Source of the DNA: Verrucomicrobium sp.
Lineage (GTDB): Bacteria; Verrucomicrobiota; Verrucomicrobiia; Methylacidiphilales; UBA1321
Assembly (NCBI GenBank): GCA_017849585.1
Contig: JAFIGT010000013.1
Span: 1-64,000, forward strand
Reading direction: 5' to 3'
DNA: 64,000 nucleotides
Below the pieces are notes generated by a model, which searched no databases, was not told where the DNA came from, and saw only the letters and a program-made list of their open reading frames with translations. Every line of letters starts with the position of its first letter. The stretch's first letter is position 1. The position numbers and the translations under genes were made by a program. Of the stretch, positions 1-64,000 are shown in pieces.

Positions 1-90
1 ACAACCCAACGAACCGTACCACCCCGCCGAAAATAACTCTGCCCCTGGCCTAAAAAATGGGAGCAGGTCAATCAGGTTAAATCCTCTCAC

Positions 91-309
91 TCAATCTGGA
101 CCAGGTTCAGGGGGCCCGATCAGCAGAAATCCCTGCTCCTGAATCTCCCGATCTACGCTCGCTTGGAGCAACGCATACAACCGACTGCTCTCCGCCTCGA
201 CTTGAGACAGATCGCTGATCTCGCTCCTGAGCGTCACGCTGTACTGGTGACTGCTGTAGTGGGGTAAACCGACTTTCTTGCTATAGGCCGCTTCGATGAC
301 AATCGCCAT
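91..309 (-). CDS. Small conserved-looking hypothetical protein (72 aa)
   Basis: Function not recognised. The 72-residue product has no signal peptide or membrane segment; it is mixed alpha/beta in character, with a helix-like Glu/Ser/Leu-rich middle. The start is well supported: an AGGAGG ribosome-binding site lies about 6 bases before the ATG, and the leader carries a promoter-like box, an inverted repeat and a terminator-like hairpin (331-414). From memory, similar short proteins occur in Verrucomicrobia and Acidobacteria genomes, but I cannot name a family. The real leader signals make this a genuine gene rather than a chance reading frame. Confidence 0.7.
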   Translation of the reverse strand: MAIVIEAAYSKKVGLPHYSSHQYSVTLRSEISDLSQVEAESSRLYALLQASVDREIQEQGFLLIGPPEPGPD

Positions 310-330
310 AAAACCTCCTGGGTTGAGAGT

Positions 331-375
331 GAAAACAAAAAGCCCGGTCTCAGGAGCATTCCCAAGAACCGGGCT
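331..375 (-). terminator. Terminator-like hairpin in the leader of the 72-aa gene
   Basis: Reading leftward, AGCCCGGT (368-375) pairs perfectly with ACCGGGCT (341-348), and a T-rich run TTTTTGTTTT follows. This is the classic shape of a Rho-independent terminator. It lies between the promoter-like box and the AGGAGG of the 72-aa gene, so it is either an attenuator or the end of a short leader RNA. Confidence 0.65.
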
Positions 376-380
376 GGAAA

Positions 381-414
381 AATGTCAGAGTGACATTTCC
401 TTCAGTATATTATA
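381..414 (-). promoter_or_regulatory. Promoter -10 box and operator-like inverted repeat
   Basis: On the minus strand a perfect TATAAT occupies 409-414. Just downstream is a perfect 7-bp inverted repeat, AATGTCA-gag-TGACATT (381-397), close to the expected transcription start. No convincing -35 box is visible. The repeat could be an operator or the first hairpin of the transcript. Confidence 0.45.
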
Positions 415-737
415 CCGCTAAATGACGAGGTTTTGAGGGAGGGGGAGGCTACTCGTTTGAAACGGATGTCGACGCAGAAATGCAAGATCCATATCTTGTC
501 ATCCGTGCTATATCGCTTGTCTTCCATGATCTGGTTTGCCTATACCCAGACTAATCCTCTCTGCGACACGGTATTCCTAGGCCATCACAAGGTAGCTTGG
601 AGTAGTGGAACCGGGTGCGGGTAGTAACAGACAAGCAAGTGGATGTCGTGAATAAGGCGAGATCCGTTGACAATGTATTTGCGATGTTCGAATACTCCGC
701 CTAGGTAGCGGAGTAGATCGTATTACGCAAATCATGC
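415..737. other. Intergenic stretch without a convincing gene
   Basis: No supported gene. A 63-codon frame at 433-624 has no ribosome-binding site and an atypical composition. A hairpin ACTCCGC/GCGGAGT (about 697-716) lies just past the stop of the leftward PEP-CTERM gene and may end its transcript, though no T-run follows. Confidence 0.4.
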
Positions 738-1463
738 TCAACGCCGCCGTGTTGCACGCAGGAAGAGTAGTGCTGCCAAGCTAAGCCCGCACAGGCTTAT
801 CGCTGCAGGTTCCGGCACCGGCGTCATGTTGATCTCAAAATTATCTACAGTAATCGTAGAGGTTGTTTGGCTTCCAAATCCAAAATAGGTGATGCTGGGA
901 TTTGAAGCAAACGTGTATGTCGAAGTGGTTCCTGTAGGACCGGTGAAACGATAGGTCCAGTTGGGCGCTGATGTGTCCAGTATGATGGAGTAGGTCCCGT
1001 TTCCCGCGCCTATGCTGCTAGTGATGGCAGCAAATGAGGAACTCCCGCTTTCAACGTAGTAGGAGCTGGTGGGGCGCACTTGCAGTAAAGAGTATTCCAC
1101 ATTCGGGTTATCTTGAATATATCCCGTTCCAGGGGTCGTGTTGGTGAGGAAACCCATGAAGAATCGGCCCAAGCTGATGGTTAAATCCATTTTGACTTCG
1201 TAGATATACCCACTCGTCGGGGCAAAGCTTGTGTATGCGCTGACATCGCCCGTAAGCGGTACGGAACTACCATCAGTAGTCAGCGTGGTTTTAGCGATCC
1301 ATGTAGTCCCTCCAACGTCAAGGGAGGAGCCATTTAACGTACCAACTCGATCGAAGCTATCTTGTAATAGTACGGCTGCGGTGCTGCTCCCTACGGTCAT
1401 TGTCAGAATAATCAAAGCCAAGGCTATTTTGCCGATGCAATAATGGGCGCTACGCTGTTTCAT
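738..1463 (-). CDS. PEP-CTERM sorted exported protein with LamG-like domain
   Basis: Predicted surface or matrix protein of 241 residues. It starts with a signal peptide (residues about 1-29, ending near SSTAA). Residues about 33-210 are rich in Ser/Thr/Gly and look like a concanavalin/LamG-type beta sandwich. The C-terminus carries the PEP-CTERM sorting signal: VPEP, a hydrophobic helix, then RATRRR. Proteins with this tail are handled by exosortase in bacteria that make exopolysaccharide; no exosortase lies in this window. The sandwich region resembles the C-terminal domain of the neighbouring protein at 1807-3654, which suggests shared binding function. The exact ligand is unknown. Confidence 0.85.
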   Translation of the reverse strand: MKQRSAHYCIGKIALALIILTMTVGSSTAAVLLQDSFDRVGTLNGSSLDVGGTTWIAKTTLTTDGSSVPLTGDVSAYTSFAPTSGYIYEVKMDLTISLGRFFMGFLTNTTPGTGYIQDNPNVEYSLLQVRPTSSYYVESGSSSFAAITSSIGAGNGTYSIILDTSAPNWTYRFTGPTGTTSTYTFASNPSITYFGFGSQTTSTITVDNFEINMTPVPEPAAISLCGLSLAALLFLRATRRR

Positions 1464-1806
1464 TTGTTTTCCTTTGTGGCGGTTTGTTAATACTTTGTAC
1501 TGTTACGACTATGCCTTCGTAGAGTTAAGATTTCTTCCGATTCATTGACTTTGTGGTACGCTATTATTGCATCCCAAGCGAATCTGGATAAACGCAGTCA
1601 CTATCACAGCGACTACCATCCTGCTGCGGACGCTAAAGTCATTAGGCGACGTCATGCCTGAAGTTTGACTCCAATGTTTGTCTTTACTCGTGCAATCAGA
1701 GGGTAAGACAAAAGCAATACAGAGCAAGAGGAGGTATTGCGAATAATGCATTATAGGAATCCCTCCCCCTTTCGCGGGAATAAACCTCAACAACCCCTAC
1801 CTAACT
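1464..1806. other. Divergent intergenic region
   Basis: Region between the leftward PEP-CTERM gene and the rightward secreted protein, expected to hold both promoters. No clear promoter box or repeat stands out. An 83-codon leftward frame (1542-1793) lies inside it but has no supporting signal, so it is not called. Confidence 0.3.
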
Positions 1807-3654
1807 ATGCAATACAAGAAAAGAGAAGCAGTATTGGGATCGATATGGAAAATCGTCATGACAGCACTCATAGTGATCTGCAATGGTTCATGCTTAACCC
1901 ATGCGGCCATCAATCTCAGTGACGTTCAATTTATTAATCAACTTGCAGTCGATGGCGTCTACAATGCTTGGAATAAAAGCAGCAGCAGCGATAAAACGTA
2001 CTACAGCGCCGGCGTTTGGAATATGTCCACAACGCCGAACCCTCAATATTGTTCCGTAGGACCGGCGGTGGCCGCGTCCACGCTCTGGATGATGATGGGG
2101 AGCGGAACCCCTCCACTGCTCAACACCCAAAAGCTCTTGACGCGCGATCAGTATTATCAGATGGCGGTCGAAACCATGGATTACCAAATTAGCAATTACC
2201 AGCGAACCGTTGCTGGCAAATCGTTCGGGGCATTTGGCAATGACAAGGTGAATACGAATCCCGGAAGCGACATTACGACCATCCAGATGATCAATCTGCT
2301 TGGGCAGACCTATCTGAACCTCGAGTCAGGACTGGATTCCGCACATCAGACTGCTTGGAAAAATTCGCTACGTAATGCCGCCGACTTTCTGGTGAATAAC
2401 AAGAACCTGATCTACTACATCAATGGCAACATTGAAATAGCCAAAACGTCAGCGTTCTATAAAGTCTGGCTCATTCTTGGCGATTCAAAGTATCTGACAT
2501 ACTACGATAATAGTTACGGATTCATGATTGATCCCTATAACTATGAAATCGCTGTCTTTGGCATCACGGATTCCCGATGGATTGGTGCTGGACTGAAGCC
2601 TACTTTAACCAGCTCGAGCGCGTTCCTCACCGAAGCGGGAGTGCTTCCCTGGGGCTATGATCCCGAGTACACAGGTACACTTCAGCTCGATTTCGCCGCA
2701 GGATTATACCGCCTGACCGATGACGCCAAGTATCTGACTCTATCCAATCAGATCGAACGGCAGGTGATCACAAACTCCGTGAACACATCAACGTGGATGC
2801 TCAATACCAACGGTGGCACCCGTCACAACTATCAGAACAATCCACCTCGACTGGTTCCCTTCACCACTTGCGCGATGGCTATTTTGTCCTGGCTAGGAGG
2901 CCGCAGCGATATTGATCCGATTTTGAATTCGCAATTGCAGAAGGTGGATTCTGATTATCGGAGCATCTTCGCATCGGGCGCTGTCTACCAATACCGTGGT
3001 TACGCGTTGGAGATTTCAGAGTTTATGCTGGCGGCATGGAAGGCGCTCGCAGAGGGCTTCACGGAAGATTTCAGCACCTACGCGACGGGAGCATCCTTTA
3101 ATGGTGCGAACACCAGGACCGGGCAAAAAGTCTGGGTGACTGGTAGCGATGTAAAGATCGGTACCATTGGGACAGATCGGTATGGAGCCATCACTGGAAA
3201 CACCAACAAATACGCCGGTGTCGCCATTGATGCTCCTACGGACGTCGTGACGTTAACGGCCAAAATCAAGCCCTACGGCATTTCCAATAACTGGTTTAGC
3301 ATGGGATTCCAAAAGGCGATCAACCAGCCACCAATTACCAACAACAGTGGACAGCTTTGGCTGATTATTCGCACGAATGGAAACTACTCCATCTTTGCCA
3401 ATGGAACCATCTATACGCTGGCAACTGGAGCCGTTCCGGCATTTAATGCCACGGGATTCAACCTCGCGTCGATCCAGTACATACCCTCCACCAATCAAGT
3501 CTCCGTGCAGCTCAACGGCGTCACTGTCCTGAATAATTACAACCTCAACGGGTTGAATTTTACTCCGACAATTAACAGCGTTGTATTCTGGATGAACGGA
3601 TCGCTCGACACGTCCGCGAGCAATCCCGGTTTCGACAGCGTCGTTCTGGACTAG
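1807..3654 (+). CDS. Secreted two-domain protein: helical toroid-like domain plus LamG-like domain
   Basis: Product of 615 residues. A basic N-terminus and hydrophobic stretch (residues about 15-33) form a signal peptide; a second ATG at 1858 would also give one. Residues about 35-415 are helix-rich, with repeated W/Y and Asn motifs such as YINGN and LSWLGGRSD, and match in pattern the protein at 4013-5326 (YTNGN, LTWLGGRSD). This suggests an alpha/alpha-toroid fold of the kind seen in polysaccharide lyases and some glycosidases, but no catalytic signature was recognised. Residues about 418-615 look like a beta-sandwich carbohydrate-binding domain related to the PEP-CTERM neighbour. There is no PEP-CTERM tail. 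Function is inferred from fold type only. Confidence 0.8.
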   Translation: MQYKKREAVLGSIWKIVMTALIVICNGSCLTHAAINLSDVQFINQLAVDGVYNAWNKSSSSDKTYYSAGVWNMSTTPNPQYCSVGPAVAASTLWMMMGSGTPPLLNTQKLLTRDQYYQMAVETMDYQISNYQRTVAGKSFGAFGNDKVNTNPGSDITTIQMINLLGQTYLNLESGLDSAHQTAWKNSLRNAADFLVNNKNLIYYINGNIEIAKTSAFYKVWLILGDSKYLTYYDNSYGFMIDPYNYEIAVFGITDSRWIGAGLKPTLTSSSAFLTEAGVLPWGYDPEYTGTLQLDFAAGLYRLTDDAKYLTLSNQIERQVITNSVNTSTWMLNTNGGTRHNYQNNPPRLVPFTTCAMAILSWLGGRSDIDPILNSQLQKVDSDYRSIFASGAVYQYRGYALEISEFMLAAWKALAEGFTEDFSTYATGASFNGANTRTGQKVWVTGSDVKIGTIGTDRYGAITGNTNKYAGVAIDAPTDVVTLTAKIKPYGISNNWFSMGFQKAINQPPITNNSGQLWLIIRTNGNYSIFANGTIYTLATGAVPAFNATGFNLASIQYIPSTNQVSVQLNGVTVLNNYNLNGLNFTPTINSVVFWMNGSLDTSASNPGFDSVVLD

Positions 3655-3795
3655 CAGATTTCTGGAAAAGTCGCGAGACCAGCGTTGTGAAGCGATTTTG
3701 GATCGAGAGCAATGCGCGAGGAGGAAACGTATTGGAAAACCAATACGTGACCGACAAACAACAGCGCTCCCGGCCAAAATCGCCACAACCCTTCG

Positions 3796-3823
3796 AGCCG
3801 CAGGTGCTTTCCTGCCTGCGGCT
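3796..3823 (+). terminator. Hairpin terminator candidate after the secreted protein gene
   Basis: AGCCGCAGG pairs with CCTGCGGCT and is followed by a short TTTG. It lies about 140 bases past the stop at 3654. The weak T-run lowers confidence. Confidence 0.45.
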
Positions 3824-3954
3824 TTGTCGATTACTCGTCAAAGATCGCTTTTCAAGCCTTTTCCAATTCAATGGTCGCAAATTTGCAATGCGATAAATGG
3901 AAAAGGCACTTGCAGACTGCTGAATCAGAACAACGGAAAGACTGACTGGTAAGC

Positions 3955-3985
3955 GAGCGTGGAGATTCATTCAATCTCCACGCTC
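3955..3985 (-). terminator. Perfect 13-bp hairpin after the 437-aa gene
   Basis: GAGCGTGGAGATT pairs perfectly with AATCTCCACGCTC around a 5-base loop. It sits 27 bases beyond the stop of the leftward gene. No T-run follows on either strand, so it may be a Rho-independent-like or mRNA-stabilising end. Confidence 0.5.
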
Positions 3986-4012
3986 CAGTCCTTAACACCG
4001 TATAGACCAGCC

Positions 4013-5326
4013 TTACTTACCGGTAGCTGCTGCGGCTTCAAGCAATGCTGCGAGGTCGAATCCGCAAGCGCGATAAAACCCGGGGTCATTTTTGTTCTGC
4101 GCGGCCTTTTCGGTGAAGTAGGGAGCTATCGCTTTGTCAAAATGAGGCGACACCTCCGATTGGAAGTCACTGCGGCCACCTAGCCATGTGAGAACTTCAG
4201 GGGCGCACGAGTAGAAGGGAAAGATCTCCGACTTGCGACTGCCATACATGGCATTGAGTACCATGGTTTCTTTATCGACGTGAGGCCACAATGCGTTGCA
4301 GAGAAGATTTGTTACCCGTAGCGCGCGCGGGTCGCGGGACTTGACATAATGCCGTGCGACGATGCTAAGTTGCATCGCGCCGTAGGATTTATCAAATCCT
4401 GGCTTGGCATTTGCCTCGGTAATATATCCGGAACCATCCGATCCATCGAGCTTAGTGGGTGCCTTCAGTAAATAAAGGCCATAACCTTTCCAGCGGATTT
4501 GACTCGGAAAAAGCGTGTGTTTCCAGCAGCGCTCAAAGAGAGCCTTGTACTCCTCATCACCTATAGCCTGCCAGACCTGATAAATCCACGCGGCATGGCA
4601 AATATCGACATTACCGTTAGTGTACCAGCCATCAGTGCCTTTCCATCCGGCTTTCGTGGGGTCAGGCAAGTCGCCTGAAGCCTGGAGCGCCTTGACTTCG
4701 CCGCGCATGACTTCTTGCCAGCGGTTTCGCGTTTCCGGGCTGAGCGAGTCTTTGAGCAAATTGTAAATACTGGCAAATTCGAGATACCAAAACACCGCGT
4801 GGGAGCCTGGGTTCTTAAGCTTGCCGTTTTCATCATGCAAGGCGATGCCGCGTTCAACTGTTTCTACGGCAATCCGGTATAACCATTCCTGCTTCGCCTT
4901 GGCAGCAGAGTCCATGCTTTCCGGGTGAGTTTGACGGTACTTCCATAAGGCTGCCGCAAGTCCCGCGGGCCCCGCATCACATGCAAGCAGCTGGTTTGTG
5001 AACCGCCAGTCCCCCTTCTCGTAATACTGCGTATCCGCATCGGACGTTCTTTCCGACAATTCCGTCAAACATTGCTCAGCCAACTGGATTATGGCCTGAA
5101 TTTGTCCCGGCGAAGGTTTTGCAACAGTAGGCCTAGGCGACTCAGTGGGCATAGCAAGAGCTGGATCTTCCGCCTGCACAAAGGTTGCGGTACCCCAGGG
5201 CGTCCAGTGGGTCAATGCCGCCTCCTGAGGGACGTTGGCGCCTTTAGCGGGAAGAACATTGGCATAGATCAGGGCGGTCAGCGCCACGCCGCCAAGACGC
5301 TTTAGAGAGAGGTAGGATTTTTTCAC
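4013..5326 (-). CDS. Secreted helical-toroid-like protein, relative of the 1807-3654 protein
   Basis: Product of 437 residues starting at GTG (5326). Signal peptide: residues about 1-29, after which a mature part begins near GANVP. The rest is helix-rich with conserved-looking motifs WYTNGNVDICHAAW and LTWLGGRSDF that line up with the protein at 1807-3654, so the two are paralogues or share a family. It lacks the C-terminal LamG-like domain. An alpha/alpha-barrel glycan-active enzyme is a reasonable guess given the GH neighbours, but no family was identified. A perfect inverted repeat (5326-5349) sits right at its start codon. Confidence 0.8.
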   Translation of the reverse strand: MKKSYLSLKRLGGVALTALIYANVLPAKGANVPQEAALTHWTPWGTATFVQAEDPALAMPTESPRPTVAKPSPGQIQAIIQLAEQCLTELSERTSDADTQYYEKGDWRFTNQLLACDAGPAGLAAALWKYRQTHPESMDSAAKAKQEWLYRIAVETVERGIALHDENGKLKNPGSHAVFWYLEFASIYNLLKDSLSPETRNRWQEVMRGEVKALQASGDLPDPTKAGWKGTDGWYTNGNVDICHAAWIYQVWQAIGDEEYKALFERCWKHTLFPSQIRWKGYGLYLLKAPTKLDGSDGSGYITEANAKPGFDKSYGAMQLSIVARHYVKSRDPRALRVTNLLCNALWPHVDKETMVLNAMYGSRKSEIFPFYSCAPEVLTWLGGRSDFQSEVSPHFDKAIAPYFTEKAAQNKNDPGFYRACGFDLAALLEAAAATGK

Positions 5327-5349
5327 GTTATGTAATTTCTAACATAACG
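5326..5349. promoter_or_regulatory. Inverted repeat at the start of the 437-aa gene
   Basis: CGTTATGT-8 bases-ACATAACG is a perfect 8-bp inverted repeat whose left arm includes the end of the GTG start codon. It could be an operator or a hairpin that hides the translation start. The same divergent gap also holds TATATTGAT (5390-5398) and its inverse ATCAATATA (5450-5458), 51 bases apart. The gap (5327-5607) holds no gene. Confidence 0.4.
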
Positions 5350-5607
5350 ACATAAGCGCATCTTAGCTTAAGTTGATTTTTTGGTACCCTATATTGATAT
5401 ACGCATGGCGGCCATCGCCGCGCTCCAGTGACAGATATCTCGCTCGAAAATCAATATAACATCAGCGCACGTCACCTCAAAGGAAGAATCCTGCGTCGTT
5501 TTTTGAGTTAATAGCAGCTACGGAAATCCGGCATGCCGTTGCCTGACATGTGCGGGATCTGCCTCGAAGCACTGCATCCTATCTCCTTCTAGTTACACCC
5601 ACTACTT

Positions 5608-8600
5608 ATGCTACCGACCCACCACTTTCTAGCGCTCGTTCCAAATCGTGTTCAGTCAGCGGTCACTCGCCTGAAGCAATCCATCTGGTTCGACTGCCAA
5701 TCACTGGCAGTTGAAGCAAGCGATCCTTCAGAGATTCACGAATCACTGGAGGTGGCCGTTCACAAGCCACTCCGTCCCGTAGTCGTGGGACAGCCCTGGG
5801 GCAAGCTCTACGATCAGCGCTGGTATAGAGTAATGTTCCCCGATCACGACGGATCGCTCTATATAAATTGGCGCGACCAGGCTGAGGGAACTCTTTATCT
5901 CGACTCCATTCCGTATTATGGATTGGATGTTGCTCACCGATACTGCGCGTTGCCACGCAACGTGCGGGTAGGCTGGGTGGAAGCGGTATGCATACAGTCT
6001 GGAATCTGGCATCCGGAGTCCAGCGGTCTTTCACATGAAGGCGCGCGGTTTGAAGGCGCCTTCACGTGCCAAAAAAACGAAGACGCGTGGCATGCCTATC
6101 ACGATCTCAAGTGTCTTTTTGATCTTATGCTTGATGAGCGTGCCCGGGAGAATCCGCAGTTGCAACCCCACTTGATTCCATTTGGCTGCCAGCAACCGGG
6201 GGTGGAAAACAATAGTCCGTACTACCGCCGTATGCTGCGTCTGCTAGACGAAGCGGTTGACATCTATGACCGAAGGGGCGTGCCGGCATTGCGCGAAAAG
6301 CTGGCGGAGATCTATCGCGAGTTCCGTCGCAAGGATCCAATGATTAACTGTACGATCAGCGGGCACGCCCACATTGATCTCGTCTGGCTCTGGCCTGAGC
6401 GGGTTGGTGAATTCAAGGCTACGCATGTTTTTGCAACCATGAATCGACTGATGGACTCCTATCCGGAGTTCCGCTTTTCCTATAGCCAGCCGGCCAGCTA
6501 CGAGGCAGTACGCCGTCACTCCAGCGGACTATACGATAGAATTCTGGAGCGTATCCATGCCGGTCGATGGGAAGCAACCGGAGCCATGTATGTCGAATCC
6601 GATACGTGGATGGCATGCGGCGAAGCGCTCGCGCGCGGATTTTCCGTTGGACAGGAAGCGTTTTGCGAGCTTTCCGGAAAACGGTCGACGCTAACGTGGC
6701 TGCCCGATGCGTTCGGCTTCACAGCGTGCCTGCCACAGGTGATGAAATTGAGCGGAGTCGACTATCTCTACACGACGAAGATGATGTGGAATCCGATCAA
6801 TCGATTCCCATACAGCAGCTTTATTTGGAAAGGAATGGACGGCTCGGAAATCGTCACGCACATGAGCCAGAATAGCGGCTACGTCACGCACATGAACGTT
6901 GGCGACGTCAAGAATGGCTACTATGGCCATCTACAGTCGGATGTCCACGGCGAGTATATTCTGCCGACTGGCTATGGCGACGGAGGCGGAGGCACTACTG
7001 ATGAGATGTGCGAGCGAGCACGCCGCCTTGACAGCATGCCGAACATGCCATCTTTAACGTGGGATCATCCCGAGGCTTTCTTCAAACGCATGGAGTCGGT
7101 GCGCAACCGCCTTCCCGCCTATCAAGGTGAATGCTACCTCGAGTATCATCGAGGAACCTACACTACCCATGGCAATCTCAAGGAGGCCTTTCGCCGGCTG
7201 GAAAGAGAACTGCAAATTCGGGAGGCCGTAGCGTGTTGCCGCAGTGAAGGCCCTATTTCGCTCCTTGCATGGAAGCGCGCCATTTTCTCCCAGTTCCATG
7301 ACTACATCACTGGCACATCCATTCCTGACGTTTACCTCGAGGGCGTACCTGATCTCAACCGGATCTCGCTGGAGCAGCATCGCGACTCACAACAGTCGCT
7401 CGAGACGGAACCTGCCGAACTCTGTATTTTCAATCCTTTGCCCATTCCAGTGAAAGAATGGATCAGTCCCGTTGAAGGCTGCGATCCAGTCTATGTAGAA
7501 ATCCCGCCAATGTCCGGCATTGCGGCAAGCACAGCAATGCGCCCGATCGTGCCCGCACCAGTTTCGCTTGCCGAGCGCCAACTAAGCAACGACCTCGTCG
7601 AACTTAAACTGGAGAAAGACGGCACGATCGGACAGCTACGAACCCTTGGACGCGAGATCAAAATCGCCGAGCCCTTGGCAGCGCTCGTTACATATCAGGA
7701 TTTCCCGACCGCATTTGATTGCTGGGAGATCGACCGGCACACGCTCTCCACCGGCGCAAAATGCGCCACTCCAGTGAAGATTAAAATGTGCGATCAAGGA
7801 GCTCATCGCGCCGGACTTTCCGTCTCGAGAACGATCGGCGAAAAGAGCCGGATCACTGTAGTCTACTGGCTGGAATCGGGCAGTCCGACCGTTCAGATCG
7901 AAGTACATCTGGACTGGCACGAGCCCAAGACTCTACTCAAGATGCATTTCCCGACGCGCTATCGTGCTCCGCACGCCCGGTTCGGTTGCGGGTTCGGAAG
8001 CGTGCTGCGTCCACAATTGCCCGTTGGAATGGCCGCTGAAGCCATGTGGGAAGTTCCATTCAGTCGTCATCTCGCAGTCTTCGATGAAGGCGAAAGCGAG
8101 GGCCTTTTCCTCGTCACAGAGTCGAAGTACGGAGCCTCTGTACACAATGGCGACATCGGCCTCAGCCTTGTCCGTAGCCCACAGTGGACTGGCTTCGACG
8201 ACGCTCACATCAACGTGCGTCCGCCCCATCTGGCGCGGGTTCAACCGGAGTCGCGGTTCACAGACATTGGCCGCCACGACATTCGCTTTTCCATCGGACT
8301 CTATGATGGAACATCTCCGCGGGAACATCAACCAGCCGTACTGGCCGATAGGCTTTATACGCGACCTTTTCTCTATAATGGGAAACCCGTTTCAACCGCC
8401 TACCATGGACTAGAAGGAGGCCATACGCTGGTTCCCTGCTGGGCCATTCCAGGCTCTAGTGAAAGGTGGACGTTGCGAATGCACGAGGTATCCGGTAGGC
8501 GCGGCAGTTCCCGCCTCATGCTTGACGAGGGTTGGCGTGCAACGGCGGTCAATCTGCTCGGTGAACCGATCGACAAGCTTGTCGACGAACGCGGCCAGTT

Positions 8601-8649
8601 TGACTATTCGCCCTACGAAATTATCAGCCTCGAAATCTCACGAGCCTGA
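5608..8649 (+). CDS. Alpha-mannosidase, glycoside hydrolase family 38
   Basis: Hydrolyses terminal alpha-mannose residues with retention; GH38 enzymes bind a metal ion. The 1013-residue length is usual for the family. The catalytic domain begins with GHAHID (residues 252-257), where His255 and Asp257 match the metal ligands. WLPDAFG carries the nucleophile Asp367. A later FHDYITGTS motif supplies a further metal-binding histidine (His564). The C-terminal half is the usual beta-sandwich. No signal peptide is present, so it acts in the cytoplasm. It is followed after 23 bases by a GH36 gene on the same strand. No Shine-Dalgarno is obvious before the ATG. Confidence 0.93.
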   Translation: MLPTHHFLALVPNRVQSAVTRLKQSIWFDCQSLAVEASDPSEIHESLEVAVHKPLRPVVVGQPWGKLYDQRWYRVMFPDHDGSLYINWRDQAEGTLYLDSIPYYGLDVAHRYCALPRNVRVGWVEAVCIQSGIWHPESSGLSHEGARFEGAFTCQKNEDAWHAYHDLKCLFDLMLDERARENPQLQPHLIPFGCQQPGVENNSPYYRRMLRLLDEAVDIYDRRGVPALREKLAEIYREFRRKDPMINCTISGHAHIDLVWLWPERVGEFKATHVFATMNRLMDSYPEFRFSYSQPASYEAVRRHSSGLYDRILERIHAGRWEATGAMYVESDTWMACGEALARGFSVGQEAFCELSGKRSTLTWLPDAFGFTACLPQVMKLSGVDYLYTTKMMWNPINRFPYSSFIWKGMDGSEIVTHMSQNSGYVTHMNVGDVKNGYYGHLQSDVHGEYILPTGYGDGGGGTTDEMCERARRLDSMPNMPSLTWDHPEAFFKRMESVRNRLPAYQGECYLEYHRGTYTTHGNLKEAFRRLERELQIREAVACCRSEGPISLLAWKRAIFSQFHDYITGTSIPDVYLEGVPDLNRISLEQHRDSQQSLETEPAELCIFNPLPIPVKEWISPVEGCDPVYVEIPPMSGIAASTAMRPIVPAPVSLAERQLSNDLVELKLEKDGTIGQLRTLGREIKIAEPLAALVTYQDFPTAFDCWEIDRHTLSTGAKCATPVKIKMCDQGAHRAGLSVSRTIGEKSRITVVYWLESGSPTVQIEVHLDWHEPKTLLKMHFPTRYRAPHARFGCGFGSVLRPQLPVGMAAEAMWEVPFSRHLAVFDEGESEGLFLVTESKYGASVHNGDIGLSLVRSPQWTGFDDAHINVRPPHLARVQPESRFTDIGRHDIRFSIGLYDGTSPREHQPAVLADRLYTRPFLYNGKPVSTAYHGLEGGHTLVPCWAIPGSSERWTLRMHEVSGRRGSSRLMLDEGWRATAVNLLGEPIDKLVDERGQFDYSPYEIISLEISRA

Positions 8650-8672
8650 ACGCATTCACATCCGCACCCGTC

Positions 8673-10820
8673 ATGATTAATTACGATGCCCGGTCTGGCG
8701 TTTTCCTGCTGAAATTGGCGCGATCATTCTATGCAATACGCGTGCTACCCAACAGGCAAGTGATTAACCTGGGGCACGGATGCCTCCACTCCGACTATCC
8801 AGAGAGTAGCGATTGGGCGCAACTAGAGTCTTATGGCGACAATTCTTTTGTCTGGGAAACGCAGGGGCGCGCGGATGAACTCCCTACGTGCGGGGATATC
8901 TCGTACCATGACGTGGCACTTCGTGTGATTTTCCAAAACGACACCGATTGTATACGCGACGCCCGCTTGCGTTACGTCAATCATTTAATTGATAATTCAT
9001 CGACCACGCCTTCGCTTGTGATTGAAATGAGGGACGAGGTTTTTCCGTTTAGTGCGTTGCTTCACTACCGACTCCATTCTGAATACGATGTGATCGAACG
9101 GTGGTTGGAACTGGTCAACCGTGGTGAAGAGGACATCGTCGTTGAGCAACTGGGCAGCGGAGCGCTCGCGTTCCCGTCGGCCACTTACGAAGTTTGGAGG
9201 CCGTCCGGAACGTGGGCTCGTGAATTCCAAACAATCCGTCACGAACTACCTCCCGGCCGCACCCTGATGGGATCGAGAGGGCTCAATACTGGGCACTCGT
9301 CCAACCCGTTCTTTTTGCTCAATCGTCGCGGTGCGGCGACAGGAGAGACTGGCGAGGTTTTCTTCGCTGCACTGGCTCACAGCAGTCATTGGCAAATATC
9401 GTGGGAAGTTGATTCATCGGCAGCGCTGCGAGTTGTAGCAGGCATTCATCCAGAGGACTTCCGCCTGCTTCTGCAACCGGGAAAACGCCAATCCACTCCC
9501 ACGCTCATTCATGGGTGGAGTAACGAAGGACGGGGCGGCGCAAGCAGACGCTTACATTCTTATGCACGGGAAATTGTGCTGCCGCGAAACGGCCCCTCGT
9601 TACCGCTACGTCCTGTTCTCTATAATAGTTGGGAAGCCCTTGGGTTCAATGTTTCAGAGGAGAATCAGCTCATGCTAGCCCGTCAAGCAGCGGCATTGGG
9701 AGTGGAACTCTTCTGCGTGGATGACGGGTGGTTTGGTTCTCGGCGAGACGACCGGGCAGGTCTGGGTGATTGGTTTCCACGAGTCGATGCTTTCCCGCGA
9801 GGACTTCATCCATTGATTTCAGAAGTACGGAGACTCGGAATGCAGTTCGGTCTTTGGGTTGAACCGGAAATGGTCAATCCGGATTCTGATCTCTACCGGG
9901 AGCATCCAGAGTGGGTCTTGCACTTCCCGAAACGTCCACGCACGGAAGTTCGGTCTCAACTGATTCTGGATCTCGTTCGCCCCGAAGTTTCAGCGTATAT
10001 CGCCGAAATGCTCGATCGCTTGTTGCGTGAAAACGCCATTGATTTTCTCAAGTGGGACATGAATCGCTATGTGACAGAACCTGGTTCGCTTGCCGGGCAA
10101 GAGCTTGGTTACCGCTATGCGCAATCCCTCTACGCCATCCTTGACCGACTTCGTCGCCGCCACCCCTCAGTTACAATTGAAAGCTGTTCAGGCGGTGGAG
10201 GACGAATCGATTTTGGCATCATGCATCGGACGGATCAATTCTGGCCAAGCGACAACACCGACGCCGTCGATCGTATCACCATTCAGGACGGTTACAGTCT
10301 CGTCTATCCCGCGCAGACCATGGAGTGCTGGGTTACGGATGAAATCAATTCGTTAACTAAACGCACGGTTCCGCTCGATTTCCGCTTTCATTGCGCCATG
10401 CGCGGAGCTCTTGGTATCGGTAGCCCATTAAACCGGCTTTCTCAGGAAGAGCAGGCCCGCTACAAGGAATTTATCGCTTTCTACAAGCGCCTTCGGCCAA
10501 TCATCCAGCAAGGTGACCTGTATCGACTCGAATCCTTCGCTGACAGTGGATGGTCTGCCTGGCAATATGTCGCGGCAGACAAGACGCACGTCGTGGTGTC
10601 GCTGCTTGTTTACGATCGTCAACTCGGAGAAAAGATACCTCCACTACGCCTTCGAGAACTTGCCGCTGATGCCTATTCGATCGAGACAGTGGATCACTCC
10701 GATGGCGTACGTTGGAGCCGCTGGCAGCTTGCACATCTCGGCCTGCCGATCGCTTCCGTCGGACAGCCGACTTCACATTTGTGGGGGCGGACGTGGCTCC
10801 TCTCACCCCGCCAATCGTAG
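8673..10820 (+). CDS. Alpha-galactosidase, glycoside hydrolase family 36
   Basis: Removes terminal alpha-galactose by a retaining mechanism. The 715-residue chain has the family order: N-terminal beta-supersandwich (about 1-310), TIM barrel, and a C-terminal beta domain. The barrel shows CVDDGWFG, WVEPEMVNPDSDL, FLKWDMNR with nucleophile Asp462, SCSGGGGR, and PSDNTDA with acid/base Asp527. There is no signal peptide, so it is cytoplasmic. It follows the GH38 gene by 23 bases and is likely co-transcribed. Together they would trim galactose- and mannose-containing oligosaccharides such as galactomannan fragments; the substrate is inferred, not shown. Confidence 0.95.
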   Translation: MINYDARSGVFLLKLARSFYAIRVLPNRQVINLGHGCLHSDYPESSDWAQLESYGDNSFVWETQGRADELPTCGDISYHDVALRVIFQNDTDCIRDARLRYVNHLIDNSSTTPSLVIEMRDEVFPFSALLHYRLHSEYDVIERWLELVNRGEEDIVVEQLGSGALAFPSATYEVWRPSGTWAREFQTIRHELPPGRTLMGSRGLNTGHSSNPFFLLNRRGAATGETGEVFFAALAHSSHWQISWEVDSSAALRVVAGIHPEDFRLLLQPGKRQSTPTLIHGWSNEGRGGASRRLHSYAREIVLPRNGPSLPLRPVLYNSWEALGFNVSEENQLMLARQAAALGVELFCVDDGWFGSRRDDRAGLGDWFPRVDAFPRGLHPLISEVRRLGMQFGLWVEPEMVNPDSDLYREHPEWVLHFPKRPRTEVRSQLILDLVRPEVSAYIAEMLDRLLRENAIDFLKWDMNRYVTEPGSLAGQELGYRYAQSLYAILDRLRRRHPSVTIESCSGGGGRIDFGIMHRTDQFWPSDNTDAVDRITIQDGYSLVYPAQTMECWVTDEINSLTKRTVPLDFRFHCAMRGALGIGSPLNRLSQEEQARYKEFIAFYKRLRPIIQQGDLYRLESFADSGWSAWQYVAADKTHVVVSLLVYDRQLGEKIPPLRLRELAADAYSIETVDHSDGVRWSRWQLAHLGLPIASVGQPTSHLWGRTWLLSPRQS

Positions 10821-11119
10821 AATGTACTCGCGGGATAGAGTTCCACATCAGAACACTCTCACATCAATACAGAATATGCATAATAATTTAAAGCACTCGC
10901 AATAAGCAACTTAACAAGCTAAACTAGCGTCATTACAGCATAATATAAGATCAGTTTAAGAGAAGATAACTTCAAGCCATCTTGCTAATAAATACTATCG
11001 AAGCGATCGGTTAACGAGCATTCCCGGTAACGTCATCAAAGTAACGACGACATACTCGTCTATTAGATAATTGCTTAGAATTTCCTTGTTAACGTCGAAA
11101 TTAAACTTGTGGATCAGAT
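10821..11119. promoter_or_regulatory. AT-rich leader before the Verru_Chthon cassette with GTAACG repeats
   Basis: About 300 bases without a gene. The last third carries four related short motifs: GTTAACG (11010-11016), GTAACG (11027-11032), GTAACG (11041-11046) and GTTAACG (11088-11094). They may be operator half-sites controlling the cassette. The region probably holds the cassette promoter; no single -10 box is decisive. Confidence 0.35.
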
Positions 11120-11575
11120 ATGAACTCAGTCCTCCCGCAGGCAAAGAATGCCCGGTTCTGGCAGGATAGCACAGCGTTTAGCCTAGTGGAAGTCATCCTT
11201 GCTCTTGGAGTATTCACCTTCGCCCTGATGGGACTGATCGGATTGTTGCCGATGGGATTATCAAATCTCAAGAAAGCGATCGATACAACAACGGAAGCGC
11301 GCATCGTGCAGCGCATCTCCAATGAACTGTCGCAAACCGAGTACGACCAAATTCCAGACTTCGCGACGTACTATTTTGACGAGAATGGACAAATTCTCAG
11401 CAATTCATCAGACGGATATATTTATGCGGCCCAATTCACGGCCAGCAAGAGCACTGCCATTCTGGGAGCGAGCGCTCCTTCCACAAACCTCACCACTGTA
11501 GTCATCACAATCACCAGCCCAAAAAAAGCGAAGTACACTGCGACATATACAAAGTGGATCGCGAAGAAGAATTGA
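11120..11575 (+). CDS. Verru_Chthon cassette protein B (type IV pilin-like)
   Basis: Product of 151 residues with a type IV prepilin N-terminus: AFSLVEVILALG at residues about 19-30, with cleavage expected before Phe or Ser and Glu at the fifth mature position, then a hydrophobic helix ending in a Pro-Met-Gly turn. The small globular part resembles GspI/pseudopilin proteins. Family placement rests on the four-gene cassette described for Verrucomicrobium spinosum and Chthoniobacter flavus (Verru_Chthon A-D models, TIGRFAM), here in the order B-C-A-D. Likely part of an envelope pseudopilus, possibly for secretion. A gap of 13 bases separates it from protein C. Confidence 0.85.
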   Translation: MNSVLPQAKNARFWQDSTAFSLVEVILALGVFTFALMGLIGLLPMGLSNLKKAIDTTTEARIVQRISNELSQTEYDQIPDFATYYFDENGQILSNSSDGYIYAAQFTASKSTAILGASAPSTNLTTVVITITSPKKAKYTATYTKWIAKKN

Positions 11576-11588
11576 CCTGCTTGTTGCC

Positions 11589-12626
11589 ATGACATCCTAC
11601 ATACATACGCGGCTCAATGCGGAGCGGTGGAGGCCGGCGCGCACCCGCATTCAAGCATTCTCGCTACTGGAGCTCATGGTGGCCACCGCTATCCTGTTGC
11701 TTATCCTAGTCATGATCTTCAACCTCACGACCGCAGTAACCAAGACAGTTAAATATTCCAAGTCCAAGATAGAAACATTTCGGGAAGCCAGAATTGCGTT
11801 TGATACAATCACGCGCCGCCTGAGCCAAGCAACGCTCAATACCTACTGGGATTATGAACCCCAGCCCCCCTCAATACCGAAAGCCTATGTCCGCCAGTCG
11901 GAACTGCATTTCATTGTAGGTAAAACCGAAGCTCTGCTGGGAACCTCAACGCCGCCCAGACCCGGGCATGGCGTTTTCTTTCAAGCGCCCTTTGGCTTTG
12001 AAACGAGCTCCGAGGCCAAGGGCTTGCCAAATCTACTTAACTGCTGGGGCTTTTTTCTCGAGTTTAACAGCGATCTGGCTTGGCGCCCAACATTCATCAG
12101 CACATCGATTCTGCCAGCCCGGTATCGGTATCGCTTGATGCAGTTCATGCTCCCTTCCTCCCAAACGCGCCTCTATAGCTACACTTCCGGAAACCCGGCA
12201 TACAACGGGCTCGACTGGTTCAAGCTCCCATTGAGTCAACCTTCACCGCCCGCCACGGTGCTTGCGGAGAACATCGTTGCCATGATCTTTCTGCCACGCT
12301 ATTCGACGCAAGACGATCCCAATGGCAACCGCCTCGCCCCGAATTACACTTACGACTCCCGCCAAGCCACCGGCATCACCCGCAATCAACTGCCGCCCTT
12401 GGTTCAGGTGACATTCGTCGTTATCGATGAGGAATCTGCCGCACGTCTCGCTAATGGCAGCATTAACCCTGATTTTGGTGTATCTGGACTCTTCAATTCA
12501 TCGGCGCAGAGCGACTACGACCAAGACTTGCAGACGTTACAGTCAAACCTTACGGATCGGCGTGCCAATTACAGGATATTCTCCGAGATCGTTCCAATCG
12601 CCAGCTCCAAATGGAGTGAGAACTAA
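11589..12626 (+). CDS. Verru_Chthon cassette protein C (pseudopilin-like)
   Basis: Product of 345 residues with a prepilin signal AFSLLELMVATA (residues about 23-34) and a hydrophobic helix rich in Leu/Ile, as in GspJ-type minor pseudopilins. After it come a helical stretch and a long beta-rich domain. Lies 13 bases after protein B and 8 before protein A, so the four genes form one operon. Function inside the cassette is undescribed as far as I know. It is expected to be processed by a prepilin peptidase, which is not in the window. Confidence 0.85.
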   Translation: MTSYIHTRLNAERWRPARTRIQAFSLLELMVATAILLLILVMIFNLTTAVTKTVKYSKSKIETFREARIAFDTITRRLSQATLNTYWDYEPQPPSIPKAYVRQSELHFIVGKTEALLGTSTPPRPGHGVFFQAPFGFETSSEAKGLPNLLNCWGFFLEFNSDLAWRPTFISTSILPARYRYRLMQFMLPSSQTRLYSYTSGNPAYNGLDWFKLPLSQPSPPATVLAENIVAMIFLPRYSTQDDPNGNRLAPNYTYDSRQATGITRNQLPPLVQVTFVVIDEESAARLANGSINPDFGVSGLFNSSAQSDYDQDLQTLQSNLTDRRANYRIFSEIVPIASSKWSEN

Positions 12627-12634
12627 GATCTATT

Positions 12635-15600
12635 ATGCTACGCACAGCAGCATCTTCAGGGAAGAATGGCGCGGCCCTCGTACTGGTGATGGGATCGCTT
12701 GTACTGCTTTCTGTTCTAATTATTTCATTTATCTTGAGCGTGCGAACCGAGTTGGTCACGGCCAAAAATTCCGTGGCAAATGAAGGCACGCGGCAGCTTG
12801 CAGATTCAACGGTGAACTTCGTCATCGCTCAAATTAAAGACGCCACATCCACCCCCAACCTGGCGTGGGCATCGCAACCAGGGATGATCCGAACTTACGA
12901 CACGTCTGGAACGGCTTCAGGCTGCTTCAAGCTATACTCCTCCAATCTTATGCGCGTCAGCGGAGGATTTAACGCCTCGAGCGAAGCTGCGAGTCTGGCT
13001 AACTGGTCGTCATCTCCCGCTTTGTTTGTGGACTTGAACGAGCCTCAGTCTATCGACGGAACAGACATTTACCCCATTCTCGACGGCAACAATCTGATCA
13101 CCAGCAACGGCAAGCAGACGTACTCCACACTCGTAGACGGCTTCTATCTGGAAAACACTCCCGGAGCAACCACCTCCCAGAAAGTTCCCATGCCTGTGCA
13201 GTGGCTCTACGTTCTCAAAAATGGAGCCACACTAGCTCCTTCGTCGGGCAATGGAAAAGTGGCGACTTTTTCTGGCAGCAATATACCGACCCAAACTAAC
13301 CCGATTATTGGGCGTATAGCTTTCTGGACGGACGATGAGACATCGAAAATTAACATCAACACCGCATCTGATGGCGTGTTCTGGGACACTCCTCGCACTG
13401 AAGGCGCCACAGAGCGCAGTTACGCCACAGCGCAGCCAGCTACACGGGAGTATCAGCGCTTTCCGGGGCTGCCCGCGACCACATCCTTGCGCACCGTTTT
13501 TTCCACACTCAGTTCAGCCCAGATCTATGCCCTTGTGCCACGCATTTCCGACGACGGGGCCAATCCCACAGGAGCCCCCTCCCCGGGAGGCGTAAGAAAT
13601 GACAAGGATCGGCTTTTTGCTTCGACCGACGAATTACTCTTCAAGCCTACGTTTGACTCAAACAAACGAGATTACAATCCGCTTACCAAAGCCGATCTGC
13701 AGCGCGCCAAGTTTTTTATCACGGCCTACAACCGCGCTCCCGAAGTCAATCTTTTCAATCGTCCTCGCGTCACGATTTGGCCGATTCACTCGAGTCTCGC
13801 GACCAACTCCAACTCCGCTTACGTCACTACCACCGATAAGCTGATCGCATTCTGCTCGACGATGCGCACTGACCTGCCCGCAAGTCAACAGTATCGCTAC
13901 TATTTTCAGCGTCAGGATCCAAATAGTGCCACCACCGACATCAATCTCACTCGCAATAAGGAGCTTTATAAATATCTACAATACCTGACCGAACGCCCCA
14001 TACCCGGCTTTGGCGGCCATTTCAAAGCGAAACTCGGGGATGACAGAGATCAACTCCTGACCGAGATTTTCGATTACATCCGTACAGTCAATCTCGAGGA
14101 CAGCCAACTTGGCGGTAGCGCTCGCACAGCCAAGAGTTTTGCTCCAGATAGGGACGTTGGCTACAATAATTCCACGCCAGTACAAACTCCGGGTGGAAAC
14201 GGACCTCAAGGATTGGTTGTCCCCACGGAGGCTGAATTTACCAATGGCAATAATACACGAGGGTTTGGACGATTTAGCACAGTTTCCGGTGCCTTCATTT
14301 GGTTTATTGGAGTAGCCGACTACACTCATACCCGGGACGGCAAGACGGTCAATCCGCCAGTCGAAACAAATCCTGCCGTTGTTCCAACTAATCCCAATCA
14401 CATTCGTGTACAGGCACTGATTGGACTGGATTGGTTTAATCCCGCATTAGGCTATGCCCCGCCTAAAACCGGATTTACCTTTCAACTTAAAGGACAGGAA
14501 TTATTCGAGTGCGGTTCGTCTTCCGCTTCACTGCAAAATATGGGATTTCAAGCGACGCAGCCTGGCACAATCTGGCAAGGGTTCAACTATCCTGGAGGAA
14601 GACAAGGCCATATCCTGCCCTTGTCGGGATTGACCGCGACCGAGACAGTCAGCGGCACCAATTACTCCATCTATACTGGCTATAACAAGAAAGCCTATCC
14701 TTATCTTAGCCAGCCAATTGATCTTGATAAAACCACTGGAACTTTTTTCTTTAAAGGCGGGGATCTGACAATTAGCGTTCGCTTCAATAATGTAGAGATA
14801 CAAACCATTACACTTAACTTTCCTCCTGCCACACTACCTCTTCCAACGCTTGCCCCCGCACAGGTGAGTCAGACAGGAAAGCCCACGCGCAACTTCAGAT
14901 ATTTCTTTCTTTCGGCTGCCAATACGGTGTCAGGTCCATTCGGCGGCCGCTTCACCGATGATAGCACCTCCGCCTTCATGTCCGATGGAGATGTCCTGCA
15001 GGAAATCATTGCAACATCCGGCGATATGCGAATCATAGCCGGCCGAAGAAAAATAGAGAAAGCGGACGCTCTCTTTAAGCCTCACGCGCGATATGGCGCT
15101 ACGGCTTTCGCTCACAGCTTGTGGGGTGAAGCCCAGAGCCCATTCTATCGCGCTACGGCCGGACAACTCGCTCCTGGGGTAAATTATGGAACCTATGATG
15201 ACACGTGGCCAAGTGGACCGACCTCTGCCGCGCCTACATCACTAGCCACAAATATTGAATCCAAAACCGGCGTCGTTGTTGGGAAAAGTACTCCTTGGCA
15301 AGCAGGAGAAGTGCCCGGCGACTGGGACAATGGCATCTCCAATCTCTCCGACGGCCCGTATATTAACAAACCCGACGAAGGAAATATCAAAAGTACCGGC
15401 ACAAATCCTCCGTACTTTGTTGCATCATATAACTTCGACATCGACACCACCAACAGTAGCTACTTCTCGCCGAACCGCCAAATTTCTTCGGCCGGCATGT
15501 TCGGATCGTTACCGACCGGTGTACGGAGAAATATGCCTTGGCAGACGCTTCTTTTTCGTCCGACTCCAGCCAGGCATCCCGGGCTTGGATCACCGGTCAG

Positions 15601-16345
15601 CGGACCTCCGTTCACTACACCACCGGATCACCTCATTATGGATCTTTTCCATATGCCAGTAGTTGAGCCATACGCGGTAAGTGAACCATTTTCCACGGCT
15701 GGGAAGATAAACCTTAATTACCAGATCGTACCCTTTACCTACATCCACCGCGAAACAGCGATACGAGCTGTACTCTATCCAGAAAAGATGATGCTTATCC
15801 CCAATGGAGATGCCGCTACATACAAAATCGCCGGTAAGGGAGGTAGCTACCGCTACGACATCAACCTAGACGAAACACTGCGCGGTAACGGCACCACTGG
15901 CGGCATTGAAGACCGCTTCCGCAACAATGATCTATATCGGTCTGCGACAGAAATTTGCAGCATTGCTCTTGTTCCTAAGCTCAGTGGAGCGACATACGCT
16001 TCCATGTCAAGCTCGTCACCGGACTTCTGGGGCAATTACCGAGTCACCGGCGACAATACTCGGGAACGGCCATACGCAAACCTATACGGCCGCTTAACCA
16101 CCAAGTCGAATGTCTACACCGTTCACTACCGCGTGCAAACGCTCAAGAAAGCTTCCAATACCCCCCAGGCTGTCTGGAACGAAAGTCAGGATCAAGTTGC
16201 CGGTGAACTGCGTGGATCCAGCACCATTGAGCGTTATATCGATCCCAACGACAAGAACCTGCCTGATTTTGTCACCAATAACGACGAGACCGTGGAAAAG
16301 TATTACCGCTTCCGCGTTAACTCAACCAAGCAATTTGGAAAATGA
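12635..16345 (+). CDS. Verru_Chthon cassette protein A (large GspK/PilX-like protein)
   Basis: Product of 1236 residues, in line with the large size of this family. The N-terminus (residues about 11-37, GAALVLVMGSLVLLSVL) resembles the pilin-like start of GspK and PilX, which lack the usual Glu. A GspK-like start and a long, mostly beta, repeat-poor body would let it cap or decorate a pseudopilus. No enzymatic motif was seen. It is separated from C by 8 bases and from D by a single base, so translation is probably coupled. The Pro/Gly/Thr/Asn-rich composition fits an exported protein. Confidence 0.88.
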   Translation: MLRTAASSGKNGAALVLVMGSLVLLSVLIISFILSVRTELVTAKNSVANEGTRQLADSTVNFVIAQIKDATSTPNLAWASQPGMIRTYDTSGTASGCFKLYSSNLMRVSGGFNASSEAASLANWSSSPALFVDLNEPQSIDGTDIYPILDGNNLITSNGKQTYSTLVDGFYLENTPGATTSQKVPMPVQWLYVLKNGATLAPSSGNGKVATFSGSNIPTQTNPIIGRIAFWTDDETSKININTASDGVFWDTPRTEGATERSYATAQPATREYQRFPGLPATTSLRTVFSTLSSAQIYALVPRISDDGANPTGAPSPGGVRNDKDRLFASTDELLFKPTFDSNKRDYNPLTKADLQRAKFFITAYNRAPEVNLFNRPRVTIWPIHSSLATNSNSAYVTTTDKLIAFCSTMRTDLPASQQYRYYFQRQDPNSATTDINLTRNKELYKYLQYLTERPIPGFGGHFKAKLGDDRDQLLTEIFDYIRTVNLEDSQLGGSARTAKSFAPDRDVGYNNSTPVQTPGGNGPQGLVVPTEAEFTNGNNTRGFGRFSTVSGAFIWFIGVADYTHTRDGKTVNPPVETNPAVVPTNPNHIRVQALIGLDWFNPALGYAPPKTGFTFQLKGQELFECGSSSASLQNMGFQATQPGTIWQGFNYPGGRQGHILPLSGLTATETVSGTNYSIYTGYNKKAYPYLSQPIDLDKTTGTFFFKGGDLTISVRFNNVEIQTITLNFPPATLPLPTLAPAQVSQTGKPTRNFRYFFLSAANTVSGPFGGRFTDDSTSAFMSDGDVLQEIIATSGDMRIIAGRRKIEKADALFKPHARYGATAFAHSLWGEAQSPFYRATAGQLAPGVNYGTYDDTWPSGPTSAAPTSLATNIESKTGVVVGKSTPWQAGEVPGDWDNGISNLSDGPYINKPDEGNIKSTGTNPPYFVASYNFDIDTTNSSYFSPNRQISSAGMFGSLPTGVRRNMPWQTLLFRPTPARHPGLGSPVSGPPFTTPPDHLIMDLFHMPVVEPYAVSEPFSTAGKINLNYQIVPFTYIHRETAIRAVLYPEKMMLIPNGDAATYKIAGKGGSYRYDINLDETLRGNGTTGGIEDRFRNNDLYRSATEICSIALVPKLSGATYASMSSSSPDFWGNYRVTGDNTRERPYANLYGRLTTKSNVYTVHYRVQTLKKASNTPQAVWNESQDQVAGELRGSSTIERYIDPNDKNLPDFVTNNDETVEKYYRFRVNSTKQFGK

Positions 16346-16346
16346 C

Positions 16347-16994
16347 ATGAAAACCTACCGGCTATCCATCAGGCGAAGTCAAGCATTCTCCCTAACAGAA
16401 CTTCTTGTTGCGACCGTGATAATAGGGCTGTTGACTACGATTTCGATTCCAGCGTTCAATCGCATTGTCCTTAGCTCCAATCTGACTCAGTCTGGACAGC
16501 AACTAGTAGATCAGTTTATGGTCGCCAGACAATCTGCTATAAGCCAGAACCGCGCCGTTGAATTGCGTCTCTATATTTACAAAGACCTCGTCAGTGGAAA
16601 ATCTAGCGATTCCTATGCCATACAGTCGTTTATTCGACTCGCTACATCTGAGCTCGCCGCGCAAGGAGTCGATAATTCCTATAAACCTTGTGACAAAGTT
16701 TACTATTTGCCCACCACAATTCAGCTTAATTCAACTTCAGGCTATTCGACAATATTGGACTCCAGCCTTATTACACGTCAGCCGGCTCCAACAAATCAAC
16801 CGCTGCCACGGGTCAAAACTAACTACGAGTATATACCCATTCTTTTCTATCCAGACGGATCAACAAACCTCGATCCAACTAAAAATTGGTTCTTAACACT
16901 CACTTATGCCAACGGCGAAACATCTAGTTGGAAAAACTTTTATACAATCCAAGTAGACTCTCTAACGGGAGCAGTCAAAACGTACCGGCCTTAG
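16347..16994 (+). CDS. Verru_Chthon cassette protein D (pseudopilin-like)
   Basis: Product of 215 residues. A longer frame upstream exists, but the ATG at 16347 is chosen because it lies one base after the stop of protein A and places the prepilin motif AFSLTELLVATV at residues about 12-23, the expected distance. The N-terminal helix and the short globular tail resemble GspH/FimT-type minor pseudopilins. It ends the B-C-A-D set; a rhamnose mutarotase gene follows after 13 bases and may share the transcript. Confidence 0.87.
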   Translation: MKTYRLSIRRSQAFSLTELLVATVIIGLLTTISIPAFNRIVLSSNLTQSGQQLVDQFMVARQSAISQNRAVELRLYIYKDLVSGKSSDSYAIQSFIRLATSELAAQGVDNSYKPCDKVYYLPTTIQLNSTSGYSTILDSSLITRQPAPTNQPLPRVKTNYEYIPILFYPDGSTNLDPTKNWFLTLTYANGETSSWKNFYTIQVDSLTGAVKTYRP

Positions 16995-17007
16995 AGGAAT
17001 TTGTGGC

Positions 17008-17322
17008 ATGATTCGCAAAGCTTTTATTATGTCTGTTCACGGCCAATTTGTCGATGAATACGAGCGTCGGCACAATCCTATTTGGCCCGAACTTGCAGCG
17101 ACGCTTAAGGTGCATGGAGTCAACAACTACTCCATTTACATAAGCGACAAGACAAATCAGTTGTTTGCCTATGTTGAAATCGAAGACCTAAAGCGGTGGG
17201 AAGAGATCGCCGAAACAGAATGGTGTCGAAAATGGTGGAAGCACATGAGCGAAATCATGCCTTCAAACGTTGATAACAGTCCTGTCTCGACCCCTTTGAG
17301 GGAAGTGTTTCATCTCCGGTAG
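17008..17322 (+). CDS. rhaM: L-rhamnose mutarotase
   Basis: Interconverts alpha and beta anomers of L-rhamnose. The 104-residue product matches the family length, with an N-terminal Arg-Lys-Ala-Phe strand, YERRHNPIWPEL carrying the active-site Tyr/His pair (about Tyr18 and His21), NYSIY, and LFAYVEIED. No rhaA, rhaB or rhaD genes lie nearby. It starts 13 bases after cassette protein D and its last 13 bases overlap the end of the convergent GH2 gene. It suggests that rhamnose is released from a substrate handled by this locus. Confidence 0.92.
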   Translation: MIRKAFIMSVHGQFVDEYERRHNPIWPELAATLKVHGVNNYSIYISDKTNQLFAYVEIEDLKRWEEIAETEWCRKWWKHMSEIMPSNVDNSPVSTPLREVFHLR

Positions 17323-19274
17323 AAATCGCTCGACGATGCGAGAAAAACTTTCTGCAAGGCATAATAAGCTGGTTTGGGCTGGCGATCGAAATCGATGAGT
17401 GATGTATTCGAGGGGCAGGGGAACGCGTCATGCCCCATCCAAACAATAAATCCGGCGCATGTTGGAAACCGACGCTTGCATGAGATTGCGGCCAGGGCCA
17501 GAAATTTGGCCTGACGCTCCTGCGACAACTTGATATATGTTTTGATCTGTACGGATGGTGAAAGATTGCGGAGTTCATTTTCGAATAGCTCCCATTGCAA
17601 CCACCAGGCAGAACTGTGTCGCCACCAAGGGTTGGTAAACGATGGAGGCCATATTGATTCTCCCTCGGCATAACGACGCAGTAGTTTTTCGCTGGAAGCT
17701 CCGGCAACTCCTGTTTCTGCGCGAAGGAGGCTGTCGTCGTGTTTCCAATAGTCCTGCCATTCCGCTTCGCTAGCGACACGATCCCACGGCCCATGCACAT
17801 GGTGATGTCGTCCAGTGCCCATTGCGCACCGATGCGCGTAAAAAAGAGGACCACTTGGAGATGTTGGGAAAAAGCGAATTTCGGGTTGCTCACGCTTGAC
17901 TATTCGAGCCATTGCTGCAATTGCCGGATGCCCCTCATTGAGGGGAGCGGGAATATCGTCGAGACTGGCAGGTGCCTTTTGAAGTTCATTCCCGCCACAC
18001 CATGCGACCATGCAGGGATGGGAGGAGCGACGGCGAACGTAGTCGGTGACGATTTTCTCAAGTAGGCGGATCATTTTGCGGCCTCTAGGGGCTTCGCTTT
18101 CTACCCCGGATGAAGAAAGGGGGAATTCCTGCCAAACCATTAGGCCGGCAGCATCGCATTCTCGATAGAATATTTCCCTCTCCAGATATCCTCCACCCCA
18201 AACTCTCACGAGATTGCATCCCATCGACTTGTAAAGCAGGACGAGCTTGCGGCAATCGGCATCTGTCGCAGCCGGATAGTCCATTGTCTGCGGAGTCCAA
18301 TTCACGCCTTGCAGAAAAAGAGGCTTCCCATTCACCTCACATAGTAATGGTCTCGCGTCAGAAGGTGCTTTGGCACATGGCAACCAGCGTACGTGTTTGA
18401 AACCAACGGGCCCCGAAAACAGGGTGTCACCGCCGCTGCTTATCTCAAGCCGGTAGCATCGGGCATCTCCCGATCCATTTGGCCACCAAATCTCCGGCTG
18501 CCTTACATTGATGAGTATTGTTTTCGCTCCTTTACCAAGAACGACTTTTTTATCTACAATTAAGGCATTGGTTCTAGGAGCTTGCAAGCGAAGTCGGACG
18601 GACGTTTTATTTCCTGGATTGTGGAGCTGTACGATTACTCTGCCACGCTGTAACTGTCTCGTGGTCTCGGTGCGCGCATTCAGTACCTCGACGTTCTGCG
18701 GACCGACGACCAATGTCAGCTTATCCGAAATACCCACCGGCACCAAACGTACGCACCAATCCCAACTGAAGCTGTAGCGCGGTTTGAAGTAGCGGGAATG
18801 CGACGTTACGCCGACTTGACCTTGCTCCTCGGGAGGCAAATCGAAGATCAAACTCAATCGATGTGATCTACCATCACTTAGAATTTTGCCCAAGCGAATA
18901 GAATGACGCAAAAGGGCTCCGGCAAAGGAGGTCACGAGATTACCGTCGACCAAGACGCAACCAGAATAATCCAGCCCTTCCGCATATAGGGTCATTTCTT
19001 TTCCTGTCGGCAACTCGTTCTCTTTAAAGTCCGTAAAGAATTCCCATTGGCGGTGTTCGATCCATTCACAGCTCAACGATTGGCGGCCTTTGTTCCAGTC
19101 TGGAATAATGCCTTCATTTTTCAGAGTAGTGTGAACCGAACCAGGTACGACCGCCGTATAAGGGCCGAATTCAGGTCTGAATACACTGCCGGTTTCTACA
19201 GAGCGAAGCAGCTTCCAGTAATTTGGCCTCCATCCTTGGAGCATCCACCTACGGGTATGAAGATTGATATGCAT
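17310..19274 (-). CDS. Glycoside hydrolase family 2, beta-mannosidase-like
   Basis: Predicted retaining exo-beta-glycosidase. The 654 residues hold the GH2 order: N-terminal jelly roll (about 1-190), an immunoglobulin-like domain (about 190-300), then a TIM barrel. The barrel shows VRVWGGGYLER, WQEFP, and CGGNEL with acid/base Glu430; AETGVAG holds the likely nucleophile Glu520. These motifs are those of beta-mannosidases. The chain is shorter than many beta-mannosidases (over 800 residues) because it lacks the C-terminal beta domains. No signal peptide. It lies 24 bases after the MFS transporter gene and closes the leftward GH92-lacZ-MFS-GH2 operon. Confidence 0.88.
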   Translation of the reverse strand: MHINLHTRRWMLQGWRPNYWKLLRSVETGSVFRPEFGPYTAVVPGSVHTTLKNEGIIPDWNKGRQSLSCEWIEHRQWEFFTDFKENELPTGKEMTLYAEGLDYSGCVLVDGNLVTSFAGALLRHSIRLGKILSDGRSHRLSLIFDLPPEEQGQVGVTSHSRYFKPRYSFSWDWCVRLVPVGISDKLTLVVGPQNVEVLNARTETTRQLQRGRVIVQLHNPGNKTSVRLRLQAPRTNALIVDKKVVLGKGAKTILINVRQPEIWWPNGSGDARCYRLEISSGGDTLFSGPVGFKHVRWLPCAKAPSDARPLLCEVNGKPLFLQGVNWTPQTMDYPAATDADCRKLVLLYKSMGCNLVRVWGGGYLEREIFYRECDAAGLMVWQEFPLSSSGVESEAPRGRKMIRLLEKIVTDYVRRRSSHPCMVAWCGGNELQKAPASLDDIPAPLNEGHPAIAAMARIVKREQPEIRFFPTSPSGPLFYAHRCAMGTGRHHHVHGPWDRVASEAEWQDYWKHDDSLLRAETGVAGASSEKLLRRYAEGESIWPPSFTNPWWRHSSAWWLQWELFENELRNLSPSVQIKTYIKLSQERQAKFLALAAISCKRRFPTCAGFIVWMGHDAFPCPSNTSLIDFDRQPKPAYYALQKVFLASSSDFYRR

Positions 19275-19298
19275 AACTATTCCAAAGTGTTTCTGGCC

Positions 19299-23805
<4,507 letters not shown>

Positions 23806-25944
23806 TTAGGAAGATATCGGACTAGGAGGAGGCTGATGACTGCCCCAGTCAGAGGGTTTTGCCGAGACGCATAACCGCAGCGTGCCTCCCGCGATAATCT
23901 CACTGTGGCGCAACCACGCTCGGTCAAGCGCCTTCCCGTTTAGCTCTGCTGCGGTGATATAAATGGCATCGGCCGAATCGCCATCTGATTCAATACGGAA
24001 TACAGAGCCGCTGCTACCAAGTTGAATTTCCGTGCAGCGAAAGATGGGAGCCGTTAGCAAATAAAGATCCTGTCCCATTACCGGATAGAGCCCCATTGAA
24101 GAGCACATATAAAAAGCGCTCTGGCAACCCATATCCTCATTGTCACTAAGGCCATCACGCGTCGACTTGAAGTAGCGCTCGCAGACCCATCGCGCCTTCT
24201 CCACTGATCGATCCGGACGGCCTGCATAATGATAGAGATACGGAATATGCATCATCGTTTCTTTGCAATCGAAATAGCCTTTTTCAAAAAAAGCATCCAG
24301 ATGCGCAATGAATGACTCTGCCCCTCCGTGACGACGAATTAAACCGGCTATGTCATGAAGCACCTGAAACGACCACTGCCACGAATTTCCCTCATAAAAG
24401 TAAGGATCGTTCCATCGATCTGGCCAATGGTACGCGGGGTCAAAAGGATCCACCCAACGTCCCTTTTCATCACGAGGCGCAAACAGCCTGATACTCTCTC
24501 TCCACAGGTTCCAGACCCACATGGATTCACTCTCGTACTTCTGTGAAAGATCTCGGCAGCCTAGTTTCTTTGCTAAAGCGCTGGCGCACCAAGTCTGATA
24601 AGCATACTCGAGATGCCGTGAGACGCATGCGGAGCGAACCGTGGTCGACAGATACCCATGCCTGCGATACTCCGCTAGGTACCGGCCACAAGTAGCCACA
24701 TCTGAAGGCTCCTCCTCATTATTGATCTGAACATGCCGGAACGCTTCTTCGTAGTTAATCCCAGGTAGTTCCTTCAACGCCGCTTCCGCAAACAGAATAT
24801 CAGCAGAGCTTCCGCCTTGCATGCAGGTGCGGTGTCCGGCAATCCATCCGTCCGGAAGCCACCCGGTATGGTCGGCAACGTCGATCAAGCAATTGATCTG
24901 CGCCGCCACCACTTCCGGGTCGATGAGTGCTATCAACGAGTTGGCATTTCTAACGCTATCCCACAGACAATAGAAGTCAGTAAAGTGCCGCACATTGGAA
25001 TGCCAAAGCGGAAACTCATCATTCGTCCCAAGATCAGTCGGCATGCACACCAATCTCGTGAAAAGAGTGTGGAATAACGTGCGCTGAACCGCAGTCCCTC
25101 CAGTCACCTTGATCTTGGAGAGCATCTTCTCCCATTTGCCCTCTGCTTCTGCCCGGATATCGTCAAAGCTCTTTGTTCCGATCTCTCGTTCGACGCTCGA
25201 CCGAGCTTGGGCAATACTAACAATGGATATTCCAACCTGAAGCTCTACCATCTGCTCAGCCCCAAAGCCCAGAAGCATCCGGCAATTTGGACCGCTGGCA
25301 TGCCCAGGCGTCACAAAGCCGCTCGCATCTGCAGCTCGACATGAACGAATCGGACGGCTGGCTCTGGCATAAAAGTAAACTGAATACGGGTGGTCGTGCC
25401 CCCATCCACCTCGGAAATCCCCTCGCCCAAATACAGCATTGCTACCAAGCTTTTCGATAATGCCGCCAATACAGCGCGGAGGCGTACCATTATAGTCGTT
25501 CGCAGCATGATACGGTTGTATCAGAGCGCCAGCATCCAGTAGAATTCTTGCCGCCCCATGCGATGGAAACGTGTATCGATGAAACCCCACACGTTCCGTG
25601 CTGGTTAACTCGCAGCGAATTCCATCAGGCTCGAGCGAAACCGCATAATAACCAGGGGACGCGCATTCGTCTTGGGCATGGAAGCCATCCCAAGCTAGGC
25701 GCTCTGCTCCAACGAGCGGAGTCACGCGAATATTTCCGTAACGACTGAGCCCCCCCGTTCCACTTACGTGAGTATGCGAAAAACCAATGATCGGGCTGCC
25801 CGTCGCATAACCGTTTGTCGTATGCGGCGGTAAGGTATCCGGCCCAAGACGGACGAGACTGTACGGAAGGTATGGCCCGCAAAGACATCCACCGGGACCA
25901 TCAACCCCGATAAATGGATCAACTTCTGAAAGGATAGAAACCAT
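23806..25944 (-). CDS. Alpha-mannosidase, glycoside hydrolase family 92
   Basis: Predicted calcium-dependent, inverting exo-alpha-mannosidase. The 712 residues carry the GH92 hallmarks: VDPFIGVDGPGG, LVRLGPDT, GFSHTHVSGTG near the N-terminus, a CLWDSVRN motif, EGNSWQW with the likely catalytic acid Glu518, and EDMGCQSAFY with SSMGLYPVMG near the end. Unlike many Bacteroidetes members it has no signal peptide, so it seems cytoplasmic. It is the first gene of the leftward operon and is divergent from an AraC regulator. With GH38 it suggests use of alpha-mannosides, for example from high-mannose glycans or yeast mannan. Confidence 0.95.
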   Translation of the reverse strand: MVSILSEVDPFIGVDGPGGCLCGPYLPYSLVRLGPDTLPPHTTNGYATGSPIIGFSHTHVSGTGGLSRYGNIRVTPLVGAERLAWDGFHAQDECASPGYYAVSLEPDGIRCELTSTERVGFHRYTFPSHGAARILLDAGALIQPYHAANDYNGTPPRCIGGIIEKLGSNAVFGRGDFRGGWGHDHPYSVYFYARASRPIRSCRAADASGFVTPGHASGPNCRMLLGFGAEQMVELQVGISIVSIAQARSSVEREIGTKSFDDIRAEAEGKWEKMLSKIKVTGGTAVQRTLFHTLFTRLVCMPTDLGTNDEFPLWHSNVRHFTDFYCLWDSVRNANSLIALIDPEVVAAQINCLIDVADHTGWLPDGWIAGHRTCMQGGSSADILFAEAALKELPGINYEEAFRHVQINNEEEPSDVATCGRYLAEYRRHGYLSTTVRSACVSRHLEYAYQTWCASALAKKLGCRDLSQKYESESMWVWNLWRESIRLFAPRDEKGRWVDPFDPAYHWPDRWNDPYFYEGNSWQWSFQVLHDIAGLIRRHGGAESFIAHLDAFFEKGYFDCKETMMHIPYLYHYAGRPDRSVEKARWVCERYFKSTRDGLSDNEDMGCQSAFYMCSSMGLYPVMGQDLYLLTAPIFRCTEIQLGSSGSVFRIESDGDSADAIYITAAELNGKALDRAWLRHSEIIAGGTLRLCVSAKPSDWGSHQPPPSPISS

Positions 25945-26153
25945 GGAACGCTCTCAAACAATTCAAGCAGATCCACCTGAAATCCTCTTATTCTGACGTG
26001 ATCATTTATTATGGTATAATGACTTCTCTCATAGCTGGTTAAACGCCGTATTTTTCATCGCGAGTATCTCGATTAACATCGAGCTGGAACTGATATTATT
26101 AATGCTCCTTCTGAAATTACCTCTAAAAATCGAGATCACTCGCGCGACAAGGA
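25945..26153. promoter_or_regulatory. Divergent promoter region between GH92 and the AraC regulator
   Basis: AT-rich gap of about 210 bases. A perfect TATAAT (26015-26020, plus strand) could serve the AraC gene; a weak -35-like TTCTGA lies 18 bases upstream. The AraC protein probably binds here to control the GH92 operon. No strong repeat was identified. Confidence 0.35.
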
Positions 26154-27104
26154 ATGATGAGCAGCATTTTTTCACATAATCCTCTTGTTTTTGAGATCTT
26201 CAATAATTACTCTATAAGAGCAATGTATAAATGCCTTCTACGGGCTGACGTCATTCCGGGACAACACTGCACCTACGCGCATACCATTTGGCGGCACACT
26301 AGTCCCTCCTGCATCCATAACCACGACTATCACGAACTCTTTTGGGTCGAAGAAGGTGCTGGTTATCATTGGATCAATGGTAAAAAAAAGGAACTCAGAC
26401 CAGGCATGCTCATCTTGATTCGACCCGAGGACGAACATGGCTTTAGCGCCCTGCCAGATAATTTACTCCACATTACGAATCTCGCTTTTTTCTCTAGCAG
26501 TTGGCTCAACATTCAAAAACGATATTTCCAGGCTAAGCCAATTTTCTTTGCTCTGAAAGCGTTGGAAAAACGAGAATATTTTCTCGATTCCGCAAAAATG
26601 CTGGAGCTTCATCAAGCGGCGCGAGATTTGCAAGATGGTGCGCGAGACCTACTGACTATCGAGCGCTTTCTTCTCAATATTTTTGGGCTGCTACAAACCC
26701 ATTGGCCTCTGGTTGAACAGAACAATACACCAGACTGGCTCTTTCGTGCCTGCGAAGAGATTCGCAAGCTCCACAATTTCGAAGGCGGTACTTTGCAATT
26801 CGCCAAGATTGCGGGGAGATGCCCAGCTCATGTCGCGCGCGCCTGCAAAAAATATCTCAACACCACTCCTACTGACATCGTCAACGATGCCCGCATGATC
26901 TACGCCGCCACGAGGCTCTTGGAAACTGACGATGCTATTGTCGACATTGCGCTTGATTGCGGCTTGGAAAATCTAGGGTACTTTTACCGTCTCTTTCAGG
27001 CCAAATTCGGCTTTACTCCCCACACCTATCGCCGCCACCAACGCGCCGCATTGCGCCCCGGACATGGTCTGGTTATAAAGGTGGAAACAGAGCCAGGACA
27101 TTGA
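26154..27104 (+). CDS. AraC-family transcriptional regulator
   Basis: Predicted sugar-responsive activator of 316 residues. The N-terminal half (about 40-130) is a cupin-like sensor with HNHDYHELFWVEEG and LRPGMLILIRPEDEHG. The C-terminal third (about 200-300) has the two helix-turn-helix motifs of the family, with DIALDCGLENLGYFYRLFQAKFG typical of the second. The start is uncertain: two ATG codons at 26154 and 26157 and a third at 26223 are possible. Divergent from the GH92 operon, which it most likely controls. Confidence 0.9.
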   Translation: MMSSIFSHNPLVFEIFNNYSIRAMYKCLLRADVIPGQHCTYAHTIWRHTSPSCIHNHDYHELFWVEEGAGYHWINGKKKELRPGMLILIRPEDEHGFSALPDNLLHITNLAFFSSSWLNIQKRYFQAKPIFFALKALEKREYFLDSAKMLELHQAARDLQDGARDLLTIERFLLNIFGLLQTHWPLVEQNNTPDWLFRACEEIRKLHNFEGGTLQFAKIAGRCPAHVARACKKYLNTTPTDIVNDARMIYAATRLLETDDAIVDIALDCGLENLGYFYRLFQAKFGFTPHTYRRHQRAALRPGHGLVIKVETEPGH

Positions 27105-27313
27105 TTCCAACGCATTCCAAATGACTAATTTTCGATGAATCAAGTGTCCTTCAAAGACAATTTGCGTGATGAACTTCTCAATGCCGAAATCTTTTTTTCC
27201 CTGAATGAGGGGCGGGATATGGGCTGGATGATATCGAGAGCTTCTTGTGACAGCGTGACAATTTCTTGATCCTGTCTCTACTTGGCAGTCCATGGCTTTA
27301 TCGCACAACAATC

Positions 27314-27754
27314 TCAATACTGACTCAGCTTTGCCAAGCGTAAGATAAGTGTCACCCACCACAGGCTGAAAGCGGCCAGCGCATAGAGACCAAAGTCAGG
27401 ATCGGTCTGCAGCGTTTTCCACCATTCGAAATGGTTTACGTAACCACTCGTATAGCACCCCCAGAAAACCCAGAACAGAATGGGTATCAGGAGTATCGCG
27501 ACAAACACATAGCCGCTGAAGATCTTCAAGAGTTTCCAACCCCAGAGCAGCCAGTTGATGCAGCGCAAGATCGACAGCAGCTCATTATCGCGGTTGATAA
27601 TTTTGACAGGAGGCACGAAGACGTTGATGGCATAGGCCATGGCGCTGGCGATAGAAACGATAACGCCGAGCTCCTCCCACCACGTATCTTTAATGCCTGA
27701 ATAGTCGCCAAGGTAATGGGCGCAGATCGCCATCCAGGAAAGGAGCAGCACCAT
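27314..27754 (-). CDS. Hypothetical membrane protein
   Basis: Product of 146 residues with about four hydrophobic segments (near residues 1-20, 30-48, 75-97, 122-140) and many tryptophans. No family recognised. It starts 5 bases after the stop of the preceding 62-aa membrane gene and ends the leftward three-gene set that faces the XRE regulator. A role in a small membrane complex is possible but not shown. Confidence 0.6.
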   Translation of the reverse strand: MVLLLSWMAICAHYLGDYSGIKDTWWEELGVIVSIASAMAYAINVFVPPVKIINRDNELLSILRCINWLLWGWKLLKIFSGYVFVAILLIPILFWVFWGCYTSGYVNHFEWWKTLQTDPDFGLYALAAFSLWWVTLILRLAKLSQY

Positions 27755-27759
27755 ATCAT

Positions 27760-27948
27760 TCAGGCTGCGACGAAGTATCGCAGCAGGTAACCAATGATGA
27801 TGCCAATCACCAGGAAGATCAGGGCGTACTCCAATAGAAACTCAACGATGTGCCAAAGAAATTCTCCCACTCCTGAAAACGCTGAGCTGAAGCCTAAGAG
27901 AGAACCGAGCATCCCAAGCACCACGACGGCAATAGTGAATTTCATCAT
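27760..27948 (-). CDS. Small two-helix membrane protein
   Basis: 62 residues. An N-terminal hydrophobic segment (about 3-25, Gly-rich) and a second one (about 34-56) suggest a hairpin in the membrane. No family recognised. It lies 11 bases after the end of the secreted-protein gene and 5 bases before the next membrane gene, so the three are likely one operon. Confidence 0.55.
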   Translation of the reverse strand: MMKFTIAVVVLGMLGSLLGFSSAFSGVGEFLWHIVEFLLEYALIFLVIGIIIGYLLRYFVAA

Positions 27949-27959
27949 AACGAGAGCCC

Positions 27960-28814
27960 TCAGGGTTGCGCCATTCTGCGCATGGAAAGAAGTCCCTCAT
28001 CGAGAGTGGCGGCAGCGATATGGAACCCGGCCAGTTCTGCCTTTTGCGTGGCCTCGGCACCTTTGATCACCCAGCCCAGCCATTCCTTGATGTAGGATGG
28101 CAGGTTTTCCATCTGGAGAAGGCGATTGGCCTCCGTGGAAGCCCGACTCCACCGTTTGCGCGAAGCGCGGATATACTCCAGCTCCGCTTCAATGATGAAA
28201 TCCTTCCTCACCTCCACGCTGAGCACCTTTGTTGCGAGGGAAGCTTGATGCGGCTTGATCAGTCGCACGAACCATTCGATGTCCGTCATCGTGACCGTGG
28301 CAGGATCGGCCAGAACCAAAGGAGGGAATTCCTCCGCTTCTGAATTCACCGTCACCTCGATATCGATAAGATTGCCGTCCTCCTCCGTCGTGCTCACCAC
28401 GATATGGCCGTCCTTGCGCCCCCACTCCGTCTTCTTCAACTCATCGGTGCTTCGCTCCGAGGGCTTGGGTTCCTCCCAGCTCGACTCACCCTTGTTCTCC
28501 TCCAGCACCTGCCAGAGCAAGTACCACGGCATGGGAACCTTCGCAAATTTATTGCGGGGCAGACTCTTCATGAAGGAACGCCAGTTCTCCTTCACGATTA
28601 CTCCCTTTTCAAAATCGACCACCACCTCGCAGGCATCCTTGATCGTGTAGGAACGATCCCTGTAATCCTTCGCTTTGATCTTCAGGTAGAACTCTGCCCT
28701 CGACTCATCGATGGCAGCAGAAGAAATTGAAATGAATATGAGGAAGGCGAGAACAAGCCCTGCCATCCAGCTTGATCCGAGGCGATTGAATATTCTGTGA
28801 ACCTGACCGTGCAT
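27960..28814 (-). CDS. Hypothetical exported protein
   Basis: No family recognised. The frame opens at 28856, but the ATG at 28814 is preferred: a GGGAGGGAG ribosome-binding site stands about 10 bases before it, and the upstream ATG lies inside an operator-like repeat. The resulting 284 residues begin with a signal peptide or anchor (about 13-33). The body is charged, Lys/Glu-rich and mixed alpha/beta. First gene of a leftward set with two membrane proteins; probably controlled by the XRE protein encoded divergently. Confidence 0.65.
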   Translation of the reverse strand: MHGQVHRIFNRLGSSWMAGLVLAFLIFISISSAAIDESRAEFYLKIKAKDYRDRSYTIKDACEVVVDFEKGVIVKENWRSFMKSLPRNKFAKVPMPWYLLWQVLEENKGESSWEEPKPSERSTDELKKTEWGRKDGHIVVSTTEEDGNLIDIEVTVNSEAEEFPPLVLADPATVTMTDIEWFVRLIKPHQASLATKVLSVEVRKDFIIEAELEYIRASRKRWSRASTEANRLLQMENLPSYIKEWLGWVIKGAEATQKAELAGFHIAAATLDEGLLSMRRMAQP

Positions 28815-28844
28815 GCCGTTTTGCTCCCTCCCAGAGACTGTTAT

Positions 28845-28922
28845 TGCGATTCGCATCTACGTGCAATAATCGCACAAAATAGTCTTCCTCCATGCCCATA
28901 GTCAAGCGTGCAGATTTCGCAC
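28845..28922. promoter_or_regulatory. Cluster of inverted repeats, probable XRE operators
   Basis: Two sites share the exact form GTGC-N7-GCAC: 28861-28875 and 28908-28922, centres 47 bases apart. A third, shorter palindrome TGCGA-T-TCGCA lies at 28845-28855. The second site ends 4 bases before the XRE start codon. Their place in the divergent gap suggests that the XRE protein represses itself and the leftward set. Confidence 0.6.
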
Positions 28923-28926
28923 GTTT

Positions 28927-29163
28927 ATGGCGACCGCTAGCAAGAACATCCTCGGCAAACGCATCCATGCCCTGCGTAAGGCAGCTAAACCTGTGATCAC
29001 GCAGGAAGATCTCGTGGCGCGTTTGGCAGCACGGGGGATCTATCTGGATCGTACCGCCTTGGCTCGGATCGAGAACGAAGACCGTTTCCTGCGCGACTAC
29101 GAGATTGAGGCCATCGCCAAGTGTCTGCGGGTCTCCGTGGCTGAGCTGTTCAAACGGGGATAG
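28927..29163 (+). CDS. XRE-family helix-turn-helix regulator
   Basis: 78 residues, almost only a Cro/C1-type DNA-binding domain: KRIHALRKAAKPVITQEDLVARLAARGIYLDRTALARIENEDR, then a C-terminal AIAKCLRVSVAELF helix. The length is normal for single-domain XRE repressors. It is divergent from a leftward set of an exported and two membrane proteins, with matching inverted repeats in the gap. Likely an autorepressor. Confidence 0.88.
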   Translation: MATASKNILGKRIHALRKAAKPVITQEDLVARLAARGIYLDRTALARIENEDRFLRDYEIEAIAKCLRVSVAELFKRG

Positions 29164-29451
29164 ACACCCCTAAGTCTGTCTGAGGCCCTGGTTCGAGGGC
29201 ATCGGAACTCTCTACTGTAAAAGGCAGGGTGGCCGTTGGCTCTTCACTTCACGACTCAAGTGCTGAATGAGGCGAAAGGGCTGCTCCAGTCGCTTTGAAT
29301 ATCGGACGCGTCTAGAGTTGAAAGGCGAGTTGGCATCACAATCCTCGACCTTATACTTACCTGACGACAGGTTGGGGGAAGGCTAAGCCCTCCTTAGCCC
29401 TACCGTCATCGCCCATGACGTGATAGGCGTCAGGCTATAGAGTCTTCATCA

Positions 29452-29474
29452 ACCGTATAGAACCCGGTATAAAT
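29452..29474 (+). repeat. Left copy of att-like imperfect repeat
   Basis: Two GTATA cores about 8 bases apart. Agrees with the copy at 36211-36235 in about 17 of 22 aligned bases with one gap. Same orientation. Candidate element end or recombinase-binding site; AT-rich chance similarity is possible. Confidence 0.3.
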
Positions 29475-29552
29475 ATTTCGAGATGAATTGAGAAACGGAG
29501 GCGGGCATCGGACTTCCCTAGAGTAAATGGGTGATTATCGACCAGAAAACCG

Positions 29553-29590
29553 CGTTGCTACTTTGGCTCGATTGAGCCGAGGTAGCAACG
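29553..29590 (-). terminator. Rho-independent terminator after the element operon
   Basis: CGTTGCTAC (29553-29561) pairs with GTAGCAACG (29582-29590), and inside it GGCTC pairs with GAGCC. Reading leftward the stem is followed by a short T-rich tail (GGTTTTC). It begins 2 bases past the stop of the 105-aa gene. Confidence 0.7.
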
Positions 29591-29591
29591 G

Positions 29592-29909
29592 TTAGGCCAT
29601 TAACCCCCATGTCTCATAGCCCTCACGCAACCCATCATCGATCCACTTGGGATTGCGATAGCCACACAGCTTCTTGATGTGCGCCCGTACCAGACGCTTC
29701 GCGTGCGGGTAAGGAATGCGCAGGCATCTGGCCAGACGCCCTTTCTCGATCAACCATGCGTTACCCTGAGGGCGTTCGCGTAGCATCGAAATAAAGCACG
29801 AGATCTCGCGATTGGAACGGACGGGATACTTATAGATTCTGACCAGACGAAAAGGTGTGACACCTGTTTGAACCGTTGAGGCGATGCGATAAGCGGCGTT
29901 AAGCTTCAT
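29592..29909 (-). CDS. Hypothetical protein of the integrated element (105 aa)
   Basis: Not recognised. Strongly basic 105-residue protein with helix-rich C-terminal part (LARCLRIPYPHAKRLVRAHIKKL), which could form a helix-turn-helix, so DNA binding is possible. Its ATG overlaps the stop of the preceding gene in an ATGA arrangement, which shows translational coupling. A terminator follows at once, so this is the last gene of the element operon. Confidence 0.65.
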   Translation of the reverse strand: MKLNAAYRIASTVQTGVTPFRLVRIYKYPVRSNREISCFISMLRERPQGNAWLIEKGRLARCLRIPYPHAKRLVRAHIKKLCGYRNPKWIDDGLREGYETWGLMA

Positions 29910-30361
29910 CAGAAGCCCCTTTCCTGTGACAGCGTGACGCGAGTCGACTGGAACTCCGTTATGAGATCATGCAATCCGCTGGCATAGAGGTTAGCCTTCA
30001 ACGAGAACTGTTGAGCCGCATCGACCTCAAGACCAGATCGCGAGGGCGTGCCGAGCAGCTCGAAACAATACAGGGCTCCTTGAGACAGAAAAGATGCCGC
30101 ATTCACGTAATAGGCCAGCTGATGATACTGCGCCACCGTGAGCCTGGCCATGCAAGCCGTGTGACGGGTCAATCGCCCCAGATTGGCAATATCGCAGAGG
30201 GCTGCGGGTAGACGGCAAGGGGTGTTCGTGAGCGAACTGAAGTAGCGATAGGCCTGAATCAGGGAGTCTTTGACTCGACGAGTGGAGAGGTCGAGATCCT
30301 GATAGGCTTCCTCCAGAACAGCTGAGGAGGGTTGAGAGGGAGCAGTTTGTACATGATTCAT
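29909..30361 (-). CDS. Hypothetical protein of the integrated element (150 aa)
   Basis: Not recognised. 150 residues, mostly helical, with no signal peptide or clear membrane segment. The middle (about 60-105) is rich in Ala/Leu/Tyr with a conserved-looking Arg-His-Thr-Ala-Cys stretch. It overlaps the downstream 105-aa gene by one base. A 317-base gap with several inverted repeats separates it from the gene upstream. Confidence 0.6.
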   Translation of the reverse strand: MNHVQTAPSQPSSAVLEEAYQDLDLSTRRVKDSLIQAYRYFSSLTNTPCRLPAALCDIANLGRLTRHTACMARLTVAQYHQLAYYVNAASFLSQGALYCFELLGTPSRSGLEVDAAQQFSLKANLYASGLHDLITEFQSTRVTLSQERGF

Positions 30362-30678
30362 TTAGTGGAAAGTACTGACAGACCCATGGCGGTACGCCAA
30401 AGGCCTCACAACACGAACAGAGGGTTGGTGGTTTCTGGTCAGATAATCGTGGTGTTTATGATATTTCGTGATCATGTCTCTATTATAGAAAATCAGACGT
30501 CTTAATTCAATAGCTAATAGTCTAAATAATACATTCGAATAGATATACTTAATACAGCTTGGTACTACCAAGAGAGTGCCACAAAGTTCAAAACGGTTAG
30601 GCCTTTCTGGCCATTGTTTTGGATTAAATTGTGGCACGCTCCAGGATTTAGCTATTTAGACGATTTCGAGAACGACTG
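30362..30678. other. AT-rich gap in the element with clustered inverted repeats
   Basis: No gene. Holds a perfect 7-bp inverted repeat CTTGGTA-C-TACCAAG (30558-30572) and a longer stem GAGTGCCACAA (30574-30584) against TTGTGGCA plus CGCTC (30629-30641), with GGCC-tttct-GGCC in its loop. It may be a transcription end, or a replication origin for the Rep-like protein encoded upstream. Confidence 0.5.
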
Positions 30679-31485
30679 TCATATGGATATATCGTACATA
30701 GTGGCTGGAATATCGCGAAAGGCCCTTTTCACGATATAGCCAATTTGCACGGAGGTAGGTTCCATAATTTGAAGCTCTGAGAAAATTCGCACCAAGGTTC
30801 CAGCCACGGGATGAACTTCCAGATCTGAGTAGATGGCGTCTCTAGCTGCCTTGAAGACTTGCCGCTTGGGATGGTCCATCCAGTCCATTTTCTCAATGTC
30901 GATTAGCCAGTCAGCCACCGCGACGAATCGACAGTTCTGGGGATATTCGTATTCCAAGGAAACGTAATCGCGGCGAACCACTTCTCGATAGCGCGTTTTC
31001 GCCAGCTTAAGCAGCAAATGCTTGTCGCCGATGATCTTTTTATACTGTGCAAGCCAGCTGATGAGAGTATTGACGGCATACCTTATCTCGAGCCTGTATT
31101 CAGCGGCCTTCCAGAATGCGATATTCAGTGAACGATAGGCGTTGGCGTGACTCCAATCGCAACGGCTGATGGCACGGTGATAATAGTCGATGAGCTGGGG
31201 ATCGCGACAGTTCGCCCATTTATCGAGCTTGGAGGGGTACTTGGGAGGGCAATCGGGTATCATCGAGATCAGCTTTTCGACGCGAGTTTTCCGCAAGGAT
31301 GGGTTGTCGCTAATCCAAATCAGAATCTTAGGATCATTTCCTTGGCTGTCACAGGGGGGAATAGCGCTTGCAGGCGTCAGCGGAGGATAGGTTGGGCGTA
31401 TATTGGGCAATTCGTAATCGATTAAAGGCATGTAAGGTCTTTCTGTAATTAAGGTTGGTGTGTAGGCAGGTGGTGTTAATTCCAA
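30679..31485 (-). CDS. Hypothetical protein of the integrated element (268 aa)
   Basis: Not recognised. The first 50 residues are Pro-rich and look disordered; the rest is helical, with many basic and aromatic residues (for example RYREVVRRDYVSLEYEYP). No signal peptide or membrane helix. Its start overlaps the end of the Rep-like gene by 10 bases, so the two are translated together and may work together, for example as a replication accessory protein. The latter is inference from position only. Confidence 0.65.
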   Translation of the reverse strand: MELTPPAYTPTLITERPYMPLIDYELPNIRPTYPPLTPASAIPPCDSQGNDPKILIWISDNPSLRKTRVEKLISMIPDCPPKYPSKLDKWANCRDPQLIDYYHRAISRCDWSHANAYRSLNIAFWKAAEYRLEIRYAVNTLISWLAQYKKIIGDKHLLLKLAKTRYREVVRRDYVSLEYEYPQNCRFVAVADWLIDIEKMDWMDHPKRQVFKAARDAIYSDLEVHPVAGTLVRIFSELQIMEPTSVQIGYIVKRAFRDIPATMYDISI

Positions 31486-32783
31486 TCGACGTCAGCAAGC
31501 GGGATGGCCTTGACGTGGTTCCAGCCATCATTACGCCTGGCCCTGGGAACCCCGATGTACTCAGAGTTCTTTGCATTCATGGAGCCAAAGCCCTGGATAT
31601 GCCTGATGGACTTGGGATAGTGAGAGATCAGGCTGACTCCGTTGATAAAGTCCCGTACTTCATTGTTGATTTGCCAGGCTGGGCGTTCTCCAGTTGTCAC
31701 CATTCTCTGCCAGTCCATTCGATAGCGAGGATTGAGGTTAATGGGCTTGATCAGATAGCGTAACGCGGACTTGAGGGAGGATTGGGTGTTGATGCGGCGA
31801 ATGCAGACGGATGCCTCCAGGGAGGTAGGGGCATCAACATGCTCGAGCAACGTATTGATGTATTGCTGAAGCTCGTTGATGGTGGTGTCGTCTAGGTCTG
31901 TAGCGTCGACTACTCCGTGCAAGTGAGGGCAGATCTCAAGCGGGAGAAATTGTCGAACTGAAACCTCGTCGCTCATGTAGAATCCGCTGATAGCGGTCTT
32001 GTTGACGCGACTGTACAGCTGAAGGCCAGTGCGAAGCAGGCTCCAATAGGTCCTCAGGTTGCTGGCATTGATGTGCGTGAATGGGATAGAGCCCTTGATC
32101 GAAATGGTGATGAACCAGAAAGTACCTTTGCTGAAGTGAGGGAGAAACTCCTTCCAAAGCTGCGTCGCTGCAGCGTAGGCACAGCGAGGGCACCAGTAAT
32201 GATTCTTGCAACGTTTATGATCAACCCCGCAGAGGCAGACGCTTTGCAGGAATGGAGGATGGGCAAAGACGAGCATGCCTAGATTGGCAAGGAATGCATC
32301 AATGTAGGCTTCATGGCTGAACTGAACCTTCTTCATGCCTGAGATGAGGAGTCGAGATTGAGTACGATCCAGTAATTTAATATTCGATACGACCTCACTA
32401 AGATTAGCTAGATTAAGGGAGTCGATTGTCTTTAATCCTTTTCTTATGTCAGAGTCTGTTAATAGGTCATTTGCTAAGCTAGTATATTTATATAGGCAGG
32501 TGTCATCTTCGATAGGTTTGAGCACGTAAGTAACGTCTCCTCCTTCGAAAACGGGGGCTTCAGGGGCGGCATTAGGACAAATGGAGTCCGCTGGGGCGCT
32601 TGTCGCGATGTTACAAACAGGCAGGACGGTTGGACTGACCGCAATTTGTCCTGAGGTGTTAGAGTTTAGCGACAGCGTGTCGCTAAGTTCGCTGGAGCAG
32701 GCGTGGTTATCGATCTGTTCCTCAGCATTGGTTTTGCTTTGAAAGGCATGCATATAATTCTTCAGTTGATTTAAAATATTCAT
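31476..32783 (-). CDS. HUH-type Rep protein with zinc finger, putative rolling-circle initiator
   Basis: Product of 435 residues with the three motifs of rolling-circle replication initiators: FITISI (224-229, motif 1), PHLHG with His287 and His289 (motif 2, metal binding), and ALRYLIKP with the likely nucleophile Tyr343 (motif 3, pattern Y-x-x-K). Before them five cysteines (183, 185, 192, 198, 201) with CPRC form a zinc-binding motif, as in several plasmid Rep and phage proteins. The first 90 residues look disordered. It would nick one DNA strand at an origin and stay bound through tyrosine. Next to an integrase this points to an element that replicates after excision. The motifs are seen; activity is inferred. 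Confidence 0.7.
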   Translation of the reverse strand: MNILNQLKNYMHAFQSKTNAEEQIDNHACSSELSDTLSLNSNTSGQIAVSPTVLPVCNIATSAPADSICPNAAPEAPVFEGGDVTYVLKPIEDDTCLYKYTSLANDLLTDSDIRKGLKTIDSLNLANLSEVVSNIKLLDRTQSRLLISGMKKVQFSHEAYIDAFLANLGMLVFAHPPFLQSVCLCGVDHKRCKNHYWCPRCAYAAATQLWKEFLPHFSKGTFWFITISIKGSIPFTHINASNLRTYWSLLRTGLQLYSRVNKTAISGFYMSDEVSVRQFLPLEICPHLHGVVDATDLDDTTINELQQYINTLLEHVDAPTSLEASVCIRRINTQSSLKSALRYLIKPINLNPRYRMDWQRMVTTGERPAWQINNEVRDFINGVSLISHYPKSIRHIQGFGSMNAKNSEYIGVPRARRNDGWNHVKAIPLADVDWN

Positions 32784-32871
32784 AGTTTAAGGCACGACGG
32801 TTCCGTATGCCTCAGATCGTGTGATCTGAGGCAGGGACGGAGTTTGGAGAACTCTTACTGACGACTAGGTC

Positions 32872-33438
32872 TTAAGCGGCCTTCTTCAGTTCGATCTCAA
32901 ATGGGATTTGAGGGGCGGCCTTATCTGCCTCGATAGCTTCTGCCACTTGCTCCGCTTCAGATAAAATCGTAGAGCCGCTTTTCTCGACCCATTTTTTTAA
33001 CGCTTTGAGTTTCTGCTTGGGGACCTTCAATTTGATTTCCTCAAAATCAATAGCCGCCTGTTCTTGAGGCTGATCATTCTCCAATCCCTTTTTCAAGGCC
33101 GCTTCTTCCCTGTCGAGTTTGGATGCGAGGTCATGAGCGTCCGCGAACGTCTTGACGCTTCCATCCAGAATCGCGCGTTCGACGTCGTCCTTCCGCTTGA
33201 AGACCTTCCGATAGCGTTGAATCTTCCTCTTCTCTCCCGGGAAATATTTATCGAGAAACTTTCCCTGCTCACCACGGGGCAGTGCCACATAGATCGGTTC
33301 GAGCGCCTCGATAAATTTCAACGAAAGATCCAATACCTTTCCATCTGCCTGTTGTATTTCCTGGTAGATGGCGATGATTGCGGTCAGGTCTCCATCATTG
33401 GCATTGTTATCGTCGGGTTTGTTGGCAATTTCTGACAT
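32872..33438 (-). CDS. Hypothetical coiled-coil protein of the integrated element (188 aa)
   Basis: Not recognised. Highly charged and almost wholly helical: residues about 15-60 helical, about 75-120 Lys/Arg/Glu-rich with KRKDDVERAILDGSVKTFADAHDLASKL (resembling a ParB-like or Rep-accessory helical segment), and a Lys/Glu tail. No membrane segment. It lies 88 bases upstream of the Rep-like gene and shares its strand, so a DNA-binding accessory role is possible but unproven. Confidence 0.6.
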   Translation of the reverse strand: MSEIANKPDDNNANDGDLTAIIAIYQEIQQADGKVLDLSLKFIEALEPIYVALPRGEQGKFLDKYFPGEKRKIQRYRKVFKRKDDVERAILDGSVKTFADAHDLASKLDREEAALKKGLENDQPQEQAAIDFEEIKLKVPKQKLKALKKWVEKSGSTILSEAEQVAEAIEADKAAPQIPFEIELKKAA

Positions 33439-33495
33439 GATAATATCTTTCTTTCTAGGAGCAGTGCTCCTTTAGTTTGTTAAGGATGAATAATT

Positions 33496-33508
33496 TGTGG
33501 GTGTTTTT
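33496..33508. repeat. Left arm of a 13-bp inverted repeat flanking the excisionase-like gene
   Basis: TGTGGGTGTTTTT, exact inverse of the sequence at 33918-33930. The pair encloses the 98-aa gene, one copy in each flanking gap. May be operator or Xis/Int arm sites. Confidence 0.5.
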
Positions 33509-33549
33509 TGATTATTGGCACCTACTGAAATGGCGAGTAGCCCACGGCG

Positions 33550-33846
33550 CTAGCTATAAGCTTTTGCCTCTCCAATCAGCTTTTGGACTTCGTTCGCTGG
33601 AATGAGAATGCGACCGTTGCCCGGCTTGATGCACTTAATCTTACCCTTATAAAGAAGACGATACGTGAAGGTCTTCTCTCTACCGAAAAGCGAGGCAAAT
33701 TCAATCGGCGTGAAAGCGACTCGATCAGTCTGGATTTTGCTACCCACGTCCAGCACTGCAAGCAACTCTGCGCCTTTTGATGCCTCTACTGCTTCTTTGT
33801 TAATCATTACAGGGTCAACAATGCCTTGAAGAAAGCACCTCATCAA
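33550..33846 (-). CDS. Excisionase-like helix-turn-helix protein
   Basis: 98 residues. Residues about 43-92 fit the excisionase/MerR-like HTH_17 pattern: an initial FTPIEFASLFG helix, a second helix, the basic wing KIKCIKPGNGRILIP, then a closing helix EVQKLIG. Such proteins direct integrases toward excision or select the site. The real start may be an internal ATG (residue 14, MINKEAVEAS). A perfect palindrome (33876-33898) sits just upstream, and a 13-bp inverted repeat flanks the gene, which fits autoregulation. Confidence 0.7.
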   Translation of the reverse strand: MMRCFLQGIVDPVMINKEAVEASKGAELLAVLDVGSKIQTDRVAFTPIEFASLFGREKTFTYRLLYKGKIKCIKPGNGRILIPANEVQKLIGEAKAYS

Positions 33847-33875
33847 CTGAAGCCCCGTTTGAAGATAATTCTGTC

Positions 33876-33898
33876 AAAAGTAGTTCTAAACTACTTTT
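33876..33898. promoter_or_regulatory. Perfect palindrome upstream of the excisionase-like gene
   Basis: AAAAGTAGTT-cta-AACTACTTTT: 10-bp arms, no mismatch. It starts 30 bases upstream of the ATG at 33846, where an operator would lie. No gene in the surrounding 33847-34110. Confidence 0.55.
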
Positions 33899-33917
33899 CA
33901 AGTTGACACTTCCATCC

Positions 33918-33930
33918 AAAAACACCCACA
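33918..33930. repeat. Right arm of the 13-bp inverted repeat
   Basis: AAAAACACCCACA, exact inverse of 33496-33508, on the far side of the excisionase-like gene. Confidence 0.5.
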
Positions 33931-34110
33931 CATGAGTGACATTATTCTAGTCAGCACATGCGACCGCATGCCTTCGTCCTCTCACGTCGTCATGCGTGAA
34001 ACTCATCACCGTCACATCCCCTCAATTCATATCACTCGTCTCTAATTCAATAGCGCTATACTTGCGGCCCTGAGGTAGGCATGATGGAATTACTTTACTA
34101 TGATTCTGCC

Positions 34111-34911
34111 TCAATCTGAATTAGGCTCATGCAATTTAGCTAGTTTTTTAATAATGGCTTCAATTTTGGACCATGGAAATGCCTCTAGCTTTTTGAAATC
34201 CTCTTGCGCCGACTTAAAATTGTGTCGCCAGTGAGCCGGTAACTGCCCCATAGGAATCTTCTGAAAATGTATTAAGTCGTATGCTTCTATTCTTGGCCAT
34301 AGTTTAACAGCGTTCTGGTCATTTGATCGCTTGCGCTTATCAATACCTAATTGCTGCCGCTCATGGGCTAGCCAGTCCTTAAATTCTTTAATCAGTGAGT
34401 GATCAGATTTGTTCAGATTATAGCTTTCTAAATTTACGGATGACCATAATCCAGTGCCTTCATTGATCTCATGTTTGACAAGAGCATCTACTCTAGAATC
34501 CAATTCTTTGGATACGTCGGTAGCTATACTCGATAAATCCTTCACATTATCCAAAACTCCATTCCATCGGCTTAGATGCTCCACAAGGAGTTCGAGCAAG
34601 TAGTCGCTAATCTGCTGGTACGCTTTTAGGCGACCTAGTAATCTATTTGTTTTGCTTTCTCCGTTCAAAAAGCTTGCTAACGCCAATTGCTTATCAAAAG
34701 ATAGCCTCAGCCACTTTTCGCCAAAGTAGTATTTTCCAGTTTTGCGCTTATACAGTTCATAGATGTATGGAGCCTGTGGCTTTTCGATCCAAAGAAGTGT
34801 CTCCAGATACTCTTCTTTATTGATTGAATGCGAAAATCGCCACCACCAATTGTATTTTTCTATGCAGTTTTTAAAATCGGCCGGAATCGGCGTCAACTCT
34901 GTGTTGGCCAT
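34111..34911 (-). CDS. Hypothetical protein of the integrated element (266 aa)
   Basis: Not recognised. Helical, Trp- and Lys-rich chain of 266 residues without signal peptide or membrane helix. The N-terminal part has several tryptophans (NWWWRFSHS), the middle looks like a coiled coil (about 95-150). AT-rich codon use differs from the GC-rich host genes to the right. It lies between the excisionase-like gene and the integrase, a place that often carries cargo, so it could be a defence or accessory gene; nothing in the sequence shows which. Confidence 0.6.
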   Translation of the reverse strand: MANTELTPIPADFKNCIEKYNWWWRFSHSINKEEYLETLLWIEKPQAPYIYELYKRKTGKYYFGEKWLRLSFDKQLALASFLNGESKTNRLLGRLKAYQQISDYLLELLVEHLSRWNGVLDNVKDLSSIATDVSKELDSRVDALVKHEINEGTGLWSSVNLESYNLNKSDHSLIKEFKDWLAHERQQLGIDKRKRSNDQNAVKLWPRIEAYDLIHFQKIPMGQLPAHWRHNFKSAQEDFKKLEAFPWSKIEAIIKKLAKLHEPNSD

Positions 34912-34995
34912 AAGCGAGCTAATTTATTAGAACTTTAGATTTTTGCGTTTGCTTCTGCGTCCTTGAAGGAGTTGACAATAAATGCGCCTCGTAGT

Positions 34996-36225
34996 TTATT
35001 TGCGCTCTTTTCCTTTAGCCTTCGCTCCGTTTTCCTCTTTATCCAGCAAACCAAAACTTACCTTCGACATAGCGGATTGGGCATGCTCATCACGCAGGTG
35101 CCCATACACCTTCATGGCAAGTGCCCCGCCGTCTTTATGACCCATAATCTTTGCGACAGTGGGAATGTCGATACCCGCTTCAATGGCTGTAGTGGCAAAT
35201 AGGTGGCGTAGATCATGGTGACCGATTCGAGGCGCAGATGCATTCTTGCAGGCTCGTTCGAGAAAGCCTCGACACTCTTTCAATCGGAGAACGGGCGTTT
35301 CAAGTGATTCGTCCTTTCTCGATTCTCTCATTTTTTCGAGCAAGGCTCGACATTCAAAAATCATCGGGACATCACGAGGCTCGCCGTTTTTGGTCACTCG
35401 CAAGGTGATCCGTCCACTACTGAAATTCACGTCCTTCCACAGGATATTATTGGCCTCCGTTTGACGCGCACCGGTATAAGCAAGCAGACGAACCATCTCT
35501 GAGGCAGCCATATTATCGCGACAGCCAGCGTTTTCGATCTCCTTAACTACTGCCATGAATTGTGCCCGGCTAGGCAACAGCAATCGTTTCGTTTTTTGTC
35601 GCCCCCGCTTGATGCTTTTATCTCGCGCTGGATTCACAAACAGATGCCCAGACTCCACCGCAATATCAAGTACATGGCGCAGTGCATCCAAAGCAGAATT
35701 AAATGTCGTGGCCGAGACCCCGGTTGAATTCCGGGAAGGCTTATGAGCTCCGTTAGGAATGTGCGGAGTCGCACTTGACCTCACCCTTAATGCCCATTCA
35801 CGCACCATTGGAACGGTGATCTTCCTGATGTTAAGCCCACCAATCTCGGGCCATGTTTTGAAAATGCGCTTGATCCCAGCCTCCTGGAAGCGTTTGGTGC
35901 CTTCGGCTATTTCCACGCTACGCTGGAAGTTCTGGCGGTAGATTTCAACGGCTTCGGCAAAGGTAATTGTACCCTCAGCCACCTTTATCCCCTTGGATCG
36001 CTGCTGCCGGGCATTACCCATCAGTACTTGTAACTTCTCTTCCGCGACAGACTTAAGCGTTGTCTTAAGAGATTTCCAAATTTCCTTGCCACCAACAAAA
36101 ATTCTCGCGTAGTATCTACCATTGCTGTGACGGTAGAGATTCGGCACATTGGTTTTCGTCCAACCGGGCGTTGCGGAGTTTTTCACAGGTTTGCAATTAA
36201 TTCTTGCCAAACTGTATAAAAACAC
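34996..36225 (-). CDS. Tyrosine recombinase (phage-type integrase)
   Basis: Catalyses site-specific insertion and excision. 409 residues with an N-terminal arm-binding region (about 25-60, YRHSNGRYYARI), a SAM-like core-binding domain (about 85-200) and a catalytic domain with all key residues: Arg254 (TGARQTE), His337-x-x-Arg340 (HDLRH), His363 (GHKDG) and Tyr374 (KVYGHL). Active site is intact. The frame opens at GTG 36225; a second GTG at 36186 is as plausible and no ribosome-binding site decides. The start lies only 61 bases before tRNA-Lys, the likely attachment gene. Confidence 0.92.
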   Translation of the reverse strand: MFLYSLARINCKPVKNSATPGWTKTNVPNLYRHSNGRYYARIFVGGKEIWKSLKTTLKSVAEEKLQVLMGNARQQRSKGIKVAEGTITFAEAVEIYRQNFQRSVEIAEGTKRFQEAGIKRIFKTWPEIGGLNIRKITVPMVREWALRVRSSATPHIPNGAHKPSRNSTGVSATTFNSALDALRHVLDIAVESGHLFVNPARDKSIKRGRQKTKRLLLPSRAQFMAVVKEIENAGCRDNMAASEMVRLLAYTGARQTEANNILWKDVNFSSGRITLRVTKNGEPRDVPMIFECRALLEKMRESRKDESLETPVLRLKECRGFLERACKNASAPRIGHHDLRHLFATTAIEAGIDIPTVAKIMGHKDGGALAMKVYGHLRDEHAQSAMSKVSFGLLDKEENGAKAKGKERK

Positions 36226-36235
36226 CGTATAAAAA
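36211..36235 (+). repeat. Right copy of att-like imperfect repeat
   Basis: Two GTATA cores separated by about 9 bases, overlapping the integrase start. Similar to 29452-29474 in the same orientation. Could be an element end or an integrase-binding site. Confidence 0.3.
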
Positions 36236-36286
36236 GCAATGTTTCAACGGCTTGGAATCTTTTAAGTTGTTGGTAATAAGTTTAAT

Positions 36287-36362
36287 GCCTCGGTAGCTCA
36301 GTTGGTAGAGCAGGTGACTCTTAATCACTTGGTCCAAGGTTCGAGTCCTTGCCGGGGCACCA
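36287..36362 (+). tRNA. tRNA-Lys (CTT)
   Basis: 76 bases fold into a full cloverleaf: acceptor GCCTCGG/CCGGGGC (one G-T pair), D stem GCTC/GAGC, anticodon stem GGTGA/TCACT with loop CTCTTAA and anticodon CTT at 36320-36322, T arm CAAGG-TTCGAGT-CCTTG, discriminator A and an encoded CCA. Intact. It is next to the integrase, and is the probable attachment gene of the element, although the integrase lies on its 5' side. Confidence 0.96.
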
Positions 36363-36655
36363 CTAACTCCTTAGTGGACAACGAGAATTGAGCCGCTCGT
36401 TCCGAAAATGATGTCCATCCACGGACCCTCCTTCACGTTACACAAAGTTTTCCACACTAATTCGGGACAACCTCATCCCGTGTGATTTCCAACTTTCTCC
36501 CTCCCCTCGGAATCACTTGGTCTGTCCCAAAATTACACAGGATGTTACACAAACAGGGGGTGAATTTGGGGTGGTTTTGGAGGTGACTTCTGATCTTTTC
36601 GGTATCACTGTTTTTCCCATTAGGATCACGCCAAACACCACCCTAAATAATTTTT
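36363..36655. other. Gap downstream of tRNA-Lys
   Basis: No gene seen. It has three similar short motifs (GTTACACAAA, GTTACACAAA, ATTACACAGG) and AT-rich ends; no duplicate of the tRNA 3' end was found by eye. Confidence 0.3.
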
Positions 36656-37111
36656 ATGATTCATCTCGAACTTAAAGAGGGCAACGTCATTCCAAATATT
36701 TCAGAGCTTCTTGAAAAGCATCACGAATATGGAGGTTCCATAGTTCAATACAAACGGGTATTCTCTATGATATCAGTTTGTCATAAGAGCTGTAAATATA
36801 TATGGGTAGCACCTGGGAATAGTCGAGTCTATGCAGGATTAAAACACACACTTTTCTGTGCAGCCTTTGGTTGGTGGTCTCTTTTTGGATTTGTCTGGAC
36901 GATTGCAGCCTTAGTCCAAAATTTAACAGGAGGAATCAACGTAACCTCGACATTAATTGGCTCATCAAAGCCCGGACTTCAATATCAATCAAATGACGAT
37001 CAAACAAACAAGGAGCAGCAACGTCTCTTTATAATTCAGTTCCTAGTGTTTGCTACGCTATTCATACTATTTGCCACGCTTGCTTATCGAGGCTCCACAC
37101 ATCCGAAATAA
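36656..37111 (+). CDS. Hypothetical membrane protein
   Basis: 151 residues with two hydrophobic segments (about 65-87 and 124-144). No family recognised and no ribosome-binding site is visible. It is AT-richer than genes to the right and may be part of transferred DNA. Ends before a strong hairpin shared with the convergent gene. Confidence 0.45.
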   Translation: MIHLELKEGNVIPNISELLEKHHEYGGSIVQYKRVFSMISVCHKSCKYIWVAPGNSRVYAGLKHTLFCAAFGWWSLFGFVWTIAALVQNLTGGINVTSTLIGSSKPGLQYQSNDDQTNKEQQRLFIIQFLVFATLFILFATLAYRGSTHPK

Positions 37112-37185
37112 GATTCTCTATATACCTGATAAATGGGGACAGGCATCTTTACCGAAACGGAAGGCGTAATCCATCACGTTCCCAC

Positions 37186-37229
37186 CCAACAAGAACCCCC
37201 AAGGTTAATCACCTTGGGGTTCTTGTTGG
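37186..37229. terminator. Long hairpin between convergent genes
   Basis: A nearly perfect 19-bp stem (CCAACAAGAAC.../...GTTCTTGTTGG) with one bulged C and the loop TAATC. It lies between a rightward and a leftward gene, so it could stop both; no T-run follows on either side. Confidence 0.65.
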
Positions 37230-37240
37230 AGAGGAAACCG

Positions 37241-37822
37241 TTACGGAACCGTAAGACGAGCGGGGGCCGATTGTGTTGTCGTAGTCGTCGTGCTTGATTG
37301 CACGGGTACGGGGGCAACCGGCGCGCTGGTGGTGCTCGTGGTTTGGACAGTTTCCGCAATCACTTTTCCATTCATGTCCTGGAGAGCGATGGTAATTGGC
37401 CGATCGCCATCATAGGCCGATGTCAGCTTGGTCGAGGCAATGATCGTGCCTTTCGCATTGCGGATTTTGTACCGGTGATCACTCGGAATGGCCGAGATAT
37501 CACTTCCATCCAGATCCGTCAAATGACCGACATAGGTGCCCTCAGCGTCATAGATGCGACCATTGGGCCGGACAAATACCTGATACCCTGTCTTGATGGA
37601 TCCGTTATAGGAACTTCTCAGATAGAGCGTCCGAGTTTTCACAAATGTCTTGGTAGTCGTGACAGACTCCGTAGCGACTACCGGAGGAGTTGCCACCGGA
37701 GCCGAAACGGTGCTGGTGGTCGTTGTGGTTTCAGTTTGCGCCAGAAGCGGAGAGCCGGCGCCCAGCAGAACCAGCGCGAGTAGAGCGGCCATTTTTCGGC
37801 TGTTTTTTATTTTTTTATCCAT
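37241..37822 (-). CDS. Hypothetical exported protein with Thr/Val-rich ends
   Basis: 193 residues. Signal peptide residues about 1-28 (cleavage near LLAQ). Two low-complexity Thr/Ser/Ala/Pro segments (about 30-60 and 160-190) flank a compact domain (about 60-155) with GYQVFVRPNGRIYDAEGTYVGHL. No family recognised; likely periplasmic or outer-surface. Confidence 0.7.
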   Translation of the reverse strand: MDKKIKNSRKMAALLALVLLGAGSPLLAQTETTTTTSTVSAPVATPPVVATESVTTTKTFVKTRTLYLRSSYNGSIKTGYQVFVRPNGRIYDAEGTYVGHLTDLDGSDISAIPSDHRYKIRNAKGTIIASTKLTSAYDGDRPITIALQDMNGKVIAETVQTTSTTSAPVAPVPVQSSTTTTTTQSAPARLTVP

Positions 37823-38056
37823 ATAGATATTTTTTTAAGGTTTGAATGACTCTCACTCTGCGAAGTCATTTTCTGCTATGTCTTTTGAATCTATTTTCTA
37901 TAAACCTCAACCCATACCGGGAGGTTGTCAAACGACAGATTCGACCCTTAATTCGACGAGTTTATTTAGCATTCACAATAGTCCCGTCGGATAATTCTCT
38001 ATTTACGAGCGGTCAAAAAATGCTCAGACTTTACGAAACTACACGGGAGACAATCG

Positions 38057-38998
38057 ATGAATGGGTCTATTTTTTCGAACGACACAATGGAACGGCGAAT
38101 TTCTTTAATTGCGGGACAGCGCGCTCTTTTAGTGCGGACCATACTCCCGCTCGTCCTGTGGACATTTCTCTCCGCATCGTTACTTCGCGCCGAGGATCTC
38201 ACTCTCACGGATGGTACCGTTTACAAGAACATCACCGTCACCAAGGTCGACCCCGATGGTCTGCGCATCATTCACTCCGACGGTGGCGGCAAGGTGCTTT
38301 TCACGCAGTTGCCAGAAGCCACTCAGCAAAAATATCATTACGATCCGGCCGCCGCTCAAAAATTTGCCGCCGCCCAGGAAGCCAAGAAACGCGCCGACCT
38401 CGAACGCGCCTTGAAGCAATCCTCCGAGGCAGCTGCGGCTGAAGCAGCAAACCCGACGCCGAAAGCGGCCGCTTCCACTACGACTGAACCCGAGAAGAAG
38501 ATCTGGGCCCGGACCATTCCAGACAAGATCCTGCAAATGGTTAAAGGGGATCTGGTCTTTCTGGATGGAAACAAGTTCTCCAATTTTGACGAGCAAAAAC
38601 TCGCCCCGGTTCGCTACTATGCGATCTACTATTCCGCGAGTTGGTGTGGTCCCTGCCGCGAATTCACGCCACAGCTGATCAAGTTCTATAATGAATTCAA
38701 GCCAGAACACCCCAGCTTCGAACTCATCTTCGTCAGCTCGGATCGCGACGAGTCCGGCATGCTTCAATACATGCGCGCCGATACGATGACATGGCCAGCC
38801 GTCCGTTTTTCAGCCATCCCTCGTAATAGCGAAGGCAAGCGGATGCGTTCCGGCATTTCCCAGTATGCTGGCAATGGCATTCCCGACCTGGTGCTGGTGG
38901 ATGCCATGGATGGCTCCGTCATGTCCGACAGCTACAATGGCCAGGAATATCTCGGCCCGCACAAAGTGATGAACGACATTCCCAAGATGGTTAAATGA
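38057..38998 (+). CDS. Exported thioredoxin-fold protein (nucleoredoxin/TlpA-like)
   Basis: 313 residues. The ATG at 38057 has GGGAGA 6 bases upstream; an inner ATG at 38087 would also give a signal peptide (about 11-46, ending LLRA). After a short beta-rich region (about 47-85), an Ala/Lys/Glu-rich helical linker follows, then a thioredoxin domain (about 170-305) with the redox motif WCGPC and the tryparedoxin/nucleoredoxin-like FVSSDRDESGMLQYM. Likely a periplasmic thiol-disulphide oxidoreductase; redox partner unknown. It ends 5 bases before the convergent OYE gene. Confidence 0.85.
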   Translation: MNGSIFSNDTMERRISLIAGQRALLVRTILPLVLWTFLSASLLRAEDLTLTDGTVYKNITVTKVDPDGLRIIHSDGGGKVLFTQLPEATQQKYHYDPAAAQKFAAAQEAKKRADLERALKQSSEAAAAEAANPTPKAAASTTTEPEKKIWARTIPDKILQMVKGDLVFLDGNKFSNFDEQKLAPVRYYAIYYSASWCGPCREFTPQLIKFYNEFKPEHPSFELIFVSSDRDESGMLQYMRADTMTWPAVRFSAIPRNSEGKRMRSGISQYAGNGIPDLVLVDAMDGSVMSDSYNGQEYLGPHKVMNDIPKMVK

Positions 38999-39003
38999 CC
39001 TCG

Positions 39004-40110
39004 CTAATACAGCCGTTCGTCCGCGCCTGGTGGCACCGGCTGTAGCACCTCCGCGCGGGCCGACTCCACCTTCGACACCCACTCCGGATCCGCCAGAATC
39101 GGACGCCCCAGTGCGACGAGATCCACCTCGTGGCGTGCGATCATGCCGAGCGCTTTCTCCAGCGTGGAGTCACCCGTTGTCACGCCTTGCAGCAGCCTTT
39201 TGACGGCATCGATATCGCTGCCGACCGACCCCACCGTGATGACCGGTTTGCCGGTCAGCTTTTTGATCCATCCGGGGAAGTTCAACTCACTTCCCGAAAA
39301 TTCCGGCTCCCAAAAACGGCGCGTGGAGCCGTGGAAAATATCCACACCGGCTTCGCTCAGCGGAGCGAGAAATTGCGCCAGCTCCTCCGGGGTCTTGGCC
39401 AGCTTCGCCTCATAGTCGGCCACCTTCCACTGCGAGATGCGCAGGATAATGGGGAAATCCGCGCCCACGACCTGACGGCAGGCCCGTACCACCTCCGCCG
39501 CGAACCGTGTGCGCGCGACGAGACTGCCGCCGTATGAATCCGTGCGGCGATTCGTCATCGCCCAGAAAAACTGGTCGATCAGGTAACCATGCGCCCCGTG
39601 AATTTCGATTCCGTCAAAGCCCAACTGTTTCGCCGTGGCGGCTCCTTCTGCAAAGGCCGCGATCACCGCGTGAATCTCCCCGTCGCTCATCGGCTCACCG
39701 ACGAGTTCGCCCTTGCCGTTGTAGCCCGAAGGTCCCACCGAACACGCGTCCGTGTGCGGCTTGTCGTGATGCTGGCGCTCCAGGCCTTGATGCCAAAGCT
39801 GCGGCACGATGCGCCCGCCGGCCCCATGCACCGCCTCCACGATCCGCCGCCACGCGGCCAGCGGCTCGTTTCCGTAAAAGCGCGGAATATCGTCCCCCCC
39901 CACAGCGGCGGGATGCGGAATCGCCACGCCTTCCGTCACGATCAATCCCACGCGATGCTTTGCCCGGCGTTCGTAATAGGCCAGCACTTCCGCGGTCGGC
40001 ACCCCGCTCGGCGAAAAGCCGCGCGTCATCGGAGCCATCACCCAGCGAGTCGGCACCGTCAAGGTTCCGAACGTTTGCGGTGTGAACAAGGGTGCAAGGG
40101 ATGTCGTCAT
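39004..40110 (-). CDS. NADH:flavin oxidoreductase, Old Yellow Enzyme family
   Basis: FMN-dependent ene-reductase of 368 residues with a TIM barrel. Recognised by the N-terminal RWVMAPMTR, the substrate-site HGAHGYLIDQFF, TNRRTDSYGGS and C-terminal LVALGRPILADPEWV. No signal peptide, so cytoplasmic. It is followed after 29 bases upstream by a flavin-reductase-like gene on the same strand, which suggests shared flavin chemistry. Its substrate cannot be told from sequence. Confidence 0.92.
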   Translation of the reverse strand: MTTSLAPLFTPQTFGTLTVPTRWVMAPMTRGFSPSGVPTAEVLAYYERRAKHRVGLIVTEGVAIPHPAAVGGDDIPRFYGNEPLAAWRRIVEAVHGAGGRIVPQLWHQGLERQHHDKPHTDACSVGPSGYNGKGELVGEPMSDGEIHAVIAAFAEGAATAKQLGFDGIEIHGAHGYLIDQFFWAMTNRRTDSYGGSLVARTRFAAEVVRACRQVVGADFPIILRISQWKVADYEAKLAKTPEELAQFLAPLSEAGVDIFHGSTRRFWEPEFSGSELNFPGWIKKLTGKPVITVGSVGSDIDAVKRLLQGVTTGDSTLEKALGMIARHEVDLVALGRPILADPEWVSKVESARAEVLQPVPPGADERLY

Positions 40111-40139
40111 ATCAGGATGCGCCTCTGGTTAAACTGCTC

Positions 40140-40760
40140 TTATTTCTTGATCCAAACCGAAACGATTTCGCCGAAGTACAGTTTATGCACCCGCTCCGGA
40201 TCGGCAGGTGCGTTCTTCGGCGGGAACCAGTTCTCCGCCCTCGTCCGCTCCGCGTAGAGTTTTTTGCAGACGACAATCATCCGCGCTTCCGCGTAGGCCA
40301 TGCCCGGTTTCATCGACAGGGCGGTGAAACCCGCTTCCTTCAGCTTGTCTACATTGCGGCCCGATTTCGTCCCGAACATTTTCAGCTGCGGACGATACTT
40401 TTCCTCAAAGAACGACAGCGTAAAGTATTCCTCCCGCTCCAAAAACTCGTAAGTGTAGCGATCCTTGTGCACGAGAATGAAGGCCACCGGCTTGTTCCAG
40501 ACCCCGAATCCACCCCAGCTCGCGGTCATGCCATTGAACTTCTCCTCATTGCCCGCACTGATGAGCATCCAGTCGTTGCCCACCAGCTTGACCGCATTGC
40601 CCGGAATTTCCTGCGGTGTGATTTGCCGAAACAGCGCCGTCACCGCTTCCGGTGGCGGGGGCAACACCGGCTTTTTCTCCTCGCCCTCCTCGGCTGCCCA
40701 TGAGATTGCACCAAGCAGCCAGAGCGCTCCAATCACCCAACCCGCGCATTTCATTTTCAT
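40140..40760 (-). CDS. Exported flavin reductase-like FMN-binding protein
   Basis: The ATG at 40760 is chosen because GGAG precedes it and it makes a clean signal peptide (MKMKCAGWVIG... to SWAA); the frame extends to 40787. The mature part (about 45-200) fits the split-barrel flavin reductase-like fold, with MTASWGGFGVWNKP and YFTLSFFEEKYRPQLKMFGTKSGRNVDKL. Such domains bind FMN and are normally cytoplasmic, so the signal peptide is odd. It is directly upstream of the OYE gene on the same strand. It may pass electrons in the periplasm, or be misassigned. Confidence 0.75.
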   Translation of the reverse strand: MKMKCAGWVIGALWLLGAISWAAEEGEEKKPVLPPPPEAVTALFRQITPQEIPGNAVKLVGNDWMLISAGNEEKFNGMTASWGGFGVWNKPVAFILVHKDRYTYEFLEREEYFTLSFFEEKYRPQLKMFGTKSGRNVDKLKEAGFTALSMKPGMAYAEARMIVVCKKLYAERTRAENWFPPKNAPADPERVHKLYFGEIVSVWIKK

Positions 40761-40856
40761 AAATTCTCCACTCCAAGACCCAGCCATTCAGGTCAAATAG
40801 CTTTACTACGAACCGATTAAATTGTCTGTCAAATAATGAAAGGATCCTCGCTCCCG

Positions 40857-40887
40857 TGAAAAAGGGATTTTCCGGTCAAAACCGGAA
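40857..40887 (-). terminator. Rho-independent terminator of the carbonic anhydrase gene
   Basis: Reading leftward, TTCCGGT-TTTG-ACCGGAA forms a perfect 7-bp stem that overlaps the stop codon region, followed by AATCCCTTTTTC. Good terminator shape. Confidence 0.6.
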
Positions 40888-41421
40888 GACACGCTTGGGC
40901 TGCATTTTCTTGTGCGTCTGGCCGACCGTGACGTACTTTTCCGCCCACTTTTGCAGACCGGCGATCTTGTCTTCGCTTAGCGTCTTCACCACCTTGCCGG
41001 GGCTGCCCAGCACCATCGAACCGGGGGGAATGATTTGGCCCTGCGTCACCAGCGCGTTCGCACCGATGATCGATCCGCGACCGATCACCGCGCCATCCAG
41101 AATCGTCGCGTGCATGCCGATCAGGCAGCAATCCTCCACCGTGCAGGCGTGCACGATCGCGCCATGACCCACCGTCACATATTTGCCGATCACACAGGCG
41201 TAATCATCCGCGAGGTGAATGATCGCCCCGTCCTGGATATTGGAGCCTTCGCCCACGATGATGTCATTGATATCGCCCCGCAGCACCGCCGTCGGCCACA
41301 CGCTCGTGTAGGCCGCCAATTTCACCGCGCCGAAAACCACCGCTTCCGGAGCGATGTAGGCCGTGTCGTGCACTTCGGGAGTTTGTCCGAGATACTTGGA
41401 AAGTCGTTCTTCGAGAGTCAT
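40876..41421 (-). CDS. Gamma-carbonic anhydrase family protein
   Basis: 181 residues forming a left-handed beta-helix from hexapeptide repeats (about 12-150). Histidines in GHGAIVHACTVEDCCLIGMHATILDG match the three metal-binding positions of gamma-carbonic anhydrases and the YrdA/PaaY group. Many family members have no measurable anhydrase activity, so the exact reaction is open. It is a trimer in known relatives. Single gene between converging units. Confidence 0.9.
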   Translation of the reverse strand: MTLEERLSKYLGQTPEVHDTAYIAPEAVVFGAVKLAAYTSVWPTAVLRGDINDIIVGEGSNIQDGAIIHLADDYACVIGKYVTVGHGAIVHACTVEDCCLIGMHATILDGAVIGRGSIIGANALVTQGQIIPPGSMVLGSPGKVVKTLSEDKIAGLQKWAEKYVTVGQTHKKMQPKRVFRF

Positions 41422-41498
41422 CCCCCGACATTACCGCCCGTTTTTCCACTGGCAATACCGCTTCCAGACGATACGGTAAGCCTGTTAAAACAACTCCT

Positions 41499-42761
41499 AT
41501 GGCCACCGAATTCCACGCTCCCCACGGTCAACACTTCGAGTGCCGCGACTGCGCCTCGCGCTGTTGCGTGATGCCATGGAAAGTAGTCGTCACCGAGGAA
41601 GAGAAGCAACGCTTCGAGTCCGAAGCCTGGATTCGCGAACGCCTCGCCTCCCACGGTGTCGCCATCGAGTCGGTCGGCGATGGTCTCTACCGCCTCCCTG
41701 CCCTTGTGCGCAACCGTCGACTGGAATGCGTCTTTCTCGACGAGGATGGCCTCTGCAGCCAGGTGAAACGCCACGACCGGGAATTCTGGTCGCGCACGTG
41801 CAAGACCTTCCCCTTCGACTTCTTCGAAGTCGCCGAAGGCCAGGTCCATGTCTCCCTCTCCCAACATTGCCCGGCCATCCGCGACAACTACGGCAAACCC
41901 CTCGGCCCCCAACTGGAACAGTATTTCTCCACCTTCGGAGGCAAGGCCACCCGCATCGCCGAGACGATGCAACTCGGCGGCATGACCCAGTTGAACCGCC
42001 CACAGTATCTTCGCGTCGCGCAACTCTGGCGCGAACAAATCGCCGCCGCCGATTCCCTCCCCCAGGGATTGCTCAACAGTTACGACCTCACGCAGTCGCT
42101 CGCCGTTGCCCTTCTCGACAAGACGAACCCCACCGACGAAGAATTCCACGCCGCGATCGACACCGTCACGCGCGAGTTCACGCCGGAATCGATCCCGCGG
42201 CAAAAGAAAAGCTCCCTCCTCGCCCGCCTGCTGCTGAGTCTACACCTGAGCCGTCGCAGCTACCCGATCTGGTCTTATCTCTCGAAACCGGACTCCAGCA
42301 AAATTCGCTCCGCCTATTACGCCTACCGCAACACCCTGCGCCTCCTGCGCGGCAAGGGCGAAATCGATCTCATTCTCCTCCCGCGCGCCTTCGAACTTTC
42401 GCTGAGCGATGGAGTCGACTCCGCCATGGAAAATCCCGCCCTGGCCGACCGGGCCAAGCACTTCTTTGACGATGTGCTCACCCGCGGCAACCTGTTCCTG
42501 CGCTCCCGCGCCATGAATCAGGCGCTGCTCGACCTCTTCCTCTCGCTCGCCATTCTGCTGCGCATCGCCCGCTATCGCGCCGCCGCCTCCGGTCGTCGCG
42601 TGCCCGACATGTCCGATTTGGGCGAAGGTCTCAGCTACGCCGAATGCATCGCCCTCTACCATGTCGCCCGCCATCCAGCCCCTCCCGTGGCGGAACTCAT
42701 CATGTCCATCCTCGCCGATAATCGCCAGGGCCTCATCGGCCTCGCCCTGGTGGAAGCGTAA
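41499..42761 (+). CDS. YkgJ/FliB-type cysteine-cluster protein
   Basis: 420 residues. The first 110 hold the family cysteine pattern: ECRDCASRCC, then LECVFLDEDGLCSQVKRHDREFWSRTCKTFPF, which probably binds iron-sulphur or zinc. The pattern occurs in FliB (flagellin lysine N-methylase) and YkgJ proteins. The rest is helical and unknown. There are no flagellar genes in the window, so a FliB function is not supported. Divergent from the carbonic anhydrase gene. Confidence 0.8.
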   Translation: MATEFHAPHGQHFECRDCASRCCVMPWKVVVTEEEKQRFESEAWIRERLASHGVAIESVGDGLYRLPALVRNRRLECVFLDEDGLCSQVKRHDREFWSRTCKTFPFDFFEVAEGQVHVSLSQHCPAIRDNYGKPLGPQLEQYFSTFGGKATRIAETMQLGGMTQLNRPQYLRVAQLWREQIAAADSLPQGLLNSYDLTQSLAVALLDKTNPTDEEFHAAIDTVTREFTPESIPRQKKSSLLARLLLSLHLSRRSYPIWSYLSKPDSSKIRSAYYAYRNTLRLLRGKGEIDLILLPRAFELSLSDGVDSAMENPALADRAKHFFDDVLTRGNLFLRSRAMNQALLDLFLSLAILLRIARYRAAASGRRVPDMSDLGEGLSYAECIALYHVARHPAPPVAELIMSILADNRQGLIGLALVEA

Positions 42762-42829
42762 TCCGGACGCTCTCCCTGCTTAACCATTACGGCAGCCCTC
42801 GTATTACTGAATAGGCTCACGCTGGCCCA

Positions 42830-45346
42830 TTACGGCTTCTTGTCTGGCGGTAGAAAAAGATCGAGCTCAGGAGCGGCGTGGCCTTTACGCGGGCGTGATT
42901 TCCGCTGTTTCTTGCCAAGGCGCGGCTGCCCCGTTTCGTCGAGTTCCTCATCCTCGAGCTGACGCAAAATCTCGCGCGCGCGACCGAGCACGGCATGCGG
43001 CAGACCTGCGAGCCGGGCGACTTGAATGCCGTAACTTTTATCCGCACCACCGGCGATGATCTTGCGCAGGAACACGACCTGATCGCCCCATTCGCGCACC
43101 GCGACATTGTAATTTTTCACACCGGGCATCGCGAGCGCTAGTTCCGTGAGTTCGTGATAATGCGTCGCGAAAAGCGTCTTCGCCCCGATCTCCGTGTGCA
43201 GATGTTCCGCCACGGCCCACGCAATGGAAAGTCCATCGAAGGTGCTCGTGCCGCGACCGATCTCGTCGAGGATGACGAGACTTTGCTTCGTCGCGTGATT
43301 GAGAATATTCGCCGTCTCGTTCATCTCGACCATGAACGTACTTTGTCCGCGCGAGAGATCGTCATTCGCGCCGACGCGGGTAAAGACGCGGTCGAGCAGG
43401 CCCACGCGCGCCGACTTCGCCGGGACAAAACAGCCGCAATGCGCGAGGATCGCGATCAGCGCCACCTGCCGGATAAAGGTGCTCTTACCGGCCATGTTCG
43501 GACCGGTCAAAATGATCAGGCGATTATTTTCCGTATCGAGCTTCGAATCATTCGGCACGAACCGTTCCGCCTGCAACATTTGCTCCAGCACGGGATGTCG
43601 GCCCTCCTCGATTTCCAAGACGCCATCGTCGTCGATTTCAGGACGGCGATAATCCTGCTCCTGCGCGAGCGCGGCCCAACCGGCCAGCACGTCGAGCGCG
43701 TTGATCGCTTGCGCGGTCATTTGAATCACGCCCGTCTTCGACACAGCGGCTTCGCGCAGCTCGAGGAAAATTTCGTACTCGAGCTGGTTCGAACGCTCCT
43801 CGGCGCCGAGAATCTTCGACTCCATCTCCTTCAACTCGGGCGTGATGAACCGCTCCGCGTTGGCCAGCGTCTGCTTGCGCGTGTAATCGGCGGGCACGTT
43901 GGCGAGGTTCGACGTACTGATTTCGATGTAGTAACCGAAAACCGAATTGTACCGCACCTTGAGCGACTTGATGCCCGTGCGCTGCTGTTCGCGCAACTGC
44001 AATTCCGCGAGCCACTCCTTGCCCTTCTTCGACGCGTCATGCAACTCGTCCAGCTCGGGCCGATACCCGGCGCGCACGATGCCGCCTTCCTTCAAGGCGA
44101 GGGGCGGTTCATCGGCAATAGCCGTTTGCAACAGCGTCACCAGTTCCGGCTGCGGCGTGATCTGCAAAGCCAATTCCCGCAAAAGCGGCACATGATTCCC
44201 AATCAACATCGCGCGCAGTTCCGGCAATTGCGCCAGCGACGCGGCCAGCGCCTGCAAATCGCGCGCGTTGCCGCTGCCCTGCGAAAGACGTCCAATGAGC
44301 CTCTCCAAATCGCGCACACCCCGCAACCGCTCGCGCACATCGGCCCGCTCGCGTTCGCTTTCCTTCCAGTGGGCGATGGCCAGTTGCCGCGCCTTGATCG
44401 GCTCCACTGCGCGCAACGGTTGCAACAGCCATTGCCGCAGCAGGCGACCGCCCCCGCTCGTGACGGTGCGATCAATCGCCGCCAATAATGTCGTGTTCGC
44501 GCCGCGCGGACTGGTCACGAGATCGAGATTCGCCCGCGTCGTCTCATCGAGCACGAGAATATCCCCACGCTGAAACGTCCCGACGCGCTGCACATGGCTC
44601 AAATTGCGGCGCAGTTCCTGCCCGAGATAATGAATGAGACCGCCCGCCGCGCAAATCGCCGCCGACGCGCCACTCAAGCCAAAGCCATCGAGCGATTGCG
44701 TCTTGAAATGATCCTTCAGCGCGAACTCCGCCGAGTCCGCCGTGAACACCCAGTCGTCCGTTCCCAGCACGAGACCCGAGCCCGCCGCGCCGCGAAATTC
44801 CTCCGGCAACCCAGCCTTCTGCTCGGTCGGCACCACGATCTCGGCCGGCTGCACGCGCCCGAGCATGTCGGCGACTTCATGTACGGTATCCATCTCGCCC
44901 GCACGAAATTCGCCCGTGCTCAAGTCGAGATAAGCGAGTCCCCAGCGCGATTTCCCTTTGACCAGCGACGCGCAAAAATTGTTCTGCTTCGCATCCAGCA
45001 AGCCCGAATCCACCACGCTGCCCGGACTGATGATCTGCGTGACTTCACGCTTCACCACCTGCCCCGGTCGCGGCGCTTCCATCTGGTCGCAAATCGCCAC
45101 CCGTCGGCCCGCGCGAATCAACTTCGCGATGTAGCCCTCGGCTGCATGGAACGGCACCCCGCACATTGGCGTGGTCTGCCGCTGGGTCAGGGTGAGATTC
45201 AGCAACTGCGACGCGATCTTCGCGTCCTCGAAAAACATCTCGTAAAAATCCCCCAGCCGGAACATCAAGAGCGCGTCAGGCGGAATCTCGCGCTTGATCC
45301 GATGATACTGCTGCATCATCGGGGTCTGGCCGTCGGTTGAACTCAT
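42830..45346 (-). CDS. mutS: DNA mismatch repair protein MutS
   Basis: Recognises mismatched bases and starts repair through MutL. The frame opens at a TTG (45367), but the ATG at 45346 gives the usual start and 838 residues, the family's length. Domains in order: mismatch-binding domain I with FYEMFFEDA (Phe-x-Glu reads the mismatch), connector, lever and clamp, then the ATPase. Walker A GPNMAGKST is at 615-623; later DEIGRGTSTFDG and TLFATHYHEL are the Walker B and signature regions. All key motifs are intact. No mutL lies in the window. Confidence 0.97.
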   Translation of the reverse strand: MSSTDGQTPMMQQYHRIKREIPPDALLMFRLGDFYEMFFEDAKIASQLLNLTLTQRQTTPMCGVPFHAAEGYIAKLIRAGRRVAICDQMEAPRPGQVVKREVTQIISPGSVVDSGLLDAKQNNFCASLVKGKSRWGLAYLDLSTGEFRAGEMDTVHEVADMLGRVQPAEIVVPTEQKAGLPEEFRGAAGSGLVLGTDDWVFTADSAEFALKDHFKTQSLDGFGLSGASAAICAAGGLIHYLGQELRRNLSHVQRVGTFQRGDILVLDETTRANLDLVTSPRGANTTLLAAIDRTVTSGGGRLLRQWLLQPLRAVEPIKARQLAIAHWKESERERADVRERLRGVRDLERLIGRLSQGSGNARDLQALAASLAQLPELRAMLIGNHVPLLRELALQITPQPELVTLLQTAIADEPPLALKEGGIVRAGYRPELDELHDASKKGKEWLAELQLREQQRTGIKSLKVRYNSVFGYYIEISTSNLANVPADYTRKQTLANAERFITPELKEMESKILGAEERSNQLEYEIFLELREAAVSKTGVIQMTAQAINALDVLAGWAALAQEQDYRRPEIDDDGVLEIEEGRHPVLEQMLQAERFVPNDSKLDTENNRLIILTGPNMAGKSTFIRQVALIAILAHCGCFVPAKSARVGLLDRVFTRVGANDDLSRGQSTFMVEMNETANILNHATKQSLVILDEIGRGTSTFDGLSIAWAVAEHLHTEIGAKTLFATHYHELTELALAMPGVKNYNVAVREWGDQVVFLRKIIAGGADKSYGIQVARLAGLPHAVLGRAREILRQLEDEELDETGQPRLGKKQRKSRPRKGHAAPELDLFLPPDKKP

Positions 45347-45519
45347 GGAGGGTCTATTTAGCGTCAACCGCCCCCGGAATCCAATACTTTGTTACCGATA
45401 TGACGCTGGACCCGGGTCTCCCGAGCTGGATGGTGAACTCCCGCTGAAGTATTCCGGGATTATAGACAGGGAGCTATGATAACGTTCCCCCACTCAACCG
45501 GCGAACGCGGCGGGGAGGT

Positions 45520-45957
45520 TCAATCCAATTTAAACTTGCAGCAGAGGACGTACTTCAACACCAGATAGCATGACAGAAAGAGCATCAATGTCATGAGCAA
45601 CGCACTCACTTCGTACCCGAGTAGCACGCCCTGCCAATGTTGGGGATAGAGTCCATAGCACAGCCACGCAAAAAGCGCTGCCGCGAGGAGGGAGAAATTG
45701 TCCACTGTTGTACGAGTGATCTGTCGGGCCATCTGATAGCCGATAGTACCCATCGCCAGCGAAAAGCCGAACAGGATCAGCCCTAATGCCACCGCAACCA
45801 ATGACAGCATCAGGTTTTGCTTCCAGTCGGACACAAAAATAACCATCACGAAAGCAGCTCCATAAGCCAACGCGAACAACCCAAAGACTAGCGCCAAGCT
45901 TACGCCCGACAACCGAATCAGCCAGCCCAACGCCCGAGGAGGCTTTTCCTTTTCCAT
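45520..45957 (-). CDS. Hypothetical four-helix membrane protein
   Basis: 145 residues with four hydrophobic segments (about 17-37, 47-70, 83-100, 112-135). No family recognised. Short charged N-terminus, positive inside. Stands alone between mutS and the next gene. Confidence 0.6.
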   Translation of the reverse strand: MEKEKPPRALGWLIRLSGVSLALVFGLFALAYGAAFVMVIFVSDWKQNLMLSLVAVALGLILFGFSLAMGTIGYQMARQITRTTVDNFSLLAAALFAWLCYGLYPQHWQGVLLGYEVSALLMTLMLFLSCYLVLKYVLCCKFKLD

Positions 45958-46115
45958 GGAGCGCAGATTACATCTGGAAATCCACTAGTGCAATTCGATT
46001 TCCAATCCACCACAATACCAACTTAATCTACTTATTTACTGCTGAAGCTGCACAACGGCCACCCACCGGGCAGAGCCGATGGATGGCCGTTGATCGCTGG
46101 CGCGTTTGCCGCGAC

Positions 46116-46247
46116 TTACTTGCCCTTTTCTTCCGTCTTCTTCTTATCCTTGTCACTGCAGCCGCCGCCCGAACATTGGGCGTGGAGCGAGACAGTGGCG
46201 AACGACGCGAGTACGGCAACGCACAGAACTTTAAGGAGGGTATTCAT
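46116..46247 (-). CDS. Small exported Cys/Lys-rich peptide (43 aa)
   Basis: 43 residues: a signal peptide (about 1-23, ending SLHA) and a mature part of only about 20 residues with CSGGGC and a Lys/Glu/Asp-rich tail. It is much better as a protein than the long frame that contains it, which reads against the HAD gene. CxxxxC could bind metal or form a disulphide. No family recognised. It is divergent from the HAD gene. Confidence 0.5.
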   Translation of the reverse strand: MNTLLKVLCVAVLASFATVSLHAQCSGGGCSDKDKKKTEEKGK

Positions 46248-46349
46248 GCCAAAAAGCGTAATCGCGATTTCCCGGTTGTCAACAGCCTCACTAATACGCC
46301 CTATTATTATTGCTTGCGCCTCGCGTAAACCGCGACAGTTTGTTAGCAC

Positions 46350-46970
46350 ATGAAACGCTCCACTCCCATCACCACCCTCTTCATCGACATCGGCGGCGTC
46401 CTCCTCACCAACGGCTGGGACCGCGCCGCCCGCGCCCGCGCGGTGGAGCACTTCCATCTCGACGCCGACGAAACCGCGGAGCGTCATCACCTCACCTTCG
46501 ACACCTACGAGGAAGGCAAGCTCACCCTCGAGGAATATCTCCAGCGCGTCGTCTTCTACCGCAAGCGCAACTTCACCGTCGCCGATTTCCGCAAGTTCAT
46601 GTTCGCGCAATCGAAGCCCCTGCCCGACATGATCCAGTACATCTGCGAACTTAAAGCGAAGCACGGGCTCAAGGTCGCCGTCGTCAGCAACGAAGGCCGC
46701 GAACTCAACGCCCACCGCATTCGCAAATTCAAGCTCGACCGTTTCGTCGACTTCTTCATCTCCTCCTGCTACGTCCACTTCCGCAAACCCGATGCCGACA
46801 TCTACCGCGCCGCGCTCGACATCGCGCAAGTCTCCACCCGTCACGTCCTCTACCTCGAAGATCGCGAAATGTTCGTCCAGATCGCGCGCGGCCTCGGCAT
46901 TCGCGCCATCCAGCACGTCAATCTCGCCACCACCCGCAAGCAATTCGACGCGCACAATTTGAGCCTGTAG
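46350..46970 (+). CDS. HAD-superfamily hydrolase
   Basis: 206 residues. The catalytic motif FIDIGGVLL places the nucleophile Asp at about 13; the second Asp of the usual DxD is Gly, as in YihX-like sub-family IA members. VVSNEGRE is motif II, the HFRKPDADIY stretch supplies the motif III lysine, and LEDREMFVQIARGLG stands in motif IV place. Cap residues (about 25-100) are helical. Probably a small phosphatase of unknown substrate. Confidence 0.88.
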   Translation: MKRSTPITTLFIDIGGVLLTNGWDRAARARAVEHFHLDADETAERHHLTFDTYEEGKLTLEEYLQRVVFYRKRNFTVADFRKFMFAQSKPLPDMIQYICELKAKHGLKVAVVSNEGRELNAHRIRKFKLDRFVDFFISSCYVHFRKPDADIYRAALDIAQVSTRHVLYLEDREMFVQIARGLGIRAIQHVNLATTRKQFDAHNLSL

Positions 46971-46995
46971 CAGCGTGACGCGGCACCCAGTAGCT

Positions 46996-47012
46996 GGCGC
47001 GCGATGCGCGCC
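46996..47012. terminator. Hairpin after the HAD gene
   Basis: GGCGCGC-gat-GCGCGCC, a perfect 7-bp stem located 26 bases after the HAD stop. Could stop transcription; no T-run follows. Confidence 0.3.
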
Positions 47013-47088
47013 GCGCTCCCGCTAACTGCCTTCGGCTGTGAGTTTTGACTTTCGCCCTTCGCCTTTTGCTTTACCGTAAGCAAACCCT

Positions 47089-48345
47089 ATGTCCTGGCCG
47101 GTTGAACTCTCCATTGCCCTGCGCTACCTGCGTCCCCGCCGGACCTTTGTTTCCGTCATCACAGTCCTCTCCGTCCTCGGCGTCACCATTGGCGTCGCCG
47201 TCCTCATCATCGTCATCGCCGTCATGGAAGGCTTTGAACAGCGCCTCAGCGAAAAAGTCATCGGCTTCAACGCCCACCTCGTCGTCAGCAGCTCCGACCT
47301 CCTGCGCAACGCCGAGCAAGTGACCGAGACCATCCACAGCCCGAAACATCCCGAAGTCCTCGCCGCCAGTCCCTACGTCATGGGCCCCGTCCTCGTCGAA
47401 TTCGCCGGACGCATCACCGCCCCCGTCATCAAGGGCGTCCCCGCCAACCGCGAAGACGCCGTCATCCCCCTCCACAAATACATCATCAGCGGCGATTACG
47501 AACTCCGCGGCCTCACCGTCCTCGTGGGCGAAGAATGGGCCAAGCGCAACATGGCCCTCCCCGGCGACAAACTCCTCATCTACGCCCCCGGCCACCTCGC
47601 CGTGCTGCGCGAAGCCCAACGCAGCGGCCAGAAAGTCGCCATCCTCCCCAGCGAATACCTCATCACCGGTGTCTTCCGCACCGGTCTCTTCGACTACGAC
47701 CTCAACTTCTTCGTCACCTCCCTCGAGAACGCCCAGCAGCTCTACAACCTCGGCGACGGCGTCCACGGCATCAACGTCCGCGTGAAAGACCCCCTCACCG
47801 TCTTCACCCTCGCCAAGCAGCTACACACCGAACTCAAGCCCCCCCTCATGGCCCGCACCTGGATGGACCTCAACAAACCTCTCTTCACCGCCATCGCCAC
47901 CGAGCGCTCCATGATGACCTTCATCCTCTTCTTCATCGTCATCGTCGCCGCGTTCGGACTCTGCAGCACCCTCATCACCATCACCGTCCAAAAATCCCGC
48001 GAGATCGGTGCCCTCAAAGCCCTCGGCGCGCGCGACAGCCAGATCCGCCTCATCTTCTCCTGGTACGGCTTCATCGTCGGCCTCCTCGGCTCCGCCCTCG
48101 GCGTCGCCTGCGGCCTCGTCGCCCTCCACTACCGCAACCCCTTCCGCCACTTCCTCGACCGCACCTTCGGCATCACCGTCTTTCCCGCCGACGTCTACAA
48201 CTTCGCCGAACTCCCCGCCGTCGTGCATCCCGAGACCGTCGCCTACATCGCCCTCGCCGCTGTCATCCTCTGCGTCCTCGCCGCCCTCATCCCCGCCCAA
48301 ACCGCCGCCAAACTCGCCCCCGCCCGCGCCCTGCGTTATGAGTGA
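47089..48345 (+). CDS. lolC: Lipoprotein-releasing ABC transporter permease LolC/LolE type
   Basis: 418 residues. Inner-membrane part of the system that lifts outer-membrane lipoproteins out of the inner membrane. First hydrophobic helix about 18-46 after LRPRRTFVSVITVLSVLG, then a large periplasmic domain (about 50-270), and three helices (about 280-305, 325-350, 382-405) in the FtsX-like part. Only one permease gene is present, so it may work as a homodimer (as LolF does). Its stop overlaps the lolD start by 8 bases. Preceded by a pyrimidine-rich leader without a clear ribosome-binding site. Confidence 0.93.
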   Translation: MSWPVELSIALRYLRPRRTFVSVITVLSVLGVTIGVAVLIIVIAVMEGFEQRLSEKVIGFNAHLVVSSSDLLRNAEQVTETIHSPKHPEVLAASPYVMGPVLVEFAGRITAPVIKGVPANREDAVIPLHKYIISGDYELRGLTVLVGEEWAKRNMALPGDKLLIYAPGHLAVLREAQRSGQKVAILPSEYLITGVFRTGLFDYDLNFFVTSLENAQQLYNLGDGVHGINVRVKDPLTVFTLAKQLHTELKPPLMARTWMDLNKPLFTAIATERSMMTFILFFIVIVAAFGLCSTLITITVQKSREIGALKALGARDSQIRLIFSWYGFIVGLLGSALGVACGLVALHYRNPFRHFLDRTFGITVFPADVYNFAELPAVVHPETVAYIALAAVILCVLAALIPAQTAAKLAPARALRYE

Positions 48346-49024
48346 TCCCCTCGACACCGCCCCACTCACACTCTCCGCCCGCGCCCTGCGCAAAAGCTTC
48401 GCCATTGGCGCGAACGAAATCCGCGTCCTGCGCGAAGTCAACGTCACCTTTCCCGCGGGCGAAATCACCATGATCCAGGGCGCCTCCGGCTCCGGCAAAA
48501 GCACCCTCCTCCACATCCTCGGCGGACTCGAACAACCCGACTCCGGCGAAGTCCTCTGGAGCGGCGAATCCATCTACCGCTGGAGTGGCGACCAACTCGC
48601 CAAGTGGCGCAACCACACCATCGGCTTCGTCTTCCAGGCCTACCACTTGCTCCCCGAATTCTCCGCGCTCGAGAACGTCGAAATGCCCGCCCGCCTCTCC
48701 GGCCGGGGCGACCCCGCCATCGGCCGCCGACTCCTCGAACAAGTCGGCATCGGCCACCGCACCCACCACCGCCCCGCGGAACTCTCCGGCGGCGAACAAC
48801 AACGCGTCGCCATCGCCCGCGCCCTGCGCAACAACCCCCGCCTCCTTCTCGCCGACGAACCCACCGGCAACCTCGACGCCGCCACCGGCAAAGAGGTCAT
48901 GGACCTCCTCCTCGAGCTCCAGTCCACCCAAAAGAAAACCTTGATTGTCGTCACACACGACGACACGATTGCAAGACTCGGTCAGAACAAATTGCATCTG
49001 GCCACCGGAGAAATTCAACGATGA
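48338..49024 (+). CDS. lolD: Lipoprotein-releasing ABC transporter ATP-binding protein
   Basis: 228 residues. Start chosen at the ATG 48338, which overlaps the lolC stop and gives the usual N-terminus. Walker [11 protein letters not shown]-loop [12 protein letters not shown], signature [15 protein letters not shown], Walker [13 protein letters not shown] and H-loop VVTHD are all present. Couples ATP hydrolysis to LolC. The stop overlaps the start of ilvE in ATGA. Confidence 0.95.
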
Positions 49025-49899
49025 GTACGTCCAAGATCTACATTGATGGCAAATTTTACGACCAGGCCGACGCCAAAATATCGGTGTTCGACCACGGTCT
49101 CCTGTACGGTGATGGCATTTTCGAAGGCATCCGCGCCTACAACGGCCGCGTCTTCCTCCTCAAGGAACACCTCGACCGCCTCTACGATTCCGCCAAGGCC
49201 ATCCTCCTCCAGATCCCCATCTCCTACGACGAGATGCAGAAGATCGTCCTCGAAAGCTGCAAGCTCAACAACATCCGCGACGGCTACATCCGCCTCGTGG
49301 TGACCCGCGGCGTGGGCGACCTCGGCATGAGCCCCGACAAATGCTCCAAGCCCAGCGTCATCTGCATCGCCGCAACCATCCAGCTCTACCCTGAGGAATT
49401 CTACGTCAAGGGCCTCAAAGTGGTGACCACCCCCACCCAACGCATGGGCAACGCCATGCTCAGCCCCGCCATCAAATCCCTCAACTACCTCAACAACATC
49501 ATGGCCAAAATCGAGGGCAACCTCGCCGGCGCGCAGGAATCCATCCTCCTCAACGCCGAAGGCTATGTGGCCGAATGTAGCGGCGATAACATCTTCATCA
49601 TCAAGAAGGGCCAGATATTCACCCCGCCCATCTATGCTGGAGCCCTCGGCGGCATGACCCGCAAATGCACCATGGACATCATCAAGACCATGGGCAAACA
49701 AACCGTCGAAACCAACCTCACCCGCTACGACCTCTTCGTCGCCGACGAAATCTTCCTCACCGGCTCCGGAGCCGAGATCGTCCCCGTCGTCAATGTGGAT
49801 GGCCGCATCATCGGCGAAGGCAAGCCCGGCGCCATCACCGGCGACATCATGCGCCGCTTTAAGGATTTGACCCGGACCACAGGCGTGCCAATTTATTAG
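49021..49899 (+). CDS. ilvE: Branched-chain amino acid aminotransferase
   Basis: 292 residues of fold type IV PLP aminotransferase: transfers an amino group between glutamate and branched-chain keto acids. FDHGLLYGDGIFEGIRAYNGR near the start, SPAIKSLNYLNNIMAK with the PLP lysine, EGYVAECSGDNIF and FLTGSGAEIVPV are typical. Start set at the ATG 49021, which overlaps the lolD stop by four bases. That a biosynthetic gene is coupled to a lipoprotein export operon is unusual. Confidence 0.93.
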   Translation: MSTSKIYIDGKFYDQADAKISVFDHGLLYGDGIFEGIRAYNGRVFLLKEHLDRLYDSAKAILLQIPISYDEMQKIVLESCKLNNIRDGYIRLVVTRGVGDLGMSPDKCSKPSVICIAATIQLYPEEFYVKGLKVVTTPTQRMGNAMLSPAIKSLNYLNNIMAKIEGNLAGAQESILLNAEGYVAECSGDNIFIIKKGQIFTPPIYAGALGGMTRKCTMDIIKTMGKQTVETNLTRYDLFVADEIFLTGSGAEIVPVVNVDGRIIGEGKPGAITGDIMRRFKDLTRTTGVPIY

Positions 49900-49941
49900 T
49901 AAGGACGGGAGCCTAGTCTCCCGATCCATCTGGAAACGACT

Positions 49942-50436
49942 ATGCTCTGCGAAGTCTGCAAAAACGAAGAAGCCACCGTGCATCTCACCCAAATCATCAG
50001 TGGGAAGATGCAAAAGGTCGACCTGTGCGAAAAGTGCGCCAAAGAAAAAGGCGTCGCTGACCCCGCCGGCTTCTCCCTGGCCGACATGCTCCTCGGCCTC
50101 GGCGCCGCCGACGAAATCAAGACCACCGCCAACGACGAATCCGTCTGCCCCAACTGCGGCTTCACCCAGCCCGACTTCAAGAAGACCGGCCGCCTCGGCT
50201 GTCCCCAATGCTACACCACCTTTGCGGAAGGCCTCGGCGTCATCCTCAAGGACATGCACAAAGGCACCACCCATCGCGGCAAGATTCCCTCCAAGATGGC
50301 CAAAATGCAGCTCTACCAGAATCGCCTCCGCGAACTCCACGGCGAGCTCCAACAAGCCGTCCAGCAGGAACGCTACGAAGAAGCCGCCTCCCTCCGCGAC
50401 CAGATCTCCCTCCTCGAAACTCAGCTCAAAGGCTGA
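49942..50436 (+). CDS. McsA-like zinc-finger protein with UvrB/UvrC motif
   Basis: 164 residues. Four CxxC pairs (Cys3/6, 29/32, 69/72, 87/90) form two zinc-binding sites, followed by a helical UVR domain (about 125-164, LRELHGELQQAVQQERYEEAASLRDQI). This is the layout of McsA, the activator of the McsB arginine kinase; in many non-Firmicutes relatives the partner is absent or unlinked and here no mcsB lies nearby. The next gene downstream is convergent. Confidence 0.9.
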   Translation: MLCEVCKNEEATVHLTQIISGKMQKVDLCEKCAKEKGVADPAGFSLADMLLGLGAADEIKTTANDESVCPNCGFTQPDFKKTGRLGCPQCYTTFAEGLGVILKDMHKGTTHRGKIPSKMAKMQLYQNRLRELHGELQQAVQQERYEEAASLRDQISLLETQLKG

Positions 50437-50766
50437 GCCGGGGAACGTTTCTCGCAAAGCCCGCCAAGACGCAAAGGGGAAGAAGGCGAGTTCGAAGTAC
50501 GAAGTTCTCAGTACTAGGTTTCGCCGCGCGAACATCGTACCGGCACATCCTCAATAGATTACCTGCACCTGCCTTGTTGTAGGGCGATTCGGTGAACCGC
50601 CGATTGGCAGCGAAGCAGCCACTTCCCACTTCCACATCCGAAATCCCCTCTATCAAGAAGGGATTTCTGTTATCGCTACTCACTAAAATCGAGGTGACAC
50701 TCTCGCGCTTCTGAAACTCCCCGCGGCTGATGGCACGCGGGAACTGACGAAAGACCAAACTTAAGT
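50437..50766. other. Intergenic region with a dispersed repeat copy
   Basis: No gene. Contains the copy of the TACTTAGAAC-type repeat at about 50491-50520, in minus orientation, with nearby GCAAAGGGGAAGAAGGCGAG. The rest shows no clear signal. Confidence 0.5.
50482..50520 (-). repeat. Dispersed intergenic repeat, copy 1
   Basis: Read on the minus strand, GTACTGAGAACTTCGTACTTCGAACTCGCC aligns over about 38 bases with the copy at 51660-51701. Other copies or parts: 51404-51424, 56151-56175, 57271-57305. Confidence 0.65.
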
Positions 50767-51318
50767 TTACTTACTACTACCCTTCCGAAGAGGCTCGTCC
50801 CTTTTGATCGCGTCAGTTTCTTTGACTATCCTTACAACAATCGTAAATCCGTCCTTTTGAAATTCCTGCTTTTCTTTCCAAACACATGGAAATTCTTCCC
50901 GAAAGCCATACGAATTCTTCTTCCTTTGTCCCCAAGAAAGAGACATTCGAAGTGTAAACCCCTCTCGAGATGGGATGCCTAGACCTATGGAGGTATTGCG
51001 CCAATTTACAGCACCATCAGCGCATGCCGTGAGCGTGTTGGGTGGTTTAACCGTAATAACACCCTCTCCATGAGGATATAACTTTAGGGGGAATACCCAT
51101 TTATCATTGAAAACGCCTTCCTTTTTATATTCCACAACGACCGTGAAATCTGGCTTGTCTCTTTTCTCTGGAGTTGTCGCGTAAGACTCACTCCAAGGAA
51201 GATCTGAAATGAAGTCGCCAATGTCTGCGGCTTGGGAAGGGGCGCCGAATCCAAAGTGGATAGCGAAAAGCACCACAATGAAACCCTCATGAATCAACCG
51301 CCATTTCCCTCTTTCCAT
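50767..51318 (-). CDS. Hypothetical exported protein
   Basis: 183 residues from the ATG at 51318, chosen because it gives a signal peptide (about 8-28, ending SQA-AD); the frame runs on to 51456 without support. The mature part is basic and beta-rich. No family recognised. Codon use and AT content differ from the GC-rich neighbours, so it may be a transferred gene. Confidence 0.6.
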   Translation of the reverse strand: MERGKWRLIHEGFIVVLFAIHFGFGAPSQAADIGDFISDLPWSESYATTPEKRDKPDFTVVVEYKKEGVFNDKWVFPLKLYPHGEGVITVKPPNTLTACADGAVNWRNTSIGLGIPSREGFTLRMSLSWGQRKKNSYGFREEFPCVWKEKQEFQKDGFTIVVRIVKETDAIKRDEPLRKGSSK

Positions 51319-51403
51319 GATGGAAAGAAACTCACCCCCTCCAATGAATGTGTCAAGCCCTCGGCAATCATATTCCAAAACTAGGATAGCTCTCCCGCGC
51401 CAG

Positions 51404-51424
51404 CGTACTTCGTACTTTCCCGCC
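51404..51424 (+). repeat. Dispersed intergenic repeat, partial copy 2
   Basis: GTACTTCGTACTTTCCCGCCC. Short member of the family described at 50482-50520. Confidence 0.45.
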
Positions 51425-51659
51425 CTTCCCTCACTTTTTTCGCACACGTAGCTCACGTAGCAAACCTAAGGCTAACCGTTTCCCCGCGATCCATGGTTAA
51501 ATGCTCTCCATGGCCGAGATCCAGCGTCACCACCGATCCATCCCTTACCCCGCATGCACGCGCCTCGTGGCTCGCATGCTCCGACTCAAGCACTTAGAAA
51601 ATCTGGAGCCGTTGGGAGCGCTTCGGAGCCGCGAACCCGATTTTCTTTCCCGCTCCCCC

Positions 51660-51701
51660 TACTTCGTACTTAGAACCTCGTACCTAGAACTTGCCTTTTC
51701 C
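51660..51701 (+). repeat. Dispersed intergenic repeat, copy 3
   Basis: TACTTCGTACTTAGAACC followed by TCGTACCTAGAACTTGCC and a pyrimidine run. It lies 30 bases before the pheT start codon. Confidence 0.65.
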
Positions 51702-51731
51702 CCTCGGTAACGCTCAAATACCCCCTTCCCT

Positions 51732-54041
51732 ATGAAATTCTCGTTACGCTGGCTGAAAGAGTACGTCGACATCACCATTCCCGCCGAGGAGCTGTTCGAA
51801 CGGCTCACCCTCGCGGGCAATACCGTCGAGTCCTTCGAAGTCAAAGGTCTCGAGAGTCCCCACATCGTCGTCGGCCAGATCGTCAGCTTCGTCCAGCACC
51901 CCAACGCCGACCGCCTGCGCCTCTGCCAGGTGAACGACGGCAAGGGCGTGCGCCAGGTCGTCTGCGGCGCGAAGAATTTCAACGCCAACGACAAGATCGT
52001 CCTCGCCCTGCCCGGCGCGCGCTTCTCCGCCGACTTCGTCATCAAGGAATCCAAGCTGCGTGGCGAACTCTCCCAAGGCATGTGCTGCTCCGCCAAGGAA
52101 CTCGGCATCGCCGAGGAATCCGACGGCATCCTCATTCTCCCGACCGACGCGCCCCTCGGCGCGGTGTTCCATGAATACATGCCCGGCGATTCGATCTTCG
52201 AAGTCGAGATCACGCCGAATCGTCCCGACCTGCTTTCCTACCTCGGCCTCGCCCGCGAAATCGCCGCCGCCGGAGCGGGCAAGCTCAAGCCGTGGCCGAT
52301 CGCGCACACCAGCGCCGCCACCGAGCCGTGCCCGTGGAACGTCTCCCTCGCCGCCGCCGACCTCGCGCCGTTTTATTCCGCCACGCATTTGACCGGTATC
52401 AAGGTCGGTCCCAGCCCGCAATGGCTCGCGGACAAGATCAGCGCCATGGGCCACAAGCCGATCAACAACGTGGTCGACATCACCAATTTCGTCCTGTGGG
52501 AAACCGGCCAGCCGCTACATGCGTTCGACGCCGCCAAGCTCCACGGCAAGACCATCACCGCGCGCCGCGCCAATGCGGGCGAGAAATTCGCCGCGCTCGA
52601 TGAGAAATCCTACGACCTCGTGGCGGACGACATCGTCATCGCCGACGACGCCGGAGCCATCGCGCTCGCAGGTGTGATGGGTGGCTTGCACAGTGGCGTC
52701 ACCGAGACCACGACCGAGCTCGTGCTCGAAGCCGCGTGGTTCCAACCCGCCAACGTGCGCCGCACCAGCCGTCGCCTCGGCTTGATGTCCGACTCGTCGT
52801 ACCGCTTCGAGCGCCGCGTCGATCCGGACTTCGTCACCTTCGCGCGCGACCGCGCCATTCAGCTCCTCACCCAACTCGCCGGAGCGCAACACGTGTGCGC
52901 CCCGTGCAATGCCGGCACACTGCCCTCCACCAAGCGCATCGTCTCGCTGCGTCCCGCCGCTGTCGATAAACTCATGGGTGCCCATGTGCCGACGGAAAAG
53001 ATCGAGCAGTGGCTCCTCGGCCTCGGCCTGAAATTGCAGAGCAAGGAACAACACGCGCTGCAGTGGGAGATTCCGTCGTTCCGTCACGACCTCGACCGCG
53101 AGGTCGATCTCATCGAGGAAGTCGCCCGCCTGCACGGCCTGCAACAACTCCCCGCCCGCATCAATTTCGGAATCAACCGCGAGAGCGATGCGGACCGCCG
53201 TTACGACAAACTGCGCACGCTGCGCAAGACGCTCGCCGCGCGCGGCTGGAACGAAGCCGTCACCGACGTGCTCGTGGAAACGAAGCTCGCCGCCAGCGAC
53301 GACGCCGTCGCGCTAATCAATCCGCTCAACGAACAATATTCCCGCCTGCGCACCAGCTTGAAGAACACGCTGCTCGCCGTCGCCGCCCGCAATCTCTCTC
53401 GTGGCGTCGCCCGCGTGCAACTCTTCGAAGTGGGCCGCGTGTATGTGACGAAGGACCGTGACATCGCCGAGCCGATGCGCCTCGCGCTGCTCGTCGCGGG
53501 TGAAGTCGACGCCGCCGCGTGGTGGCAGTCCGAACGCAAGGCCGATCTGTTCGACCTCACGGGCGCGACCGATTTCCTGCAATGCATCGCCAACATCCCC
53601 GCGAAAGCGTTGATCGAAGCGGGCAAAGTCGGCGCCGCCGATCTCAAACTGCACGGCATCAAGACCCCCGTCTTCTACGCCGAGTTCGCCATCGATGACT
53701 GGCTCGCCGCGAATGTTCCGCCCGCGAAATTCGCGCCGCTGCCGCAATTCCCCGCCATGCGCCGCGACCTCGCCGTCGTCGTGGGCCGCGACATCACGCA
53801 GGAAAAAGTGCAGTCCACGATCCAAAGCGCCAAGGTGAGCGGACTCGTCTCCATCGACCTGTTCGACATTTTCCTTGACGACAAAGGCGAAAAAATTCCG
53901 GCCGATAAAAAATCTCTCGCCTACTCCTTGACTTATCGCGACTCCAGCCGAACATTAACAGAGAAGGAAGTGAACGCCTGGCACGATCAGGTTCGCAAGA
54001 CACTTCAGACCGCGCTGGGTTGCTCCTTCCGGGACAACTGA
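51732..54041 (+). CDS. pheT: Phenylalanyl-tRNA synthetase beta subunit
   Basis: 769 residues, the usual bacterial size. Binds tRNA-Phe and edits mischarged tyrosine. Domains in order: tRNA-binding EMAP-like (about 40-150), B3/B4 editing domain (about 210-380), B5 helix domain (about 400-475), the inactive synthetase-like core (about 490-670) and the C-terminal anticodon-binding FDX-ACB domain (about 675-768, MRRDLAVVVGRDI near its start). It works as an alpha2-beta2 tetramer with PheS, which is not adjacent. Confidence 0.96.
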   Translation: MKFSLRWLKEYVDITIPAEELFERLTLAGNTVESFEVKGLESPHIVVGQIVSFVQHPNADRLRLCQVNDGKGVRQVVCGAKNFNANDKIVLALPGARFSADFVIKESKLRGELSQGMCCSAKELGIAEESDGILILPTDAPLGAVFHEYMPGDSIFEVEITPNRPDLLSYLGLAREIAAAGAGKLKPWPIAHTSAATEPCPWNVSLAAADLAPFYSATHLTGIKVGPSPQWLADKISAMGHKPINNVVDITNFVLWETGQPLHAFDAAKLHGKTITARRANAGEKFAALDEKSYDLVADDIVIADDAGAIALAGVMGGLHSGVTETTTELVLEAAWFQPANVRRTSRRLGLMSDSSYRFERRVDPDFVTFARDRAIQLLTQLAGAQHVCAPCNAGTLPSTKRIVSLRPAAVDKLMGAHVPTEKIEQWLLGLGLKLQSKEQHALQWEIPSFRHDLDREVDLIEEVARLHGLQQLPARINFGINRESDADRRYDKLRTLRKTLAARGWNEAVTDVLVETKLAASDDAVALINPLNEQYSRLRTSLKNTLLAVAARNLSRGVARVQLFEVGRVYVTKDRDIAEPMRLALLVAGEVDAAAWWQSERKADLFDLTGATDFLQCIANIPAKALIEAGKVGAADLKLHGIKTPVFYAEFAIDDWLAANVPPAKFAPLPQFPAMRRDLAVVVGRDITQEKVQSTIQSAKVSGLVSIDLFDIFLDDKGEKIPADKKSLAYSLTYRDSSRTLTEKEVNAWHDQVRKTLQTALGCSFRDN

Positions 54042-54357
54042 TCTTTGAAAAAGCTGTAGCAGCGGAAAAAGTCTAGAGGACGAAAGTTCGTTCTCCCCGA
54101 CACCCGGTTCGTTTTCCACTGCGCTCCCTCCCGGAACGCAGAAGAAAGCGAACCCGCTAACACTTTGCCCTGCGATGCCCGTGATGTGGATACCATTCTT
54201 TCTGCCGATTCATACTATTAAGGGAACACAAGCGCGCCCGGAATAAAGCCATGCCTTCACTGGAAGGCGGTTAAACTGGCCGCCGTTCCCCCCTTGTACC
54301 AAGGGTCGAAAGAACCTTCCCCACGACATCTGCGGGGCAATCTTTTTTCCAGCGGGC
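54042..54357. other. Intergenic region with several hairpins
   Basis: No gene. Contains GAGGACGAA/TTCGTTCTC (54076-54095), CCTTC/GAAGG (54254-54266), CCCTTG-tac-CAAGGG (54291-54305) and a short CCCC/GGGG stem followed by a T-run (54319-54348). The last may be a terminator. Confidence 0.4.
54319..54348 (+). terminator. Weak terminator candidate
   Basis: CCCC and GGGG arms about 11 bases apart, then CAATC and a run of six T. The stem is short. Confidence 0.3.
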
Positions 54358-54882
54358 TCAGCCCCGCTTTACAAAATCAATCACCGCCTGCTCATCCCCA
54401 TTCGCCTTCCACACGGCCCGCAAAAAATTCACCGGATCGACGTTGTTTTCTTTGAAAAATTTCCGGTCGCCGCCGCACCCGTACATCAGGTCATCCGGCA
54501 TCTCGCCCCGCAACTTCGCCTTCGCCTTCACGAGGATCCGCGGTAACCACACGATCCCCGCCACGCTCGCGTCCTTCGGCGGCAGACTCGCCATATCAAT
54601 CCGTTGATCAGTCAGTTTGCCCCCCTGCACCTGCAAGAAGTACTCGCGGCGCACTCCGGCAATGGCTAGGGCCGTTTCCAAGTCCGGTTCGCCATATTTC
54701 ACCCGATCCTCCGCGAAATCGTACAACTCCTGCGCGCGATAGCCAAATGCCGCCAATTCGGCAATTTCTGCCGGGCTGAAATAGCTCGCAGCTCCTCGCT
54801 TTCCGGACCGATAATGATCTACTGCAAGGTTAAAGAGAGAGCGAAACGAGCTCTTCCAGTTCTCAGAGGAGGATTGATTCAT
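54358..54882 (-). CDS. DUF5069-family protein
   Basis: 174 residues from the ATG at 54882 (the frame opens at 54906). The pattern WLPRILVKAKAKLRGEMPDDLMYGCGGDRKFFKENNVDPVNFL matches the DUF5069 signature known in Verrucomicrobia and Planctomycetes. No function is known. An N-terminal helical region (about 1-95) precedes it. Stands alone. Confidence 0.75.
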   Translation of the reverse strand: MNQSSSENWKSSFRSLFNLAVDHYRSGKRGAASYFSPAEIAELAAFGYRAQELYDFAEDRVKYGEPDLETALAIAGVRREYFLQVQGGKLTDQRIDMASLPPKDASVAGIVWLPRILVKAKAKLRGEMPDDLMYGCGGDRKFFKENNVDPVNFLRAVWKANGDEQAVIDFVKRG

Positions 54883-55060
54883 AATTAGGCAAGGTTTCTG
54901 CTGCATTAGTCTTTGTGAAACGTCTTAAGTGCTTAGCCAGCTTATTCATAAGATATGCTACGCGATAAATCCAGAACAGATAAACTATACTTGTACTTGC
55001 GGTGATCGACGTCAACCCGCTTGATTAACTACCTCTGCCCCTCCATATTACACAATCGTT

Positions 55061-56125
55061 ATGCCCACTGCCGATAAAGCCACAAAGAAAGGTCAAAGTT
55101 TGTCTAATAGCTCGATCCTGCCGCCGCTTGATCCCCAAGGAAAGCTGCAGCTTTATCGCCAGATGCTCCTGATCCGTCGCTTCGAAGAAAAAGCGGCCCA
55201 AGCCTTCCAACAGGCGAAGATCAAAGGCTTCTGCCATCTTTATATTGGTCAGGAAGCGGTTGCCGTCGGCACCATTTCGACCCTCACGGCGGAGGACGCC
55301 GTCATCACCGCCTACCGCGATCACGGCCACGCACTTGCCCGCGGCATGGATGCGAACTCCTGCATGGCGGAACTCTTTGGCAAGATCACCGGCTGCTCCC
55401 GCGGCAAGGGTGGTTCGATGCACTTCTTCAGTGCCGAAAAACATTTCTACGGTGGACACGGCATCGTCGGTGGTCAATCCGCCCTCGGCATCGGGCTCGC
55501 CTTCGGCCAGAAATACCTCAACACCGGCCGAGTGACGATTTGCTATCTCGGCGACGGCGCGATCAATCAGGGCGCCTTCCACGAATCGCTCAACATCGCC
55601 GCGCTCTGGAAACTCCCCATTATTTACGTCATTGAAAACAACGGCTACGCCATGGGTACCAGCGTCGCCCGCTCCTCGGCCGGCGATCCGCTCGTGAAAC
55701 GCGCCGATGGTTACGACATGGCCGGTCTCATCGCGGACGGCATGGACATCGACGACGTCCGCGCCAAGACGGCTGAAGCCGTCAACCTCGCCCGCACGGA
55801 AAGCCTTCCTACCCTCATGGAAATCCGCACTTACCGCTATCGCGGCCATTCCATGTCCGACCCGGGCAACTACCGCACCCGCGAGGAGATCGAGAAGTAC
55901 AAGAAGTTCGATCCCATCCTCCTGTACCGGACCCGCCTGCTCGACGACAAGGTGACCACCGACGACGCTCTCGAAGCGATCGACAAGGAAGTCACCGCCG
56001 AGGCCCAGGCCGCGTACGATTTCGCCGATAAGAGCGAAGATCCCGCGTTTGAGACGGTCTACGAGGACATCTTTGCCCCCGAGGACCAGATCGACGAAAT
56101 CCCGCGTCGCAATCTGCCGCTCTAA
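55061..56125 (+). CDS. pdhA: Pyruvate dehydrogenase E1 component, alpha subunit
   Basis: 354 residues. Uses thiamine diphosphate to decarboxylate pyruvate. FEEKAAQAFQQAKIKGFCHLYIGQEAV near the start, DHGHALARG, the GKGGSMHF loop, the thiamine motif GDGAINQGAFHESLNIAALW to IENNGYAMGT, and YRYRGHSMSDPGNYRT with the phosphorylation-type loop are present. First gene of a pdhA-pdhB-pdhC operon; 50 bases before pdhB. Confidence 0.95.
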   Translation: MPTADKATKKGQSLSNSSILPPLDPQGKLQLYRQMLLIRRFEEKAAQAFQQAKIKGFCHLYIGQEAVAVGTISTLTAEDAVITAYRDHGHALARGMDANSCMAELFGKITGCSRGKGGSMHFFSAEKHFYGGHGIVGGQSALGIGLAFGQKYLNTGRVTICYLGDGAINQGAFHESLNIAALWKLPIIYVIENNGYAMGTSVARSSAGDPLVKRADGYDMAGLIADGMDIDDVRAKTAEAVNLARTESLPTLMEIRTYRYRGHSMSDPGNYRTREEIEKYKKFDPILLYRTRLLDDKVTTDDALEAIDKEVTAEAQAAYDFADKSEDPAFETVYEDIFAPEDQIDEIPRRNLPL

Positions 56126-56150
56126 TCGTCGGCTCGATTTTCCCAACACC

Positions 56151-56175
56151 GAAAACTTCGAACTCAGAACTTTCC
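56151..56175 (+). repeat. Dispersed intergenic repeat, partial copy 4, adjacent to pdhB start
   Basis: AAACTTCGAACTCAGAACTTTCC ends directly against the pdhB ATG at 56176, in a place where a ribosome-binding site would be. Confidence 0.4.
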
Positions 56176-57150
56176 ATGCAAGTCATTACCTATCGTGAAG
56201 CGTTGAACCAGGCCCTCTCCGAAGAGATGGAGCGCGACGAGCGCGTCTTCCTCTGCGGCGAAGAAGTCGCCGAGTATGATGGCGCCTACAAAGTCAGCCA
56301 GGGTCTGCTCAAAAAGTTCGGCCCCAAGCGCGTCATCGACACCCCCATCAGCGAAACCGGCTTCACCGGACTCGGCATCGGCGCCGCCATGTACGGTCTG
56401 CGCCCCGTGGTCGAGTTCATGACATGGAGCTTCTCCCTCGTCTGCTACGACCAGATCATCAACAACGCCGCGCAAGTCCGCTACATGTCGGGCGGTCAAT
56501 TTTCCGTCCCGATCGTCTTCCGCGGCTCCTCCGGCGGCGGCTTGCAGGTCGGCGCGACCCACTCGCACACTCCGGAAAATTGGTACGCCAACGTCCCCGC
56601 GCTCACCGTCATCACCCCTGCCTTCCCCGACGACGCGAAGGGCCTCCTCAAGAGCGCCATCCGCAGCAACAATCCCGTCTGCTTCATCGAGAATGAAAAA
56701 CTCTACGGCTACAAGGATGAAGTCCCCGAGGGCGAACACCTCATTCCCATCGGCAAGGGCAAGATCCGCCGCGCCGGAAACGACGTCACCATCATCTCCA
56801 ACAGCGGCTCCACCCACCGCGCCCTCGCCGCCGCCAAACTGCTCGCAGAAGACAACATCGATGCCGAAGTCATCGACCTGCGCACGATCAAGCCGCTCGA
56901 CTTCGACCTCATCGCCGAGTCCGTGGTGAAGACCAACCGCGTTGTCATCGTCGAGGAAAACAAGCCCTACGCCGGATGGGGTGCCCAAGTCACCTACGAG
57001 ATCCAGAAGCTCCTCTTCGATCATCTCGACGCGCCCGTCAACCGCATCACCTCGCTCGATGTGCCCCAGCCCTACAACGGCAAGCTGGAGCAATCGGTGC
57101 TCCCGAACGAAGAGCGCATCATTGCGGGCGTCCGCGAGACTCTCGCATAG
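56176..57150 (+). CDS. pdhB: Pyruvate dehydrogenase E1 component, beta subunit
   Basis: 324 residues. Pairs with PdhA to form the E1 active site. EALNQALSEEMERDERVFLCGEEVAEYDGAYKVSQGL, RVIDTPISETGFTGLGIGAAM, VEFMTWSFSL and the C-terminal TKTNRVVIVEENKPYAGWGAQV and RITSLDVPQPYN are typical. No clear ribosome-binding site; the repeat of copy 4 lies directly before the ATG. Confidence 0.95.
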   Translation: MQVITYREALNQALSEEMERDERVFLCGEEVAEYDGAYKVSQGLLKKFGPKRVIDTPISETGFTGLGIGAAMYGLRPVVEFMTWSFSLVCYDQIINNAAQVRYMSGGQFSVPIVFRGSSGGGLQVGATHSHTPENWYANVPALTVITPAFPDDAKGLLKSAIRSNNPVCFIENEKLYGYKDEVPEGEHLIPIGKGKIRRAGNDVTIISNSGSTHRALAAAKLLAEDNIDAEVIDLRTIKPLDFDLIAESVVKTNRVVIVEENKPYAGWGAQVTYEIQKLLFDHLDAPVNRITSLDVPQPYNGKLEQSVLPNEERIIAGVRETLA

Positions 57151-57270
57151 CCGGATAGAGACGGAAAACGGGAGGCCGGAGGTTGGAAAAACCAACGGCC
57201 ATCGCTTGCCTCTTTCCCGATTTCGTCTTAATACTGTCTTCACGGAAAACGGATTACCCCAAACTCAATA

Positions 57271-57305
57271 CCCAGTACCTAGAACTTAGAACCTAGTACT
57301 TCCCC
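57271..57305 (+). repeat. Dispersed intergenic repeat, copy 5, near pdhC start
   Basis: CAGTACCTAGAACTTAGAACC then TAGTACTTCCCC. The pdhC ATG begins 6 bases later. Confidence 0.6.
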
Positions 57306-57311
57306 AAATTT

Positions 57312-58583
57312 ATGGCCAAAGATGTCACGATGCCGATGCTGAGCCCGTCCATGACGGAAGGAACCCTCGTCCGCTGGCTCAAGAAAGAAGGAGACACCAT
57401 CAAGTCCGGTGATGTCATCGCCGAAGTCGAGACCGACAAAGCGACGATGGATCTCGAAGCCTTCGACAGCGGCGTCCTGCGCAAGATCTTCATCGCCGAA
57501 GGCAATCGCGTTCCGGTCAACACCCGCATCGCGCTCATCACCGACAAGGACGAAGTCGTCAGCGATCACGAACTCAGCGCCCATGCCGCCGCCAGCGCCA
57601 CCGACAATGAGGAAGTCTCCTCCGCCGCGTCGCATCCCGCGCCTTCCCCCGCCTCACCGGCCCCGGCCAAGTCCCCCGCCGCCGCGCCCGCTCCCGTTAC
57701 CACCAGCGGCGGCCGCGTCAAATCTTCTCCCCTCGCCCGCAAAGTCGCCGAAGAACGCGGCATCAATATCACCCGCCTCACCGGCACTGGTCCCGGCGGT
57801 CGCATCGTGAAAAAAGATGTCCTCGCCTTCACCGCCACTGGCGGTGGTGGCTCCTCTTGGTCGCCGTTCGGTTCCGGCCCGATTGCCGAAGACCGTCGCA
57901 CCCCGCTTTCCAACATGCGTCAGACCATTGCCCGCCGCCTCGTCGAGAGCAAGACGCAGAACCCGCATTTCTATCTACAGGTCGAAGTCGACGCCGCTCC
58001 GCTGCTCGCCCTGCGCGCGCAGGTGAATAAAGGCTTTGAATCCCTCCCGCAGCCGGTCAAGTTCAGCGTCAACGACTTCATCATCAAGGCCACCGCCGAG
58101 GCGCTTCGCCGCGTCCCGAAGGTGAACGCATCATGGGAAGGCGACGCCATTCATCAGTTCCCGGACGTCGATCTCTCGTTCGCAGTTTCGATTCCGGACG
58201 GTCTGATCACCCCGATCATCCGCGAGGCACAGAACAAGAACATCAAGCAGATCAGCGAAGAAGCCAAGTCCCTCGCCGGCAAGGCGCGCGACGGAAAGCT
58301 CAAGCCCGAGGAATTCGTCGGCGGCACCTTCACCATCTCCAACCTCGGCATGCTCGGCGTGGATTCCTTCAGCGCCATCATCAACCCACCGCAGGCTGCG
58401 ATCCTCGCCGTCGGCAGCGTGGTGAAAAAACCCGTGGTCAATGACCGCGACGAGATCGTCGTCGGCCATCGACTCAACCTCACCCTCTCCTGCGATCATC
58501 GCGTCGTCGATGGCGCCCTCGGTGCCACCTTCCTCGCAGAACTACGCACCTTGGTGGAAAACCCGGCGATCCTGCTTCTGTAA
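57312..58583 (+). CDS. pdhC: Pyruvate dehydrogenase E2, dihydrolipoamide acetyltransferase
   Basis: 423 residues. One lipoyl domain (about 2-78) with the lipoylated Lys43 in ETDKATMDLE, an Ala/Pro-rich linker (about 90-130), a peripheral subunit-binding domain (about 135-172, SSPLARKVAEERGINITRLTG), then the catalytic domain with SCDHRVVDG near residue 395. Forms the core of the complex. E3 (lpd) is not in the window. The next gene starts 6 bases after its stop. Confidence 0.95.
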   Translation: MAKDVTMPMLSPSMTEGTLVRWLKKEGDTIKSGDVIAEVETDKATMDLEAFDSGVLRKIFIAEGNRVPVNTRIALITDKDEVVSDHELSAHAAASATDNEEVSSAASHPAPSPASPAPAKSPAAAPAPVTTSGGRVKSSPLARKVAEERGINITRLTGTGPGGRIVKKDVLAFTATGGGGSSWSPFGSGPIAEDRRTPLSNMRQTIARRLVESKTQNPHFYLQVEVDAAPLLALRAQVNKGFESLPQPVKFSVNDFIIKATAEALRRVPKVNASWEGDAIHQFPDVDLSFAVSIPDGLITPIIREAQNKNIKQISEEAKSLAGKARDGKLKPEEFVGGTFTISNLGMLGVDSFSAIINPPQAAILAVGSVVKKPVVNDRDEIVVGHRLNLTLSCDHRVVDGALGATFLAELRTLVENPAILLL

Positions 58584-58589
58584 TCACTC

Positions 58590-59702
58590 GTGAATAAATG
58601 GGGGAAAGCGTTTTCGCTGACGGTCATATTTTTGACCGCCCTCCCCCTTGCTGCGTTGAGTGCTCCCGCTCCGACCACCACACCAGCCAAACCCGCAGGA
58701 AAGGCACTCGTCGTCGGTATTTACGAATCGCCTCCCTTCTGCACGAAGATGCCGGATGGACAATGGACCGGCCTGAGCGTGGAATTGTGGAAGACGGTCG
58801 CACGCTCCCTCAACCTCCGCTATCACTGGAGCGAGTACGAATTTCACGATCTCCTCAAGGCCGTGGCCAATGGCGACATCGATGCCGCCATCGGCCCGAT
58901 CAGCGTCACCGCCGACCGTGAAGTCATCATGGACTTCACCCACCCCTATTACGTCTCCGACCTCGCCATCGCCGTCCCGGCCAAAGACTCGTTCTACCCG
59001 TGGGGCGAAGTCGCCCGCGAATTCATGACGGTGGCCTGGCTCAAACTCATCATCGTTCTCATCATCATGCTGACCCTCTCGGGCTTTGCTGTCTGGTGGT
59101 TTGAGCGTCATCACAATCACGCGCATTTCGGTGGCCCGTGGCGGCACGGACTTGGCTCTGCCTTTTGGTGGGCGGCCGTCACCATGTCCGGCGTCGGCTA
59201 TGGCGATAAAACCCCCATCACCGTTCCCGGCCGCGCCATCGCCCTTGTCTGGATGTTCATTAGCGTCATCACGGTTGCCCTCGTCACCGGATCCGTCACC
59301 TCCGCCGTCGTGGCCAACCGCGTCGTCTACCGCATTCACAGCCCCTCCGATCTAGGCCGCGCCCATGTCGCCGTGCTCAACGGCAGCACCGCCGAACAGT
59401 ACGCCCTCCTCACCCGCATCGATTACAGCCTCTACCCCACGGTGCAGGACGGCCTCCAAGCCGTTCTCAAGCGCGAAGTCGATGCCTGTCTTGCCAATGA
59501 AGTGCAACTCCGCTACATCACGCACCAGCAATTCCGCCACAAGCTCGACATCCTCCCCTTCACTTTCCAGCGGGAAGATTGCAGCTTTGCCTTGCCCAAT
59601 AATTCGCCGCTCAAGGAACCCCTCAATCGCGCAATACTTTCCGAAGTGGAAAGCGACCACTGGCGTGCACTCCGCGCCCAGTACCTCGGCAAGGACGGTT
59701 AG
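58590..59702 (+). CDS. Prokaryotic glutamate-receptor-like potassium channel (GluR0 type)
   Basis: 370 residues from GTG 58590. Signal peptide about 1-25. Residues about 38-135 form the first lobe of a periplasmic ligand-binding domain with IYESPPFC, a conserved acceptor-type Arg110 and DFTHPYY. The first membrane helix is about 148-170. A pore loop follows with the potassium filter GVGYGD (201-206) in TMSGVGYGDKTP, then a second pore helix (about 214-241). The second lobe is about 245-360, with an Asp299-containing EVDACLANE. This split layout is that of GluR0: a ligand opens a K+ channel as a tetramer. It follows pdhC by 6 bases on the same strand, so it may be regulated with pyruvate oxidation. 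Ligand not known. Confidence 0.88.
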   Translation: MNKWGKAFSLTVIFLTALPLAALSAPAPTTTPAKPAGKALVVGIYESPPFCTKMPDGQWTGLSVELWKTVARSLNLRYHWSEYEFHDLLKAVANGDIDAAIGPISVTADREVIMDFTHPYYVSDLAIAVPAKDSFYPWGEVAREFMTVAWLKLIIVLIIMLTLSGFAVWWFERHHNHAHFGGPWRHGLGSAFWWAAVTMSGVGYGDKTPITVPGRAIALVWMFISVITVALVTGSVTSAVVANRVVYRIHSPSDLGRAHVAVLNGSTAEQYALLTRIDYSLYPTVQDGLQAVLKREVDACLANEVQLRYITHQQFRHKLDILPFTFQREDCSFALPNNSPLKEPLNRAILSEVESDHWRALRAQYLGKDG

Positions 59703-59733
59703 TTGGGCATAATCTGCCACCGATGTCCATCTC

Positions 59734-60636
59734 TCAGCCCTTCTGCCACTTTCGATACGCGCGCGGCGATCGCCCCATAATTCCGCGGAACATTCGCGAA
59801 AAATAATAAGGATCGCTGAAACCCGTCTCTTCTGCCACTTCCGAAATTGGCAGTAACGTAGCGTCCAGCAACTGACACGCCCGCTGAATGCGCAACCGCA
59901 AGTGATAATTCACCGGCGCATAACCGGTCGATTGCCGAAATAACGCCGCATAATGCGGTACAGACATACCTGCGAGCGCAGCCAACTCCGGCAAACGCAC
60001 CGCCCGATCCAAGTGCTCCCGCATCCACTCCACGGTCGAGGCCGCGCGCTCCACCGTGGTTGGGGACGCCGCACCAGCGCGGGGACGGCCTGCCCCAATC
60101 AACGCCGTACGCACGGCCACCGAGGCGGAAATCAATTGCGTGAGGGCATATCCTGATTCCAATTGCCGGTACGCTTCCTCTATTTGCGCCGTCATCTCCC
60201 GACTGCCTTCCCGAGATAACGCAAGCACCCCGCCCGGCACCGACAGACCCAGCCACTCGCGCCAACCTTCCAGTTCTGTTCCCTGCAAATGCACCCAGAC
60301 AATCGTCCATGGACTAGTTTCAGCAGCACCATAGGCATGAGCGCGGTGAGCCGGAAACCAAAGCAACTCTCCAGCACGAATTTCATGGCGCTCATTCCTG
60401 TCCCATTGCGCCCAGCCCCGACCCGCCGTACAGAGAATCAGCAAGGTTGACTCCGCTCCCTGAGGCCGCACAACCTCATGCCCCTGCGCTCGCGGAAATA
60501 ATCCAACATCAGTGACTCGCAATCCGCCCAGTAACGGATGCCGAGCCCCCTCAGCGACGATCGCGCGAGGCAATACAACGAGATGCTGCCCGCGAAAACC
60601 CTCGCGAATTTTTTTTGATGCGTATCGCTGTTTCAT
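59734..60636 (-). CDS. AraC-family transcriptional regulator
   Basis: 300 residues. The ATG at 60636 is chosen because GGAGG lies 5 bases before it; the frame opens at 60669. N-terminal cupin-like sensing part (about 15-140) with AGELLWFPAHRAHAYG, and a C-terminal double HTH (about 205-300) with LPELAALAGMSVPHYAALFRQSTG and ISEVAEETGFSDPYYFSRMFRGIMG, ending PRAYR. Divergent from the DUF5107 gene only about 70 bases away, so it likely controls it. Confidence 0.92.
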   Translation of the reverse strand: MKQRYASKKIREGFRGQHLVVLPRAIVAEGARHPLLGGLRVTDVGLFPRAQGHEVVRPQGAESTLLILCTAGRGWAQWDRNERHEIRAGELLWFPAHRAHAYGAAETSPWTIVWVHLQGTELEGWREWLGLSVPGGVLALSREGSREMTAQIEEAYRQLESGYALTQLISASVAVRTALIGAGRPRAGAASPTTVERAASTVEWMREHLDRAVRLPELAALAGMSVPHYAALFRQSTGYAPVNYHLRLRIQRACQLLDATLLPISEVAEETGFSDPYYFSRMFRGIMGRSPRAYRKWQKG

Positions 60637-60703
60637 AAGATCCTCCATCTTATTCCGAATTCCATCCATTCACAATATCCGATCCTCATCGTATTGTCTT
60701 GGT
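60637..60703. promoter_or_regulatory. Divergent promoter gap
   Basis: Only 67 bases lie between the AraC ATG (60636) and the DUF5107 ATG (60704), so both promoters and operators must overlap. The AraC ribosome-binding site GGAGG is at its left end. No clear repeat. Confidence 0.35.
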
Positions 60704-63700
60704 ATGGATCAAGTCCTCGTTCGCCGTGAACCGGTCACACTGCTCACCTACACCCCGGCCGCTCCCGACAAAAATCCAATGTTTCTGGAAAAACGCGTCT
60801 ATCAGGGTTCCAACGGACAAGTCTATCCGCTGCCGTTCTACAATCGCATCGAGGAAAAACCGGCAATGCAAGAATGGGAGGCCGTGCATATTGAAAACGA
60901 CTCGATCTACGTGATGATCCTTCCCCAACTTGGTGGTCGCATCCATATTCTCCGCGACAAGACCAACGGTTACGACGCCATCTACAATCAATCCGTCATT
61001 AAACCCGCTCTCGTCGGACTCTCGGGTCCATGGGCCAGCGGAGGAATCGAATTCAACTGGCCGCAGCACCACCGACCCGCCACTTACATGCCGGTCGAAT
61101 CAGCCATCGAATCGCATGACGACGGTTCCGTCACGGTCTGGCTCAGCGATCACGATCCGCTACTGCGACTCAAAGGCATGCATGGCATCTGCCTGCACCC
61201 CGGTCGTGCCTACCTCGAACTTAAAGTCCGCGCGTATAACCGCACACCCTATACGCAGACATTTCTCTGGTGGGCCAACGTCGCCACGCGTGTACATGAA
61301 GCTTATCAATCCTTCTTCCCGCCCGATGTCACGCACATTGCCGATCACGCCCGTCGCGCCACGAGCGAGTATCCGCTCTGCCAAGGTAGCTACTACGGAG
61401 TGGATTACCGCAATCGCGCGCAGCGCGGAATTCCTGAACAGGAAAAGCCCACGCAATTTCCACCGCGTCATGAGACATCCTCATCGTCCACGCTTCCCAA
61501 CTACGCGCCTAATGATCTCTCGTGGTATGCCAATATTCCGGTGCCCACATCGTATATGTGTCTCGGCTCGAAGATGGATTTTGTCGGCGCATACGATTAC
61601 AAAGCTCAGGCCGGGTTACTCCACATCGCGAACCATCACATTGCGCCAGGGAAAAAACAATGGACGTGGGGCAATCACGACTTCGGCTATGCATGGGACC
61701 GTAATCTGACCGAACCCGATGCGACTGGGGAATACGCGCCTTACATTGAATTGATGGCCGGTGTCTACACCGACAACCAACCGGACTTCTCGTTTCTTCA
61801 ACCCGGCGAAACCAAAACGTGGAGTCAATTCTGGTATCCGTATCAAAAAATCGGCACAGCTCAACACGCCAATCTCGATGCCGCACTACATCTCCGTTGC
61901 GATCAGAAGCAGATTCATTTCGGCGCCACCACCACGCGCGATTTTCCGCAAGCCCGCATCGTCCTCACCACCGGAACTCAAATTCTTTTCGAGCGCACCA
62001 TCGATCTCTCCACTGCCAACGCCTTCACCCATACCTTGTCTCTTCGCAAGGAAATCGCTCCGGAAACATTGACTCTTCGTGTCACCTCGCAGGCTGGCCA
62101 CGATCTCATCCATTATTCGCCCAAAGCACTACCGCGAGTCTCCCCCACGGCTCCGGCGACCGAACCTCCCGCCCCGCGCGACATCACCAGTACAGACGAA
62201 CTCTTTACCACCGGCCTGCACTTGCGCCAATACAGTCATGCCACGCGCTGTCCGACGCTCTACTGGAAGGAAGCTCTACGACGCGATTCGGGCGACTCGC
62301 GCTGCAACAACGCGATGGGCCTCTGGCACCTGCGACGCGGTGAATTCACTCTCGCGGAACCGTACTTCCGCCATGCCATCGAACGGCTCACCCGTCGCAA
62401 TCCCAATCCATACGACGGGGAGCCCTACTACAACCTTGGTCTCTGCCTCCGTGCGCTCCAGCGCGACGACGATGCCTACGATGCGATCTACAAATCGGTC
62501 TGGAATCATGCGTGGCAACCTGCGGGCTATCATGCCCTCGCGGAAATAGATTGCACTCGCCGCGACTGGCCCCAGGCGCTCGATCATCTGGATCGTGCAC
62601 TGCGTGGCAATGCCGACAATCTCCGCGCCCGCAATCTCCGCGCACTTGTCCTCCGCCAAATCAACCGCCTCAATGAAGCCGATGAGTGTCTTGCCGAAAC
62701 ACTCGCCCTTGATCCACTCGATATCTGGGCGCGTCATCTGCGGGACAATCACCTACCACACGACACCCAGCTCGCACTCGATCTCGCCCACGACTACACA
62801 CGCGCCGGTTTCCATGCGGAAGCGATTACCGTACTCGAATCCAAAACCGAATCGCCCGATCCCGGCACAGCCCCGATCCTTCACTACACCCTCAGCTGGC
62901 TCCACGAAAAACTCGGGGAAACTGACCGCGCCCGGTCCGCACGCAATCTCGCCCGCCGCGCTTCAGCCGACTACTGCTTCCCCTCGCGACTAGAAGAAAT
63001 CACCATCCTCGAATCGGCCATCGTCGCCGATCCCCACGATGCGCGCGCACCTTATTATCTCGGCAATCTTTTCTATGATCGGCATCGGCATCACGAAGCC
63101 ATCGCCCTTTGGCAACGCGCCGTCCGGCTCGAACCTGCCAATCCCATCGCGTGGCGCAATCTCGGCATCGGCTTCTACAATATCCTCCACGCTCCCGCCA
63201 AAGCCCGCGTCGCATATGAGAAAGCCATTCGGGCCAACCCTGATGACGCCCGCCTGCTCTACGAGCGCGATCAGCTTTGGAAACGGCTTCGCGTTTCCCC
63301 TTCCAAACGACTCGCCGCGCTGCTCGCCCGACCCGATCTTATCCGCCAACGCGACGATCTCAGTCTCGAACTCGCCGCATTGTATAATCAAACCGGTCGC
63401 TCCGAAGAAGCGCAGACGCTTCTTCAATCCCGTCGATTCCAACCTTGGGAAGGCGGCGAAGGTCTCGCCCTCGGTCAACATCTCCGCACGCAACTTCAAC
63501 TCGGGCGGCAAGCCCTTGCGGCGGGCCAGCTCGTCGCTGCCCGAGCTCATTTCACATCGGCCTTGAACCCACCAGAAAATCTCGGCGAAGCGTGGCACCT
63601 CCTCGTCAACCTGAGTGACATCCACTATCATCTCGGTCTCGCGAGTGCCGCCCTCGGCGACAAAGCGAAAGCGCGTCGCCACTGGACTACCGCCGCCACC

Positions 63701-64000
63701 TTCAAGGGGGATTTCCAGAACATGAGCGTCCGCACTCTTTCGGAGATGACCTACTATTCCGCGCTCGCTTTGGAGAAGCTCGGGCAAAAGGCCCGCGCCA
63801 AAAAAAGACTCCGCGATCTACTCGCCTATGCGCGACAGCTCAAGAAGACCAAGGCCACCATCGACTACTTTGCCACCTCGCTACCCACCATGCTCCTCTT
63901 TGACGAAGATCTGCAGGAGCGCCAAACCACCACCGCCCTTTTCCTCGAAGCTCAAGCGTTCTCCGGCCTGGGACGCAAAACCGAGGCCCGCAAGACCCTT
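60704..64000 (+). CDS. DUF5107 and TPR repeat protein (partial, runs off the right edge)
   Basis: At least 1099 codons from the ATG at 60704 with no stop to 64000. The first about 400 residues fit the DUF5107 domain (galactose-mutarotase-like beta sandwich): LPQLGGRIH, GGIEFNWPQHH, YIELMAGVYTDN. From about residue 510 onward come repeated helical pairs of TPR type, for example YYLGNLFYDRHRHHEAIALWQRAVRLEPANPIAW. Such proteins are found beside carbohydrate genes; the domain may bind or epimerise a sugar. Cytoplasmic, since no signal peptide is seen. Confidence 0.88.
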   Translation, partial: MDQVLVRREPVTLLTYTPAAPDKNPMFLEKRVYQGSNGQVYPLPFYNRIEEKPAMQEWEAVHIENDSIYVMILPQLGGRIHILRDKTNGYDAIYNQSVIKPALVGLSGPWASGGIEFNWPQHHRPATYMPVESAIESHDDGSVTVWLSDHDPLLRLKGMHGICLHPGRAYLELKVRAYNRTPYTQTFLWWANVATRVHEAYQSFFPPDVTHIADHARRATSEYPLCQGSYYGVDYRNRAQRGIPEQEKPTQFPPRHETSSSSTLPNYAPNDLSWYANIPVPTSYMCLGSKMDFVGAYDYKAQAGLLHIANHHIAPGKKQWTWGNHDFGYAWDRNLTEPDATGEYAPYIELMAGVYTDNQPDFSFLQPGETKTWSQFWYPYQKIGTAQHANLDAALHLRCDQKQIHFGATTTRDFPQARIVLTTGTQILFERTIDLSTANAFTHTLSLRKEIAPETLTLRVTSQAGHDLIHYSPKALPRVSPTAPATEPPAPRDITSTDELFTTGLHLRQYSHATRCPTLYWKEALRRDSGDSRCNNAMGLWHLRRGEFTLAEPYFRHAIERLTRRNPNPYDGEPYYNLGLCLRALQRDDDAYDAIYKSVWNHAWQPAGYHALAEIDCTRRDWPQALDHLDRALRGNADNLRARNLRALVLRQINRLNEADECLAETLALDPLDIWARHLRDNHLPHDTQLALDLAHDYTRAGFHAEAITVLESKTESPDPGTAPILHYTLSWLHEKLGETDRARSARNLARRASADYCFPSRLEEITILESAIVADPHDARAPYYLGNLFYDRHRHHEAIALWQRAVRLEPANPIAWRNLGIGFYNILHAPAKARVAYEKAIRANPDDARLLYERDQLWKRLRVSPSKRLAALLARPDLIRQRDDLSLELAALYNQTGRSEEAQTLLQSRRFQPWEGGEGLALGQHLRTQLQLGRQALAAGQLVAARAHFTSALNPPENLGEAWHLLVNLSDIHYHLGLASAALGDKAKARRHWTTAATFKGDFQNMSVRTLSEMTYYSALALEKLGQKARAKKRLRDLLAYARQLKKTKATIDYFATSLPTMLLFDEDLQERQTTTALFLEAQAFSGLGRKTEARKTL

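Follow-up and report, generated by a model that had tools for sequence, protein, structure and literature searches.

The window, a stretch of 64,000 nucleotides from a lake bacterium, contains a tRNA-Lys(CTT) gene on the forward strand (36287-36362, called by ARAGORN). This gene is the regenerated target of a genomic island and marks the island's integrase end. Eight genes run leftward from it on the reverse strand, as the original prediction had described. The first, int, is located 5' of the tRNA gene and oriented divergently from it; it encodes an intact tyrosine integrase of 409 amino acid residues (34996-36225). Next come genes for a 266-aa protein with weak, below-cut-off similarity to DUF6387 (34111-34911), a 98-aa HTH_17 excisionase-like protein (33550-33846), a 188-aa protein (32872-33438) and a 435-aa zinc-finger protein of predicted HUH Rep type (31476-32783; hereafter Rep). 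The remaining three products, of 268 aa (30679-31485, overlapping the end of the Rep gene), 150 aa (29909-30361) and 105 aa (29592-29909), are, like the 188-aa protein, without assigned function. A ninth open reading frame of 91 aa (30362-30637) is doubtful. Padloc recognized no defence family among the five window proteins tested. The terminator originally placed at 29452 was not found, since no terminator-like site was called there; a hairpin is seen by eye at about 29552-29591, directly after the last gene.

Further left, a 78-aa HTH repressor-like gene on the forward strand (28927-29163) is 85% identical to the gene adjoining int in the island of a sister species (G002) and is therefore probably part of the island backbone. 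The integrase in G002 is also adjoined by a relative of the 266-aa protein (31% identity). The cargo of the island occupies 4013-27104 and comprises genes for GH38 (5608-8649) and GH36 (8673-10820) proteins, a Verru_Chthon cassette in the order B, C, A, D (11120-16994), GH2 (17310-19274), an MFS transporter (19299-20702), a GH2 beta-galactosidase (20674-23802), GH92 (23806-25944) and an AraC regulator (26154-27104). Across 1-37 kb of the window, GC content falls from about 0.60 to about 0.51.

Assignment of the two recombination proteins held up. The integrase matches PF00589 (5.6e-21) and PHROG integrases (9e-54), and an alignment of eight rows shows no variation at its catalytic residues R254, K279, H337/R340, H363 and Y374. 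The 98-aa protein matches PF12728 at 1.1e-5 and TIGR01764 at 2.2e-5, the latter just under the cut-off of that model; its HTH_17 relatives adjoin the integrase at four other loci (L003, L014, L017 and L150).

Attachment repeat and extent of the island

The attachment repeat consists of 38 bp corresponding to positions 1-38 of tRNA-Lys and ends two nucleotides past the anticodon (36287-36324, forward strand). Displaced copies were found in the same genome at C30:97450-97487, with one mismatch, and in G002 at C23:129830-129867. Within the window itself no convincing second copy of tRNA-Lys 1-38 was detected, the longest exact matches being about 10 bases. Nor were the eight genes found to be flanked by a 3'-half repeat or by direct repeats of any other kind; a 12-bp copy at 36511 lies beyond the tRNA.

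Both ends of the tRNA-Lys island are read on one contig in G002, where int and the displaced tRNA-Lys 5' half are 31 kb apart, and on two contigs, C30 and C37, in the genome of the window. The outer flank of the C30 copy is the same as in G002. Because the displaced copy lies 31 kb away in G002 and on C30 here, the window is seen to hold the integrase-side part of a larger island for glycan degradation, whose length is 48 kb or more if the contigs join. The contig break itself corresponds, by its sequence, to an insertion sequence inside the island, assigned to IS3 by eye from the start of orfA. C30 and C37 both end in it, and the window terminus at approximately 71-123, which runs into the start of an IS3-like transposase, is shared in inverted orientation with the end of C30. 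This inverted terminus is all that the two contigs have in common, with no direct overlap between them, and the bases flanking the insertion sequence form no target duplication, so that direct adjacency of C30 and C37 is unproven. The G002 sequence adjoining the break has no close counterpart in the genome of the window.

The comparison of occupied and empty sites in relatives, proposed in the original prediction, revealed both states. In a third species (G001), tRNA-Lys stands without an integrase, and similarity to the window starts exactly at tRNA base 1 (36287). The site thus varies among three species, with exact tRNA-bounded repeats. A second island in the same genome has the same design: a tRNA-Ser 5' half (C23:179287) is separated by 64.7 kb from an intact tRNA-Ser and its integrase (C23:244037), which is 71% identical to that of the window, and the tRNA-Ser site is unoccupied in G002 (contig C36), with the same 3' flank. 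Three features of a tRNA-targeted genomic island are present, namely an intact tRNA at one end with a fragment in the same orientation at the other, a tyrosine integrase inside, and an unoccupied site in a relative. Displaced tRNA 5' repeats and site variation therefore bear out the claim of an integrative element at tRNA-Lys.

Polarity of the integrase clade

Entry through the 5' half, with the element on the 5' side of the tRNA, is the most unusual feature of this locus and had been missed in the original prediction. In total, 336 relatives of the integrase were collected. Among 80 named relatives, 70 of the 72 that are adjacent to a tRNA lie divergently on its 5' side; a second count gave 27 of 29. 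The two exceptions to the layout, L139 and L165, are both found 3' of tRNA-Arg. At least 18 changes of tRNA isotype were mapped on the integrase tree, with only two rows departing from the polarity. Four elements of small size (2.7-6.7 kb), at tRNA-Thr, tRNA-Met and tRNA-Arg, are bounded by 5' repeats of 39-40 bases. Judged from these sequences, the integrase family appears to enter tRNA genes via their 5' half throughout the phylum Verrucomicrobiota. The repeats, the direction of entry, the occupied and unoccupied sites and the layout conserved across a large integrase clade can all be read in the genomes compared.

Between integrase and tRNA-Lys, 51 bp from the latter and overlapping the annotated start of int, there is a direct repeat pair, GTATAAAAA, with a period of 13 (36214-36222 and 36227-36235). 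Among the relatives, the best repeat pair between integrase and tRNA also has a period of 13 in 27 of 30 cases in one count and 61 of 70 in another, and we propose these pairs as candidate arm-type integrase sites. Promoter calling gave no consensus promoter in the interval that separates int from tRNA-Lys. A weak TTGGAA-16-TAATAA arrangement at 36252-36279 was seen by eye only.

Nearly all known tRNA islands retain the host promoter and replace the 3' end of the tRNA; this integrase clade does the opposite. Entry from the 5' side would bring an essential tRNA under mobile-DNA control and could thereby link tRNA supply to whether the element is integrated or excised. For a phylum with few described mobile elements, the clade also supplies a straightforward sequence criterion by which exact island ends can be located, and it shows that polysaccharide-degradation loci, including the Verru_Chthon cassette, travel on such islands.

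The zinc-finger HUH protein and its relatives

The 435-aa protein contains C185, C192, C198 and C201 in a zinc-finger pattern, followed by H287, H289, Y343 and K346. The zinc finger and rolling-circle motifs that had been claimed for it are kept in the family: when 11 homologues were aligned, the four cysteines and the tyrosine were invariant, and the glutamate, the HxH motif and the lysine nearly so, with a signature Y-x-x-K-P-[IM]. Structure prediction had been set beforehand as a check on this assignment. The AF2 model of the Rep core, built with an alignment of 11 sequences (pLDDT 84, pTM 0.83), has an HUH-like fold. Foldseek searches of the PDB placed the RAYT structure 4er8 on top, with AAV2 Rep also among the top eight, none reaching E 0.001. 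The viral library gave 40 matches at E <= 0.001, and those bearing names are replication proteins, among them Microvirus initiators, Inovirus Gp2 and a parvovirus NS fragment. Sequence motifs and model thus identify a predicted HUH Rep-type protein. It has no match in Pfam (including REP_ORF2-G2P), PHROG, NCBIfam or PDB sequences and no relative in the phage, plasmid or IMG/VR collections; the family was found in this analysis only in Verrucomicrobiota genomes.

Genes of this family lie near an integrase in the window and at seven other loci (L003, L037, L039, L088, L089, L090 and L095); for the first five of these, no attachment repeats were found within the stretches examined. Of 109 genes lying downstream of integrases of the clade, 5 encode REP_ORF2-G2P proteins, which are unrelated to the Rep of the window; one of the 5 belongs to a complete element that also has HTH_17. 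Two unrelated families of HUH Rep genes, as recognized by sequence, therefore recur beside these integrases. The L150 locus holds a fully bounded 5.7-kb element consisting of int, HTH_17 (xis), Rep and ATPase genes. The G002 island is without the Rep module, so Rep is dispensable for island persistence.

Mechanism, alternatives and known systems

The best explanation, which we consider probable, is that the island recombined into tRNA-Lys(CTT) within the anticodon region, with tRNA bases 1-38 as the shared attachment core. Besides int, the incoming circle would bring the pair of arm sites spaced 13 bp apart, roughly 50 bp of sequence upstream and a tRNA 5' half of its own. After integration, the tRNA next to int would be intact and preceded by element DNA, and the native promoter and 5' half would have moved to the far end of the island. 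Excision may be carried out by int together with the HTH_17 protein, after which the zinc-finger HUH protein would nick the circle and start rolling-circle copying, AICE-like in function, or else serve a mobilization step. Replication driven by Rep is what we infer from its motifs and model. The glycan-degradation genes would be passenger cargo exchanged between related species.

It is a doubtful but serious alternative that the HUH protein is a cargo nickase, either transposase-like (RAYT or IS91-type) or relaxase-like in mobilization, and not a replication initiator. Its best match among solved structures is a RAYT transposase, zinc fingers combined with HUH domains also occur in IS91-type transposases, and the G002 island does without the protein. 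However, the gene is present in one genomic copy, unlike a transposase family, its tyrosine follows HxH within Y-x-x-K, which is Rep-like and not relaxase-like, and integrases neighbour the HUH gene in most loci. Moreover, the named viral matches are replication proteins, and in other elements this position is occupied by a second Rep family, unrelated to the first.

It is improbable that the eight genes make up an entire compact element of roughly 7 kb whose end lies near 29.45 kb, within or beside a larger variable region. The bounded element at L150 demonstrates that compact elements exist in the class, and the Rep module is a discrete block, since in G002 int and the 266-aa-like gene directly adjoin the HTH gene found left of that module in the window. 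Against a boundary there, no tRNA 5' repeat lies near 29.4 kb, the true repeat with its native flank is on C30, the large variable region extends left of 29452, and the HTH gene at 28927-29163, beyond the proposed end, is common to the G002 island. The predicted compact element is thus only the integrase end of something much larger. A prophage or phage satellite using a Microvirus/Inovirus-like Rep for ssDNA replication is very unlikely: structural similarity of Rep to those proteins and an inverted GC skew across 29-33 kb would fit, but no capsid, coat, Zot or terminase family was seen among the genes scanned, in line with the original prediction, neither Rep nor int has a relative in IMG/VR scans, and Rep has none in phage records. 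Integrases beside tRNAs can be relics, but the notion of fixed chromosomal genes merely adjoining the tRNA can be dismissed, as it is refuted by the occupied and unoccupied sites in three species with exact tRNA-bounded repeats, and the catalytic residues of int are intact.

Beyond the island that entered tRNA-Lys through its 5' half, the evidence is evenly poised on a broader proposal, a phylum-wide Verrucomicrobiota element lineage that would enter tRNAs by the 5' half, replace the tRNA promoter with element DNA at each insertion and pair repeatedly with HUH initiators, including the undescribed zinc-finger Rep family, yielding integrating and replicating elements with glycan-utilization or defence cargo. 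The integrase-linked HUH proteins suggest a mode of replication of mobile elements that had not been described before in Verrucomicrobiota.

Rep shares with known HUH initiators (pC194-type, Microvirus/Inovirus Rep, REP_ORF2-G2P) the order of motifs 1-3, HxH, Y-x-x-K and the HUH fold. Zinc-finger-like cysteines before motif 1, as in Rep, also occur in pC194-type proteins. In contrast to these initiators, Rep has no profile match, carries its own signature and is restricted here to Verrucomicrobiota. With RAYT (REP-associated tyrosine transposase) it shares the single-Tyr HUH fold, as the top Foldseek match to its core; unlike RAYT, it is single-copy, integrase-linked and has an N-terminal zinc finger.

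AICEs such as pSAM2 likewise integrate at a tRNA and encode a replication initiator along with an integrase and an excisionase-like protein (PMC3218068). The functional idea behind the likeness originally drawn to them, int-xis-Rep, holds for the class, because HUH Reps of two families recur beside these integrases, including in the bounded 5.7-kb element. The integrase of an AICE is present here as well, but insertion is from the opposite tRNA end, no RepAM (DUF3631) or Prim-Pol Pfam match was obtained for Rep or its neighbours, and scans of genes from the window and from the distal part of C30 showed no FtsK/SpoIIIE Tra. The nearest named relative is Verrucomicrobia bacterium Tous-C9LFEB, which is not an actinobacterium. 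With no FtsK/SpoIIIE gene among those scanned, with a Rep family lacking Pfam or PHROG matches and in a non-actinobacterial host, the element is not an AICE.

The pTN3-like integrases also have attB in the tRNA 5' half, and the recombinant tRNA falls under integrase-side control (PMC8371274). They are archaeal, and pTN3-type integration splits the integrase gene into int(N) and int(C) parts (PMC8371274), whereas here int remains whole, with the attachment site outside the gene. A further parallel is the 5'-fragment subclass of Islander, with an onboard tyrosine integrase, a tRNA regenerated at one end, a fragment at the other and crossover in the anticodon region (PMC4383910). This subclass is a minority of 159 among 3919 islands, or 4% (PMC4383910), whereas 70 of 72 members of a single integrase clade are on the 5' side here, through at least 18 isotype changes and with a conserved 13-bp repeat pair.

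Genes and polarity at tRNA-Lys

The leftward genes described in the original prediction beside tRNA-Lys(CTT) (36287-36362, + strand) do exist. Left of the tRNA and all transcribed leftwards are genes for a 409-aa tyrosine integrase, a 266-aa protein, an HTH_17 excisionase-like protein and a 188-aa protein, and further leftward those for the 435-aa zinc-finger protein (here Rep) and ORFs of 268, 150 and 105 aa; apart from the integrase and the HTH protein, none of these was named by family searches. The integrase is intact, since its catalytic residues (R254, K279, H337/R340, H363 and Y374) show no variation across an alignment of diverse sequences. Over 29001-33000 the sign of the GC skew flips across the gene block containing Rep, the Rep module, though gene direction there is that of the integrase.

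The integrase gene begins at a distance of 62 bp from the tRNA 5' end, with transcription heading away from the tRNA. Because the gene is divergent at this end, the element sits 5' of tRNA-Lys, the reverse of the common arrangement. An integrase 96% identical to it occupies the same place at tRNA-Lys of the sister species Verrucomicrobia bacterium Tous-C9LFEB (G002; described in PMC5673642), and tRNA-Lys of a second related species (G001) has no integrase. The window and G001 are similar from precisely tRNA base 1 to 222 bp past the tRNA.

These 222 bp on the 3' side (36363-36584) are approximately 90% conserved in the three species; past 36584 similarity breaks off abruptly in both comparisons, and a variable small gene comes next (36656-37111). 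An exact 12-base copy of tRNA-Lys positions 37-48, AATCACTTGGTC (36511-36522), located 150 bp downstream of the tRNA, is kept in all three species together with repeated TTACACA motifs, and is possibly a relic of an older 3'-side element.

Limits, history and cargo of the island

The original prediction had treated eight genes as a compact AICE-like element of ~7 kb (29452-36362). No repeat supports these limits. While the observation was largely right and the functional idea good, the unit's boundaries were misplaced, and on the features tested it does not qualify as an AICE. Using the G001 locus as query, we located a tRNA-Lys fragment (positions 1-38) in the sister species (G002:C23:129830-129867), 31 kb from the intact tRNA-Lys and in the same orientation, with promoter-like sequence upstream as judged by eye. 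The fragment with its matching outer flank is also present on another contig of the window's own genome (G000:C30:97450-97487), so the island extends leftwards from the tRNA past the left end of the window, which covers the first 64 kb of contig C37. The end of C30 and the start of C37 carry a common insertion sequence in inverted orientation, and the island measures at least 48 kb if the two contigs join there. Because the bases flanking the insertion sequence at this break form no target duplication, an IS-mediated rearrangement, or another contig between C30 and C37, is possible.

Between C30:95915 and the insertion sequence (G000:C30:95915-109355), identity to G002:C23 is 98.9-99.8%, except in one 0.6-kb piece (94.6%); in the flanking chromosome of the same two species it is 88-92%. 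Position 95915 lies 1.5 kb outside the far repeat, and the near-identical stretch thus includes 1.5 kb beyond the island. With chromosomal flank included, this recent exchange points to homologous recombination of an island that was already integrated. From the insertion sequence to the integrase the window island is unlike that of G002, and the integrase genes are 92.6% identical at the DNA level. Compared with G002, the Rep module lies between the 266-aa gene and an HTH gene (28927-29163).

Cargo in the window part includes GH38, GH36, two GH2, GH92, an MFS transporter and an AraC regulator; the C30 part carries GH42, an alpha-L-rhamnosidase, a GDSL lipase, a mandelate-racemase-type enzyme, a short-chain dehydrogenase and a GntR regulator. 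Transfer, capsid and packaging genes were not found among the scanned genes. With glycoside hydrolase genes around it, a full Verru_Chthon cassette (proteins B, C, A and D; 11120-16994) is part of the island; this cassette can therefore travel as mobile cargo.

Integrases with 5' polarity

Divergent placement on the tRNA 5' side was observed for 27 of the 29 integrases that have a tRNA close by among relatives within the class, and for 70 of 72 in a collection of 80 named loci (one genome per species), two sets that overlap partly and hence are not independent counts. In three of four loci where no tRNA was called, remnants of a damaged tRNA have the same orientation. Target tRNAs include Ser, Arg, Met, Thr, Lys, Leu, Pro, Cys and His. 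At least 18 switches of target isotype occurred on a tree of 67 integrases, and both 3'-side cases fall in one mainly tRNA-Arg group. Two direct repeats spaced by exactly 13 bp and situated some 40-70 bp from the tRNA are present in 27/30 and 61/70 cases, and the pair beats 95% of shuffles in 23/30. In the window they are GTATAAAAA (36214-36222 and 36227-36235). These repeats look like arm-type integrase sites.

Further bounded elements include a second island in the same genome (64.7 kb, 40-base repeats) at tRNA-Ser(CGA) (G000:C23:179287-244127; L069, L014), with its unoccupied counterpart on G002:C36, and four small elements (2.7-6.7 kb) located at Thr, Met and Arg tRNAs, with 5' repeats of 39-40 bases. 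In all bounded cases the repeat runs from tRNA base 1 to 2-3 bases past the anticodon. These limits fit a crossover in the anticodon loop, where the 5' half would be held identical since the tRNA must stay functional. The tRNA-Ser site has served an earlier element, a serial use of one site, because an integrase remnant lies beyond the far repeat. Serial insertion is seen a second time at L168:8615-8983, where the beginning of another integrase comes after a displaced tRNA-Arg 5' half.

Recombinant tRNAs upstream of the integrase are damaged at L116, L175 and L176, as if an element-supplied tRNA can decay. At L017, inverted 42-bp copies of the 3' half of a CAT-anticodon tRNA (12440-12481 and 14082-14123) flank the integrase.

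The Rep protein and comparison with known systems

Rep had no match in the sequence family, PDB, plasmid, phage and IMG/VR collections searched. Its relatives occur in 8 of 384 genomes from the class and in 11 of 320 from one order; in an alignment of 11 relatives four Cys and the Tyr are invariant, and Glu, HxH and Lys nearly so. An AlphaFold model built on this alignment (pLDDT 84.1, pTM 0.83) has as its top PDB match a RAYT HUH transposase (E 2e-3, probability 1.0), with AAV2 Rep within the top eight; none of the PDB matches reaches E 0.001. A viral structure library gave 40 matches at E <= 0.001, the named ones being Microvirus initiators and a parvovirus NS fragment, and Inovirus Gp2 fell just above E 0.001. 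The predicted HUH fold is well supported, and the putative role is in replication, mobilisation or transposition.

The Rep gene has an integrase within ~5 kb in the window and at L003, L037, L088, L089 (degenerate), L039, L090 and L095. The integrase is on the tRNA 5' side in five of these loci (the window, L003, L037, L088, L089); L039 and L095 have a different integrase type, on the 3' side. The Rep-bearing element at tRNA-Asp in L039 (14177-17089) carries DNA methylase genes (N6_N4_Mtase, HsdM-like). The commonest Pfam family downstream of 5'-type integrases is REP_ORF2-G2P (5 of 109 proteins), with probable members at L112, L127, L133, L150 and L123 by motif. A complete 5.7-kb element (L150:395-6202) consists of an integrase, HTH_17, a REP_ORF2-G2P protein and a STAND-type ATPase within 40-base repeats; this ATPase matches the defence candidate PDC-S59. 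A recognised Rep is absent from most elements of the clade. Because two unrelated Rep families occupy the same position, we argue for a real functional partnership of Rep and integrase.

The lasting result is a clade of 5'-half integrases with a sequence rule, together with a new HUH Rep family associated with this clade. A limited literature search turned up no report of an entire bacterial clade given over to 5' polarity. The polarity itself is known but rare, judging from Islander counts, where 159 islands among 3919 have a 5' fragment (PMC4383910), and from a review of archaeal integrases (PMC8371274). The pTN3-like archaeal integrases target the 5' half of tRNA genes, the recombinant tRNA genes then being expressed from the integrase promoter, and according to that review, citing Williams 2002, comparable cases are rarely seen in bacteria.
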